Shown piece by piece: positions 1 through 64,000 of a stretch of 64,000 nt of DNA. The translations under genes were made by a program, and so were the position numbers. This stretch comes from Lantana camara (lineage: Eukaryota; Streptophyta; Magnoliopsida; Lamiales; Verbenaceae): assembly GCA_037501455.1 (NCBI GenBank), contig CM074856.1, positions 101,525,001 through 101,589,000 of the forward strand. Reading direction: 5' to 3'. Each line of letters starts with the position of its first letter. Position 1 is the first letter of the stretch. The notes beneath the pieces are model-generated. The model did no database searches and was not told the DNA's origin. It saw only the letters and a program-made list of their open reading frames with translations.

Positions 1-1527
1 GCAGCTATAAATGACATGAATTGCAGCAAGAATTTAGCTCAAAATCACCCCAAAACTGACAGCAAACGAGCAAGACAAACAGCAGCTGTGACAGCAAATT
101 CCAGGCCCAAAAACAGGGTATAAAACGCGAGAAACAGGGCAAGAAATGATCTCCTTTAATCCCAACACATTCATATAAGTTAGGCAGTCATATGTGCAGC
201 AAAACACCACAAAAACAACATACAAATCAGTCCCACAACAGTTCAAACATGGAAGGCTGTCACACGTGACTTTTCTTCAAAGTTTTCTCAATGATCCAAA
301 GTTAATATCTCATAAATACCTCAACTACCATGCAATTAATGATCATAAATGAAAAGAAGATATTAAAACAATCATTCTCAAGCTTGGAATCATCCAAAAA
401 GTTCAAGTATGGAAGAAGATCAACCAATTTCAAACCTAATTCTATATATGTTCATTTCTGTCAAAAACTCACGAATGGATGCTCAAATTCCGAGATGAAT
501 GAATGAAAATGACTCATGATGGATGTACATAACATAACCAAGCTTACCTTGTTGATTAATGGAGGTTTGAAAGAGATTTGAGCTTGAATCTCAAGAGGTT
601 GGCTTGGCTACGGGATTCTGGAAAACAGAGGAAAGAGGGCTGATTTTCTCTAAGTATGAGAGACTAATTCGGTTGGGGAGGATAATGATCAGATAGATGG
701 TTGAGTTAGGGTCTCAAAAGTTCAAACCATGGTTAATTTGGTCAAGTATGGTAAGAGATATGACTATTTTGGTGAAAGGTGGCAGTTTTGGCGCCGTGTA
801 GGTTTTTCGGTTAGATTTCGGAGGTTGAAATGAGTTGGGAAAAATACATGGCTAAGTTTACTAAACTCGAATTTTCGTTACGAGTTCAGCGGAGTTGACG
901 GAACTCGAATCCGAGTTTCCGAGCTCAAGATATTAAATACGGAACCAAGGGTGCGCTAAGTGCTCGTTAGCCCCCGACTTGGATTCCACAATTCAAATTA
1001 AATCCGAAACACAAGCAAATGAATTCGAAAATACGAAACGAACAATTATTCATGTACAAGACACGTATAAGTTCAACATATTAAATTCGCACAAAATTCC
1101 GGTATCAATTCAAATAGAAACGAAGCACTCAAACGCAATGAAACAATAAAAGCCATAACATTAACAAAATAACTAACTAATTTCATTTATAATACATTAC
1201 ATATAAAATGCATGCAACGTATATAATATATATAATTACATGCATGCAAATATATATGTTATAATTATAAAATATGCATGCAAATATGATTTATACTAAT
1301 TATGCATGCAAAAATTTAAATCCATGCATACACGTACGTTAATATATATATATATATATACTTATATTATATAATGCAATTAATATTAATAACATTAAAT
1401 TAAAACAATTAACATTTAATATAATTAAAATTAAATTAAATACATAAAACACACATAATTAATTATTTCGCGCATTTTGGTAAACAATTACGTCATACCT
1501 GTACGGCCGAAATATCGGGGCGTCACA
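1..1527 (-). mobile_element. Reverse-oriented LTR, left part outside the window
   Basis: The right end reads ATCGGGGCGTCACA, the reverse complement of the TGTGACGCCCC-type LTR start seen elsewhere in the window. On the minus strand this is therefore the 5' end of a Tekay-type LTR. Reading leftward, an AT-rich putative U3 (about 1150-1500) is followed by a CAAG|GTAAGC splice-donor-like site (donor G at 547), in the same place as donors in other LTRs here. The sequence just right of 1527 is copia leader DNA, so this LTR lies inside copia I. The left end and duplication partner are outside the window, so solo LTR versus full element cannot be decided. Confidence 0.7.
1209..1330 (-). promoter_or_regulatory. 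Cluster of five RY (CATGCA) motifs in a putative U3
   Basis: TGCATGCA or CATGCATA octamers occur at 1209-1216, 1241-1248, 1275-1282, 1303-1310 and 1323-1330, spaced about 20-34 bp apart in very AT-rich DNA. They lie 200-320 bp inside the 5' end of the reverse LTR, where a promoter is expected. CATGCA is the known RY target of B3-domain seed regulators such as ABI3, FUS3 and LEC2. A regulatory role here is inferred from motif and position only. Confidence 0.45.
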
Positions 1528-1763
1528 GTTTTATTTAGAATGTCCGCGAGTCGTGGGTTCGAGGTGAAATGCTTAGGATCTTAGTACCTATTGGGAAACG
1601 TGTTCCTCTTAGATCTTTGGGAATTATAGATCTTTGAAAAACAGTTGGAGCTACATTAGATTAAAGACCTTATCTTTTGTATATCGTTATAATTTAGCAT
1701 GCTCACTAGTTCTCTGTTTTACCATTTAGGTCGTAGATTCTGTGATTCTCTACGTGTTTTGAA

Positions 1764-2317
1764 ATGGCAACCAAAAACTCTCTTGTATCGATCCTCGAGT
1801 GAAACAAGTTGATTGGTCCCAACTATTTTGATTGGCTGAGGAATCTGAAAATCATTTTAGATTCTGAGAAGAGAACTTATGTTCTCTTCGAATGAGAGCC
1901 TAGTCCCGAAGGGGACGCCCTCACTCGGGCTGAGCGGGACGCGATCCAGAAGTGGAAGGATGATAATCTCTAAGCCCGTTGCCTTATGTTGGCTAACATG
2001 TCTCCGGACTTGCAAAGGCAACATGAGGCCGTGGAATTTGCTTGGGAGATTTACGACCACTTAGAGCAACTTTACCGGTCTCACGAACGTGTTATAAGGT
2101 ATAACACTTCAAAGGAATTGTTCCATTTGAGAATGAGGGAAGGTTCAAGTGTCCATGAATATGGAATCAAGTTTCTCGCCCTTACTAAGAAAATTGATTC
2201 CATGGACATGCCACTGAAAGATGAGCTTTCAGTGGACTTGTTGCTAGCCTCGCTCCCACCATCATTCAACCCATTTGTCCTTAACTTCAATATGAATCAT
2301 GCTGGTGCTACTATAGC
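1764..2317 (+). pseudogene. gag: Copia I gag, N-terminal part, broken
   Basis: The reading begins MATKNSLVSILE at 1764, matching the copia II gag start at 42214. The best preserved piece (about 1986-2312) contains the RYNTSKELFHLRMREGSSVH and SLPPSFNPFVLNFNMNHA segments typical of the copia Gag helical domain that builds the virus-like particle. In-frame stops occur near 1800, 1890 and 1971. Gag is then cut by the LTR inserted at the ATAGC duplication and resumes at 5305 in the same sense. Product identity is sure at family level; no functional protein can be made. Confidence 0.88.
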
Positions 2318-3500
2318 AGTGACACCCCGACCCTCAGACCGTACAGGTATGATGTATGTGCGCGATTTATAATTATTTAAATTTATATTCTTTATTCTTT
2401 TAATTTATATTTTAAATTTTTCTTATGAATTTGAATGAACTATATATGAATAAGAATACACTTGGTTAAGATTTGATTCGTGGATGCTTGAATTTAATTC
2501 GGAATTTTACATTGTTTACGTGTTATGAACTTAGATTTATGCTCGTTATATGTTTTCGAGTTTAGTTGTTGAGCTTTTGAATTAATTGTTTCGTTGGGAA
2601 CCTAAAGGACGCTAAAATGCTTTTAGCGCACCTTGGGTTCCAATGTGTGTAACTTGAGCTCGAGAATTCGGATTCAAATTTCGTTACCACCGTTGAACTC
2701 GGTTCGATGATTCGGGTTCGATGGATTAAGCCTCATAATCTTTTAAGCCCATTTGATACGCCGAAATTCGAATGGAAACTTACCTCGCTTCTACATGACT
2801 ACCTTTCACCTATTTGCACCTTAGTCCCTTAACTTTTGACATGTTAACCTCAACCTTGGGCCCACACCTCACCAACACCATATACTATATCCCTCTCCCT
2901 CTCTATGTCGGTATACACAAGGGGAAAAGAGAGAAAGTGCAGCAACTTTGGGTGTTCAAAGCTTCAAACCCATCACTATTCACCTTAAGGAGAATTTGAG
3001 CTCTAATCTCCATTTTCTTCCATCTTTCTCAAGGGGTAAGTTAGTATTTGTTATGTACATGCGTATGTGGTCATTTTAAGCTATTAAATCCATACTTTGA
3101 GCTATGTTTGATGTATATATGGAGCATGATATGAAACTTGAGGGTTTGATGACCTTTCTTGTTCCTTGGGGTTAAGCTTTAGTTTGAAGATATATATATG
3201 ATCTCTTATGACTCTAATATGCTTATATGATCTCCCTTTTCATTATGGATGAGTGTGGTGGAAGATACCATTAATGGAAATTCAAATTTTGATTAGATGA
3301 ACTTGTGATATACGATAATTCTTGAGCTTTTGTGATGATTAGATGATTGTATGTTGAATATGAAGTGATTTGCCATGATTTGCTTGAGTTTTGTGTTCTG
3401 AAGTTGTTGCTTGAGGTTGCTGCGTGATTCCCCTGCTTCTTCCCCTATTTTGGCGCAGAACACTGTTGCTGCTGTTATTTTTTTTCGAAGACGATAGGCC

Positions 3501-3714
3501 AACACGACCGTGTTAGTTTTGTGCATGTTTTGGACACGGCCGTGTCAGCCTCTCGACTTGGAGCAGAATATTTTTATAAAATCGGACACGGTCGTGTCCA
3601 TTTTGTACTGAAACTCAACACGGCCGTGTCAGCCCCTCGTATTAAGCTCCTGAATTAATTTTAATCGGACACGGCCGTGTCCATTTTGAACTAAAACCCA
3701 ACACGGCCGTGTCA
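3501..3714. repeat. Array of six ACACGGCCGTGT-type palindromes
   Basis: Six short palindromes share the core ACACG(G/A)(C/T)CGTGT, at about 3501-3514, 3533-3546, 3584-3599, 3618-3629, 3667-3682 and 3701-3712. Flanking arms differ between copies but usually still pair: GGACACG/CGTGTCC in the third and fifth, AACACG/CGTGTT in the first. The array lies about 1.2 kb inside the LTR, the same relative place as the array in the gag-only element's LTR. Confidence 0.85.
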
Positions 3715-4006
3715 TTTGATAATATGGCGGTGGTAATTGCTTGTTTTAGTGCTTTGTTGTTTTTCTTTGTATTTTCTTTCTTCGTTTATGACTCGTATGC
3801 ATCGTTGGCTTGTTATTTTACGCGTTAGATGCCTTGTTTTGAAATTGTAATCTTATTTGATATGAATGGTATGAGTATGATTTGGTCTGATCAAATTGGC
3901 ATGTTTATGCATCTCATTCGCATTCCATGCATTTATAAGCATTTCCGAGCGTCTAAGTGGTTCATATGTGAGTCTAAGTCTCGGGTCTTGTGTTCTTTTA
4001 TTTCAG

Positions 4007-4080
4007 AGCCTCTGCAGGATACCATCGGGCCCGAAGTTTAGGTGTTCGGTTGCTTCTTTTGTTCAGTTTTCACATTCCAG
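4007..4080 (+). other. Candidate internal leader exon in LTR A
   Basis: This 74-bp block is preceded by TTCTTTTATTTCAG, a good acceptor with its pyrimidine tract, and followed by GTGAGGG, a good plant donor. Equivalent blocks are present in the other Tekay-type LTRs of this window. Splicing itself is not shown. Confidence 0.4.
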
Positions 4081-5304
4081 GTGAGGGTTAGGATCCTTTC
4101 TTATAGATAAGCGACCTATGGCCTTTATGTGATTGATTTCCTATCCCGCATGTGGCTATATATGTAATATATGGTTAAATACGAATGCTTATGATATGTT
4201 TATGACCTTATGAGTCCCTCTTATGAATTTATGGAAAAAGTATAAGTATAGGCATATATGAGTTTATGATTTTGAATCACTGGTACGTTCCTTTTATGAT
4301 TCTGCGAGATGTACCCTGAAAGATGGGATTATTGGTATGTTTTATGAATTCGGGCCCAAGGATTGTGGGTAAGGAACCCCGGCACGGCAAGGGCCGTCGG
4401 GTTAAGCCTGTGCACATCCCATTTGAGGTGGTGGCGTGCGGCTCTTGGAGGTTGAGAAGGCGCTATTACCTTGAGCCCTCGGTGAATAACCGGGGAAGGC
4501 ATATCGTGGGTTAGCTACCCCGTATGTATATAAAATCCATATGGGTGGAGAGAGTTTGATTCCCGATCACCAAGGCGTTGAGGAGTTATGAATTTATGAA
4601 TTCTTATGTATTTATGATTTGTAGGAGGAGTTGAGGAGGTCCGTACTTGCCGGACGTTTATGTTTCCTTTTATGCTTTGGTGGTTGTGAAATGAGTTAGG
4701 ATTTCCTTTGTATTATATGTATGTTTTAAAAATGATTTGATATGTAAAACCCTAGCTCGGTTCATGATCGACTCCATTTGATTTTAGGCTATGCTCTATA
4801 TGTATTTATGGTGTGGGTGTGCGTTAGCCCCCTCACTCAGTCGAGTTTAGACTGACCCCTTCCTTTTAACACTTTAGTTGCAGGTTTCTCGAGCTAGGCG
4901 GGGAAGTGAGTCGGTCGTGTCGTACTTTCGAGTTTAGGTCGAGTCGGCATATTTACCTGTTGCATTTTGATTACTATCTTGAATTGTATTTGAATTCTCA
5001 TTATGTCTTATGGAGAATTATGAACTTTTGATGTATATACTTGGCCTATTTTTGGGCGTCAGGCCGTTGTATATGATGTATATGTTAATATAGAGCTCAT
5101 TTTCGATCCTTATGTTGTTGCTTCCGCATTCTTATTTGGTTATTTGCACGCTCTATTCGAGTTTTAGCCCCGTTTAGCCTAGCGTGTGAGTGTAGGTTCC
5201 CGTTCTCTTAGGCTTGGGCTCATGTATGGAAATTCATTTCATATGTGGGTTCGGGTTTAGGTGCGGGGGATGTGGTGGCCCACCGTTCTGGGCGCTACAA
5301 TAGC

Positions 5305-5896
5305 TGAGCTGATTAGTCAGCTTGTAACTGCTGAAAGCACGACCAAGAAGGACAATAAGGTTCTGATGGTGAATGCTCCATCTTCCTCTTCCGGGCCTTC
5401 TAAAGGTAAGGGTAAGAAAGCCCAAAAGAAGAAGAAGAAACCCCTTAGGCCCGCTGGTGGCGTTTCGAAGGGGAAGGCCCAAAAGATGATGCGTGATCAG
5501 AAAGAGGATGTTTGCTTCCATTGTAGCAAAGCGGGACATTGGAGGAGAAACTGCCCAGAGTACAAGGCTACTCTAAAGAAAGGTGTGTTTCTCGTTGAAG
5601 TAAATCTTTCTATTAATTCTAGTTCTTGGGTACTTGATACCGGTTGTGGAGCTCATATCTGTAATGATGTACAGATGCTAAATGAAGTTCAACAACTCAG
5701 AGAAGGAGAATGTGTCTTGAAGATCGGCAATGGTTCAAAAGTTGAAGCTCGATCTTTAGGCACAATTAGATTAGATTTAGGTAGTTTTGAGTTAGTTTTA
5801 AATAAAGTCCTTTATGTACCGAACATTATTCGTAATATAATTTCAGTTACAATTTTAGATTGTGAAGGTTATGAAACTTATATTAGGAATGGTTAA
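5305..5896 (+). pseudogene. Copia I gag C-terminus, zinc knuckle and protease
   Basis: After the solo LTR the frame resumes as AELISQLVTAES, then a Lys-rich linker, a CCHC zinc knuckle (CFHCSKAGHWRRNC, about 5513-5554) that binds genomic RNA, and the aspartic protease active site WVLDTGCGAHIC (about 5625-5663). The order is that of a fused copia Gag-Pol. The frame stops at 5894-5896, just short of the GAG-pre-integrase segment. This stretch is open and its key residues are intact, but the gene is dead because the parts on both sides are broken. Confidence 0.88.
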
Positions 5897-7041
5897 TATT
5901 TTATCAAACGGAACAACTCTTTCGTTCACATCGGTACTCTAAGTAATGGACTTTATCTAACTCAAAATATCAATATTATGAATATACAACGAGAAACTAA
6001 ACGTAAGAGAGATGACAAAGTTTCAGCTCCCTTATGGCACGCTAGATTAGGACACATTTCCAAGAACAGAATTAGCAAGATAAACACTTTAGGATCATTC
6101 TCTGAAAATGATCTCAAAGAGTTAACTTCTTGCGAGTCCTGTCTTAAAGGAAAGATGTCCAAAGTTCCTTTTAAAGGAACTGTGGAACGTGCCACTAAGG
6201 TCTTGGATTTGATCCATTCTGATGTTTGTGGACCGCTTAGTGTAAGCCCAAGAAATGGTCATCAGTATTTCATAACCTTTACCGATGACTTTAGTCGGTA
6301 TGGTTATGTATACTTAATGAAGTATAAATCTGAAGCTTTTGAGAAATTCCTAGAATTTCAAAAGGAGGTTGAGAACCAAACTGGTCACAAGATCAAAGCA
6401 CTTTGATCTGATCGAGGAGGCGAGTATCTTAGGGAAGAATTCCTTAATCATCTCAAAGATAATAGGATTATCTCTCAGTGGACTCCTCCGGGAACTCCTC
6501 AACTCAATGGAGTTTCTGAGAGAAGGAATCGAACTCTACTCGATATGGTTCATTCCATGATGAGTTTCACTGACTTACCACCTTCTTTCTGGGGTTATGC
6601 CCTAGAAAGTGCCGCAAAGATTTTGAATCTAGTTCCCTCTAAGTCAATCCCTAAAACGCCCTATGAAATGTGTTATGGTAAAATCCCTAGTTATTCTTCC
6701 TTAAGAATTTGGGGTTGCCCTACTTACGTGAAGAGGACAGTGGGAGATAAGTTAGAATCTCGTTCTAACTTATGTTACTTTGTAGGTTATCCTAAGGAAT
6801 CTATAAGATACTACTTCTATGATCAATCTGAGCAAAAGGTGTTTGTTTCCAGAAATGCTACTTTTCTTGAGGAACCATTCCTTAAAGAAAAGAAAGACAA
6901 GATCATAGAATTAAAGGAAGTACAAAGTGACCACACGCCACCCACTAAAGAAACATCCCCTTCTGATCAACCACAACCAATCACGAACTTCGATACACAC
7001 GTAAATCCTCCTCTAAGGCGTTCTGAACGCATTCCTAGATA
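5897..7041 (+). pseudogene. Copia I integrase region, broken
   Basis: Pieces in two frames read as copia integrase: the GAG-pre-integrase signature LWHARLGHIS (about 6033), the core with DFSRYGYVYLMKYKSEAF, then TPPGTPQLNGVSERRN in another frame near 6480 and the SFWGYALESAAKILNLVPSK segment at about 6590. The C-terminal part ends LRRSERIPR near 7040 at a stop. A stop at 6404-6406 and a frame change around 6400-6545 break the catalytic core. In the family this enzyme inserts element cDNA into chromosomes. Confidence 0.88.
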
Positions 7042-7620
7042 GCCGGAGAGATGGTATGGATTCTTCCATTAGATCTCTCAAAAGGATAATGATCCTCTAA
7101 CATATGAGGAGGTATTTTCAGATTCTGACTCTGAACAGTGAATGGAAGCCATGAAATCCGAAATGGATTCCATGAACTCCAACCAAGTTTGGACCATGGT
7201 AGATTTGCCTTATGGGTTCAAACCCATAGGTTGCAAATGGATCTTTAGGAGAAAGCTTGGTGTTGATGGAAGCATTGCAGCCTACAAAGCAAGACTGGTT
7301 GCAAAAGGATTTACTCAAAGACCTGGCGTGGACTTTGATGAAACTTTTTTACCAGTTGCAATGTAAAAGTCTATTCGGATCATACTTGCCATTGCTGCAT
7401 ATTATGACTATGAGATATGGCAAATGGATGTGAAAACTGCCTTTCTCAATGGTGACATTGATAAAGACATTTATATGGAGCAACCCATAGGTTTCACATT
7501 TAGTGGGAGTGAGCAAAAGGTTTGCAAACTCCAAAGGTCAATCCATGGACTAAAACAGGCTTCTAGGAATTGGAACATTCGATTTGATGAATCAGTCAAA
7601 GCGTTTGGCTTTATTCAAAA
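7042..7620 (+). pseudogene. Copia I reverse transcriptase, truncated
   Basis: Two open pieces (about 7142-7366 and 7424-7620) carry copia RT segments: [45 protein letters not shown] and KLQRSIHGLKQASRNWNIRF. A stop at 7139-7141 and another at 7364-7366 interrupt it. The sequence stops being copia at 7617-7623, before the catalytic YVDD that copia II still shows, so polymerase and RNase H activity are lost. Confidence 0.88.
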
Positions 7621-7626
7621 AATAGA
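7614..7626. other. Junction of truncated copia I and truncated gypsy II LTR
   Basis: Left of an A6 run (7617-7622) the sequence follows copia II around 45034. Right of it the sequence follows the gypsy II 3' LTR from 24229 onward. Both parents share TTC-AAAAAT-like DNA at the break, which points to microhomology-mediated joining after a deletion. Confidence 0.7.
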
Positions 7627-7786
7627 AAGTTTAGATGAATGAATTTAATTCTTCCACATTTCTTAACTAAATTCTATACATTTGTGTAAGTTAGGAAATT
7701 CCACATTTCTACATAATTTCTCCACACAATTGTGTAAATTAGAAATTCCCACATTTCCTACATAGATTCCACACATTTGTGTGATG

Positions 7787-7791
7787 TAGAG
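7787..7791. repeat. Target-site duplication TAGAG, left copy
   Basis: TAGAG directly precedes TGTAACACC and recurs at 19074-19078 after GTGTTACA. This fixes the LARD insertion to the base. Confidence 0.95.
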
Positions 7792-10700
7792 TGTAACACC
7801 CCGCTCGTCCTACAAATAATGTACGCTACGTTTCAAATTCCTTGTGTGTTTAACTCTGTGATTTGTGTTTTGCGTGGCCCTATTTTGAACTCTTTTAGAG
7901 TTTAGGGGCTTTTTTGTAATTTTCTTCTTTTAGGGGTTTTCTGGTCATTTCTCGTTCGGTCGAGAGTTCGACCCTTTTGACCCCTGCTTCGCGTTCGGGG
8001 CATCGAGACGAGTCCGTAGACTCTAAGTTCGCCCCATTCTGACTTCGTTAGCCCGCTCTTCCGATCGTTTTTTCGCACGAGGACCCGAGATATAAAACCC
8101 CGGATCCTCGTAGTTTGTGCCAGAGCACGCTCAGCTCTTTCTCTCTCTCCCTCCAGCGATCCGATTACTGTTCACACAAACCGAATGTATGTTTTCACGC
8201 ACAACTCCAACTCGCTCATTTCTCGACAGATTTCGACGAACCAATAGTCCATTTCGACGTGCTCGATGATGCGATCACAACCGTACCAAGATCTCGACCA
8301 AACGACGACTGACGGTGGAGATATCGCCGACTTTCAGTCGAGCGCGGAGGATGGTGGCGGACCGCGGCTTCGCCGCCCATTCGCGGCGGTCTCCGACGGA
8401 CTTCCGGCGACACGTGCCCCTAACCCAGAAAGAAGACCTCCTAATGCAGCCTTGGACGTTGGCGGCGCGGCCATCCGGGCCGCGACGGCGCCGCACGCGC
8501 CGCCTGAAGCTCGCGGTGGCGGTGGCGGTGGCGGTTACTGTAGCGGCATGTTTCGTCGCCTTCCGGTGACGTTTTTCGACGGGGCTTGGTGGTTTCCGAG
8601 GTTTTCGACCCTCACGAGTTCATTTCCGGCCTCAGATTGGAGAGAATCGCGGCGTAAGTGGTGGATCTGGCGTGGCAACGGTGGCGCGGCTTTCGGCGGC
8701 AGTTTGAAGCTTTTCTGGCGATCTTTTGGCGACGGTTCCTTCTGAGAAGTTGTCTAACTCGACGAGATCGAGTTGTTCATGTAGGTGGCGGCCCAAGAAC
8801 CGGCCGGCGGTGGTGGACCGGTGGCGGACCGGCTCTGGATCGTTGGTCCAGTTTTCCGGTGACTTTTTCGGCTTTTGACTATGGGGCTTTCGAAGGATTC
8901 GTTACGAGCTTTCCAACGGTATGTTCGGATTTTGTTTTCGTTTAGCGGTTTGCATTTAATTTTAGTTTTCGTACTAGGATTTTAGTTTCTGTTTTTTGTT
9001 AACAAAATCCTGTGTGTTTAGTATTTGCTGAAATTGGTTGAGGGCTTTTGTCAAGCAGGCCGAGGCGCATGTTTCTGTCCTTCCGGGGAATTTTTCGACC
9101 ACCGGAGGTGGTGGTCCGGCGGCTGTGCGTATCGGTTCGGCTGGTTCCGGTGGCGGCGTTCCGACGCCCTTCGGACAGCAAGTTCCTCTCGTCGTGGTGA
9201 GTCCAAAGCCACTTTCCGTTCGCCAATCGGATGTCCGATTGATTTTATATGAATTTTTGAAGTTGTTGTATTTATTTTCGTTAATTGTTTTAATTGTAAA
9301 TTTCGATCTTGTATGAACTATAAATTGGAATTATGAGTTGTATGATACTTGGAAATATGTTATGATATATGGAAGTTTGATTCGTGATTTATTGAATTTA
9401 ATTATCTCGTTTTATGCCTACTTGCTTGAGAATGTTTTATTTAAGGGGTGTTAGTGTAATATTTGAAAACTAATTTGATAATGGGATTATATGAAACTTG
9501 AGAAATAAATTATGAAATGATATGTTATATTCAATTTTGAATGAATCGATCAAGTATGCTATTTGTTGGAATATTAAAGATTATGCATTATGTATTTAAT
9601 TATCAAATTTGCTATATGATCAATGTTTTAAACTTCGCGAGACTTGGAGCATGACAGGATTAAATTATTATGCCTCGAATCATATTCCCTATGTGATGAT
9701 ATGAATTCTATAAGTTATGCATCCTCTAAGGTGTGAAATGATTGTGATTCGATATGAATGACTTAATTTGGATAAATGTTAACTATATGTCGCATCATTT
9801 GTATTTGTGAGCATGGTCGTGCGTCGTTGTGGTTGTGATTTGAGTCTGAGTCTTGTGTTCTGCGTGTTCAGTCGATCAGGGTATTCCTTCAGGGAGTGTT
9901 TGTCAGCTGTTTGGGTTCCAGTGGGACTTCTTGGCATGTGTTTTCCGTTCTCGTTGGTGTAAGGTGAGGTTTTCTTTTTTTTTTTTTAGTTATTTCGACC
10001 TACAACCTTATCTGTGTTTTAAGCCCTGCATGCGACTATGTATATATATATGTATTTAAATATGTGCTTGATACGTATTTTGTGGGATTTGTCTCGTTTG
10101 TTCTGAGGTTTTTGAAAAACGCTTCTATATGTATATAAGTACTATTTTCGGTTACTTTGAAAAGTTTGACAAGTGTGAGTGTGTGTAAGCGTGTGTGTGA
10201 GTATAAGCAGGCAGGATGTGCGGATAAGCTTCCTTTGGTAAGTGTGTTTTGTGTAGATATGTGTATATGTGTGTTTGGGCCCCGGAGTTGTATGGTTCGG
10301 GAGACCCGGGACGACCATCGGGGTAGCCGATTGCAACCCTGGGACACTTTTCCACCAACGGGAGACTTAGTTCTCCTATGCCGACGGAGCGCATTTTGGC
10401 TGGTCGTCGTAGGAACCGGGCGGGATCCTCCGGTTCACAAGTTTCTTTATGTGTGGGTTGAGAGGGGCACATCTCTTCCCCAATGGTGTAAAGGTGGGAT
10501 TGTTTTATGACTTTTGCTTTGGTATGAAGTAAGTGTGTGAGAACTCGTTCTCGCCGAGTTGGTTATGTATCGTATATGGTTATGAAACGGGAGTGGCTTT
10601 CTAACTTTGAAAACTTGGTTGATTTTGGCCTTCGGCCTTAAATTTCTTTCTTTATATATCTATTACCACGGGTTAAAACGTTTTAGAATGCAAAAACCAT

Positions 10701-11368
10701 GCCCGGTTCATGAACCCCTTCAACTTTGAATATGCTTTGCTCTTATATATATGTACGGGTGCGTGTGTTAGCCCCCTCACCAGTCATTAGGACTGACCCC
10801 TCTTCGTTGTTTCCTTTTTCCCCTTTTCTTTATTTGAGTTGCAAGTTGCTTTTGGAGTTCGTTGGTGCTAGGCGGTTGAGTCGAGTCTTTTGTTTTGTCT
10901 AAGTTGAGTTTGGTCTTCGCATTTGTACATGTCTTGCATACATTTGAATTCGTTATACGTTGTAATTTGTATAAGTTTAATTCATTCATTATGATATGAT
11001 ATTCGGGACACGTTAGGACAAATTCTGAATTAGTTGAACCCGTTTTGTTGTATGATATTCAGGACAGGTTAGGACAGGTTTCCTTAACTAGTTGAACCCG
11101 TTTAGCTGATGTTGATTTATTTTCCGGAATGTAGTGAATAAGTTTCTTGTTTGAAGTTTTTTTTTTGATAATTCGTATTTTGTACCGCTTTCGCATTCGG
11201 GTTTTATGTATTTTTACTTGTACAAGTTTAGGTACCGCCTAGCTTAGGTTGGATTTTTGGTTGGTCACCCGTTCACCATGGCTTGATGTGTGGAATGAGT
11301 TCCCATTTCTTTTCACGTGTTGGGCTATGGTGCGGGGGATGTGGCGCCCCACCGCTTGGGGTGTTACA
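7792..11368 (+). mobile_element. LARD 5' LTR
   Basis: It runs from TGTAACACCCCGCTCG to GGGGTGTTACA, 3577 bp. TATAAAA at 8091 follows only 300 bp of U3, so most of the LTR would be transcribed leader. A GC-rich stretch (about 8270-8918) ends AACG|GTATGT. AT-rich DNA then runs to AAGCAG (9058). A GC-rich 138-bp block ends GTG|GTGAGT (donor 9197). A 92-bp block (9872-9963) lies between GTGTTCAG and GTGAGG. Then come TTTGGGCCCC at 10274, CTGAC at 10793, a strong pyrimidine tract and GCAAG at 10845 (GCAG in the other LTR). The alternation of GC-rich and AT-rich blocks at splice-like borders resembles plant exons and introns. Confidence 0.88.
8091..8097 (+). promoter_or_regulatory. TATA box of the LARD LTR
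   Basis: TATAAAA lies in CGAGATATAAAACCCCGG, about 60 bp upstream of a CT-rich stretch likely to hold the start. The right LTR has ATATAATACC at the same place, so its box is weakened. Confidence 0.6.
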
Positions 11369-11375
11369 CCTGGAG

Positions 11376-11387
11376 TGGTATCAGAGC
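11376..11387 (+). other. Primer-binding site (initiator-Met tRNA) of the LARD
   Basis: TGGTATCAGAGC is the standard plant LTR-retrotransposon site that pairs with the 3' end of initiator methionine tRNA. It sits seven bases after the LTR end. Confidence 0.92.
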
Positions 11388-13018
11388 TACCAGGTTCAGA
11401 ACCTGTGCTCTGGGTCGTGTTGTGTTGAGTATAGGTCGCACGGCTTAGGAACTAATTGTCAATGTGCGCATTACATCGAATTTGATTGAAATTTCTTAAC
11501 TTATATGTTTTAAATTCTTGTAACTGTGTGCTGCATCTGCATTACTACGTGCTCTTATTTGCTATCATTACTTGAGATATCCATGTACTAACCAACATGC
11601 ATAGATATTTCTCCAATTTGTGAATTGCAGGGCGTTGGCTCGGTGCCAAATTGTAATTGATCGTGACAACATTTCCCACTTCTACAAATTGATGAAGGAG
11701 GATCTGAAACTGTCATGTTCTGATCACTTGAATAAAACGGCAAATGAATCTCTACAAGAATTCAACAAAGGCTTCGATGCTAATATTATGGAAACAGATT
11801 CGTGGTTGTATTTTAGGTGTTCATCTACCTGATCCACCGAGTGTTATTTGGTTGAAGCCACTTCGGAATCTGAATAGGGGTTGACCAGAAAATGTACGAT
11901 CGAGCTAATAGCTTCAAGATATAGGGTGAATGCATGTAAGATAGAACATTGGGTTGTGGTCAACTTCTCTGCACGATGCGATGCTTGTAGCATCATAAAT
12001 GATTTGATGGAAGTTGGTAGACAGAGAGGGAATAACTGCGAAAGTGTACGAATTTGTTTGGGTTTGGAATTGTCCCTTAATGTTTGGTGCTACGCAAGGT
12101 TCCAGCCTCGACTCTTTACACGGATATTTCTCATGGCTCGCCTAGACAATCGGTTGTCTCCTTAATTGCCTTTGATGTTAACTCGAGACAATGATTGTCA
12201 ATCTCGTGTTGGGGCATGCCTACGAATGCAATCTACAAAAGTTGAAATGATTCGATTTACGATACAAACATGCCTCAGATACTGAAGATAAGCGAATTAT
12301 GGAAAAGCTGCTAGAGGACATCTATCAGAGTTGGGTAGCAAAGTTGGATCGTATATCATAGCCATGAAGGCGTCAGTGGAAGTCAAATTTAACCAAGTGT
12401 TAATTGTTAGACATTAATTCAAGGCGGTACGTCAAAACAGGATCGACCAAATAAGGCCAAGCGAACACTTAAGAATTTGAGAAGCACTGCAGTTATAAAT
12501 CAGAGGTCAGGGTTCTGGCTCACTACGGATTAGGACATCTGCCATCTAAAGAAAATTTGATCTTTGACTCTGTTGCTACGGTGAACGGTACGATAAACAT
12601 CCATGGCATTTGCACACATGCATCACATCAGTAATTATATTTTATTTTGCTCGATGGATGTTATTGATTTTAATAACGTGATTAAGTGATTTAATTTTCA
12701 TAACTTGAAATTTGTTGTTGTTTTGATTTCCTACTAAATTGAATGAATAGCCTGCTTGTGTGAATTCATCATGCCTATGTGTTTAAAATTTTCCAAATTG
12801 CTCACTAACCCTTTATGTACATATATACATATTGCAATTCTGTCTTGCAGTGATCCCATCGCGATATCCCCCTTGAGTTGAGTATGGATGATGAGTCTAT
12901 ATTTTAGGGACGTCGATATCAGTCGTATAAAGGTACACTACACATGCATCCCATGTTTTGCATCCAGTGCTACTTTATTGTGTGTACTTTGAATGCTGAG
13001 TAAGTGAACTTTTGTGCT

Positions 13019-13376
13019 AGAGAGTTGTTGAGACCTCTCTATGTACATGTTAGGGAGATGTGAGATTCTCCCTATTAATGTGATAGAAAGATGCTGGATT
13101 CTTTCTAAATTATGTGAGCAAGAGATGTTGGATTCTCTTGGAGTTAGATATTTGGGAGATGTTGGATTCTCTAGAATCTAAGGGTTTGAGAAAATCAAGG
13201 GTTTGAGAAATGCTGGATTTTCTCAAACTAGAATGTTTGGAAGATGTGGAAGTCTGTCAGACTTAGGTTGAGAGATGGGGCTCTCTCGATTACGTGGTCG
13301 AGAGACGGGGTTCTCTCAATTTTGTGCCTGAGAGACGGGGCTCTCTCTCTTGCGTGCTGAGAGATGGGATTCTCTC
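13019..13376. repeat. Array of about ten hairpin repeats with changing stems
   Basis: Units recur every 20-50 bp with a loop like TG(C/T)TGGAT or TGGGGC and complementary arms. The arms differ: AGGGAGA/TCTCCCT (13052-13073), AGAAAGA/TCTTTCT (13085-13106), CAAGAGA/TCTCTTG (13119-13140), GTTTGAGAAA/TTTCTCAAAC (13201-13228), and GAGAGA/TCTCTC at 13270, 13300, 13330 and 13359. Unit 1 is AGAGAG/CTCTCT at 13019-13040. Two units (near 13156 and 13240) have decayed. Arm sequence changes while pairing is kept. Confidence 0.85.
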
Positions 13377-13411
13377 CTGTTTGTCGCGGCTGAGTTGCGT
13401 GTGGCCTGATG

Positions 13412-15362
13412 TGTAGCACCCCGTACACGTGGAGGTGCCACACCCCCGTACTATAGGTCAGTCCACATACGAAACGGCCAATCCGTACATGAACCAACCT
13501 ACAACGAACGGGTGACAATGCAATAACTCAATAGGCTAGGCGGGATTACCAATATATGCAACAAAATAAAGCGGAAGCATAACTGGTTTCTACCAAATAT
13601 TTCCATTTATCCAATCATGACATTTCTCATTTTCCAGCAAAATATATTTTAAAGTTACATATCAATACATTATTATCTTCAACTAAACAATAACAATAAT
13701 AATTAAATGCACGAACCACGGATGACATGACTACATGAACGGGACTCGACTCGACTTAACTCCCGCCTAGCGTGCACCTGCAATAACTGAAAGGTGGAGG
13801 CGTCAGTCTGTGAAGACTGAGTGAGGGGTTTAAATACATATTAGCGCAAATAACATGCAAATCATATTCTCGGGTAAAGGTTTTATAAAAGATAAATATA
13901 CAAGTTCAATACTAATATAGCTTCGCCCGAGAATACAACTATCAATATTAAATACTTGTTCATTTTCATGCAATCAATAAACATGCTTGCTTGCTTGTTA
14001 ATCATTAGGTGATCACGCAATTCAATTATCGTGCAATCATGCAATAGTGTAATCATATAACACGTTCATGGAATGGAGATCATGCAATCAATACATGGCT
14101 TGCTTGTAACACGATAGGGTTGTTCTTCCTGTGGTTGGACGGACAACCACCAGCTCTAAGACCAGCCCAGCGCCCTCACTAAGGAGAACCTGGCCAGGAG
14201 AACGCATGTACACTATAGGACTTTGTTCTTCTTGTGGTTGGACGGACAACCACCAGCCCGAAGACCAGCCCAGCACCCTCACTAAGGAGGACCTGGCCAA
14301 GAGAACACACGAACACGATGGCTTTGTTCTTCCTGTGATTGGACGGACAATCACCAGCCCAAAGACCAGCCCAACGCCCTCACTAAGGAGGACCTGGCCA
14401 AGAGAACGTACGAACACGGTAAGGTATTGTTCTTCCTGTGATTGGACGGACAATCACCAGCCCGAAGACCAGCCCAGCGCCCTCACTAAGGAGGACCTGG
14501 CCAGGAGAACACATGAACTTGCTTTCATGACATGACATGCTTGATTCATGCACACTAACATGACCTACTTGCTTGATTCATGAGTCAATAATATACTTGA
14601 AATGATAAGAGCTTTCATGAAATTATAAATATAATTACCTTTGACCAAAACCACGTAAAGGTTATACGGGTTCTACATAACTAGAAATTAAACCTCACCT
14701 GACAGGTGACACGACGACTCAAGGATGTGTGAACGTGCTCATGATCAACAATCTCCGCCCTGGAGAAGAGCTTGAAGAAAATAAATGGAAGATGATGATG
14801 AAGATAGATGCTTGAGCTTCAAATTCCTAAATTTCTTGAAAAAGACTTGATGGAAATTGGTGAAATCTCTTCTTCTTTTCTTGCTAGATGAACCGAGAGC
14901 TTATGGAAGCAAAGTTGGATGATTGGCATGAAAATGAAGATGATTGAGGGAGAGATGCATATACCGACATTTCAAGAGGGAAAAATGTAATATTAGCAAG
15001 TAAATCCTCCAAGTTCTCTAATTTATGCAATTGAGTATCAAAGGTTTGGAAATGACCACTTAGGTCCACAAAGTTTTCATGCAATTTGGTCCCTCAATTA
15101 AAATGAATGAGCATTTAAGGACAATTTGGCAATTAAATCAAATTGGACAATTAATTCATGCAACAATTAAATTCCATTCATACAAGAACTCTCAAATTGA
15201 AATGAATATCATATAATTTTCACGTAATCATGTTGAACATAATTTATAGAAATTAATGTAACACGTTTAAATTAAATAAACGAAAATAATAAAATAAAAT
15301 CCTAACGCTCGAAACCCACACGTGTCGAGCGTACCTGACTGTCTGAAAATCGGGGCGTTACA
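13412..15362 (-). mobile_element. Reverse solo LTR inside the LARD, 1951 bp
   Basis: It runs from TGTAGCACCCCG to CGGGGCGTTACA, with TGATG at 13407-13411 and 15363-15367 as exact target duplications and no internal region. Orientation is minus because the 3' acceptor-like module reads on that strand: CTGAC (complement of 13802-13806), then pyrimidines and TTGCAG ending at 13778, followed by the GCTAGGCGG motif. A 61-bp block (14699-14759) lies between CTTCTCCAG and GTGAGGTT on the minus strand. It carries a 4-copy tandem repeat. Confidence 0.9.
14121..14520. repeat. Four tandem copies of a ~102-bp unit with a hairpin
   Basis: Copies start at 14121, 14224, 14325 and 14428. Each holds an inverted repeat around GACGGA. 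Copies 1-2 have GTGGTTG/CAACCAC; copies 3-4 have GTGATTG/CAATCAC, a matched change on both arms. Each unit also repeats CCCTCACTAAGGAG and CCTGGCCA. On the minus strand the unit contains a GGGCTGGTGGTTG stretch like the conserved GGGCCCGGTGGTT block of other LTRs here, so the repeat probably amplified that block. Confidence 0.88.
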
Positions 15363-15555
15363 TGATGTTGGTTAGCAATCGAATGAGTTTGAAGCGACTT
15401 ACGGTCAAGTGTTCGGGCAAACCTCTGTGACTACGAAACTCTGAAGGGAGTTAATGCAAACAATGGGAGTAAGCTTCACAGCCAGGGCTATGACTCTACA
15501 CAATTCCGGGAGATGGATTGAAGTATTCCAGTTCGAAGCTTTACGAGTCTGTAAT

Positions 15556-15575
15556 AGGACTTAAGGACAGGTCCT
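15556..15575 (+). other. Pre-PPT hairpin of the LARD
   Basis: AGGACTTA-AGGA-CAGGTCCT pairs over seven positions with one G-T wobble; the closing pair next to the loop is lost. The loop AGGA is the same as in the other elements. Confidence 0.65.
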
Positions 15576-15579
15576 TCTG

Positions 15580-15592
15580 AAGGAGGGGAGAT
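15580..15592 (+). other. Polypurine tract of the LARD
   Basis: AAGGAGGGGAGAT directly precedes the TGTAACATCCC start of the right LTR. This is the expected place for the plus-strand primer in reverse transcription. Confidence 0.88.
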
Positions 15593-18500
15593 TGTAACAT
15601 CCCGCTCATCCTACAAATAAGGTACGCTACGTTTCAAATTCCTTGTGTGTTTAACTCTGTGATTTGTGTTTTGCGTGGCCCTATTTTGAACTCTTTTAGA
15701 GTTTAGGGGCTTGTTTTCAATTTTCTTCTTATAGGGGTTTTTCGATCATTTCTCGTTCAGTCAAGCGTTCGACCCTTTTGACCCCTGCTTCACGTTCGGG
15801 GCATTGAGACGGGTTCGTAGACTCTAAGTTCGCCCCATTCTGACTTCGTTAGCCCGCTCTTCCGACCGTTTTTGCGTACGAGGACCCGAGATATAATACC
15901 CCGGATCCTCGTAGTTCATGCCAGACCACGCTCAGCTCTTGCTCTCTCTCCCTCCAGCGATCCGATTACTGTTCACACATACCGAAGGTGTGTTTTCATG
16001 CACAACTCCAACTCGCTCATTTCTCGACGGATTTCGACGAACCAATAGTCCATTTCGACGAGCTCGACGACGCGGTCACAACTGTACCAAGATCTCGAAC
16101 AAACGACGACCGACGGCGGAGATATCGCCAATTTTCAATCGCGCACGGAGGGTGGTGGCGGACTGCGGCTTCGCCTCCCATTCGTGGCAGTCTCCGGCGG
16201 ACTTCCGGTGACAAGCGCCCCTAACCCAGAAAGAAGACCTCCTGACGCAGCCTTGGACATTGGTGGCGTGGCCATCCGGGCCGCGACGGCGCCGCACGCG
16301 CCGCCTGAAGCTCTAGGCGGCAATGGCGGTTACTGTAGCGACAAGTTTCGCCGTCGGTTTTTCGATGGGGCTTGGTGGTTTCCGAGGTTTTCGACCCTCC
16401 CGAGTTCATTTCCGGCCTCAATTCGAGCGAATCGCGGCGGAAGTGGTGGTTCTGACGTGGCAGCGGTGGCGCGGCTTTCGGAGGCGGTTTGAAGGTTTTC
16501 CGGCGATCTTTTGGCGACGGTTCCTTCTGAGAAGTTGTCAAACTCGACGAGATCGAGTTGTTCGTGTAGGTGGCGGCCCAAGAACCGGCCGGCGGCAGCG
16601 GACCGGTGGCGGACCGGCTCTGGACCGGCGGTCCGGTTTTCCGGTAACTTTTTCGGCTTTTGACTATGGGGCTTTCGAAGGATTCGTTACGAGCTTTCCA
16701 ACGGTATGTTCGGATTTTGTTTTCGTTTAGCGGTTTGCATTTAATTTCAGTTTTCGTACAAGGATTTTAGTTCGGTTTTTCATCAACGAAATCCGATGTG
16801 TTTGGTATTTGGTAAAATTGGTTGAGGGCTTTTGTCAAGCAGGCCGAGGCGCATGTTTCTGTTCTTCCGGGGAATTTTTCGACCACCGGAGGTGGTGGTT
16901 CGGCGGCTGTGCATGCGTTTCGGTTGGTTCCGATGGCGGCGTTCCGATGCCCTTCGGACAGCAAGTTCCTCTCGTCGTGGTGAGTCCAACGCCACTTTCC
17001 GTTCGTCAATCGGATTTCCGGTTGATTTTATATGAATTTTTGAAGTTGTTGTATTTTTTTCCTTAATTGTTTTAATTGTAAATTTCGATCTTGTATGAAC
17101 TATAAATTGGAATTATGAGTTGTATGATACTTGGAAATATGTTATGATGTATGGAAGTTTGATTCGTGATTTATTGAATTTAATTATCTCGTTTTATGCC
17201 TACTTGCTTGAGAATGTTTTATTTAAGGGGTGTTAGTGTAATATTTGAAAACTAATTTGATAATGGGATTATATGAAACTTGAGAAATAAATTATGAAAT
17301 GATATGTTATATTCAATTTTGAATGAATCGATCAAGTATGCTATTTGTTGGAATATTAAAGATTATGCATTATGTATTTAATTATCAAATTTGCTATATG
17401 ATCAATGTTTTAAACTTCGCGAGACTTGGAGCATGACAGGATTAAATTATTATGCCACGAATCATATTACCTATGTGATGATATGAATTCTATAAGTTAT
17501 GCATCCTCTAAGGTGTGAAATGATTGTGATTCGATATGAATGACTTAATTTGGATAAATGTGAACTATATGTCGCATCATTTGTATTTGTGAGCATGGCC
17601 GGGTGTCGTTGTGGTTGTGATTTGAGTCTGAGTCTTGTGTTCTATGTGTTCAGTCGATCAGGGTTCCTTCAGGGAGTGTCTGTTAGCTGTTTGGGTTCCA
17701 GTGGGACTTCTTGGCTTGTGTTTTCCGTTGTCGTCGGTGTAAGGAGAGGTTTTCTTTGTTTTTAGTTATATCGACCTACAACCTTATCTGTGTTTTGAGC
17801 CCTTCATGCGACTATGTGTATATATATGTATTTAAATATGTGCTTGATACGTATTTTGTGGGATTTATCCCGTTTGTTCTGAGGTTTTTGAAAAACACTT
17901 CTATATGTATATAAGTTCTATTTTCGTTTACTTTGAAAAGTTTGACAAGTGTGAGTGTGTGTAAGCGTGTGTGTGAGTATAAGCAGGGCAGGATGTGCGG
18001 ATAAGTTTCCTTTGGTAAGTGTGTTTTGTGTAGATATGTGTATATGTGTGTTTGGGCCCTGAACTTGTGTGGTTCGGGAGACCCGAGACGACCATCGGGG
18101 TCGCCGGTTGCAACCCCAGGACACTTCTCCACCAACGGGAGACTTAGTTCTCCTATGCCGACGGAGCGCATTCTGGCTGGCCGTCGAAGGAACCGGGCGG
18201 GATCCTCCGGTTCACAAGTTTCTTTATGTGGGGGTTGAGAGGAGCACCTCTCTTCCCCAATGGTGTAAAGGAGGGATTGTTTTATGAGTTTTGCTTTGGT
18301 ATGAAGTAAGTGTGTGAGAACTCGTTCTCGTCGAGTTAATTATGTATCGTATATGGTTATGAAATGGGAGCGGCTTTCTAACTTTGAAAACTTGGTTGAT
18401 TTTGGCCTTCGGCCTTAAATTTCTTTCTGTATATATCTATTACCACGGGTTAAAATGTTTTAGAATGCAAAAACCATGCCCGGTTCATGAAACCCTTCAA

Positions 18501-19073
18501 CTTTGAATATGCTTTGCTCTTATGTATATGTACGGGTGCGTGTGTTAGCCCCCCACACCAGTTGTTAGGACTGACCCCTCTTCGTTGTTTCCTTTTTCCC
18601 CTATTCTTTGTTTGAGTTGCAGGTTGCTTTTGGAGTTCGTTGGTGCTAGGCAGTTGAGTCGAGTCTTTCGTTTTGTCCAAGTTGAGTTTGGTCTTCGTAT
18701 TTGTACTTGTCTTGCATACATTTGAATTCGTTATACGTTGTAATTTGTATAATTTTAATTCATTCGTCATGATATGATATTCGGGACACGTTAGGACAGA
18801 TTCTGAATTAGTTGAACCCGTTTTGTTGTATGATATTCGGGATAGGTTAGGACAGGTTTCCTTAACTAGTTGAACCCGTTTAGCTGATGTTGATTTATTT
18901 TCTGGAATGTAGTGAATAAGTTTCTTGTTTGAAGTTTTGTTTTGATAATTCGTATTTTGTACCGCTTTCGCATTCGGGTTTTATATAATTTCACTTGTAC
19001 GGAGTTCCCATTTCGTTTCACGTGTTGGGCTATGGTGCGGGGGATTTGGTGCCCCACCGCTTGGGGTGTTACA
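15593..19073 (+). mobile_element. LARD 3' LTR
   Basis: It runs from TGTAACATCCCG to GGGGTGTTACA, 3481 bp. It matches the 5' LTR throughout with scattered substitutions and lacks about 75 bp near 19000 (the part with TTAGGTACCGCCTAGC in the left copy). The mid-LTR donor is changed to GTAAG|GAGAGG near 17741, while the 3' acceptor is the better form, GTTGCAG (about 18620). TTTGGGCCCT is at 18051. Short GC-rich reading frames in 16.0-17.0 kb have no recognised domain. Confidence 0.88.
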
Positions 19074-19078
19074 TAGAG
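19074..19078. repeat. Target-site duplication TAGAG, right copy
   Basis: Pairs with 7787-7791. Beyond it the gypsy II LTR resumes without loss. Confidence 0.95.
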
Positions 19079-19852
19079 ATTTTCAAATCTCTTACATATT
19101 CTTAGAAATTGCTATAAGGTCCCTTATAACTACCTATAATTGTGTTTAAAGTGTTTAATCCCCTAAGGTTACATAGTAACCGTTTTTCAATAGTAACTTT
19201 GACTTTTAATTTCAAATGAAGACTTTGACTCATCAAGTCTTGTAGAGATTTCAAATTTTAATATAAAATAATATTTTAAAAATTTTAGAAAGAACTTTTA
19301 TCTAGAATTTCCAAAAATAGGGGATTAAAGTCTCATGAATCATTTAAACGTTTCATATTTCAAATATCGTTTTAGGATTCAAAAACATTCAACGTTTCAA
19401 AAATTAAAGGATTAGGATTTCTATGTTATAAGAAAATCAAATCTTGATTTTTATTAAATTAAAATAGGAATTTGAAATAGAAATACTCATTTAGGATTTT
19501 CAAATCAAATATTTCAAAAATCATTTCCAAAATAAGATTTCCTTATTAAAATTTATGGACTTATTTTATAACATAAAAGCTTACTAAGATTCATAATTTA
19601 ATAACCACTTGTTTTATAAATCTTGTTTGAATGCTAAAGTTGTATTTTATCAGAATATTATTATGTGATTTCATTCCATGTTATGACGTGTTTTATGATA
19701 ACTTGTCTGTGTGAGTTGTTTTGGTTACGAAATATAAACTTATAGTTGATCACCACTCATTGGTAAAGATGTGGATGGATTAGGACTCCGGTATTATTAC
19801 ATAATACCTGGTTACTGTAGGTGAGGTTAAACGTTTTCAACTGGGATCATGA

Positions 19853-19888
<36 letters not shown>

Positions 19889-19962
19889 CATTTTATGACC
19901 TACCATAATATCGTTCAATTTCTGTTCCTTTATAAATGATACTGCCCTTTTTGACAATACTT

Positions 19963-20128
19963 TGATATCAACTTATATTGTTCCAGTATACACAATCAAT
20001 TATTTTAAAGTATTCATAACGTCTTGTCATACACAATTAAAAGTATGATATCAACTTATATTGTTCCAGTATACACAATCAATTATTTTAAAGTATTCAT
20101 AACGTCTTGTCATACACAATTAAAAGTA
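19963..20128. repeat. 83-bp tandem duplication in gypsy II 5' LTR
   Basis: The unit starting TGATATCAACTTATATTG is present twice (19963-20045 and 20046-20128). The matching place in the 3' LTR (from about 34117) has one copy, so the duplication arose after insertion. Confidence 0.9.
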
Positions 20129-21259
20129 TCTCCTACTAAATTATCTCAGTACTATGCTACCGTTTATCGGGTATCGTTAAATGGAAGCAAAATATATTTT
20201 CTTATTATGGGCCCAGTGGCCTTGCTAGAAGTTGTAGTCTAGGATGCATGGGCCGAGGTCTACTATTATACCAACCGCCAACTAGATCTTTGTGGTGGTC
20301 TAACTGGAGGTTAGTTATTCCACATCAAGTGACGGGAAAAGGTACGTCCCTCCCAAGTTCATGTATATCGTCACTAGGGGTAGCTCCCTGAGGTGACACC
20401 GAAGGAAGAAGGATGGTATCGTTGTATTTTGTTTTATTAAGTAACGACATCTTGATCAATGTCGTTACGAATATTCTTGGTTTTTAAGGAGTTAAGGTTG
20501 GAGAACACCTAGCTTGCGGGCACCGTATTATTTCACAAAAGGGGTTCATATTTTCTTAAAAAGTATAGCACATTATCCCCCTACCCCTTTATCTTCAAAT
20601 AAATATGAACCCAATATTGATATTGTTGTAGTATTTTCCTATTATCGGGTACTAACCATGGAGTTTCTTGGTTAATCCCACTATGGATACTGATTTCACA
20701 TTACTCTCAAAATTATTACTTCATTCTTATTCAATTACTATTAAAGATCATTTCGAATAAAAGTTTCTTAGTAAAAATCCTAAAGTTTCATAGTTTTACT
20801 CAACCACCCCTCACTTAGTCACTTTGACTAACCCCTCGCTCTTTTCAAATTCATGATTTCAGGTATTGCCATCGCTCATTAGCTGGTATCTTGAAGCATA
20901 GAGAGTCCATTATCTTGTGCATATTAGATCAGGTTTCTTAACTAAGCCAAGTTAGACTATAATCTTATATAGTTATTATATTACTCCAGTATCATACTCT
21001 TAGATCATGAACTACTTTAACCCTACGATATTGCTTCTAAGTTTTCATGAGTTTCAAATTATTCCAAATTCTTTTATTTACTGCCCCAAACATAAGCTGT
21101 TGTTTTAAATGTTTCAAATTTCACTGCCATGTTTTCATACTCTGATATCGTATAGCATCGTCCGTTCGTCGGCGTGCCTCTGAGGTGCTAGGTCCCACAT
21201 CCGTCTGGGAAGTGCGACGGTGCGGGATTGTAGCGTATTTGGGAGCGCTATAGCTAAGG

Positions 21260-21271
21260 TGGTATCAGAGC
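21260..21271 (+). other. Primer-binding site of gypsy II
   Basis: TGGTATCAGAGC lies seven bases after the 5' LTR end at 21252. It confirms the orientation. Confidence 0.9.
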
Positions 21272-23115
21272 ATCAGGTTGCCTCGGTATCCTTGGTGCTC
21301 TTTCTTGAAAATTCTAACTTTTCTAAAAATACATCATTTCAAAGTGCTTGTCAAAATTGATACCTTCAAGTTGTGAAAACCTTTTATTCCCATTTTCCTG
21401 TATGTTCACGTCTCGAGTCTTAGAATCACATCAAGATACCGACAAGGCCATTATAATTTCATGTTGTTCCAATGTGCATTTTATGTGCTAGTAATTCTAG
21501 CACTATACATGGGATTTGTTGTTTCTATGACAATTTGCGGATCATTCTTAATCCCATGCATTATATCTCCCTATGTGATTCTTGGTAAGAGTGGGCAACA
21601 TTGTTGGAGGAAATGGGACCCTGGATCTCACAAGTAACTAGAAGTACGGTACATGTTTCTAACATGTCAGTTGTGGTCCTATGACCCTGACCTCATGCAC
21701 TCATTCATTATATCATTTTATGTGTGCTTATATGTTTCCTTTGGATAATTTATCATACAAACTTTGAAGTAAATTCCCTTTTGGAATTTGCCTCATTACG
21801 GATCGGTTATAAATGCTACTCTTACCAGGATGGTAATCATCGAATCCGACCCCACTACCCATGTCAAGATGAGGTATCATACTAGGAAGGGATGAGAAGT
21901 TGGAAATTAGAATCTATAAGGTCATTTTAGAAAGGAATTAGTGATACGTCGTCTATCTTTTAAAAGGCCAACAAATCACTTCGAATCAGAAAGGTGGAGA
22001 CGATACTGAATTTAGGTCATTTCGAGCAACACCAGAAAGGGTGACTCAGTGGAGCATTACAATGCTGAAGTAATGACATATTGAAGTGATTGGATCAAGG
22101 TTTAGCTGCTTTAACACTTTCTTGTAGAAAACCCTCATGAGAGACACCACTGGTTTAACTGTTTTCCCCACAACATCTACTAGACACTGGATGGCCATAT
22201 CAAACATCTCTAAATAGCACTGGCTACTTTGCTGGATCATAAGCCAAGTGCTACGATCAAGGAATACGTATTTTGACAGGCAAGTTATTACAGAAGGGTT
22301 GTTGAAAATTTTTAGGAATAGCTACACTCAAGGACTGGAAGTTAAAAGGTCAATGAAGTAGTAGAAAGATTTCCAAGTACTGCAGCAAAGACTGATTGCC
22401 ATAGCAGTGCTAAACCTGCCTAAATAAAAGATGGTTGCGGTTTACACTGATGCCTCTAAATAAGGGTCAAGGTAGGTATTGGTAATTGGGGTAAAAGTTA
22501 TGCTCCAAGGAAACCTAAGTCCCTTTATAAGGAAAAGGGTGACAATGGAATATTGGGAATTTGGAAGAAGGTTGCAACCATCGTTAATCCCGACATGGTA
22601 AATGGATCAGATCACAAAGAGTTTAATGGTATATGAGTCATCATTGAAAGGGTGATAAACTCAACATGCCTATTGTCGGTTAAGACTTCAGATAAGGAAA
22701 TCAAAGCCACATCATTGTTTTAAAGAAATATTCGGGAGATGTTGGGTGCCAAGTTTTAAGAAATCGTCAGAATGATAAGTAGTTAATGTGGATGAGTAAG
22801 AATCTGAAGAACGAGGAGTTAACCAAGGGAGTACAGTTTCCCTTAAAGATGTTAGGACACATTGAACTTCGTACTTTGCGAGTACTCTTCTAGAGAATCT
22901 CAAGTTTAACAGTGGAAGAAATACCGCTGGAATTAAACTTGACTGAGAATTTAAACCGGTAAAGGAAAATTCCCTAGTCAATGTCTTTTGGAAAAAAATA
23001 AAAATAAAACTGAGGAAGCCAGGAGAAAAACGAACGGAACTAAGGAAAGCACTACCCAAGTTATGCCTGGACAATAAGAGAATCTGAGGACAAATTCTTT
23101 TTAAGGGGGGAGGGT
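21272..23115 (+). pseudogene. Gypsy II internal region, shrunken and decayed
   Basis: Only 1.84 kb separates the primer-binding site from the 3' LTR, against 6.2 kb in gypsy III, so most of gag-pol is deleted. The clear remnant is RNase H near 22370-22540: the translated piece VYTDASK at about 22440 matches the same place in gypsy III (51582), with a stop directly after. No other Gag or Pol segment is certain. The region ends with a hairpin and a purine tract TTAAGGGGGGAGGGT. Confidence 0.75.
23079..23098 (+). other. Pre-PPT hairpin of gypsy II
   Basis: AGAATCTG-AGGA-CAAATTCT has the same layout as gypsy III with one mismatched pair. It sits immediately upstream of the polypurine tract at 23099-23115. 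Confidence 0.65.
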
Positions 23116-23379
23116 TGTAACAGCCCTAAACAGGGTCTAGTTGGAATTGGTAAACCTTGAAATAAAGTGAAAACATTTATATAATTTGATCCATCAAATG
23201 TTCTTCATGCATCACATTTCTATATGTTTTAACTTGTTCTTACGTATTGTAACAGCCCTAAACAGGGTCTAGTTGGAATTGGTAAACCTTGAAATAAAGT
23301 GAAAACATTTATATAATTTGATCCGTCAAATGTTCTTCATGCATCACATTTCTATGTGTTTTAACTTGTTCTTACGTGC
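23116..23379. repeat. 132-bp tandem duplication at the LTR start
   Basis: TGTAACAGCCCTAAACAGGG occurs at 23116 and again at 23248, with nearly identical DNA following. The second copy runs on into the unique LTR. The duplicated unit includes the LTR terminus itself. Confidence 0.9.
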
Positions 23380-24451
23380 TATTGTGTGACTTTGGGAGAG
23401 ATCTTATTTAAAATCCTAGATCACTATTCTTTTCCCGAGTCTTCATTCCCTCAATAAAATCATAAAACCTCAAATCTATATCTCTTGAATATCATAATTT
23501 ACATCTCTTGTCCTAAAATCATATCCGAAAATTTTAGGTCAAAAGTTACAATTTATCTCTATTGTCATTGTTCATCCACCAAGCCATTTTCTCTTATCTC
23601 ACTTATAGAACCTTAGAAGCCTACATTTTCTATTTCTTATACATGGTTTTTATACCCGAAACTCTTTATAAAAATTGTTGATCAAAATTACCATTATGTC
23701 CCTCGATCACTATTCATTCCATAAAATTAGGAATTTACTTGGAACGCTTTTTCCTATCAAATATTATAGTCAAAATGATCCTTGAATTATTTTATAAATT
23801 TTCTTATTCATACCAAAACGTAATTCCCACCGTAGCTTATTTCATAAATATTTTTCTTTTTAAAATTTATTATTTTATTATCAACATTTAGCTTTCATTT
23901 AATATCCGAAATTATACTTGAAACGTTTCTTGAATTTTTCTCTAACTATGATAATTTTCTCAATCTTTAAACTTCCTCATAGCTTTGTTTATATAATTTA
24001 TCATGATTTTCTTAATCTCTAACGTTTACAACTTTCAAACGAAAGACCTAAACGTCACACATTTATAATCATAAGAAAGCTTATTTTTCACTCATTCTTT
24101 CATTATATTTACCACTTCAAGTTCTCGTCACTCGGCTCTTAAATAAATTTTATATTATTTTATATTTATTTTAATTATTATGACATCATTCATGACATCA
24201 CTTTCCTAAAATAACCTTTCCAAAAATAGAAAGTTTATATGAATGAATTTAATTCTTCCACATTTCTTAACAAAATTCCATACATTTGTGTGAGTTAGGA
24301 AATTCCACATTTCTACATAATTTCTCCAAACAATTGTGTAAATTAGAAATTCCCACATTTCGTACATAGATTCCACACATTTGTGTGATGTAGAGATTTC
24401 CACATCTCTTGCATACTCTTAGAAATTGCTATAAGGTCCCTCATTACTACC

Positions 24452-24459
24452 TATAAATA
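24452..24459 (+). promoter_or_regulatory. TATA box of gypsy II LTR
   Basis: TATAAATA lies in CTACCTATAAATACCCTTG, followed about 60-100 bp on by a CT- and CA-rich stretch typical of a plant start region. The 5' LTR has lost this part. Confidence 0.6.
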
Positions 24460-25368
24460 CCCTTGAAGAGACCCATTTCTAACTCACAAATTCCCTCAAT
24501 TCCTACACACAAAACTCTCTCTTCTCTCCCCTCAACCTCACACCAAAACCCCCCCCAAAAATCTCTCAATGTTAGTTTATTTTATATTTAATTTATGCTT
24601 TAATTTATGTTTTATTTATATTATGCAATTTAATTTATATTTTATATGCTTTATATTATGTTTAGAAATTTATGATAGGAGATTTTATTTTAGGAATTTA
24701 TATTTCACTAATTAAAGTAGGAATTTAATTTATAAAATGCATTGCTATTATATGAATTTATCTAAATATGTGTTCATATATTCATGATTATATTCTTGAA
24801 TATTAGAAGAAATGCATGCTTAGGAAATTTAATTAAGAATTATTTTTCATGAAAAGTTTATATATATTGCTACATTATGTCTCAAATCTTATGTTATGAA
24901 TGTGAACATGATCTAACATGTCTAATATGTTCTATGAATATTCAAATAGACTGAAGAAAATGTTCTTGATGTTCTTGAAGTAGTGTGTGTACCGTGTCCC
25001 TAGTGTGTGTAAGTGTGTGTTTGATTTTGTATTTAAAGTCTTTAATCCCCTAAGGTTAAATAGTAACCGTTTTTCAATAGTAACTTTGACTTTTAATTTC
25101 AAATGAAGACTTTGACTCATAAAGTCTTGTAAAGATTTCAAATATTAATATAAAATAATCTTTTAAAAATTTTAGAAAGCACTTTTATCTAGAATTTCCA
25201 AAAATAGGGGATTAAAGTCTCGTGAATCATTTAAACGTTTCATATTTCAAATATCGTTTTAGGATTCAAAAACATTCAACGTTTCAAACATTAAAGGATT
25301 AGGATTTCTATGTTATAAGAAATTCAAATCTTGATTTTTATTAAACTAAAATAGGAATTTCAAATAGA

Positions 25369-25373
25369 AATAC
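25369..25373. repeat. Target-site duplication AATAC, left copy
   Basis: Matches AATAC at 33646-33650. The gypsy II LTR reads through if the insert is removed. Confidence 0.95.
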
Positions 25374-28177
25374 TGTAACACCCCGGAGCGGAGGGCGCCA
25401 CATCCCCCGCACCATAGTCCAACACGGGTATCGAAAGGGGAACTCCATCCCCGCATCGAACCATGGCGAACGGGTGACAAACAAAAATCAACTCTAGGCT
25501 AGGCGGTCTAGACCCTGAACAGAGCGCGCGAAAGTTAAATCAGAAGTGCGGAAGCAACAGGATCACAAAACAAACCAATTACAGATATAAAAGCTCAGAA
25601 AGAGATATACATATTTCAACAAGCTATGCCCACCTTGGGCTAAAGAAATAATCAAAGCTTCAGATTACAAAACATAACTTATACTTATTTATACATAGTA
25701 CCAAAGCAGGAAAGTAAATATGTAATGCAAGGACTCTACAAAGACTCGAACAACTCCCAAGACTCGAAAGACAACTGCCGCCTAGCCAGACTCCCAACCG
25801 GGCACCTGCAAAGCTCAAAACAAAGGGGAAAAAGAGAAGAAGCAACGAGGGTCAGTCCTAGAGACTGGTGAGGGGGCTAACACACGCACACATACGTATA
25901 CATAAGAGCCAAGCATATACAAATCGGAAATGTTCATGAATCCGGAGTGGTTTTTACATTCCAAAAGGTGTTAACACGTGATACTATATATACGAAGAAA
26001 GAGTTAGGACCCCAAAGGTCAAAATCTAACAAGTTTTACAAATTAGGAGTCCACCCCGTTTCATAAACCGTATCGGATACATAAGCATAAAGCAAACCAT
26101 ATCGGATACAAAACATAAACGGAAACATGGCGAGAACGAGTTCTCACGCACACTTACTCAGATTAAAGCAAAACTCATAAAACAATCCCACCTTTACACC
26201 ATTGGGGAAGAGAGGTGCCCCTCTCGATTCCCACCACGGAACAGAACGGATGAACCGGGGGATCCCGCCCGATTCCTTCGACGGCCATGCCAAAATGCGC
26301 TCCGTCGGCATAGGAGAACTAAGCCTCCCGTTGGTGGAGAAGTGCACAGGGGTCGTAACCGGCGACCCCGATGGTCGTCCCGGGTCTCCCTTACCCACAA
26401 TCTCCGGGGCCCAAACAGATCACAAAACTCACACACACATCTCACAAAACGGATACTTATCACAAAAGCTTTCTCTTGTCAAAACTTAACACGTACACAC
26501 ACCAACCCTTTTTGAAAACGAATAAACAAAACATAGCTTATATACATATAAAAGCCTTTTCAATGGATTTCATAGCAAGTGGGCCAATTCCCGCAAAATA
26601 CATATCAAACACTTATTTATACATATATATAGTTCGCATGCGGGCTTAAATTACAATTAGAGTTGTAGGTCATAATATCTAAAAAGGAAAGAAACCTCAC
26701 CTCTGGGAAGCAACGGGAGCAAAAGAAGCAAACGAACGTCTAGAAGACCACCTCGTCAACCACGGAACGAACCTAAAGGCAAACAAAGGCAAAGGACAAC
26801 CTTAGACTCAATATGAACCACATTGACGCTCGGCACATGAATATGTATGCTTATGATGCAAATGATATGAAATGTATTCACATTAAGGCCATTTATGAGC
26901 ATTCAAAGTATAATCAAACATATATCATAAACGAGGCAAGAATAAACATCAAGAAACAACGGAAAGGAAATAAACGAACGAAACTAGAATTCCTAGGTGA
27001 CACGCCCGTGTCACCGAAACAAGGCAAGCCGAGACACGCCCGTGTCTCGGTACAGAAAAGCGAAAACGAACTCAAAAGGTGACACGCCCGTGCCACCTAC
27101 GAAGGGCAAACCGTGACACGTCCGTGTCACGATACAGAAAACGCAGGCAGCTCTAAAGAAACTCAGCAACTCCAAAACAAAAACCCAACCTCCCAAACCA
27201 CAACTACCAAGCAAGGAAAAGAGATAAATGCTAAGAAACAAGTCCTTGAAGCATACTATCAACAACAAATCTCAAAGAAACAAGAAAGGAGCAAGAATCA
27301 ATCCAAAACTTCCGACACTTACTATTCACATGCTTGCTAGAACTCAAGAATCAACCAATGAATCCAACTCAAATCCACATATAATAGAGAAGAGAGAGTG
27401 TAGATTACAATCATAAACTTACCTTTCAAATTAGAGAAGCTTTGGATGTGATTTGAGCTCAAAATCATCAAGAATGGCCAAGGGTTTCTTCCTTCTCTTC
27501 TTGGAGCTGAAGTTGCTGCACTTTCCTTTCTTTTTCTTGGGTGTGGGACGAAATGGGGGAGTAGGAGAGAGTGAGGGATGGTTAGATACATATTAGTCAA
27601 GGTTAGAAGCTTAATTGGGGTTAAATAGGGTCCCACAAGTGAAGATTAGTCAACAAAAGGGTACTCTTAAGCACAAGGGCTCGTTCCGGTCGAAAAACGG
27701 GGAATCAAATGGGCTTAGCAAAATATGAATCCTGATTCTTTGTCTTGATTTCTTCGTTACGAGTCCAACGCACCTTCCGGAATTCGAATCCGAATTCCCG
27801 AGCTCAAGTTACGCCTTCCGGAACACAAGGTGCGCTAAAGCTCGTTAGGCCCTTATGTCCCTAAAACATAAAACGGTTTTCAAAACCGTATCAAACGGAC
27901 TCAAAAACAAGTAACGAACACAAAGACACATACATAACACATATAAGTCACGCATAGCACGTAGTCACAAAAATCGAAAACGAAAACGAATACAAACGAA
28001 GCAAGAACGAAACAAAGAGAACAAATACGTACAAATAAGTCACATAAGGTCAAATACATTCAAGTAATTCAAATATATCACATAAAAGAATAATAGACAC
28101 ATAATTAATCAATTAAAAGCACACATAGCTCACCCGTGAAGGCGTACCTGGAAAGGCCGGACGAGCGGGATGTTACA
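25374..28177 (-). mobile_element. Gag-only element, 3' LTR (left copy)
   Basis: It runs from TGTAACACCCCGGAGC to GAGCGGGATGTTACA on the plus strand. Read on the minus strand: donor-like AAAG|GTAAGT (donor 27422), palindrome array (27131-26996), a 72-bp block (26772-26701) between TTTGCCTTTAG and GTGAGG, TTTGGGCCCC (26415-26406), CTGAC (25855-25851), a long pyrimidine tract, and TTTGCAG ending at 25806. The short reading frames in it mirror those in the right copy and carry no known domain. Confidence 0.92.
26996..27131. repeat. Array of four ACACGCCCGTGT palindromes
   Basis: Palindromes at 26996-27015, 27029-27050, 27077-27098 and 27112-27131 share the core ACACG(C/T)CCGTGT. Arms differ but stay complementary: GGTGACACG/CGTGTCACC, CCGAGACACG/CGTGTCTCGG, CGTGACACG/CGTGTCACG. 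The third has one mismatch. The right LTR has the same array at 32464-32599 with one base changed. Confidence 0.9.
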
Positions 28178-28191
28178 AACTCCCCTCCTTC
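28178..28191 (-). other. Polypurine tract of the gag-only element
   Basis: On the minus strand GAAGGAGGGGAGTT precedes the TGTAACATCCC LTR start. It is almost the same as in the LARD. Confidence 0.88.
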
Positions 28192-28194
28192 AAA

Positions 28195-28214
28195 AGGACC
28201 TGTCCTCAGGTCCT
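28195..28214 (-). other. Pre-PPT hairpin of the gag-only element
   Basis: On the minus strand AGGACCTG-AGGA-CAGGTCCT forms a perfect 8-bp stem with a 4-base loop. There is no pol reading frame here, so conservation is not due to coding. Confidence 0.75.
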
Positions 28215-29618
28215 AAGCGAGACCTTTGAGGGCACTAGAGCGATCCCAACTCCACGCTTCCGCTACGCTACTCTGATCCAAAAGTTGTAACTCCTCGGGA
28301 CATTGCTCCCTTAATTAGAAATGAGGAAGACTTCTCGTGTCCCGATCACTCGGTGGTACTCACCAAATCCGAGTGAATCCCCTTACTTTAGCAAACTTTG
28401 GTTGCTCCCACTTCTGATTAACATTCAAAAGTAGTTGGGGAAAACTACCGGTTCTTGGTGTTCGGTCTTCTACCGAAAGCACTTTAGACATTGCTACACT
28501 AAGTCTACAATGCCTCTTCTTGTGCCGACACTCTTACCGGTTCTTCAAGTCTCGTACCATGAGTGGAATTAGTCTCGTGACTAAGCACTTCTTGAGACAT
28601 AGGCTCCAATCCTCCGTAGCAGCGCACAACCGAAGTCTTCCTTAGTACCTCGATCGTAACGGAGAAGTTTGAGTATCCTCGTGTAATCAAGGTAACTCCC
28701 TTCAAAAGCCTTATCCACTCGAACCCTGCCTCTTCCTTGTCCTTCATGTCATGGGGCGACACTTGAGACTTAATCTGTGAGGCAATTCTCGGTTCCTCTA
28801 CCAAAATGCGTAGTCGACCATACCCTTGTTGAAACCACACTCAGCTAAGACCACAGAACACTGAAGAAGGACAAACGACTCCCCGAAGCAAGCTAGAAGG
28901 GTATTTATCTCTCACTGTTAACCTGTGCAGCTCACGGTAATATTCTCATCCTAAATCCCGCCTTCTTCTTAGAGGGGACTAAGATACTCCACAAAGAAGT
29001 ATTCACAAGGATGAAATTACCTTCTAAGAGCTCGTCAACTACGACTTGACTCCAACAACCTCGCTAGAATCCACCGAAAGAGTAACTCCAAACACAAAAT
29101 AATTCCGGGATAAAGATCACGACAACCTCGATGTCCTAATTAGGTGGAAACGAATTCCATCTTCAAAGAAACACCAAAGGTGGCTTACTTCGACCTTTGT
29201 CTCCTTAAGCTTGGCTCGGCCTCTGAGTTAACTCAAAGGAAAGCCACGAAGCTTATCGCACCGTCCCGGAATTACCAACCACTACTACAAAGGGTATCAA
29301 CGGGCTAGCCTTCCATCTAACACCCGGAGATACTGTTAAGCCCCGAATGGACGTCCTAAAAGCAACCACCCACGCCTATGGTAACACCGTTACCCTGACA
29401 AAACTAGGCGCCTTCAAGAAAAACCACCGGAAAAGAACCAACCACCGAACGAGCTCGGCCCTCGCAGCTCACCAAACACACGACACTCTCCTCCCCAAAC
29501 TCTCTCCAAAGAGAGAGGCAACACAAAAGAGAAAGGAAAAGAGAAAACATAAGTAAGCAAGCAAGTAATAACAAAACACGCAAGCACTGAAACAACAAGA
29601 AAAGGAAAGTAATACCAA
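28215..29618 (-). mobile_element. Gag-only element, non-coding 3' internal part
   Basis: About 1.4 kb between gag and the hairpin. A 111-codon minus-strand frame (28505-28840) has no motif I recognise. No Pol signature is seen in any frame, so pol appears to have been replaced or eroded beyond recognition rather than lightly mutated. Confidence 0.65.
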
Positions 29619-30619
29619 TTAAATAAAATGCATGTATGTAGTGCCATGAATGCTTGGTGTACCTTTCACCATGGCGGTAGTGTCGATCTTGACAACCTGT
29701 TCTTCCTCTTCCGTCATATTCACTTGGATTGGGCTTGGAGTCTTGGAATCATGGCTCTTTGTAATCCTTGGATTCCTAGTCTTCGGGCAACTGCTCACCT
29801 TATGTCGCGGTTCCCCACACTTGTAACATCTCCCAAGTTTCTTTCGGCAAACTTCTTCGGTGTGATTAGGGCCTTGACAATAAGAGCATTGAATCATCTC
29901 CAATGGAAGAGGTATCGGATTAATCTTTGGTGGTTGAAGTTTCTTCTTCTTGATGTAGTCGACCTCTTGAAGTTCTTGGGTTTCCTCTCGGAACATAGGC
30001 CTCTTATTTGAGTTTAAGCTTGATCCTGGATTATATCCCTCCTTAGAAATGTGAAACTTCACCTCTTGCTTATTCATTTCATCTTGAACCACTCTTCTAA
30101 CTTCCTCGGACCATTTATGTACCGGTGAGCTTTGGAAAGCTTGTTGAATCTCGTCTCTACGCCTTTGTATATATTCCCGGACCTTAGGGCAATCTTGGTT
30201 AGCTCTCGAGCTTTCTAGTTCCATCATAAGATCATCCATCATCTTCACTTCTTGCTCAAGATCTAGGAATTCTTGGAGTCTTCTAATTAATTCATTGGGA
30301 GGGATATACTTGTAGCAAAATTCTCGGATAATTTCTCCCAATGGAACTCTTTCCCTGACTTCTTTAGATGTGATCTTATTTCCTTGAACCATTTTGAAGC
30401 TTCACCTTGTAGTAAGCGGGAAGTGTGTCTTACTTTCTCTTGTGAGGTTCCCGAACAATTTCCCCAAATCCACAATACCACGGATAGCCACTCCTCTGCA
30501 TTAACACTATCGCCTCCAAACCACTTCGGTGGATTAAAGCCCTCAAACTTCTTTGAGACCGAAGAAACTTGTTTCTCTTATTTTCCTTTTGATGAAATAT
30601 GTTGGTATGAAAAACTCAT
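29619..30619 (-). pseudogene. gag: Gag of the gag-only element, one stop and one frameshift
   Basis: Reading starts ATG at 30619 (MSFSYQHISSKGK), then a stop at about 30580-30578. It continues as FEGFNPPKWFGGDSVNAEEW and VRHTSRLLQGEASKWFKEI, the plant gypsy retrotransposon Gag domain. A one-base shift near 30318 (AATTTTGC) moves to the frame YKYIPPNELIRRLQEFLDLE. The remaining 257-codon frame ends with two CCHC knuckles, CSYCQGPNHTEEVC and CYKCGEPRHKVSSC, which would bind genomic RNA. Gag builds the particle. Here it is broken although the insertion is young, so movement did not depend on this copy. Confidence 0.9.
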
Positions 30620-30821
30620 CCTGAGATAAGAGAAATGATTCCAAAATATCGATGCATGCAGGGTTTAGTACATGTTCATGTGAACTATTAACTTAATTAA
30701 ACCAAATAATTCAAATAATTCACATAAAAGATGAGAATGAATGCAAACAATCATATAATCCTAAGCCGAACGACCTAGACAAACCCGACATGACGCTAGA
30801 GCTCCGGTTTTGCAACCTAGA

Positions 30822-30833
30822 GCTCTGATACCA
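30822..30833 (-). other. Primer-binding site of the gag-only element
   Basis: GCTCTGATACCA on the plus strand is TGGTATCAGAGC on the minus strand, eight bases from the right LTR. It proves minus orientation. Confidence 0.93.
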
Positions 30834-30841
30834 CTTACAGA

Positions 30842-33645
30842 TGTAACACCACGGAGCGGAGGGCGCCACATCCCCCGCACCATAGTCCAACACGGGTATC
30901 GAAAGGGGAACTCCATCCCCGCATCGAACCATGGCGAACGGGTGACAAACAAAAATCAACTCTAGGCTAGGCGGTCTAGACCCTGAACAGAGCGCGCGAA
31001 AGTTAAATCAGAAGTGCGGAAGCAACAGGATCACAAAACAAACCAATTACAGATATAAAAGCTCAGAAAGAGATATACATATTTCAACAAGCTATGCCCA
31101 CCTTGGGCTAAAGAAATAATCAAAGCTTCAGATTACAAAACATAACTTATACTTATTTATACATAGTACCAAAGCAGGAAAGTAAATATGTAATGCAAGG
31201 ACTCTACAAAGACTCGAACAACTCCCAAGACTCGAAAGACAACTGCCGCCTAGCCAGACTCCCAACCGGGCACCTGCAAAGCTCAAAACAAAGGGGAAAA
31301 AGAGAAGAAGCAACGAGGGTCAGTCCTAGAGACTGGTGAGGGGGCTAACACACGCACACATACGTATACATAAGAGCCAAGCATATACAAATCGGAAATG
31401 TTCATGAATCCGGAGTGGTTTTTACATTCCAAAAGGTGTTAACACGTGATACTATATATACGAAGAAAGAGTTAGGACCCCAAAGGTCAAAATCTAACAA
31501 GTTTTACAAATTAGGAGTCCACCCCGTTTCATAAACCGTATCGGATACATAAGCATAAAGCAAACCATATCGGATACAAAACATAAACGGAAACATGGCG
31601 AGAACGAGTTCTCATGCACACTTACTCAGATTAAAGCAAAACTCATAAAACAATCCCACCTTTACACCATTGGGGAAGAGAGGTGCCCCTCTCGATTCCC
31701 ACCACGGAACAGAACGGATGAACCGGGGGATCCCGCCCGATTCCTTCGACGGCCATGCCAAAATGCGCTCCGTCGGCATAGGAGAACTAAGCCTCCCGTT
31801 GGTGGAGAAGTGCACAGGGGTCGTAACCGGCGACCCCGATGGTCGTCCCGGGTCTCCCTTACCCACAATCTCCGGGGCCCAAACAGATCACAAAACTCAC
31901 ACACACATCTCACAAAACGGATACTTATCACAAAAGCTTTCTCTTGTCAAAACTTAACACGTACACACACCAACCCTTTTTGAAAACGAATAAACAAAAC
32001 ATAGCTTATATACATATAAAAGCCTTTTCAATGGATTTCATAGCAAGTGGGCCAATTCCCGCAAAATACATATCAAACACTTATTTATACATATATATAG
32101 TTCGCATGCGGGCTTAAATTACAATTAGAGTTGTAGGTCATAATATCTAAAAAGGAAAGAAACCTCACCTCTGGGAAGCAACGGGAGCAAAAGAAGCAAA
32201 CGAACGTCTAGAAGACCACCTCGTCAACCACGGAACGAACCTAAAGGCAAACAAAGGCAAAGGACAACCTTAGACTCAATATGAACCACATTGACGCTCG
32301 GCACATGAATATGTATGCTTATGATGCAAATGATATGAAATGTATTCACATTAAGGCCATTTATGAGCATTCAAAGTATAATCAAACATATATCATAAAC
32401 GAGGCAAGAATAAACATCAAGAAACAACGGAAAGGAAATAAACGAACGAAACTAGAATTCCTGGGTGACACGCCCGTGTCACCGAAACAAGGCAAGCCGA
32501 GACACGCCCGTGTCTCGGTACAGAAAAGCGAAAACGAACTCAAAAGGTGACACGCCCGTGCCACCTACGAAGGGCAAACCGTGACACGCCCGTGTCACGA
32601 TACAGAAAACGCAGGCAGCTCTAAAGAAACTCAGCAACTCCAAAACAAAAACCCAACCTCCCAAACCACAACTACCAAGCAAGGAAAAGAGATAAATGCT
32701 AAGAAACAAGTCCTTGAAGCATACTATCAACAACAAATCTCAAAGAAACAAGAAAGGAGCAAGAATCAATCCAAAACTTCCAACACTTACTATTCACATG
32801 CTTGCTAGAACTCAAGAATCAACCAATGAATCCAACTCAAATCCACATATAATAGAGAAGAGAGAGTGTAGATTACAATCATAAACTTACCTTTCAAATT
32901 AGAGAAGCTTTGGATGTGATTTGAGCTCAAAATCATCAAGAATGGCCAAGGATTTCTTCCTTCTCTTCTTGGAGCTGAAGTTGCTGCACTTTCCTTTCTT
33001 TTTCTTGGGTGTGGGACGAAATGGGGGAGTAGGAGAGAGTGAGGGAGGGTTAGATACATATTAGTCAAGGTTAGAAGCTTAATTGGGGTTAAATAGGGTC
33101 CCACAAGTGAAGATTAGTCAACAAAAGGGTACTCTTAAGCACAAGGGCTCGTTCCGGTCGAAAAACAGGGAATCAAATGGGCTTAGCAAAATATGAATCC
33201 TGATTCTTTGTCTTGATTTCTTCGTTACGAGTCCAACGCACCTTCCGGAATTCGAATCCGAATTCCCGAGCTCAAGTTACGCCTTCCGGAACACAAGGTG
33301 CGCTAAAGCTCGTTAGGCCCTTATGTCCCTAAAACATAAAACGGTTTACAAAACCGTATCAAACGGACTCAAAAACAAGTAACGAACACAAAGACACATA
33401 CATAACACATATAAGTCACGCATAGCACGTAGTCACAAAAATCGAAAACGAAAACGAATACAAACGAAGCAAGAACGAAACAAAGAGAACAAATACGTAC
33501 AAATAAGTCACATAAGGTCAAATACATTCAAGTAATTCAAATATATCACATAAAAGAATAATAGACACATAATTAATCAATTAAAAGCACACATAGCTCA
33601 CCCGTGAAGGCGTACCTGGAAAGGCCGGACGAGCGGGATGTTACA
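30842..33645 (-). mobile_element. Gag-only element, 5' LTR (right copy)
   Basis: It has the same length and layout as the left copy, offset by exactly 5468 bp. Visible differences include TGTAACACCACGG against TGTAACACCCCGG at the end, and single changes in the palindrome array and near 33350. The change at the terminus alters the tenth base of the LTR end. Confidence 0.92.
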
Positions 33646-33650
33646 AATAC
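33646..33650. repeat. Target-site duplication AATAC, right copy
   Basis: Pairs with 25369-25373. Confidence 0.95.
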
Positions 33651-34334
33651 TCATTTAGGATTTTCAAATCAAATATTTCAAATATCATTTCCAAAATAAG
33701 ATTTCCTTATTAAAATATATGGACTTATTTTATAACATAAAAGCTTACTAAGATTCATAATTTAATAACCACTTGTTTTATAAGTCTTGTTTGAATGTTA
33801 AAGTTGTATTTTATCAGAAAATTATTATGTGATCTCATTTCATGTTATGACGTGTTTTATGATAACTTGTCTGTGTGAGTAGTTTTTGTTACGAAATAGA
33901 AACTTGTAGTTGATCACCACTCATAGGTGAAGATCTGGACGGACTAGGACTCCGGTATTATTACATAATAGCTGGTTACTGTAGGTGAGGTTAAACGTTT
34001 TCAACTGGGATCATGAGTATATATATATATATATATATGAAACATTTTATGACCTACCATAATCGTTCAATTTTTGTTCCTTTATAAATGATACTGCCCT
34101 TTTTGACAATACTTTGATATCAACTTATATTGTTCTAGTATACACAATCAATTATTTTAAAGTATTCATAACCTCTTGTCCTACACAATTAAAAGTATCT
34201 CCTGTTAAATTATCTCGGTACTATGCTACCGTTTATCGGGTATCGTTAAATGCAAGCACAATATATTTTCTTATTGTGGGCCCAGTGGTCTTGGTGGAAG
34301 TAGTAGTCTGGGAGGCATGGGCCGAGGTCTACTA

Positions 34335-36278
34335 TGTTAGGAATAGTGCCCTAGAAAGCCGATTGTATATCCGCTTTGTACTTTTCCTTATTGTAATCAC
34401 AGACAATCTTTGAATAAAATAACGAATTGAGGCAACACTTCTTTATATGCTCTTGTTTGGTATGCGTTTACTTTAGCTGTGCATGTATGAGAACTCCCCT
34501 AATCCTGATGACTTTAGGACTCTACCATTTAGGTGAAATGGTTCATGAAACGAGCCCTATATCACATAAGTCATGATTAGTAAAATACTCCAAGCCGATG
34601 AGTCCTACAGACAGTGGGAGTGTCAACCTGACTCCTCTAAGGCTTGCTTATGGGATCACGCCCTTAAGAAGGACCACCTTGTTTCATGGAGGTGTAAAGT
34701 GTATAGTTGATACGTGCGTGATACATGAGGGTGCTTACTTTAATAAGTAAGTTCACTGAGGTGCCCCGTGTGAGAACATTCCTAAATGGGAAAGGAAGTT
34801 TCTATTTCAGGAAATGGAAACTTCCAGATTAGGAAATATCTCACGAGTCATTGATGTGATTAATTGATCCTTAGACTTGAGGTTCCTTGTCACTTTATGA
34901 GTTAACTCTGTAGTCTTAGGTATAAGCTTTAAAGGGTGTCGCCTTAGACAACTGATTCAAGGCTTATGCTGGGGCTGCACAAGTGATTCATGAAAGTGAA
35001 TGAGAATCAAGAAAGGACCTACACTTGCATTTGCAAGGTGATCTCTTATTGTGTAAGTCATTCATATGCCATATAGAGTCCTTGGCCAAGGCAGTAGATC
35101 AAGACATCAAGAAAAGGGTTTCTTGGATTGAGATCAAATGGATATGAAATGCACTTAGCTTTAAGACCGGATTATTAGGGTTCTGATTATTCCCTTGCCC
35201 TAGATCTTGGTTGAGAGATAGTAAGTAGGAGGATTGTATCTCACATGAATCAATGACTTAAAGGTTCTGTCGAATCCGAACATTCCAATTCAGCTAGGGG
35301 TTAAACACCTGTTGCTAGACTATGGTCGTTTAATCTGTGGACTGATTAATTAATTAGTGAATTAATTAATTAGGGTCACTGCTAATTGAATTGAGAACCT
35401 AGAGGGTCACACACAACAACTTGGTTACATGAGTTGAGGCTTGAAAATGATTAAACGAGTTAATCGGACCAAGAGGGTTCCACACGTGTGAATTCACACG
35501 TGTGGCTCGCGTGAGTGACACGTGTCACTGTGACACGTGTCACACACGTGTGATAATATATATATGTGTTAAATAATTAATTAGTTAATTATTTAATAGA
35601 CTTTGGTTTAATTTTGAATTAAAAAGAAAGTCTAATTTTGGAGAAAATGATCTAGTTAATTAATTACGAATTAATTAATTAGATAAAAATAAGTTATTTA
35701 TTTTATAATAAATAAAGTATAAAATTATCCAAAAATAGTTTGGATATTTTTGAGCTCTCTTAAAAGTTGACTAGAAATAGAATTCAAAGTCAAAGTTGGA
35801 AAATACTTGATGATCAAGTAATAGGAGAGAGAGGAACCAAATCCTAGTCCAATATGGACTAGTTTCGGCCGTCCCTCCCCTTTCCTATATATAGGGGAGC
35901 TCATGCTCCCCTTTAGAGCTAATTGACAATTCTTGGTTCATGTGTTGAACACCTTCCTTTCTCCAAGATTAAATTAAACCCTAGGTTAAGCCTAAACACT
36001 AATTAGAGAACTAGCATCCTTACTAATTAGATTGTGATCAAGTTGGTGGACTTTCTCTAGAGACTTCAAGTTAGAAGTTTGAAGATTCGAGCTTTACCAA
36101 GGAGAGGGGATCAAGCCGCGAGAAGAGCGTTCTTGGGTGGCTTGAAACGCTTCAAGAAAGAATAAAAGAAAAGTAAGTTTTCTATCTTTACGAATTTGGT
36201 TACACGATTGCGAGTTCAAGGTCCTTTTGTTGGAAAAAATTTTTAAATTCCGCTGCTTTCTGATTCTGTTTTCCAACA
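34335..36278 (+). mobile_element. Copia solo LTR, 1944 bp, duplication TACTA
   Basis: It runs from TGTTAGGAATAGTGCCC to CTGTTTTCCAACA, with TACTA at 34330-34334 and 36279-36283. It has the same terminus and many shared blocks with the copia II LTR at 38810, which has gag downstream on the plus strand, so orientation is plus. It contains a G-box palindrome cluster (35480-35552), TATATATA at about 35886, and directly after it a hairpin GGGGAGC-TCAT-GCTCCCC (35894-35911) close to the expected start. No internal region is present, so it is a product of LTR-LTR recombination. Confidence 0.9.
35480..35552. promoter_or_regulatory. Cluster of five CACGTG (G-box) palindromes
   Basis: CACACGTGTG at 35481 and 35495 are joined through AATT into one 26-bp perfect palindrome (35480-35505). 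They are followed by AGTGACACGTGTCACT (35514-35529), GTGACACGTGTCAC (35530-35543) and CACACGTGTG (35543-35552). CACGTG is the target of plant bZIP and bHLH factors (ABA, light and stress). The cluster lies about 340 bp upstream of the TATA box. The copia II LTR has a diverged cluster at 39994-40066. Confidence 0.7.
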
Positions 36279-36667
36279 TACTATTACCAGCAGGTAACTA
36301 GATCTTGGTGGTGGTCTAACTGGAGGTTAGTTACTCCACATCAAGTGACGGGGAAAAGGTACGTCCCTCCCAAGTTCATGTATATTGTCACTAGGGGTAG
36401 CTCCCTTAGGTGACACCGGAGGAAGAAGGATGGTATCGTTGTATTTCGTTTTATTAAGTAACGACATCTTGATCAATGTTGTTACGAATATTCTTGGTTT
36501 TTAAGGAGTTAAGGTTGGAGAACGCCTAGCTTGCAGGCACCATATTGTTTCACAAAAGGCGTTCGTATTTTCTTAAAAAGTATTGCACATAATCCCCCTA
36601 CCCCTTTATCTTCAAATAAATATGAAGCCAATATTGATATGGTTGTAGTATTTGTCTATTATCGAGT

Positions 36668-38094
36668 TGTTGTAAGGTTTACTATAGTTAAAAACCAATC
36701 GTGCAAGTGTACACTAACATACGCGTAGCACAATAGGATCGAACCCACAGGGAAGGGAAATCAATCACTACTCTATATTCGTCTCTGATCTAAAGACCTA
36801 ACTAAAACAATTGTTGTTTCTATAAATCTACTAAACCAGAAATTAACAATTAACTAGAATTAACACAGATAACGAAACACACGAATTAACTTCAGTAAAC
36901 TAAGCAGGCAGGGGAAAAGTAATGAATCATACAATCAAGAGCTGATGTGATACTCATCTGACAAGTGTAATTCTACAACCTAGACACTTATATTTGTATT
37001 ACCCTCTCTCAATGTGTAACCAAGTGCTTAATTAGTGTTCAATGTTGCTTTTGCAATCACCAATAGTTAATTAAACCATAGGAACAAGACTAGTGCAATT
37101 CAGTATTCTAGCGGCTCGGTATGGAATAAGATTACTGTTGTATAAGCTAGGACCAAATCTCTTTGTACCCTACAACTTACAAGTTATGAAAACCATCTAA
37201 ATCACCATCACTCTTTCGATCTATAGGCAATTATGAAACATGTTATGGGTGATCAGGCCATCGCAAGTCAATTCAAACCTGTTTACAAACTAATAATTAA
37301 CACAAGTCATTCAAGCATCTTATCAAACATCTATCATCCAATCATCATCACTCCCCTAGCCCTAGAGAATTAGCTATTCATAATTAAAACAAAACTCATA
37401 AAACTAAAGGAAATTGCATTAAAATAAATCATAGTTATCAAATCTAAATAAAGTCTCCAAAATAAAAGCATAAACATTCAGCAGTATCTAAAAAGAAATC
37501 TAACATACGAAACTAAAACTAAATTAAAAGGAATTAGTTTGTAAATTAAAGCAACAATAAAACCGAAGATCGTTCTCGGAATTCAATTCTCTTGTCTTCT
37601 CGAACTCTCTGAAAAATCTCTGAAACTCCTTGGTCTTCTCTCCAACCCTCGATCTTGACCTGGAAGAAAAGCTCTCTCTAAAAAACTCCAAAAACGCACT
37701 AATATAGCAGTCCAAAAATAATTATCGCCGCCCTAGGTAACGGGCGTTACCTATCCATGTGTAATTGTTGTTAACGCCCGTTACTGATTGAAATCGGCAT
37801 AACGTTTTTATTAGTGGTAACGGGCGTTACCACTTTCCTTCTGCACAGGGGTAATGGGCGTTACCCCTCTTCTCTCGCCAAAAACTCCCCTCCTGTGGTC
37901 AGTAACGGGGGTTACTACTTTTGTACTCCTAAGTGGAAAGGGGGGTTACCACATTTTCTTCTAAAAAATGCGTGAAATCGCCTTTCGTAACTCAAACTCC
38001 AAAATCACCTGAACGGAGCAAAATAAACACATAAACGCATCAAACATCACCAAAAATATAATCCAATTAACGCTCAAAATCATGCAATTTCCAT
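36668..38094. mobile_element. Unclassified repeat, probably a partial LTR (TGTTGTAAGG...)
   Basis: The sequence starts TGTTGTAAGGTTTACTATAG exactly where gypsy II LTR similarity ends. It contains GTGCAAGTGTACAC and GGATCGAACCCACAGGGAA, phrases I associate with plant LTRs but cannot assign. The middle is AT-rich and then CT-rich. The last 400 bp hold an array of TAACGGGCGTTA palindromes. A reverse LTR begins at 38095, so its right end is missing. No coding frame of note. Confidence 0.5.
37735..37952. repeat. Array of six GTAACGGGCGTTAC palindromes
   Basis: Copies at 37735-37752 (AGGTAACG/CGTTACCT), 37772-37783 (core on the other strand), 37813-37834 (AGTGGTAACG/CGTTACCACT), 37848-37867 (GGGGTAATG/CGTTACCCC), 37901-37916 (AGTAAC/GTTACT) and a decayed one at about 37933-37952. 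The core TAACG-GG-CGTTA is fixed; arms vary and remain complementary. Confidence 0.88.
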
Positions 38095-38809
38095 GTGACG
38101 CCCGGAGCGACGAGCCACCACATCCCCCGCACCTAGACCCGAATCCACATGTGAAAGGGGAGTCCATACATGAATCCAAGTCTAAGCGAACGAGGACCTA
38201 CATGCATACACTAGGCTAAGTGGGACTAAGATATCAATAGAGCGCGCAAGAAAAATAATTAAACAAATATTCGGAAGCAAATAACAGGATCCAAAAGCAT
38301 ACAAAAATATATACATGGCTATTCCGGCCCAAAATACAAAAAGTATTCAAAGTTCTCCAAAGTATAGCTTAATTCAAATACATATCAAAATATTCAAAAG
38401 ATGCAAGTATGAAATGCTGACTCGACCCAAACTAGCTAGCACAACACGACCACGTACTTTCCCGCTTAGCTCGAGCAAATCTGAAACTAAAGGACAAAAA
38501 AGGAGAGGGGTCAGTCACAACTCGACTGAGTGAGGGGGCTAACGCACACCCACACGCTATATAAATATCGAGCAGAGCACGTATTAAATGAAAGATTCTG
38601 AACCGGGGTAGGGTTTTGCACACCAAATCATTTTCGAAACAAACTTGTACATTTTATAGTCAAAACAAAACGTATTATAGTTAAAGAAAACACCTATCCT
38701 TTTTCATAATCAATGAATCGTACAAAAGCTCGACGAGTACGAGCACTTAACCCTTACTCCTCTATAACGTAAGAAAATTAAGAAAACCATAAATACATAA
38801 ACAATCCAT
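38095..38809 (-). mobile_element. Reverse Tekay-type LTR, left (3') part
   Basis: It starts TGTGACGCCCGGAGCG...CCACATCCCCCGCACC, the reverse complement of the conserved LTR end. On the minus strand the 3' module is present: TGACTGACCCC (about 38514-38505), pyrimidines, TTTCAG ending at 38481, then GCTCGAGCTAAGCGGG, as in LTR A. It breaks off at the copia II LTR. It may be the left part of the LTR that resumes at 57524. Confidence 0.75.
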
Positions 38810-39993
38810 TGTTAGGAATAGTGCCCTTAAAGCAGCTTTTGGCTTTAATATTTCCTTGTAATATCACAAACAGTCTTTGAATAATAAACGAGATGATTTT
38901 GTTCATAGGCATTCACTTCTTTATGTGCTTATTTATGTCTGTTTGGGTTGACTGTGTTTTTGCATGTATTGAACTCCTCTAATCCGATGAGGTCGTTAAG
39001 AACTTTGTTGTTATGGGAACGACACATGACACAAGTTCTTAACTCCATAGGCGAGGATTAGAAACTTCTCCAAGTCGAGAGTCCGACAGACAGTGGGAGT
39101 GCCGACCTTGACTCTGTTGAGACTTGCTTATGTGATTATGTCCTTTTGAAGGATCACTCAGTTTCATGGGGTGATAAGTGCATACGATGATGCGTTCATA
39201 ATACATGAGGGTGATTGTTACTAGAACATTCCTAAATGGGAAAGGAAGTCTCCTAGAAACTTCAAGATTAGGAAATATCTCACAGGTCAATAACGTAATT
39301 CATTAATCCTTAGACTTGAGATTGTGTAATGTCTCATATGAGCTAACTCTGTAATCTTTGATATAGGCTAAAAAAGGGTGTCACCATATAGACACCTGAA
39401 CCACGGCCTATGTTGGGATTACACAAGTGGTATATGTAGAATTAGTAGAATCTACAAAGGACCTACACTTGTTGCAAGAATAAGAATGACCTCTTACTGA
39501 TTGAGTTGTTCGTAGTCTATTAACTTAAACCCTTGGCCAAGGTGGATAAAAGATCAAGACATCAAGAAAATGGGGTTTTCTTGGATTGAGGTTTAAATGG
39601 ATTTGAAACGAACTTAACTTTAAAGATCAAGATTATTTAGGCTCTGAGAATATTCCAATGCCTTAGTTCTTGATTGAGAGATGGAGTTGTAGGAGGATCG
39701 TATTTCACTGTATGTTATTGACTGAAAGGTTCTTCGATTAATTCCGTTATTTGGCTAGGGGTCACACATCCATTGCTAGATTACAATAGTGTGATCTGTG
39801 AAGTGATTAATTAATTAGTGAATTAATTAATTACTATCACTGCTAATCGAATAATGAACCTATAGGGTCACACACAAATGCTAGGACACGAGGGTAATGG
39901 TAGGATGTTAATATGATTAATGAAGGATCAAAATGTTGATCGAAGAGGGCGAGACGAGTCATGCCCCGCCACATGTCATGCTTGGAACGTGAC

Positions 39994-40066
39994 TGACACG
40001 TGTCATGATCACGTGGATGCCACGTGTCATGCACGCGTGGCCTGCACGTGTAATGTACACGTGTAG
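39994..40066. promoter_or_regulatory. Diverged G-box palindrome cluster in copia II LTR
   Basis: TGACACGTGTCA (39994-40005), ATCACGTGGAT (near 40010), CCACGTGTCATG (near 40021), GCACGTG (near 40045) and TACACGTGTA (near 40057). It sits at the same place as the cluster in the related solo LTR, with different arms around CACGTG. Confidence 0.6.
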
Positions 40067-40281
40067 TAACGTGGTTTCGGCGTGTAATTTTATTACACGC
40101 GAATTCTTTTCTAGAATTAATTAATTTAAGTCTTTTAATTGATTTTGAATTAATTATTAAGATTTTATTTCTCAAGGTTAACCCAATAAATAATTAATTG
40201 AGAATTAATTAATTTATTGAATCTTGACTTTTAGCTTTAGGAAAGTTGAAAAGTCTAACTTCCTATTGTAGGAGAGAGAAA

Positions 40282-40600
40282 CTTCCCACCCAGTCCGCAC
40301 TCGCCCAGTCGGCGCGCCCAGGAACGCCGGGATCACGCGCGTCCGTGCGTGCGCAATGCCTAGGCGTCCCGGCCATCAGCCCGCCCCGTTCCGCAAGCGC
40401 TTGCCCGCTGGCATGCAGCTAGCACACATGCGTAGCTTTGTTGCACGTCGTGCGAGCGCTTGCGGGCAGGCAGCACACTGGCAGGCGGGCGGTGCTCGCC
40501 TTCGTCCTAGGCTGGCCGAGCGGGCCCTGGGCGCGGGAGGCCTGCTTGTGCACGCATGCGCCTCGCGCAGGCTATCCCGGGACGGCCTTTTCGTTTCGTG
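40282..40600. other. GC-rich island inside the AT-rich copia II LTR
   Basis: About 320 bp of very GC-rich DNA with many short inverted repeats, such as GCAAGCGCTTGC and GCGCTTGCGGGCAGG, between AT-rich flanks. Frames of 71-103 codons cross it on both strands, as expected for GC-rich DNA with few stops. I see no protein domain. The related solo LTR lacks it. Confidence 0.6.
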
Positions 40601-41682
40601 TTTTCCAAGTTTCAAAAATCCCGAATTACGAAATTTTGATTTTAAAATTATAAAATTATTTATTTAAAATAATTATAAAATTTGGGATTTTATGATTTAA
40701 AGTCAAGTTCTTATTTTTCGATAAAATTACGAAAATCACTTTGAATGATTTATTAGACAAAAATTTAATTTTGAATTAATTGTTTTTTTTGTCATAATCC
40801 GGTGAATTCGATTTTGAATAAATTCGTGAATAATGAACTATATTCAAATTGCTTAAGTTAATTGTAACTTGAAGTCAAAGGAATTTTAAATTTAGTTGGC
40901 AAATTTAAATAAAAGCGGAATCATGCTAGTTTAGGTGATCATGGGTTAGTCTTATGTATGTTTTAAATTCTACACATGGATGATTTCAATTAGGGTCGGA
41001 GCCCATAGTTGCACGTTTTCAATTGGGGTTGGAGCCCTACTTATGTGCGTACTGTTATGTGTTTATTATGTAGCTTTCCTTATTATTGTTTTTGGGCCGG
41101 GGTATGCCCCGTGTACTTGTCTATGGCCAATATGAAGATTGACCCATTTTACTTTTTGTAAAGATAGTAGAACTTAGGAAGTGAGGTTTTTTTATTTTCA
41201 TTTTGGAGACAAGCACCCATGGAATACGTAGGATCCACAAGGAGCACTTGAAGAACGGTGGCCATAAGAAGACCCCTCAAAATGTTTAGGAGGGTTTCTA
41301 TTAATGTAATAGATAGGGCTGTTTTTCCATTCAATTCTGTACCCCTATGTGATATGAACTGTCTTATGTGGCATGAATGTTAGAAGTAGTGATTTTGGAG
41401 TGGCTCCCGAAATCACATATAAGATAGGAAACCCGTGATCATCTCATAATTAGTATCATGCTAGGACATGTTATCTGCTAATTGCTTCTGTGATGCACTT
41501 TACGTGAAATTGCATTAAACAAGACAATTAAAATTTGGATAACATTATATGTTGGTGAGGTCAATCGAAAATCTCTTTTAAATATTGAGCTAAATTCGAA
41601 TAAATAGACATTTTATCACAGTAATAAAATTCCTAGCATTCCATCAATAGGATTTAGGACTTAATAAGTGAACCTAGTTGCT

Positions 41683-42007
41683 GTCTCACGAGTCGTGGGG
41701 TAATTAGTGGATCTTATTAACTCCTAGTTTCTTGATTAATTATTTTAAGTAATTAATATTTCTTAACCATTTTTGAATGGGCGATGTCTCACGAGTCGTG
41801 GGTCGTGTCGGACTAAGTTTGGTTGAGATCTTATGATTGATGGGTCTAGCTCAACACTGAAGTAGATATGGATGTCTCACGAGTCCTGGGTCCATAGTCG
41901 AAAGATCAGTGATGCAAAACATTACTAGGAATTCAATGAGAGATCGAATTGGTAAATAGTACCTACCTAAGAATCTTAGCCCATTGGATGTCTCACGAGT
42001 CGTGGGT
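41683..42007 (+). repeat. Four dispersed 18-bp repeats in the copia leader
   Basis: GTCTCACGAGTCGTGGGT or a near match occurs at 41683, 41786, 41874 (one base changed) and 41990, about 90-115 bp apart. Copia I keeps one at 1542. Each contains CACGAGTCGTG, which is self-complementary except at its centre. Confidence 0.85.
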
Positions 42008-42213
42008 CCAAAACTAAGATTGCTTGGGATCCTGGTACCCACTGAGAAAATAAGTTTCTTCTAAAGTCGTTGGGATTTTTGGACTTTCTAAAAACAGTGG
42101 AAGAACATATTTCTAAAGACCTTGATAATATGTATAATCGTTATTATTCAGCATGCTCATGATTCTCTGTTTTTCCATTTAGGTTGTAGTTCTGTGATTC
42201 TCTACAAACTGAA

Positions 42214-43002
42214 ATGGCAACCAAAAACCCTTTGGTATCCATCCTCGAATCAAACAATTTGACGGGGCCCAATTACTCTGATTGGCTTCGGAATCTAAAG
42301 ATAGTTTTAGATTATGAGAAGAGAAGATAAGTTCTCTTCGAGGGAGAGCCTACCCCTGAGGGTGAGGCTCTGACTCGGGCCGAAAGAGACGCGATTGCGA
42401 AATGGTCTGAAGACAATCTTCAAGCCCGTTGCCTCATGTTGGCTAACATGTCTCCAGACATGCAAAGGCAACATGAGTCTATGGAATACGCTTGGGAGAT
42501 TTATGACCATCTTGAGCAATTGTACCACCCCTAAGAGCGTGTTCTAAGGTACAACACCTCTAAGGAGCTCTTTCATCTCAGAATGAAGGAAGGTACAAGT
42601 GTCCACGAACATGGGCTTAAGTTCCTCGCTTTGAACGAGAAGCTTACTTCCATGGAGATGCCTCTAAGCGAGGACCTCACCGTGGACTTGTTACTCGCAT
42701 CGCTTCCACCATCATTCAATCCTTTCGTGCTGAACTTCAGCATGAATCATGCTCATGCTACTGTCACTGAGCTGATTAGCCAGCTTGTGATTGCTGAAGT
42801 CACGATAAAGAAGGATAACAAAGTAATGATGGTCACATCCTCTTCTAAGCCTTCTAAAGGCAAAGGGAAGAAAGTTCCCAAGAAGAAGGGATCTCTTAAA
42901 CCCGATGGAGGGGTTAAAAAGAGAAAGGCCAAGAAGAAAAGGGGTTAGAGAGAGGACGTTTGCCACCACTGTGGCAAGAAAGGGCATTGGAAGAGGAACT
43001 GC
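42214..43002 (+). pseudogene. gag: Copia II gag with zinc knuckle, broken
   Basis: Starts MATKNPLVSILES at 42214 with GAAATGG context. It continues through NYSDWLRNLKIVLDYEKR and, after a stop near 42328, ANMSPDMQRQHESMEYAWEI. Another stop falls near 42531. The open stretch 42583-42948 has SLPPSFNPFVLNFSMNHAHA and a Lys-rich linker, then a stop at 42946, then the knuckle CHHCGKKGHWKRNC (42961-43002). Stops apart, it matches copia I throughout. The protein would form the particle and bind RNA. Confidence 0.9.
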
Positions 43003-43530
43003 CAAGAGTACAAGGATACTCTAAAGAAAGGTGTGTTTATTGTTGAAGTAAATCTATCTATTGGTTCTAGTTCTTGGGTACTTGATACCGGCTGTGGAGC
43101 TCATATCTGTAATGATGTACAGATGCTAAATGAGGTTCGGCAGCTTAAAGAAGGAGAATACGTCTTGAAGGTTGGGAATGGATCAAGCAGTCAAGCTCAA
43201 GCCATTGGGACGTGTAGATTAGATTTAGGTGTCTTTACTTTAGTTTTGAAGAAAATCCTTTATGTACCTTCTATTATTCGTAATATAATTTTCATTCCAA
43301 TATTAGATTGTGAAGGATATGAGACTTTCTCACGAGATGGAAAATTTTATCTTAAGAAGAATAAAGCTTCCGTTTTACTTGGTACATTATCTAATGGACT
43401 TTATACAACTAAAGACACCAATATTTTGAATATACAACAATCAAACAAACGCAAAAGAGATGACAAGATCTCGGCTTCTTTACGGCACACACGTTTAGGC
43501 CATATTTCTAAAGATAGGATTGCTAGTTAA
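43003..43530 (+). pseudogene. Copia II protease and GAG-pre-integrase
   Basis: An open stretch carries the aspartic protease site SSSWVLDTGCGAHICNDV (about 43066-43119) and ends with LRHTRLGHISKDRI near 43480-43521, the GAG-pre-integrase signature (usual Trp replaced by Arg in LWH). It stops at 43528-43530. Protease processes the Gag-Pol chain in intact relatives. Confidence 0.88.
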
Positions 43531-44440
43531 CTAATTTAGTATCATTCTATGATAATGAACTTAAAGAGTTGACTCATTGTGAATCATGTCTTAAAGGAAA
43601 AATGGCCAAGACTCCCTTTAATGGTAAATAGGAACGTGCCACTAAAGTGTTGGATTTAATCCATACTGATGTTTGTGGGCTACTTAGTGTAAGTACTAGA
43701 AACAATCATCAGTATTTCATAACTTTCATAGATGACTTTAGTCGTTTTGGTTATGTGTACTTAATGAAGTATAAATCCGAAGCCTTTGAGAAATTCTTGG
43801 AATTTTAGAAGGAGGTTGAGAACCAAATCGGTCACAAGATTAAGACACTTCGATCTGATCGAGGTGGCCTGTATCTAAGTGATGAATTCCTTAATCATCT
43901 CATAGATAATGGAATTATCTTTTAGTGGACCCCTCCGGGAACTCCTCAATTAAATGGTGTTTCCGAAAGAAGGAACAGAACCTTACTTGATATGGTTCGT
44001 TCCATGATGAGTTTCACTGAATTGCCACCATCATTCTGGGGCTATGCCCTAGAATCAGCAGTTAAGATTCTAAATTTTGTTCCCTCCAAATCTGTACCCA
44101 AAACCCCATACGAGATGTGGTTTGGAAAAATCCCTAACTATTCTTACTTAAGAAGTTGGGGTTGTCCTGCTTAGATAAAGAGGACAGTGGGAGATAAGCT
44201 TGAAGCTAGATCAAGCTTATGTAACTTCGTAGGATATCCTAAAGAGTCGATAGGATATCATTTCTACGATCCTCTTGAACAACAGGTCTTTGTGTCAAGA
44301 AACGCCACTTTTCTTGAGGGAAGATCGCAGAACTCGAAGAGGTTCGAGACCAAGGTCCCACGACTAGCTTGGAGAATGACGTCCCTATCCCTACCCAAAA
44401 GAGTGATACACGCGAAAATCCTCCTCAAATAAGACGTTCT
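43531..44440 (+). pseudogene. Copia II integrase, broken
   Basis: Recognisable pieces include CESCLKGKM, ITFIDDFSRFGYVYLMKYKS (about 43720-43785), LRSDRGG (near 43850), TPPGTPQLNGVSERRNRT (near 43930-43985) and SFWGYALESAVKILNFVPSK (about 44032-44091). Stops fall near 43629, 43807, 43922 and 44173, and a frameshift near 44300-44400 leads into the next region. The catalytic residues of the core are mostly still visible but no chain can be made. Confidence 0.88.
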
Positions 44441-45689
44441 GAACGCATTACTAGACAACCAAAGAGATGGTATGGTTTTCTCCACCAAACATCTCAAATG
44501 GATAATGATCCATTAACTTATGAGGAGGCACTGTTAGATTCAGACTCTGAACAGTGGAAAGAATCAATGAAATCCGAAATGGATTCCATGTACTCTAACC
44601 AAGTTTGGACCTTGGTTGATCCACCTGATGGGATCAGGGCCATAGGGTGTAAATGGATATATAAGCGCAAGCTTGCAGTAGATGGAAGTGTGGCAGCCTT
44701 TAAAGCAAGATTAGTTGCTAAGGGGTTTACTCAAAGACCAGGTGTAGACTTTGATAAAACCTTCTCCCCGGTTGCAATGCAAAAATCCATTAGGATCCTA
44801 CTGGCCATTGCGGCATATTATGACTATGAGATATGGCAAATGGATGTGAAAACTGCCTTTCTCAATGGAGAAGTTGACAAAGACATTTACATGGAGGAAC
44901 CCATGGGTTTCACATTCAGTGAGAGCGAGCAAAAGGTTTGCAAGCTTCAACGTTCAATCTACGGATTGAAACAAGCTTCTAGGAATTGGAACATTCGATT
45001 TGATGAAGCAGTCCAATCTTTTGGGTTTATTCAAAAATCCGAATGAGCCCTGCGTGTACAAGAAAGAATTGGAAGCCTCAGTTCAATTTCGGGTACTTTA
45101 TGTAGATGACATCCTCCTCATTGCGAATGCGAAGAATGATATGAAAGTAACAAAGTCTTGGTTATCGAACCAATTTGAGATGAAGGATCTTGGTGATGCA
45201 TCCTACATTCTCGATATAAAGATCTATCGAGATAGATCTTAGAGACTATTAGGATTATCACTGTCGGTTTACATAGATAAAGTACTAAAGAGATTTAGTA
45301 TGGAAGAATCCAAACGTGGAAAACTTCCAATGGGCCCGGGAACAGTTCTTTCGAAGAAGCTGTGTCCCAAGACTGAACTTGAGAAGTCCAGGATGTCCAA
45401 AATTCCTTATGCATCAGCTATAGGAAGCATAATGTATGCGATGCTATGTACTCGATCGGATGTGGCTTTTGCACTTAGTGTAACTAGTCGATTCCAATCT
45501 GACCCTGGTGAAGGTCACTGGACTGCTATAAAGAATATCCTTAAGTACTTACGAAGAACTAAGGATTTATTGCTAGTTTACGGAGGCCAGCAAGATCTTT
45601 TCATTAGAGGATACTGTGATGCAAGCTTTGCATCAGGCATGGATGACTTTAAATCCATGCCAGGATACATATTCTGCCTGAACGGCGGA
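44441..45689 (+). pseudogene. Copia II reverse transcriptase and truncated RNase H
   Basis: A long open part (44369-45046) has DNDPLTYEEALLDSDSEQW, GCKWIYKRKLAVDGS, QMDVKTAFLNGEVD and SIYGLKQASRNWNIRF. After a frameshift near 45040 the catalytic YVDDILLI follows (about 45099). A stop is at 45240, then PYASAIGSIMYAMLCTRSDV and the RNase H piece GYCDASFASGMDDFKSMPGY. It ends at FCLNGG (45689), where the next codons are gypsy LTR. About one third of RNase H is lost. Confidence 0.9.
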
Positions 45690-45696
45690 GTCGAGC
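45684..45696. other. Junction of copia II RNase H and gypsy III LTR
   Basis: Left of 45690 the sequence is copia coding DNA. From 45690 it follows the gypsy III 3' LTR from 55895. Only one to three bases could be shared, so the join is an illegitimate break rather than an insertion with target duplication. Confidence 0.8.
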
Positions 45697-47260
45697 ACTG
45701 GGATCCCCAGGGCACCGCGTAATCTGTCTACCTACCTTTTATTACTATTAGGTGAGGTGAAGTTAAAATGTTTCCAAATTGGAACCACGATTATACTATC
45801 GTATCATATGTTTTGAAATTCAAAGTTAAACCTCGTTTTGAACTATCCCTTTTATTGGGACATTCTTTTGAAAGGATCATTCATACTTTCATAGTATACC
45901 TTGATCAACAACACATGTTTTCCAAAGTTCTGCATTCTTGTTCAAAGACAGTTACATGTTCTGCATATGTTTTCAAACTACAGTGTCACATGTTTTACAG
46001 ACAGCATCACATGTTTTACAGACAACATCATATGTTTACAGACAGTTTCACATGTTATAGTTAGCACCCGGAGTGGTATTCTGGTCACTGCTAATCTTGA
46101 AATGCAAGCATACAGTTTACAGTTTGGGCCCGGTGGTTATGTGTGGAGGTGATGTTCGGGAGGTGTGCGCCAATGACATCACCAATACCTGCCGCCACAA
46201 TTAGACAATTGACACCGACTTTTAACGGGAGGTTTGTTAAGTCAGGACAATCTGTCTGGGAACAGACAGCAAATCTGTTCCCATTACATGTTTACAGGTC
46301 GCCTAGGGCTATCTACCCGAAGTGACAACCGGTGGAGGATGGTGCATGTTTGTATGTGTTAGTGGAGTATTGTTGACCTTGGTCTGATACTCTACTGTGT
46401 GTGGAGTTATTGTTGACCTCGGTCCGATACTCTACGAAATCATGTTTTCTAGAGTAAGGATGGAGAAGCCTAGCTTGCGGGCAAAATTATGTTTCATAAA
46501 GGATGGTTCATATTTGGAAAAGTTCACTTTAGCCTTATCCCGTTTTATGAAAGAACTATGAACCATCTACAGCATATGTGTGCGCGTGTGATAGCATTCA
46601 TGAAAAGAGTTTTGAAACTTATATTCTTTTATAGCATGGCATTCAAACAGTTTTATCAATCGAACTTGTTTCAAGTTCTTCTAACAATTTTGAACTACAC
46701 TTCAAGTTCTTTATCACTCAACACTTTCTTTAAAGTATTCCCTCACTTAGTCCTTTTGACTAATACCTTTCCTGTTTTCTTACCTCGTGGTTTTAGGTCT
46801 TGCAGCCGCAGTCTAGAGGTATCTTGAAGCTCTAGATTGTCACTTTTGTTTCTGTCAGGACTTAGTATTACTTTCTGTTGTGTCCTGCATATGTTTTATG
46901 GCTGCATCACTTCATGTTTCTGAATACTTGAGTATCTTTGTTATACTCTTTCTGCTACTCTGGTACCGATATCTTGAACTCTACTATAACGGAACTTATA
47001 TGTGAATATGTTATATGTTCTGACATGCCAAGTCTCTCTTACACGATCAATATGTTCTTGCTTGTTACATGCCATCACGCACATGTTTTGAAATGTTTTA
47101 AAATACTCTGATTTTCGGATGTATAGCCACATCATTATACATGTATAGTTCTGAGATAGATAGCCATTCGCTGGAGTATTTCTTGAGTAGTGGCTCACAC
47201 CACAGTGTGGGGGTTGAGACGCCGCTCTCCCCCTGTTCCAGTACGGGTGGGGGCGTTACA
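45690..47260 (+). mobile_element. Gypsy III 5' LTR, right part only
   Basis: It matches 55895-57523 closely and ends GGGTGGGGGCGTTACA. It holds a donor-like ATTAG|GTGAGG (donor 45752), TTTGGGCCCG at 46123, and CTAAT (46760) with pyrimidines and TTTTAG (46796) as a 3' acceptor-like module. U3 and the promoter are missing. Confidence 0.9.
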
Positions 47261-47268
47261 GCCTGAGG

Positions 47269-47280
47269 TGGTATCAGAGC
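47269..47280 (+). other. Primer-binding site of gypsy III
   Basis: TGGTATCAGAGC lies eight bases after the LTR end at 47260. Confidence 0.94.
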
Positions 47281-47447
47281 ATCTGGTTAAGTAAGAAGAG
47301 ACTTAATCTAGATTGCTCTCATGTTGCATCATGGATTGTACACGCATTGAATCCAGGATCATTCTCATATTGCATCGAGATAGGATATTTGGGGGTTGCA
47401 TGTTTCTGTTATCTGGATTTCATATATGTGGTATCTTCTGTAGAGCT

Positions 47448-48131
47448 ATGGCAGTTCAACCACACCAGGATCCTAATCAGCAGATGGATGAGGGTTTCTT
47501 TGAGCAGTTTGAGGCCCCGCGTACTGTGGCAGTTTCTCGCCGTGGAGGCACTCGTTTCTATACATGGCGTAGGTCTAGGAATAGTGGCAGCCCTGGGTAT
47601 TCCTATCCTAACAGAGTTGTGCACTATCTCGAGTCTGAGAGAGATGGTTACTTTCAGGAGTATCAGAGGACCCGTGAGGTCAGGTTGGAGTCTATGTGCC
47701 AGCAGGATCAGTCACTGCAATACCAGATTGATAGGGACATTGTTCGTGAGCATGCTGCAGAGATGACTCATATTGCTGATCAGAGAGCTGCTCGTATTGC
47801 TGACTTGGAGGCAGATCTTATGCAGATGACTATCGACCGCGACACTTCTATGGAGCGTCACCAGCACTACCGTGCCCGCGTGAGAGCTCACCTGTATGAT
47901 ACCTATCACTTGTCTGATGAGCAGGCAGTTGAGGAGGTCGAGGGCCAGGATGTCAGTCTGGCTTCTCAGGATCCCGAGCCTATGCAGGAGCAGTCTGATG
48001 GAGGCGATGGAGGATCGGATGATGATGATGACGATGGCGGAGATGACCCAGCAGGACACGGACAGGGCGAGGTTGTTGCTGTTTCTAATGACACCACCAG
48101 GGGTTCTTTGGACCTCAGTTATCAGGGTTGA
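47448..48131 (+). CDS. Extra ORF between primer site and gag; coiled-coil, acidic tail
   Basis: An intact frame of 227 codons starts MAVQPHQDPNQQMDEGFFEQ (AGCTATGGC context) and ends SLDLSYQG; the same frame opens further up, with an earlier ATG at 47313. Residues about 60-150 are rich in charged and hydrophobic residues (YLESERDGYFQEYQRTREV, HIADQRAARIADLEADLMQM) and look like a coiled coil. The tail is very acidic with a run of six Asp and many Gly. No Gag, Pol or known enzyme motif is seen, so I do not name a function. It stays open although gag-pol behind it is broken about every 400 bases. Extra ORFs upstream of gag are known in some plant gypsy groups; whether this one has relatives is unchecked. 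It could be antisilencing, structural or simply lucky. Confidence 0.65.
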   Translation: MAVQPHQDPNQQMDEGFFEQFEAPRTVAVSRRGGTRFYTWRRSRNSGSPGYSYPNRVVHYLESERDGYFQEYQRTREVRLESMCQQDQSLQYQIDRDIVREHAAEMTHIADQRAARIADLEADLMQMTIDRDTSMERHQHYRARVRAHLYDTYHLSDEQAVEEVEGQDVSLASQDPEPMQEQSDGGDGGSDDDDDDGGDDPAGHGQGEVVAVSNDTTRGSLDLSYQG

Positions 48132-48936
48132 TTGCTGATTGGAGGTTTCTGTATATAGTATATATCTATCTATGGATGGCGGACGTATAGCCGGGATAGT
48201 TCACGACTGACTTTTGGATGAGGGGATGTATAGCTATGGTAGATGATCCCCGATTTTTGGCACCACGGATGACGGTTTAGATGACATGGTACCTACTATA
48301 GGTTATTTTCAGTAGGGTTGGACGGATTGGTAAGGCCTGTAAGGGAGTCAACTCGATAGTATCGGGTCCTCCCCATTTTGAATTAATACTATTAACATGT
48401 GGCCTGTAGTAAATTTTACCAAACCTTGCACAGTCATAACACTTTCGGCTTTACATTATCTGTTTACTGCTTTCCATAACTGTCATTGCATGAGTCCTAG
48501 AGTGCTTCAAGATACCATTAGGGCCGATAGTAGGATCATGACATTTCATTTATTGATTGCATGCTATTATTCTTGATATGTTGAATACGCTTCTGGATAT
48601 GTTGATCATACTTCTGATCATGTTACAGTTCTGGCTGATATGACAGTACATGTTCTGTTCTCGTTTATATGTTGATCATGTTTCGGGATATGTTATACAT
48701 GTTTCTGATATGTTGATATGTTACACGAGCTTTTGTTCCCGTTTACATGTTGTCTGATAGTTGTTCATGATTATATGACATGTTGAAATCTTTGCTGACA
48801 TGTTGTTGTGGGAATGAATTGTTCTCATACTTATATGTGACTACATGGAAATGTGAATACGTGGTTACGGATTCTTTGAATCATTATATGTCATGCATCG
48901 AATATATATCTGAATACTTGTGAATTTAGTAATAAC

Positions 48937-50008
48937 ATGCCACCAAGAAGAGCACCCCGGAATCGTGTACCACCACTGCCACCCCAAAAGAGATGTCACG
49001 CCACACCAAAGAGATGTCACGCCACCCCCTGAACGGGAGGGAACCCCGGAATTAAGGGATGTGCTACGACAATTTATGAAAGCTTGTAATCAGAGAGATA
49101 ATCCTCATAATGAAAGGTCACTGGAAAATTTTTTGAGGATGAATCCACCTATGTTCTATGGAGAACCGAATGACCTAAAGGCTGAGAATTGGATTACTAG
49201 TCTTGAGAAGATTTTCGAAGCTATGGAAATGTACCCAGAGGATCGTGAACGAGTTCGATATGCTACTTTTCTTATGGAAGTAGCTGCATACAATTAGTGG
49301 AAGCACGTTCAGCACATGTGGATTGAGAACAACGTTGAAGGAAGTTGGGATGAGTTTATAGGAGAGTTCCAGCAGAAGTAAAAGCCTCAAGTAACTCGTG
49401 ACTCACGAGAGGCTGAGTTTATGAGTTTGGTTCGGGGAACTATGAATGTTATGGAATATGAGGCTAGGTTTGTGAGGCTGATCAAGTATGCGCCTCATAT
49501 TCTAAATGATGAGCGTCGCAAGACGAAGAGGTTTATTTATGGACTGAAGCCCGAACTTCGGTGGGCACTTGCTTCTTTGGATATTGAAAACTACAAAAGA
49601 GCTGTTGAAAAGGCACTAAAGGTTGAAGCTGCCCACAAGGAGATCAAGATAACTACTGCACGTTAAGGACCTTCTAACCCTAAGCCTTATCAAGGGAACA
49701 AGCGACCATCCGAATCTTTTCCCCAAGGAACCGGAAAGAAGCCAATGGTAGCACCACAACCTCAGCAGCAGAAGGCTCCACAGAGACAGCAAGCACAGAA
49801 GCAGAAAGCGCCACAACAGTACCAGAGGGTGTCACAACAGCAGAGAGCACCTCAGCCAGGTCCAGAGGAAATTGTTTGTCAATATTGTTGCCGAACGGGA
49901 CGCACTAAGGAGAACTGTCGCAAGAAAACTGGACAGTGTTTCGTGTGTGGTTCGCCTGAGCACCAGATGGATAGCTGCCCGAACAAGATTAAGAGATATG
50001 CGGTCTAG
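48937..50008 (+). pseudogene. gag: Gypsy III gag, broken
   Basis: Starts MPPRRAPRNRVPPLPPQ at 48937, the usual chromovirus Gag opening. A short duplication AGAGATGTCACGCCAC (about 48989-49023) coincides with a frame change to RDVTPPPEREGTPELRDVLR. The Gag domain follows (NPPMFYGEPNDLKAENWITS, RVRYATFLMEVAAYN), with stops near 49297, 49380 and 49665. The C-terminus has a Gln-rich linker and two knuckles: CQYCCRTGRTKENC, where the usual His is replaced by Arg, and the intact CFVCGSPEHQMDSC. Gag would form the particle around the RNA. Confidence 0.9.
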
Positions 50009-50535
50009 GATAAAGGAAAAACGTTGGTGGGTACAACGAACAAACCGGTGGTCAAACGCAAAACTTATGCTTTGGATGGTAATGAGGAGGTTGATCCTTC
50101 GTCTGTTGTGGAAGGCATTGTGCACATTCTTAACAAGCCAGTTAAGCTCTTGTATGACCCTGGTGCCATGCATTCATTTGTTGTATCTAAATTATGTGCG
50201 CATTTACAGTTTTCACTTGAATACTTGCCATATAAATTTGAAGTGAGTTCTCCTTTGGGAACTTGCGTTGTTACGGATCAAGTATATAAACGCTGCCTAT
50301 ATGTATTGGTACCCGTTGTTACCCGACGGATCTTATTGAGTTGCCGATGACAAGATACGATGTTATACTTGGTATGGATTGGTTGTTTAAGTACCGAGCT
50401 AAGTTGGATTGTTACAAGAAAGAGGTCATCTTGGAAGAAGATGAGAGCCGGACATCAGAAAGGAAAGTTGAGAAGTTATCAGTTGTTTCTTCGATGGAAG
50501 CTAAGAAGTTGATTTAGGAAGGAGCTAGCGGATTT
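50009..50535 (+). pseudogene. Gypsy III protease region, broken
   Basis: The aspartic protease site reads LLYDPGAMHSFV near 50150, with Pro in place of the usual Ser or Thr after the catalytic Asp. A stop precedes it (about 50006) and others follow (50348, 50516). YDVILGMDWLFKYRA in another frame (about 50356) is the second conserved protease segment. Confidence 0.85.
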
Positions 50536-51940
50536 GTGGCTTATCTTTTGAATAGACCGAAAGATCAACTTAAGATCGAAGAAGTGAAAGTGGTGAACGA
50601 ATTCTTAGAGGTGTTTCCTAAACATTTAAATTCATTACCTCCTGACCGAGAGTTGGAGTTTACAATCGAGATGATATCGGGAGCCGAACCGTACTCAAAG
50701 ACACCTTACAGAATGGCTCCAGCTAAATTGGAAGAACTGAGGAAGCAATTGGACGAACAGATAGAGTCTGGATATGTTCGACCGAGCACATCGCCGTGGG
50801 GAGCGCCTGTGCTTTTTGTTAAGAAGAAGAATGGATCATTGCGTTTATGCATTGACTATTGAGAGCTGAACAGGATGACGATCAAGAATAAGTATCCTCT
50901 CCCTCATATAGAAGAGCTGTTCGATATACTACAAGGATCGAAGGTCTACTCTAATTTAGATCTAAGACAAGGATATTATCAATTGAAGATCAGGGAAGTA
51001 GATATTTTGAAGACTGCTTTCAACAGCCGATACGGACATTATGAGTTTATAGTAATGCCGTTTGGTTTGATAAACGCACCAGCTGCACTCATGGATATGA
51101 TGCACAGTATATTCAAGCCGTTTCTCGACAAGTTTGTAGTAATCTTCATCGACGATATCTTGGTGTTTTCAAAGACACCGGAGAAGCATGCCGAACATCT
51201 TCGAATCGTGTTACACACTTTGCTGGATCACAAGCTATATGCAAAGTTCAGCAAATGTGAATTCTGGCTTGAGAAAGTTACATTTCTCGGACACATCATA
51301 TCAGGATCAGGAATCGAAGTAGATCCCTCGAAGATCGAAACGATCATGGATTGGAAGTCACCGAAGAATCCATCAGAAGGGATGAGTTTTCTAGGACTAG
51401 CTAGTTACTACCGAAGGTTTGTCAAAGATTTCTCGAAGATAGCTACACCTCTCACTAAGTTAACCAAGAAAGACGGAAATTTGAATGGACTGAGAAGTGT
51501 GAACAAAGTTTTCAAAGACTGAAGGAAATACTAACAATTGCACCCGTGTTAGCGTTACCAGAAGGAAAAGAAGGTTACACTGTCTACACCGATGCTTCGA
51601 AAGAAGGACTAGGAGGAGTTTTGATGCAGAATGGAAAAGTGATTGCGTATGAATCAAGAAAACTTAAAACGCATGAAGTTAACTACCCGACACATGATTT
51701 GGAGTTAGCCGCGATAGTTTTCGCTCTTGGGAAGTGGAGACATTACCTGTATGGGGTTACGTTTGAGATCTTAACTGATCACAAGAGCATACGATATCTA
51801 TTCCCTCAGAAGGAGTTGAATATGCGACAGAGGAGATGGATGGAATTTCTGGAAGACTATGATTGCATTATTCAGTACCATCCAGGAAAGGCAAATGTTG
51901 TAGCCGATGCACTAAGCAGGAAAGTTCGTCTGGCACAGAT
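50536..51940 (+). pseudogene. Gypsy III reverse transcriptase and RNase H, broken
   Basis: RT begins around [18 protein letters not shown], with [20 protein letters not shown] and LRLCIDY, where the next codon (normally Arg) is a stop at 50860-50862. It resumes with [40 protein letters not shown] and the catalytic FIDDILVFS (FIDD at 51145-51156). A frameshift near 51470 leads to RNase [19 protein letters not shown] (Asp at 51591), [18 protein letters not shown] and ADALSRK near 51905. In intact relatives this makes cDNA and removes the RNA strand. Confidence 0.92.
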
Positions 51941-53456
51941 TTCTACCAATCCCGAGATTGATCAAAGAGAAAGAATGGAGGTGATAACTAAAGCTCGAAT
52001 CGCGAATGTTGTGATGATATCACCATTGAAAGAGCAAGTGTTGGAAGCTCAGAAGAACGACAAGTGGATCAAGAAATGTCTCGAATCTAAGGAGAAAGAT
52101 GATGAGACTAAGTTTAGGGTTGATGAACATGGAACATTGAGGTACAAAGGTCGAGTATGCTTACCAACTGCTTTGAGGAAAGAGATTCTTGACGAAGCGC
52201 ACAAGACTAAGTATACGATACATCCTGGAGGCACTAAGATGTATCAAGAGGTTAAGATGCATTTCTGGTGGAACGGAATGAAGAGAGAGATAGCCAACTA
52301 TGTCAAGAAGTGTTTAACTTGTCAGAAAGTTAAAGCTGAGCACCAGAAGCCGAGTGGGAAGTTGCAACCATTACCGATTCCGACATGGAAATGGGAGCAA
52401 ATCACGATGGATTTTGTCACTGGATTACCCAAAGTCAGAGGAGGACAAGATAGTATCTGGGTGATCATTGATCGATTGACAAAGTCAGCGCACTTTTTGC
52501 CAATAAAGATGACGGATAAGGTCAGCACGTTGGCAAAGCTCTATCAACAAGAGATTGTCAGATTACACGGAGTTCCGAACAGCATAGTATTGGACAGAGA
52601 TCCGAAATTCATGTCGTAATTGTGGAAAGAGATTCAGACCTTGATGGGAACAAAGTTGAACTTCACTACTGCAGCACATCCTCAGATGGATGGACAATTA
52701 GAAAGGATGATTAAATACCTGGAAGATATGCTAAGAGCTTGCGCTTTGGACTTCCAAGAAAGTTGGAAAGAGTGTTTACCTCTTGTGGAGTTTGCATACA
52801 ATAATAGTTATCAAGCTTCTATTAAAGCTGCTCTATATGAAGCCCTTTACAGAAGGAAATGTAGATCCCCGTTATACTGGGATTTGGATGAAGCAAGATG
52901 TACTGAGGAGGGACCAATCAAAGTGAATTCAGCTAAATGGATAAGAGAAGCGACGGAGAAGATTCAGATCATTCGCCAGAGAATGAAAGCTGCACAGGAC
53001 AGGCAGAAGAGTTATGCTGATCGACGAAGAAGGGATTTAGAATTCGCAGTGGGAGAAAAGGTATTTCTGAACGCATTGCAAAGGAAAGATTTTTCCGAAT
53101 TGGGAAAGGTGGAAAGTTAAACCCGAGATATGTTGGACCGTATGAGATACTGGAGAGAGTCGGACTGACTGCTTATAGATTGGATTTGCCTATAGGTTTA
53201 ACAGGAATCCACAATGTATTTCATGTATCTCAGCTTCGCAAGTGTTTCTCAGATGAGACAGAGGTTGTGCCGGTAGAAGAGACACCCTTGGAACCGAATT
53301 TGACTTATGTTTTGAAGCCCACTAAGATTCTAGATAGGAAGTTTCAAGAGCTGAGGAATAGGAAAATTCCTTTGGTTAAAGTCCTTTGGAAGGGACATGG
53401 GATAGAAGAGGCAACCTAGGAGACAGAAGAGAAAATTCAGAAGCATCGCCCCGAGT
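51941..53456 (+). pseudogene. Gypsy III integrase and chromodomain, broken
   Basis: The HHCC finger ([11 protein letters not shown] to [11 protein letters not shown], about 52200-52340) is followed by the core: MDFVTGLP (about 52407), VLDRDPKF (near 52590, Leu for the usual Ser), a stop at 52616-52618, then AAHPQMDGQLERMIK with the catalytic Glu. A frame change near 53100 leads to LPIGLTGIHNVFHVSQLRKC and the chromodomain RKIPLVKVLWKGHGIEEAT, whose next Trp codon is now TAG (53417-53419). Chromodomains steer chromovirus integration toward marked chromatin. After that stop the same frame stays open to about 53456. Confidence 0.92.
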
Positions 53457-53475
53457 TGTTTACAGTCACAGCGGA

Positions 53476-53495
53476 AGAATCTGAGGACAGATTCT
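53476..53495 (+). other. Pre-PPT hairpin of gypsy III
   Basis: AGAATCTG-AGGA-CAGATTCT is a perfect 8-bp stem with loop AGGA. It overlaps the last pol codons, and the polypurine tract AAGGAGGGG follows at about 53500. Confidence 0.75.
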
Positions 53496-53499
53496 CTTT

Positions 53500-53512
53500 A
53501 AGGAGGGGTGAT
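53500..53512 (+). other. Polypurine tract of gypsy III
   Basis: AAGGAGGGGTGAT precedes the LTR, whose first bases are worn (TATAACAGCCC for TGTAACAGCCC). Confidence 0.8.
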
Positions 53513-54586
53513 TATAACAGCCCAAAACAGGGTCTGGATGAAAACGGTAAGCTAAGGGCATTGGTAAAGCATTTATAGACCGTGATCCAACTTTTTGAAC
53601 CTTCATGCATTGCATTATTACATGAACTTTGTGCTCGTATATGATCTGACATGTTTTAAGGGGGAATTCTTGACCTTTGATACAATTTACTATTCATAAC
53701 CCGAGCCTACCTTGTTCATATGGCTACTCGAACCCTAGAGGTTCACCACACATGTTTCCCAATCGGTTGAACTTGTTTCCCAAGCTCAGAGAGTCTTTCT
53801 TAAACGATAAGGGTATTTTTGGAACTTACCGACCAAAGTTACTATTCATCTAAAAATGAGCTTTTGATTCTGATATCTTTTCCTACCCAAGTTTACAGTC
53901 AAATCGACCCTTGAGTCGAGACGAGTCTTTTGAAATCATTCTTGACATGGAAATCTATTTTGAGCATCGTTTTTATTGAAAATGTTTGAGAAAACCCTAG
54001 TTCACTATTCCTTATACGAACGATTTTCATTCGGAAAATGTTTTCTCTTCGGAATTACACTACTTGAGCTATTTCAAGATTTTTAAGTTGTTTTACAACT
54101 CTTGATTCAAACCCTAGCTTGAAAATTTGATGCGTGCGTCTGTACGTAAGAATTCACTATTCATTCTACATTTTCAACTTTTTAACGGTAAAATGTTTTA
54201 TAGTCAATATTGGACTCAAAACGCTTCTCGATTTATTTCTTTAATTTTGGAAACAATCCACACTTGCAAATCATTCTAGAAAGTCGTTTTTCACTTGTGT
54301 TGAGTTTCGAGCTCAAAACTTTTATTCACTAAAACTAATGTATCTTTCAAATGGTAAATCCGATTTCGACGTATGAATATGCGTTTCGAAGCTAATTTTT
54401 ACCCGAACGGAATGGTTATACTTCCCACCACTTACCTTCACGTTTTGGCAGTGAAATTACCGAAATACCCCCCAGCAGTCCCATTTTAGCTTTAACATGC
54501 CTAAAGCTTTCAAGAGATGCTAACCCACTTTTGCTCTCATACCCTTACCTCAATTTTATTTCCAAAGTGAGGGGCTTCTCTTCAAC

Positions 54587-54594
54587 TATAAATA
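54587..54594 (+). promoter_or_regulatory. TATA box of gypsy III LTR
   Basis: TATAAATA in CAACTATAAATAGAGGGC, followed by CTTTCTTCCTCCCTCTC 60-70 bp downstream. It sits about 1.07 kb into the LTR. Confidence 0.65.
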
Positions 54595-55378
54595 GAGGGC
54601 AAGAGGCATTTCATTCCTTGCTCAATGTTGTGTTAACAACACCCTTTCTTCCTCCCTCTCTCCCCCTCTTGCCGTCGGCCACCCCCCTCTCTCTTAGGTT
54701 AGTTTGTTTTGTTTTATGTTATGTTTTAGTTTAGTTTATGTTCTTATGTTATGGTATGTTTATATTATGTTTAGGTTGGGTCTTAGGGTCTTCCCTAAGC
54801 CATATAGGATTTTATTTTATTCATTTATTATATAGTTTTCATGATATGTTTTGATAGATGTTTATATGTTTTAATTGTTTAGTATATGCTTGAATATGTT
54901 ATGGAATGCTTTAGCATATGCTATGATCATGTGATATGGTTGTTATATTATAAGAATTAATGCATGATTATGGAATTTATATTCTTGCATGTTAGCTAAT
55001 GGAATAGTATTCTATGATTAATTATGTCACAACTTGTTCCATGTTGATATTGAATTTAATTTGTTACATGTTACATGCCTAAGGTTCATGATATGATATG
55101 ATATATGTTGAGACATGTTCTTATATGGTTATATGATTCATGAATTATGAATTGAGCTGATGATATGATATGGATTAATGGATTAGAGCCTTGATCATAT
55201 GTTATACACTTTAATAGTGTCGCATGTTATAACCTAAGATAGAATAGTGTTTCATAACTTGATTTATGCCTTAATTGGACCACTTAACTATAGGTTTTAC
55301 CTTTAACCTAGATCACACTTGATTATAATAACATGAACTTGAAACTATAGGTTATAATCAAGATCATAATTTAATTAG

Positions 55379-55545
55379 GGTGTGTGTATGTGTGCATGCC
55401 GTGTGTGTGTGTGTACGTGCATGGTGTGTGTGTGTGGGTGTGTGTGTATAGTAGGGGTTTGACCAGACATGTGAATAGTAATTGTGAATAGTAATCTAGA
55501 ATAGTAATCCTGAATAGTACTTTTGAATAGTACTTTTGAATAGTA
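55379..55545. repeat. TG microsatellite and GAATAGTA minirepeats
   Basis: An imperfect (TG)n stretch to 55450 is followed by six GAATAGTA-type units every 12-14 bases (about 55473-55545). Reading frames crossing it are artefacts of low complexity. Confidence 0.85.
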
Positions 55546-58500
55546 AAAATGAAATAAAGCCTTTGCTTTCCTAATAGACATTTGCACATAGGGTTTCCAT
55601 ATCCAGGGTCAAAAATGTGTTTTCAAAATGTGTTTTCTTTCGTAGACTTGTTTCTTAACCTAAGGTTTGCGATAGGTTTCATCATTTGATTATAGTAAGA
55701 TCATAGTTCCACGTTAAGAATAACTCACTTTAACGTATACCTTTTTGTGTTACCTTTCTTGAACACCTTAAATGGTATTACTCTCTTGTGTTACATGTTC
55801 TTTGTTCATTGTTTCAAGCATTTCATATGCATCATGGTTAGTAGTGGGTCTTAGTTCTTAAGCTCACTCTAGTACACCACCTACAGGAGTTAAAGTCGAG
55901 CACTGAGATCCCCAGGGCACCGTGTAATCTGTCTGCCTACCTTTTGTTACTATTAGGTGAGGTGAAGTTAAAATGTTTCCAAACTGGAACCACGATTATA
56001 CTATCGTATCATATGTTTTGAAATTCAAAGTTAAACCTCATTTTGAACTATCCCTTTTATTGGGATATTCTTTTGAAAGGATCATTCATACTTTCATAGT
56101 ATACCTTGATCAACAGCACATGTTTTCCAAAGTTCTGCATTCTTGTTCAAAGACAGTTACATGTTCTGCATATGTTTTCAAAGTACAGTTTCACATGTTT
56201 TACACATAGCATCACATGTTTTACAGACAACGTCACATGTTTTACAGACAGCATCATATGTTTACAGACAACATCATATGTTTACAGGCAGTTTCACATG
56301 TTATAGTTAGCACCTGGAGTGGTACTCTAGTCACTGCTAATCTTGAAATACAAGCATACAGTTTACATTTTGGGCCCGGCGGTTATGTGTGGAGGTGATG
56401 TACGGGAGGTGTGCGCCAACGACATCACCAATACCGACCGCCACAAATAGACAATTGACACCGACTTCTAACAGGAGGTTTGTTAAGTCAGAACAATCTG
56501 TCTGGGAACGGACAACAAATCTGTTCCCATTACATGTTTACAGGTCGCCTAGGGCTAGCTACCCGAAGTGACAACCGGTGGAGGATGGTGCATGTTTGTA
56601 TGTATTAGTGGAGTATTGTTGACCTTGGTCTGATACTCTACTGTGTGTGGAGTTATTGTTGACCTCGGTCCGATACTTTACGAAATCATGTTTTCTGGAG
56701 TAAGGATGAAGAAGCCTAGCTTGTGGGCAAAATTCTATTTCATAAAGGATGGTTTATATTTGGAAAAGTTCACTTTACCCTTATCCCGTTTTATGAAAGA
56801 ACTATGAACCATCTATAGCATATGTGTGCGCGTGTGATAGCATTCATGAAAAGAGTTTTGAAACTCATATTCTTTTACAGCATTGCATTCAAACAGTTTT
56901 ATCAATCGAACTTGTTTCAAGTTCTTCTAACAGTTTTGAACTACACCTCAAGTTCTTTATCACTCAGCACTTTCTTTGAAGTATTCCCTCACTTAGTCCT
57001 TTTTACTAATACCTTTCCCGTTTTCTTGCCTCGTGGTTTTAGGTCTTGCAGCCGCAGTCTAGAGGTATCTTGAAGCTCTAGATTGTCACTTTTGTTTCTG
57101 TCAGGACTTAGTATTACTTTCTGTTGTGTCCTGCATATGTTTTATGGCTGCATCACTTCATGTTTCTGAATACTTGAGTATCTTTGTTATACTCTTTCTG
57201 CTACTCTGCTACCGATATCTTGAACTCTACTATATCGGTACTTATATGTGAATATGTTATATGTTCTGACATGCCAAGTCTCTCTTACACGATCAATATG
57301 TTCTTGCTTGTTACATGCCATCACGCACATGTTTTGAAAAGTTTTAAAATACTCTGATTTTCCGCTACATAGCCACATCGTTATACATGTATGGTTCTGA
57401 GATAGATAGCCGTTCGCTGGAGTATTTCTTGAGTAGTGGCTCACACCATTACTTGAGAGGTGATTCAGTGCGGGGGTTGAGACGCCGCTCTCCTCATGTT
57501 CCAGTACGGGTGGGGGCGTTACAATGGCGTATGCTTGAAGTTGGATGAATGAGAATTCCGGTAAAGTGACGACACAAAATTGAAACGGTTATATCTCACT
57601 AACCAGAAAAGATATTGAGGTTATTCCAATAGGAGAATACTCTAGAATCAATGTAGTTTATACAGTTCGAATTTCAGTTCAATCGGAGCACCTTTGAGGG
57701 AGTAAAGGCGGCGACAAAGTTACACTGGAAAACAATCGTGGCCGCAAAGGCAAGTTAGTAGCTCCTTCTGCATGGTGGTCGCGGCCGTGACACTTTTATA
57801 GGCAAAAACTGTAACACCCCGTACGATGGGATGCCACATCCCCGCACCTAGACCCAATCCACACGTGAGATGGAAGCCCACACATGAACCGAGCATAGGC
57901 GAACAGGAGACACACACACGCACGAAAGCTAGGCGGGATGCAGAAACCACGACCAAAACAAAATACAAAGTGCGCGAATGCGGAAGCTTAACATGCCAAT
58001 CATAAAATTTCAATCACACAAACAACGGGTTCAACTAGCATAAATCCCTAATCCCGAAAATCAAACATAAACATAAATCATAATTCACAAATCCAACGGG
58101 TTCATACTAGTCCCAGAAGCCTGTCCCGCATATTCACATAAGTTAAACAACAAATTCATACACATAAACATGATCATAACTTACAAACTTAAACATTTCA
58201 AATGCAAAATGCAAAAAGACTCCAAACTTATACAGAGACTCGAAACCAAAACAGACTTCACGATCGACACAAGCTGCCTAGCTCGAACCCAAAGCAAACC
58301 TGCAAAGCTAAAAACATGGGGAGGGAGGAGGGTCTGTCCAAAGACTGAGTGAGGGGTTACACACGGACACTTACATATATTTATAGAGCATAGCACGTAG
58401 TTGAAGCAATGTTCGTGAACCCGAGGTTAGTTTTTACATGCCAAAATATTTTCCCGTGATAGTATACATATAGGGAGACTTATCAAACCAACCAAACAAA

Positions 58501-59924
58501 TCTTAATTCATACATCTCTTAAGGCATAAACTTAGATTCATGCAGACTTAGCACACACAGTACATCAGAACATAACTTATTAGGTTGTAATCAAATCAAC
58601 TTTTATCTTAACTTAAGAGTCTAACCCCATTTCACGAACTTATGACTGACAAACATAACTTAACAAAACTCGGTGGGTACGAGCGCAAAACCATCTAACT
58701 CCTTCATAACACGCAAAGACTTAAACACACGAAATCATAACACATACCTCCACTTACTCCGGTTGATGGGTGGGTTGTACATACCCAAGTCATCCGCACT
58801 TATATGTATGGGTCGTGAGTTTCATGACACTCACGCCCGAGGATTCCATTCCCCAACCAACCTCCTGGTGGGGTTCGAGTTGATCCTAACTTGGAGAAGT
58901 GTACAGGGGTTACAACCGACGACCCCTTGCTCGTCCCCGGTCTCCTATTACATACAACTCCGGGGCCTAATACGAAAGTCACGCTTATAAACACACAAAA
59001 ATCAGAAACTCAAACCCGCTAGACTCACACTTATACATAGCACATGCATATTGTACTGATCATATCGTACGTACATATCACACAGACCTCAAAAGCATAA
59101 CGAAAATCAAGGCTAGGCGTACATAGGCTTATACATAGCTTCATACGTTCAAACTTAAGGCAAGACCAACATATACGTATCTCACACATATCTACATATA
59201 TATAGAGGCTTATAGGTCAAACACATTCAAAAAGCGGCACATTTCATTAGGGTATAACTATATCCTAACCTCACTTTACACCGACGAACCCGAAGACACA
59301 TGATCGATTCACCCCGGAATCAACTTGACGAACAAAACACCGTCCCGGGTGCACCTGAACAAAACTGAAGCCAAACTCAAGACTTAGACTCACAATGAAC
59401 CATATAAATGCACGGCATATGCTTACACACTTAAGGAGTGGAAACACTAAGGCAAAGTTCATGTTCTTGTGCACAATTAAGGTAAAGTGAGCAAATGAGA
59501 TAGCAAAAGGTATCATTCAATCAATCAAGAGCACACGAAGCACTTAACACTTAATAACATGCTTATAAACCCTATAAGGCATCATATCATATCCATTCAT
59601 ATTCAAATAGGAGCATATAACAAGTTCAAGTCAAGTATAAAAGGCAAGTAGGCACAAAGAGGAATCACACGTATCACTTAAAGCGAACGAATTCAAAGCC
59701 TCCATGCATACGTCGAAATTATACCAAAACAAGTGCATACACAACATAACACATCGTTCTAACATAAAATATATCAAAATCAAGAAACAACAAGTCATAG
59801 CATAGCATATCATGCATATAAGTAAGCACATAACACACTACGATCAAGATCTGGGAGGGAAACGAGCAAAACGAGCAAGAAAACAAGTTCTGGAACAAGG
59901 TATGACCATACCCCAGACCCACAC

Positions 59925-60015
59925 CCGTGGATTTTTATCAAAGAACAGATCCATGGCCGTGGATCTGAGTTACAAAAAGTTCCGTGGGTGGTTTCAAAGC
60001 TTAAAATGCCGTGGG
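59925..60015. repeat. CCGTGG repeats with one good palindrome
   Basis: CCGTGG occurs four times (about 59931, 59957, 59981 and 60009). The second lies in a 22-bp palindrome with arms CAGATCCA/TGGATCTG. The position matches the arrays of other LTRs. Confidence 0.6.
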
Positions 60016-60592
60016 TTTGCTCCAGCCACGAAAATCCGAAGTTTTGCTCCCTAAAACACACCAAAACTCATCCCAAACCACACAAGCATCAACGAAACAC
60101 ATATATGAAGGTTAGGGAAGCAAAACTCATGCATTAAAAGCCATAAAATCGGACCAAGGAAGCAATAATCAAGCAAGGAGTGAAATCGAAGCAAGCTTAT
60201 GCAAAACCTTCAAATTCGTTAATGGCAAAGTCATAAATTCTAACCTAACACCCAAATCAAGTTCATAAATATCATAAATGAGCTCTTAGAATATAAAATC
60301 ATGGTTCAAACCAAAAGAAATTACAAGGAAGTAACCAAGAATCATGAAATTCAAACAAACCCTCACTATTCATCAGATATGCCATAAATCATGAAATCCA
60401 TGGTGAAATCTTGCGAAATGGAACTTAAAACAACAACATAAGCATAGAGGAGTCAAAAGTGAGCTTACCTCTTCAAATGGATGAGAATTGATGCAGCTAG
60501 AGATCAAAGCTTGAACAAAATGAATAGTGTCTTCCTCTTTTCTCTTCTTCACTTCTTTCTTCACTTTGGGCCTGATTTCTTTGTCTGGAGGA

Positions 60593-60614
60593 GGGGGGGG
60601 GGGGGGGGGGGGGG
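60593..60614. repeat. Run of 22 G
   Basis: An uninterrupted G22 (C22 on the element's sense strand) lies upstream of the first donor in the putative leader of the solo LTR. The gag-only element has only a GGGGGA stretch at the same place. Confidence 0.9.
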
Positions 60615-62078
60615 CGAAATTCAGCTGATAAGGGAGAGAGAGGAGTGTATCTTGGTTAATAAATTCAAGGTTTAGGCTTAATTGGGGTTAAGTGGGGCCC
60701 ACAAAGCAAGACTAGTCAACAAAAGTCGTTCTTGGCGTAACGTGCCCGTCCCGGTTGAATTTTGGAAGATCAAATGGGCTTAGAAAATTGTAAAGTTAGG
60801 TTCCTTGTTTCATCTCTTCATTACGAGTCCAACGCATCTTCCGGAATTCGAATCCGAATTCCTGATCTCGAGTTACGCCTCCCTGAACACAAGGTGCACT
60901 AAAACAAGTTATGCCCTCGTGCCCCTAACAAATCCCATTTTTAAAAAATGAGCCAAGAACCGAATAAAAAAAACTCTAAAACAAGTATAAATCATATAAA
61001 TATGTTCATAGTCCACATAATTCATACATGGCAAGTTGTTACAAGAATCGGGATTGAAAACGGGGTTGAAACGAGTTAAAACGAAGTAAGAAGGGGATAA
61101 AACGTAAACTTTTAAAACACGAAACACATAAGGTTCATTCAAAAGGCACATAAGTCATATAATTGCACACTTAATTAATTAAAAGCGCACTTAGCACACT
61201 CGTACCGTCCGTACCTGGAAGGTCGAAGAGTTGGGATGTTACAAAAACGGTCGCAGGTGTAACTCTGTATTAGGCAAGAAATGCGAGTTTCGATTGCAGA
61301 ACGCAGGTGGGCTCGTCATGAGCTCCCGTATGATCTGGCAACGAAATAAAACAACCAAAACACTCAAATAACACATACATGCATGTAAGAACTCGCGAAA
61401 CGAACTTAAACACATAAATCCCGAACCCGATACTATTCATTATCTTCCCCAATTAGCCAAATAACACGAATCCGAGGCACGAAAGAGAGATTAAATCGAA
61501 GCACGTAACGAATAGAGCACAAATCTTTCCTTAGGTCGTTGATCGGATGGTTGGATCTTGCTAGCTCGAGCTTTGAAGCTTGGAGACCAAAAGGGTTTTG
61601 TTTCTCTTCTCTTTCCCTCTCCCTTGTGTGTAATGTGAAGAATGGGGAGAAAGGGGATAGATTTCTCCTTTTTCTTGGGCTGAAACGGGTAGGGTCATAC
61701 GGGTAGGGTCAAAAGGTATCCGGCCCATTCGGATCGAATTTTGAAATGGTAGGGCGATCAATTGCCTTTGGAAAATTAAAAAGGTCAATTCATTGAATCC
61801 GAATCATCAAAGCGAACTCATTAAGAAGGTTGGAATTCGAATCTGAATTCTCGAGCTCAAGATAGCCACGAATGGGCCAAAATACCCTAATTACAATTAG
61901 GTACGTAACTCGCAAATATTGGACAATTGAGTCCAAGTACAATAATTCTAAAGCAGAAGTAATTAAAATAAACTTCACGTTGACACGTATGGCATATGAC
62001 GTCATACAAATTAGGTAAAAACTATGTTAGACTCTCTCCTGACGTCGTACCTGGCTTGCCAAAAAAATGGGGTGTCAC

Positions 62079-64000
62079 AACCTATCCCCCTTAACAAGGA
62101 CATGTCTTCAGGTCCACTGCCTCGAGTTCTGGACTCTAAGCAAAACCTCTCCGTGTTTATCCCAAACGGGGTTCGCGATATCCCAACAGGAATTAGTTCG
62201 GAGAAGGGTCTTCTAGCACCACGGGCTTCAAGGCTCACTACAAGCTGCTCACGAACTTGATTCGACCATGAGTAGTCCGGACGTCTCGCACGATAGGAGG
62301 GTAAAAAACGAGATTCAACTCCCACCGTTTGAATCCATACAAACCATCCCACAACTCGGTATCACAAGTGGAGTAGTTAATGAACTTCCACCACTCGTTC
62401 TCCAATCCCAAATGGGCCTTCTATCATCACTTCAACTTCACGGTTTGAAGTTGGTTTCTTGAACAACCACTAGTTTCTAAAAATAGTCTCTAAAGGCCTG
62501 CTGAAAGGTTGGTTGCACAGCATGACCCTCGTCTCACCGTGGGTCAAAGGCACTCACTTACTCCAAAAGCAACTAACAAGCAAATGCATACAATAGTAAT
62601 TAAGGGAATGTGTGATGCACGTGATATGCATGTTTGAATATACCGTTCACCGTTGTTTAGAAGCCTTCCATCGTAGTGGTACGATTTTACACTTGACTCT
62701 TTGTTGGAGATTCTTCTACCCATATTGTCATGTCTCGGAGTGCCCGATGTGTAGATACTTCAATAACTACTCAATCTTCACTCCACCATCAAACTCTCTT
62801 TCCTTAGTAATACTACGGTCGAAGTTCCAGTCTGGAATGTGCACTTAACCTTAACCCAATCAACTCGTTCTTTCCCACGATAACATTCTACCTTCTCGGA
62901 TGCTCGAGTTACGCTTTAGCCGCTCGAATTCTAGCCTTCAAGTGTTAGTATCATCCCCGGTTCATCATGGAAAGATGATTGATGAATTGGTAACTCCTCT
63001 TGTTAATGTTGTGATCTATCCTAGATTTTCCACTTCTATCGCTCAGTTGAATTGACTCTCACTTTGTCAACGTGGAATATGATGATTGGATCTACTTTTA
63101 TTATCCGATACCCTCCTTACTAATTCTTGAAATTCCTTCACGGTCCTATCGTCTCCAAGGCATGAGACACATTATACCGTACACGATATTTTCAACCTTG
63201 GAAGATTTAGTTTGTAAGTCCCATAGTAAGAAATCAATGAGGTTAATTCTTCAACCAAAGTTACTATCGATCATTCTTTTACCCAGTCTTATAGTTCCAA
63301 TTCCCAAGCATTCCTTGAATTCATATCGTCATCTCTTGAAGAACTTATCCTTCCCAATATCATTCTCGAAGCTTCATTCACCTCGATCTTGAAATTCCAT
63401 TGAATGCTAGACTTTCCATTTCATCTCTTGCCAATTGCGTAGAATCCGGTTACTTGTTGCTTGTTGCATTTTCCATTGTTCCTACTAGAGTTAGTTCATT
63501 CGAGTACCATCCGGAATTTAGTCATCTCCCAATCAGATCTCCATCTTAAGAATTCATATCCCCCAACAATTAAGGTCGTTACATCGCTTATCAATTGAAC
63601 ATTTTCAATTCCCCAATTTAGCTTTCTCGTTACCGGTGGTTCTATCCAAGCTACGTGTCCGGTGATCTCGCTCATATTCACTTTGAATTGTTAGGGACAA
63701 CAATCTACTTCCTTCATTCCAAAATCTAGTTCTACTTTCCCTAGCCTCGGTATTTCCTCTTTTCTTTTGATAAACACTTTGGAAATCCAAAATTCATTCT
63801 TAGCTCGGTTCGAATATAGCTAGGTTGAGATAGCATTTGATGAGTGAGGTGGAGAAAATTTCCTATCAAGTAGACACTAAACAATGCGTGTCGGGTTAAG
63901 ATGCCAATGCACGTACCATTTAAATAGGCAACACTTTAGACCAATCATATCTGTTAGGGATGCACGCACATATGCAAATAAGGGAGAATATATAATTTTA
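62079..64000 (-). mobile_element. Internal DNA of the reverse element IV, partial
   Basis: It begins (plus strand) CCTATCCCCCTTAAC, the reverse of a polypurine tract, then a worn pre-PPT hairpin at 62098-62115. The rest, to the window end, shows only short frames without recognised motifs on either strand, so this looks like another non-coding or heavily decayed interior similar to that of the gag-only element. Confidence 0.6.
62098..62115 (-). other. Pre-PPT hairpin of element IV
   Basis: On the minus strand GGACCTG-AAGA-CATGTCC pairs with one mismatch and has loop AAGA for the usual AGGA. Confidence 0.55.

Follow-up and report, generated by a model that had tools for sequence, protein, structure and literature searches.

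The window, a stretch of 64,000 nucleotides of Lantana camara DNA, contains five LTR retrotransposons with a short hairpin ahead of the polypurine tract (PPT), for which we kept the names used in an earlier note on this sequence (III, II, LARD, gag-only and IV). From repeat pairs, LTRs were placed at 7788-11223 and 15589-19000 for the LARD, at 25374-28179 and 30842-33647 for the gag-only element and, partially, at 45689-47260 and 55894-57523 for element III. The LARD and gag-only LTRs are related, being about 73-74% alike over roughly 900 bases, and the two elements have about 217 bases around the 5' LTR end in common (80.5%). An LTR shared between IV and the gag-only element was considered and rejected, since the matching stretch begins at another LTR start, about 61242; this second gag-only-type LTR start lies within the element IV LTR (minus strand) and is preceded by neither a PPT nor a hairpin, as expected of a 5' or solo LTR (single case). 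The gag-only element (25374-33647; LTRs 99.7% alike) apparently sits inside the 3' LTR of element II, of which an LTR copy (within 19140-34198) is split at 25374 and 33642.

The host elements are probably Tekay/Del-like chromoviruses. A piece of element III (53021-53419) matched SH3_Tf2-1 (E 4.6e-22), and the Chromo domain (PF00385), which did not score in element III itself, was present in many homologs of its pol C-terminal piece. Pol appears to be absent from the LARD, the gag-only element and IV, as far as the list of open reading frames and Pfam searches on nine of them show; element II, with an internal region of only about 1.85 kb, is probably non-autonomous too. In four of the five elements the internal region starts with a primer binding site, a 12-mer (TGGTATCAGAGC in element III) which we take to match tRNAi-Met: 47269-47280 in III (plus strand), 30822-30833 in the gag-only element (minus) and, assigned by position, 21260-21271 in II and 11376-11387 in the LARD (both plus).

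Direct reading of the sequence found all five hairpins where the earlier note had placed them. Two have perfect stems of eight pairs: AGAATCTG-AGGA-CAGATTCT in element III (53476-53495, plus strand) and AGGACCTG-AGGA-CAGGTCCT in the gag-only element (28195-28214, minus). The other three have one mismatch each: AGAATCTG-AGGA-CAAATTCT in element II (23079-23098, plus; 7/8 pairs, a single C/A mismatch), AGGACTTA-AGGA-CAGGTCCT in the LARD (15556-15575, plus; 7/8 pairs) and GGACCTG-AAGA-CATGTCC in element IV (62098-62115, minus; 6/7 pairs, a single C/U mismatch). The LARD stem, present as described earlier, includes one G/U pair and, in its closing pair, an A/C mismatch that the earlier description had missed. 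Each hairpin is followed by a PPT with its linker and then by the LTR start (0-3 mismatches to the pattern): 53500-53512 and 53513 in III, where this is the 3' LTR; 23103-23115 and 23116 in II, likewise the 3' LTR; 28178-28190 and 28177 in the gag-only element (minus); 15580-15592 and 15593 in the LARD; and 62080-62092 and 62079 in IV (minus). Both coupled changes proposed for the stem (A-U to G-C and U-A to C-G) are present in the window copies. These copies count as roughly two independent stem types, GAATCTG and GGACCTG, so the independence of the stems rests on a wider sample.

For this sample we examined 83 PPT/LTR junctions, 79 from the 1.27-Gb genome and four from plant-like DNA in bacterial assemblies. 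A pattern for the PPT and LTR start, which specifies neither loop nor stem, occurred 2615 + 2662 times in the genome against 5 + 4 times in the reversed control; the genome sample comprises 200 kb around the window and 60 of these 5277 anchor sites (among 100 listed). The expression for PPT and LTR gave 63 sites, of which L031 and a window site at about 24.5 kb (minus strand) were dropped as non-LTR junctions; L005 and L006 were added by hand, restoring the number to 63, and 20 later sites brought it to 83, of which 82 have the core in the form required by the scan (G-[GAT]-[AG]-[CT] or AGAC). CRM, Reina, Galadriel and copia elements lie outside this sample. Four further hairpins, found with a covariance model or a hairpin scan, are kept outside the counts: L028 and L030 have full stems, and L031 and L033 one mismatch each, the latter with no recognisable LTR start.

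To obtain the junctions from bacterial assemblies, the C-terminal pol piece of element III was searched against proteins, giving 1609 relatives (those named among the best 120 listed were mostly from plants); an alignment of 43 of these, run against bacterial genome assemblies, yielded five loci (L005-L009). We take these loci, filed in records named after bacteria, to be plant contamination; a protein filed under Salmonella enterica (P0078) likewise looks to be of plant-retrotransposon type. The hairpins of L008 and L009 are identical, leaving four distinct loci outside the genome, with stems AATCTCG/CGAGATT, ATTTGG/CCAAAT, GAAATTTTG/CAAAATTTC and GATTTCG/CGAAATC, which are unlike each other and unlike those of the window. 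The earlier suggestion that the motif might be widespread agrees with what was found, several families in the genome and contigs from other plants carrying the hairpin. Elsewhere, two DNA patterns matched four viral contigs, in stretches without PPT/LTR context, two protein scans of viral contigs found no relative, and plasmids and phages gave no match.

At least six of the seven stem pairs were present in 80 of the 83 junctions and all seven in 68 (G/U counted); for the genome alone the figures were 76/79 and 64/79, with one junction lacking the core. When the 5' part was shuffled, six pairs were reached in 2.5% of cases and seven in 0.2%. The three failing junctions were L058, with a rearranged 5' side, L091, with an unrelated 5' arm, and the coreless second L026 site. 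Near 2340-2390 of L026 (minus strand), a degenerate hairpin stands beside a greatly expanded G-run of the PPT. Searching for the best stem anywhere separated the sites less well, with fewer than seven pairs in 9/63 sites where the scan demanded contiguous pairs; likewise, II, LARD, IV and L005 scored 0-2 pairs when the register was fixed on AGGA and pairs had to be contiguous, because a near-loop mismatch or a triloop then ends the count.

The loops of the 82 sites with a core were AGGA (44), GGA (32), GGGA (2), GGG (2), AAGA (1) and AGTA (1), a uniformity that is partly by construction, given the core form that the scan demanded. They form two classes, A with a tetraloop, mostly AGGA (48 sites), and B with a triloop, GGA or GGG (34). 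In common class-B stems, such as GAACCTGG-GGA-CCAGGTTC, a G replaces the first loop A of class A and pairs with an extra C on the other arm; G faces C in 33 of the 34.

Consistently with the earlier claim that the stem arms change together while the structure stays, covariation exceeded that of shuffled and slid controls. In class A (24 distinct hairpins, decayed copies included), 39 cells were compensated against 10.1 in shuffles (0/500 as high), the covariation score was 0.600 against 0.219 (0/500), and sliding the partner by 1-3 columns left 20-46% of cells paired against 87% in register; seven of the eight pairs had changed on both sides, against 4.5 in shuffles, a count that 29 of 500 shuffles equalled or exceeded. 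Class B (15 distinct hairpins) provides weaker evidence: 7 compensated cells against 1.7 (0/500), 5 further pair types against 3.8 (75/500, not unusual), and 33 of 20000 permutations of this class alone at or above the observed value. When arms were swapped among 27 stem types and the register re-optimised, 4.96 of seven pairs formed on average against 6.33 observed (0/5000); permutations without re-optimisation gave a wider gap and the same outcome. These shuffles ignore the kinship of the rows; the arm swap and the stems from other contigs lessen this limit but are no substitute for a tree-based test. When 180-nt contexts were folded by model, the median pair probability of the stem was 0.68 (arm-swapped controls, 0.01), with at least 0.8 in 8 of 25 stem types and values near zero in several (e.g., 0.016 in L008). 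Pairing no better than in shuffled controls had been named as grounds for abandoning the idea, and the pairing was better than in those controls. The hairpin is conserved as a structure, with covarying stem pairing.

It is also specific to the junction. An exhaustive scan of both strands of 264 kb (the window plus the 200-kb flank) found 12 AGGA-loop hairpins with at least seven Watson-Crick pairs, all 12 adjoining a PPT, where first-order random sequence gave a mean of 0.15 and a maximum of 2 (20 runs). A covariance model of 44 positions built on 15 sites scored all five window elements below an E of 1e-12 and had no hit with an E of 1 or less in L001-L004, four unrelated contigs of a viral collection; this search is a consistency check, nine of the 15 training rows lying inside the material searched. 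Against Rfam, the whole window had no match at gathering score; with the cut-off relaxed to an E of 1, L005-L009 gave a single match below threshold, far from the hairpin.

The position of the hairpin is nearly constant with respect to the LTR. All 52 unique sites had the GGA core 26-29 nt from the LTR (sd 0.62; distances of 24-33 nt were accepted by the scan). The chromodomain-end motif, where readable, lay ahead of the PPT, at a looser 20-44 nt from the core (sd 3.6; 28 sites). It is therefore the PPT/LTR junction to which the hairpin is tied. For the 38 unique sites with full pairing, the gap between the LTR and the foot of the stem, counted without interruption, was 17 nt (21 sites), 18 nt (10 sites) or, in the remainder, 12-15 or 19 nt; once stems are extended through one mismatch, it spreads over 12-20 nt. 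In the window elements, LTRs of about 2.8-4 kb follow the hairpin, which is thus probably away from the RNA 3' end, so that a role in RNA 3'-end function, one of those first proposed, looks unlikely.

We consider it likely, with a probability of about 0.72, that the hairpin is a cis-acting element of Tekay/Del-like plant chromoviruses, selected as a structure and kept by their non-autonomous derivatives. What would be selected is a 7-8 bp stem with a GGA-containing loop, standing 5' of the PPT at an almost constant position, and the derivatives would keep it because they are copied by the same reverse transcriptase. That the selection is for function, and that the hairpin acts in reverse transcription, we infer from the sequences compared.

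How it might act can be proposed only tentatively. The mechanism that we prefer, put forward as a hypothesis, is a pause of the reverse transcriptase that would position RNase H where the PPT meets U3. As the minus strand is made, the enzyme would copy U3 and the PPT and then meet the hairpin, still folded, immediately upstream; pausing at this point would bring the RNase H site close to the PPT/U3 junction and so help to have the plus-strand primer cut at the right base, which would define the LTR end. The two active sites of HIV-1 reverse transcriptase are about 17-18 bp apart, RNase H behind the polymerase, and a comparable 17 or 18 nt separates the stem foot from the LTR in 31 of the 38 fully paired sites, which is why RNase H would come to lie near the junction. 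This match holds for uninterrupted stems and is weakened by mismatch-extended ones, and the HIV-1 spacing is applied here to the enzyme of a plant element, where it may differ. A stricter version, in which the hairpin is a ruler (the enzyme stalls at its foot, RNase H cuts the primer at the LTR end, and hairpin, PPT and primer binding site together allow mobilisation in trans), is somewhat more doubtful than the pause itself. According to a study of Ty1/copia elements, the PPT of Ty1 alone is insufficient for correct RNase H processing (PMC2829016). For a lentiviral PPT, PMC3616985 argues that its RNA structure is unlikely to matter for priming, the PPT acting as a hybrid; our pause hypothesis sidesteps this objection without thereby being proved.

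Almost level with the pause hypothesis stands a packaging or dimerisation signal, still an unlikely explanation in our estimate, in which a Gag zinc knuckle would recognise an exposed GGA loop, or the hairpin would pair with another RNA site, and non-autonomous RNAs would retain the hairpin for entry into particles. The mostly AGGA or GGA loop on stems of varying sequence would suit such a signal, as far as loop uniformity is not built into the scan, and so would the 217 bases around the 5' LTR end common to the LARD and the gag-only element. Packaging alone, however, does not predict the narrow distance to the PPT and LTR, and published work puts the sequences for packaging and dimerisation at the 5' end in Ty3, Ty1 and HIV-1; the nearly fixed spacing between hairpin and junction favours priming over packaging.

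Less probable again is a palindrome acting at the DNA level, as an extruded hairpin or a protein site in plus- or minus-strand DNA (for instance in plus-strand termination, end recognition by integrase or binding of a host factor). Cells that are not Watson-Crick pairs comprised 5 G/U and 5 A/C of 189, and this equality, with no strand asymmetry, agrees with such a palindrome and distinguishes neither between the strands nor between RNA and DNA as the object of selection. A protein that binds a dyad should nevertheless fix the stem sequence, whereas here the stem bases vary and pairing and loop stay.

Quite improbable, in turn, is a mutational origin without functional selection, by template switching, by correction of a quasi-palindrome or by CpG transitions affecting both arms. 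One pair of similar sites, L030:7800-7842 and L019:9239-9281 (minus strand), does differ by a change of the closing pair from G-C to A-U that two CpG transitions would give. Against such an origin, a single pair position can be U-A, C-G, G-C or A-U, many of the exchanges are not CpG transitions, the contigs from other plants carry the hairpin at the same place, and no AGGA hairpin with 7 bp or more was found away from a PPT in the 264 kb.

The hairpin also overlaps coding sequence in some elements. The chromodomain-end motif was readable upstream in 28 of the 52 unique sites, and in these 28 the hairpin core fell in frames 0, 1 and 2 at 8, 11 and 9 sites; a stop codon lay upstream of or at the core in 10, and 13 had no stop in the printed frame up to the LTR start. 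In some sites (L022, L052) a TGA stop codon forms part of the hairpin. Among homologous proteins, 235 were fetched (the best 120 from each of two overlapping searches) and 116 had a usable tail; the motif was read in three frames, as FEDEI- in 74, FRGRN- in 13 (named sources of this second reading include Gossypium and Manihot) and ISRTK-like in 6, and 23 proteins stayed unassigned; several of these look like the first reading in variant form, and in others the tail was mis-placed. Three-frame reading fits a constraint on nucleic acid; a single protein-tail constraint does not predict it. A coding constraint on the pol C-terminus, whose FEDEI-like tail would yield complementary codons by chance, therefore has very little probability and was rejected as the cause of the hairpin: the FxDEI-type reading of 74/116 tails and the in-frame position of the element III hairpin with the pol end speak for it, and one DNA motif in three reading frames, which follows or contains a stop codon at 10 of 28 sites, speaks against it. 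The earlier assertion that coding cannot explain the hairpin holds on these grounds, and its argument from three elements without pol is weaker, as the bases before the LARD-like and gag-only-like hairpins resemble, by eye, L041 and L071, which have a readable chromodomain end, and may be pol relics.

Known systems offer partial likenesses. An inverted repeat at the PPT/3' LTR junction of Sireviruses (Ty1/copia; Bousios et al. 2010, PMC2829016) is proposed to aid the formation of the correct PPT primer; its arms flank the PPT, which lies in the loop, the right arm is inside the LTR and the left may fall in coding sequence, and its length averages 28 bp in Sireviruses and 19 bp in other copia elements. 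In the Lantana hairpin, in contrast, both arms are 5' of the PPT, the stem is about 7-8 bp with a small GGA-containing loop, the host is a Ty3/gypsy chromovirus and the stems covary. An identity with the Sirevirus-type repeat was rejected on the position of the arms.

RNA structure has been mapped at the PPT of HIV-1/SIV and Ty3; the excerpts available (PMC3616985, PMC11381356) describe a PPT that is itself partly paired, and no separate covarying hairpin upstream. Non-autonomous plant elements (LARD, TRIM) are said to keep RNA structure, yet the accessible part of that source deals with whole-element folds and names no pre-PPT hairpin (PMC7215508). The chromoviruses of Beta vulgaris include Tekay members with a chromodomain upstream of the PPT, and their PPT and primer binding sites have been aligned, but the main text, as far as available, does not mention a hairpin (PMC3605345). 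The literature searched, which did not extend to supplements and most subscription papers, contained no description of the hairpin, which appears to be unnamed so far.

The hairpin bears on the choice of the PPT, on the definition of the LTR end and on what non-autonomous elements must keep for their mobilisation; if the reading is true, it would be a structural ruler common to a major lineage of plant retrotransposons. It is probably present at many of the anchor sites counted in the genome, and could serve annotation as a landmark 26-29 nt ahead of the 3' LTR, independent of coding sequence.

Some further features of the window elements were recorded. In the interior of the LARD (14108-14518), stretches of about 102 and 204 bases are repeated directly in tandem, and the 3' LTR of element II opens with a 131-base tandem duplication (98%; 23115-23377). 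Visual inspection of 53500-53525 and of the other LTR starts in the window also suggests a possible second hairpin beside the first, in which a CCC or CCCC close to where the LTR starts would be paired with the G-run of the PPT.
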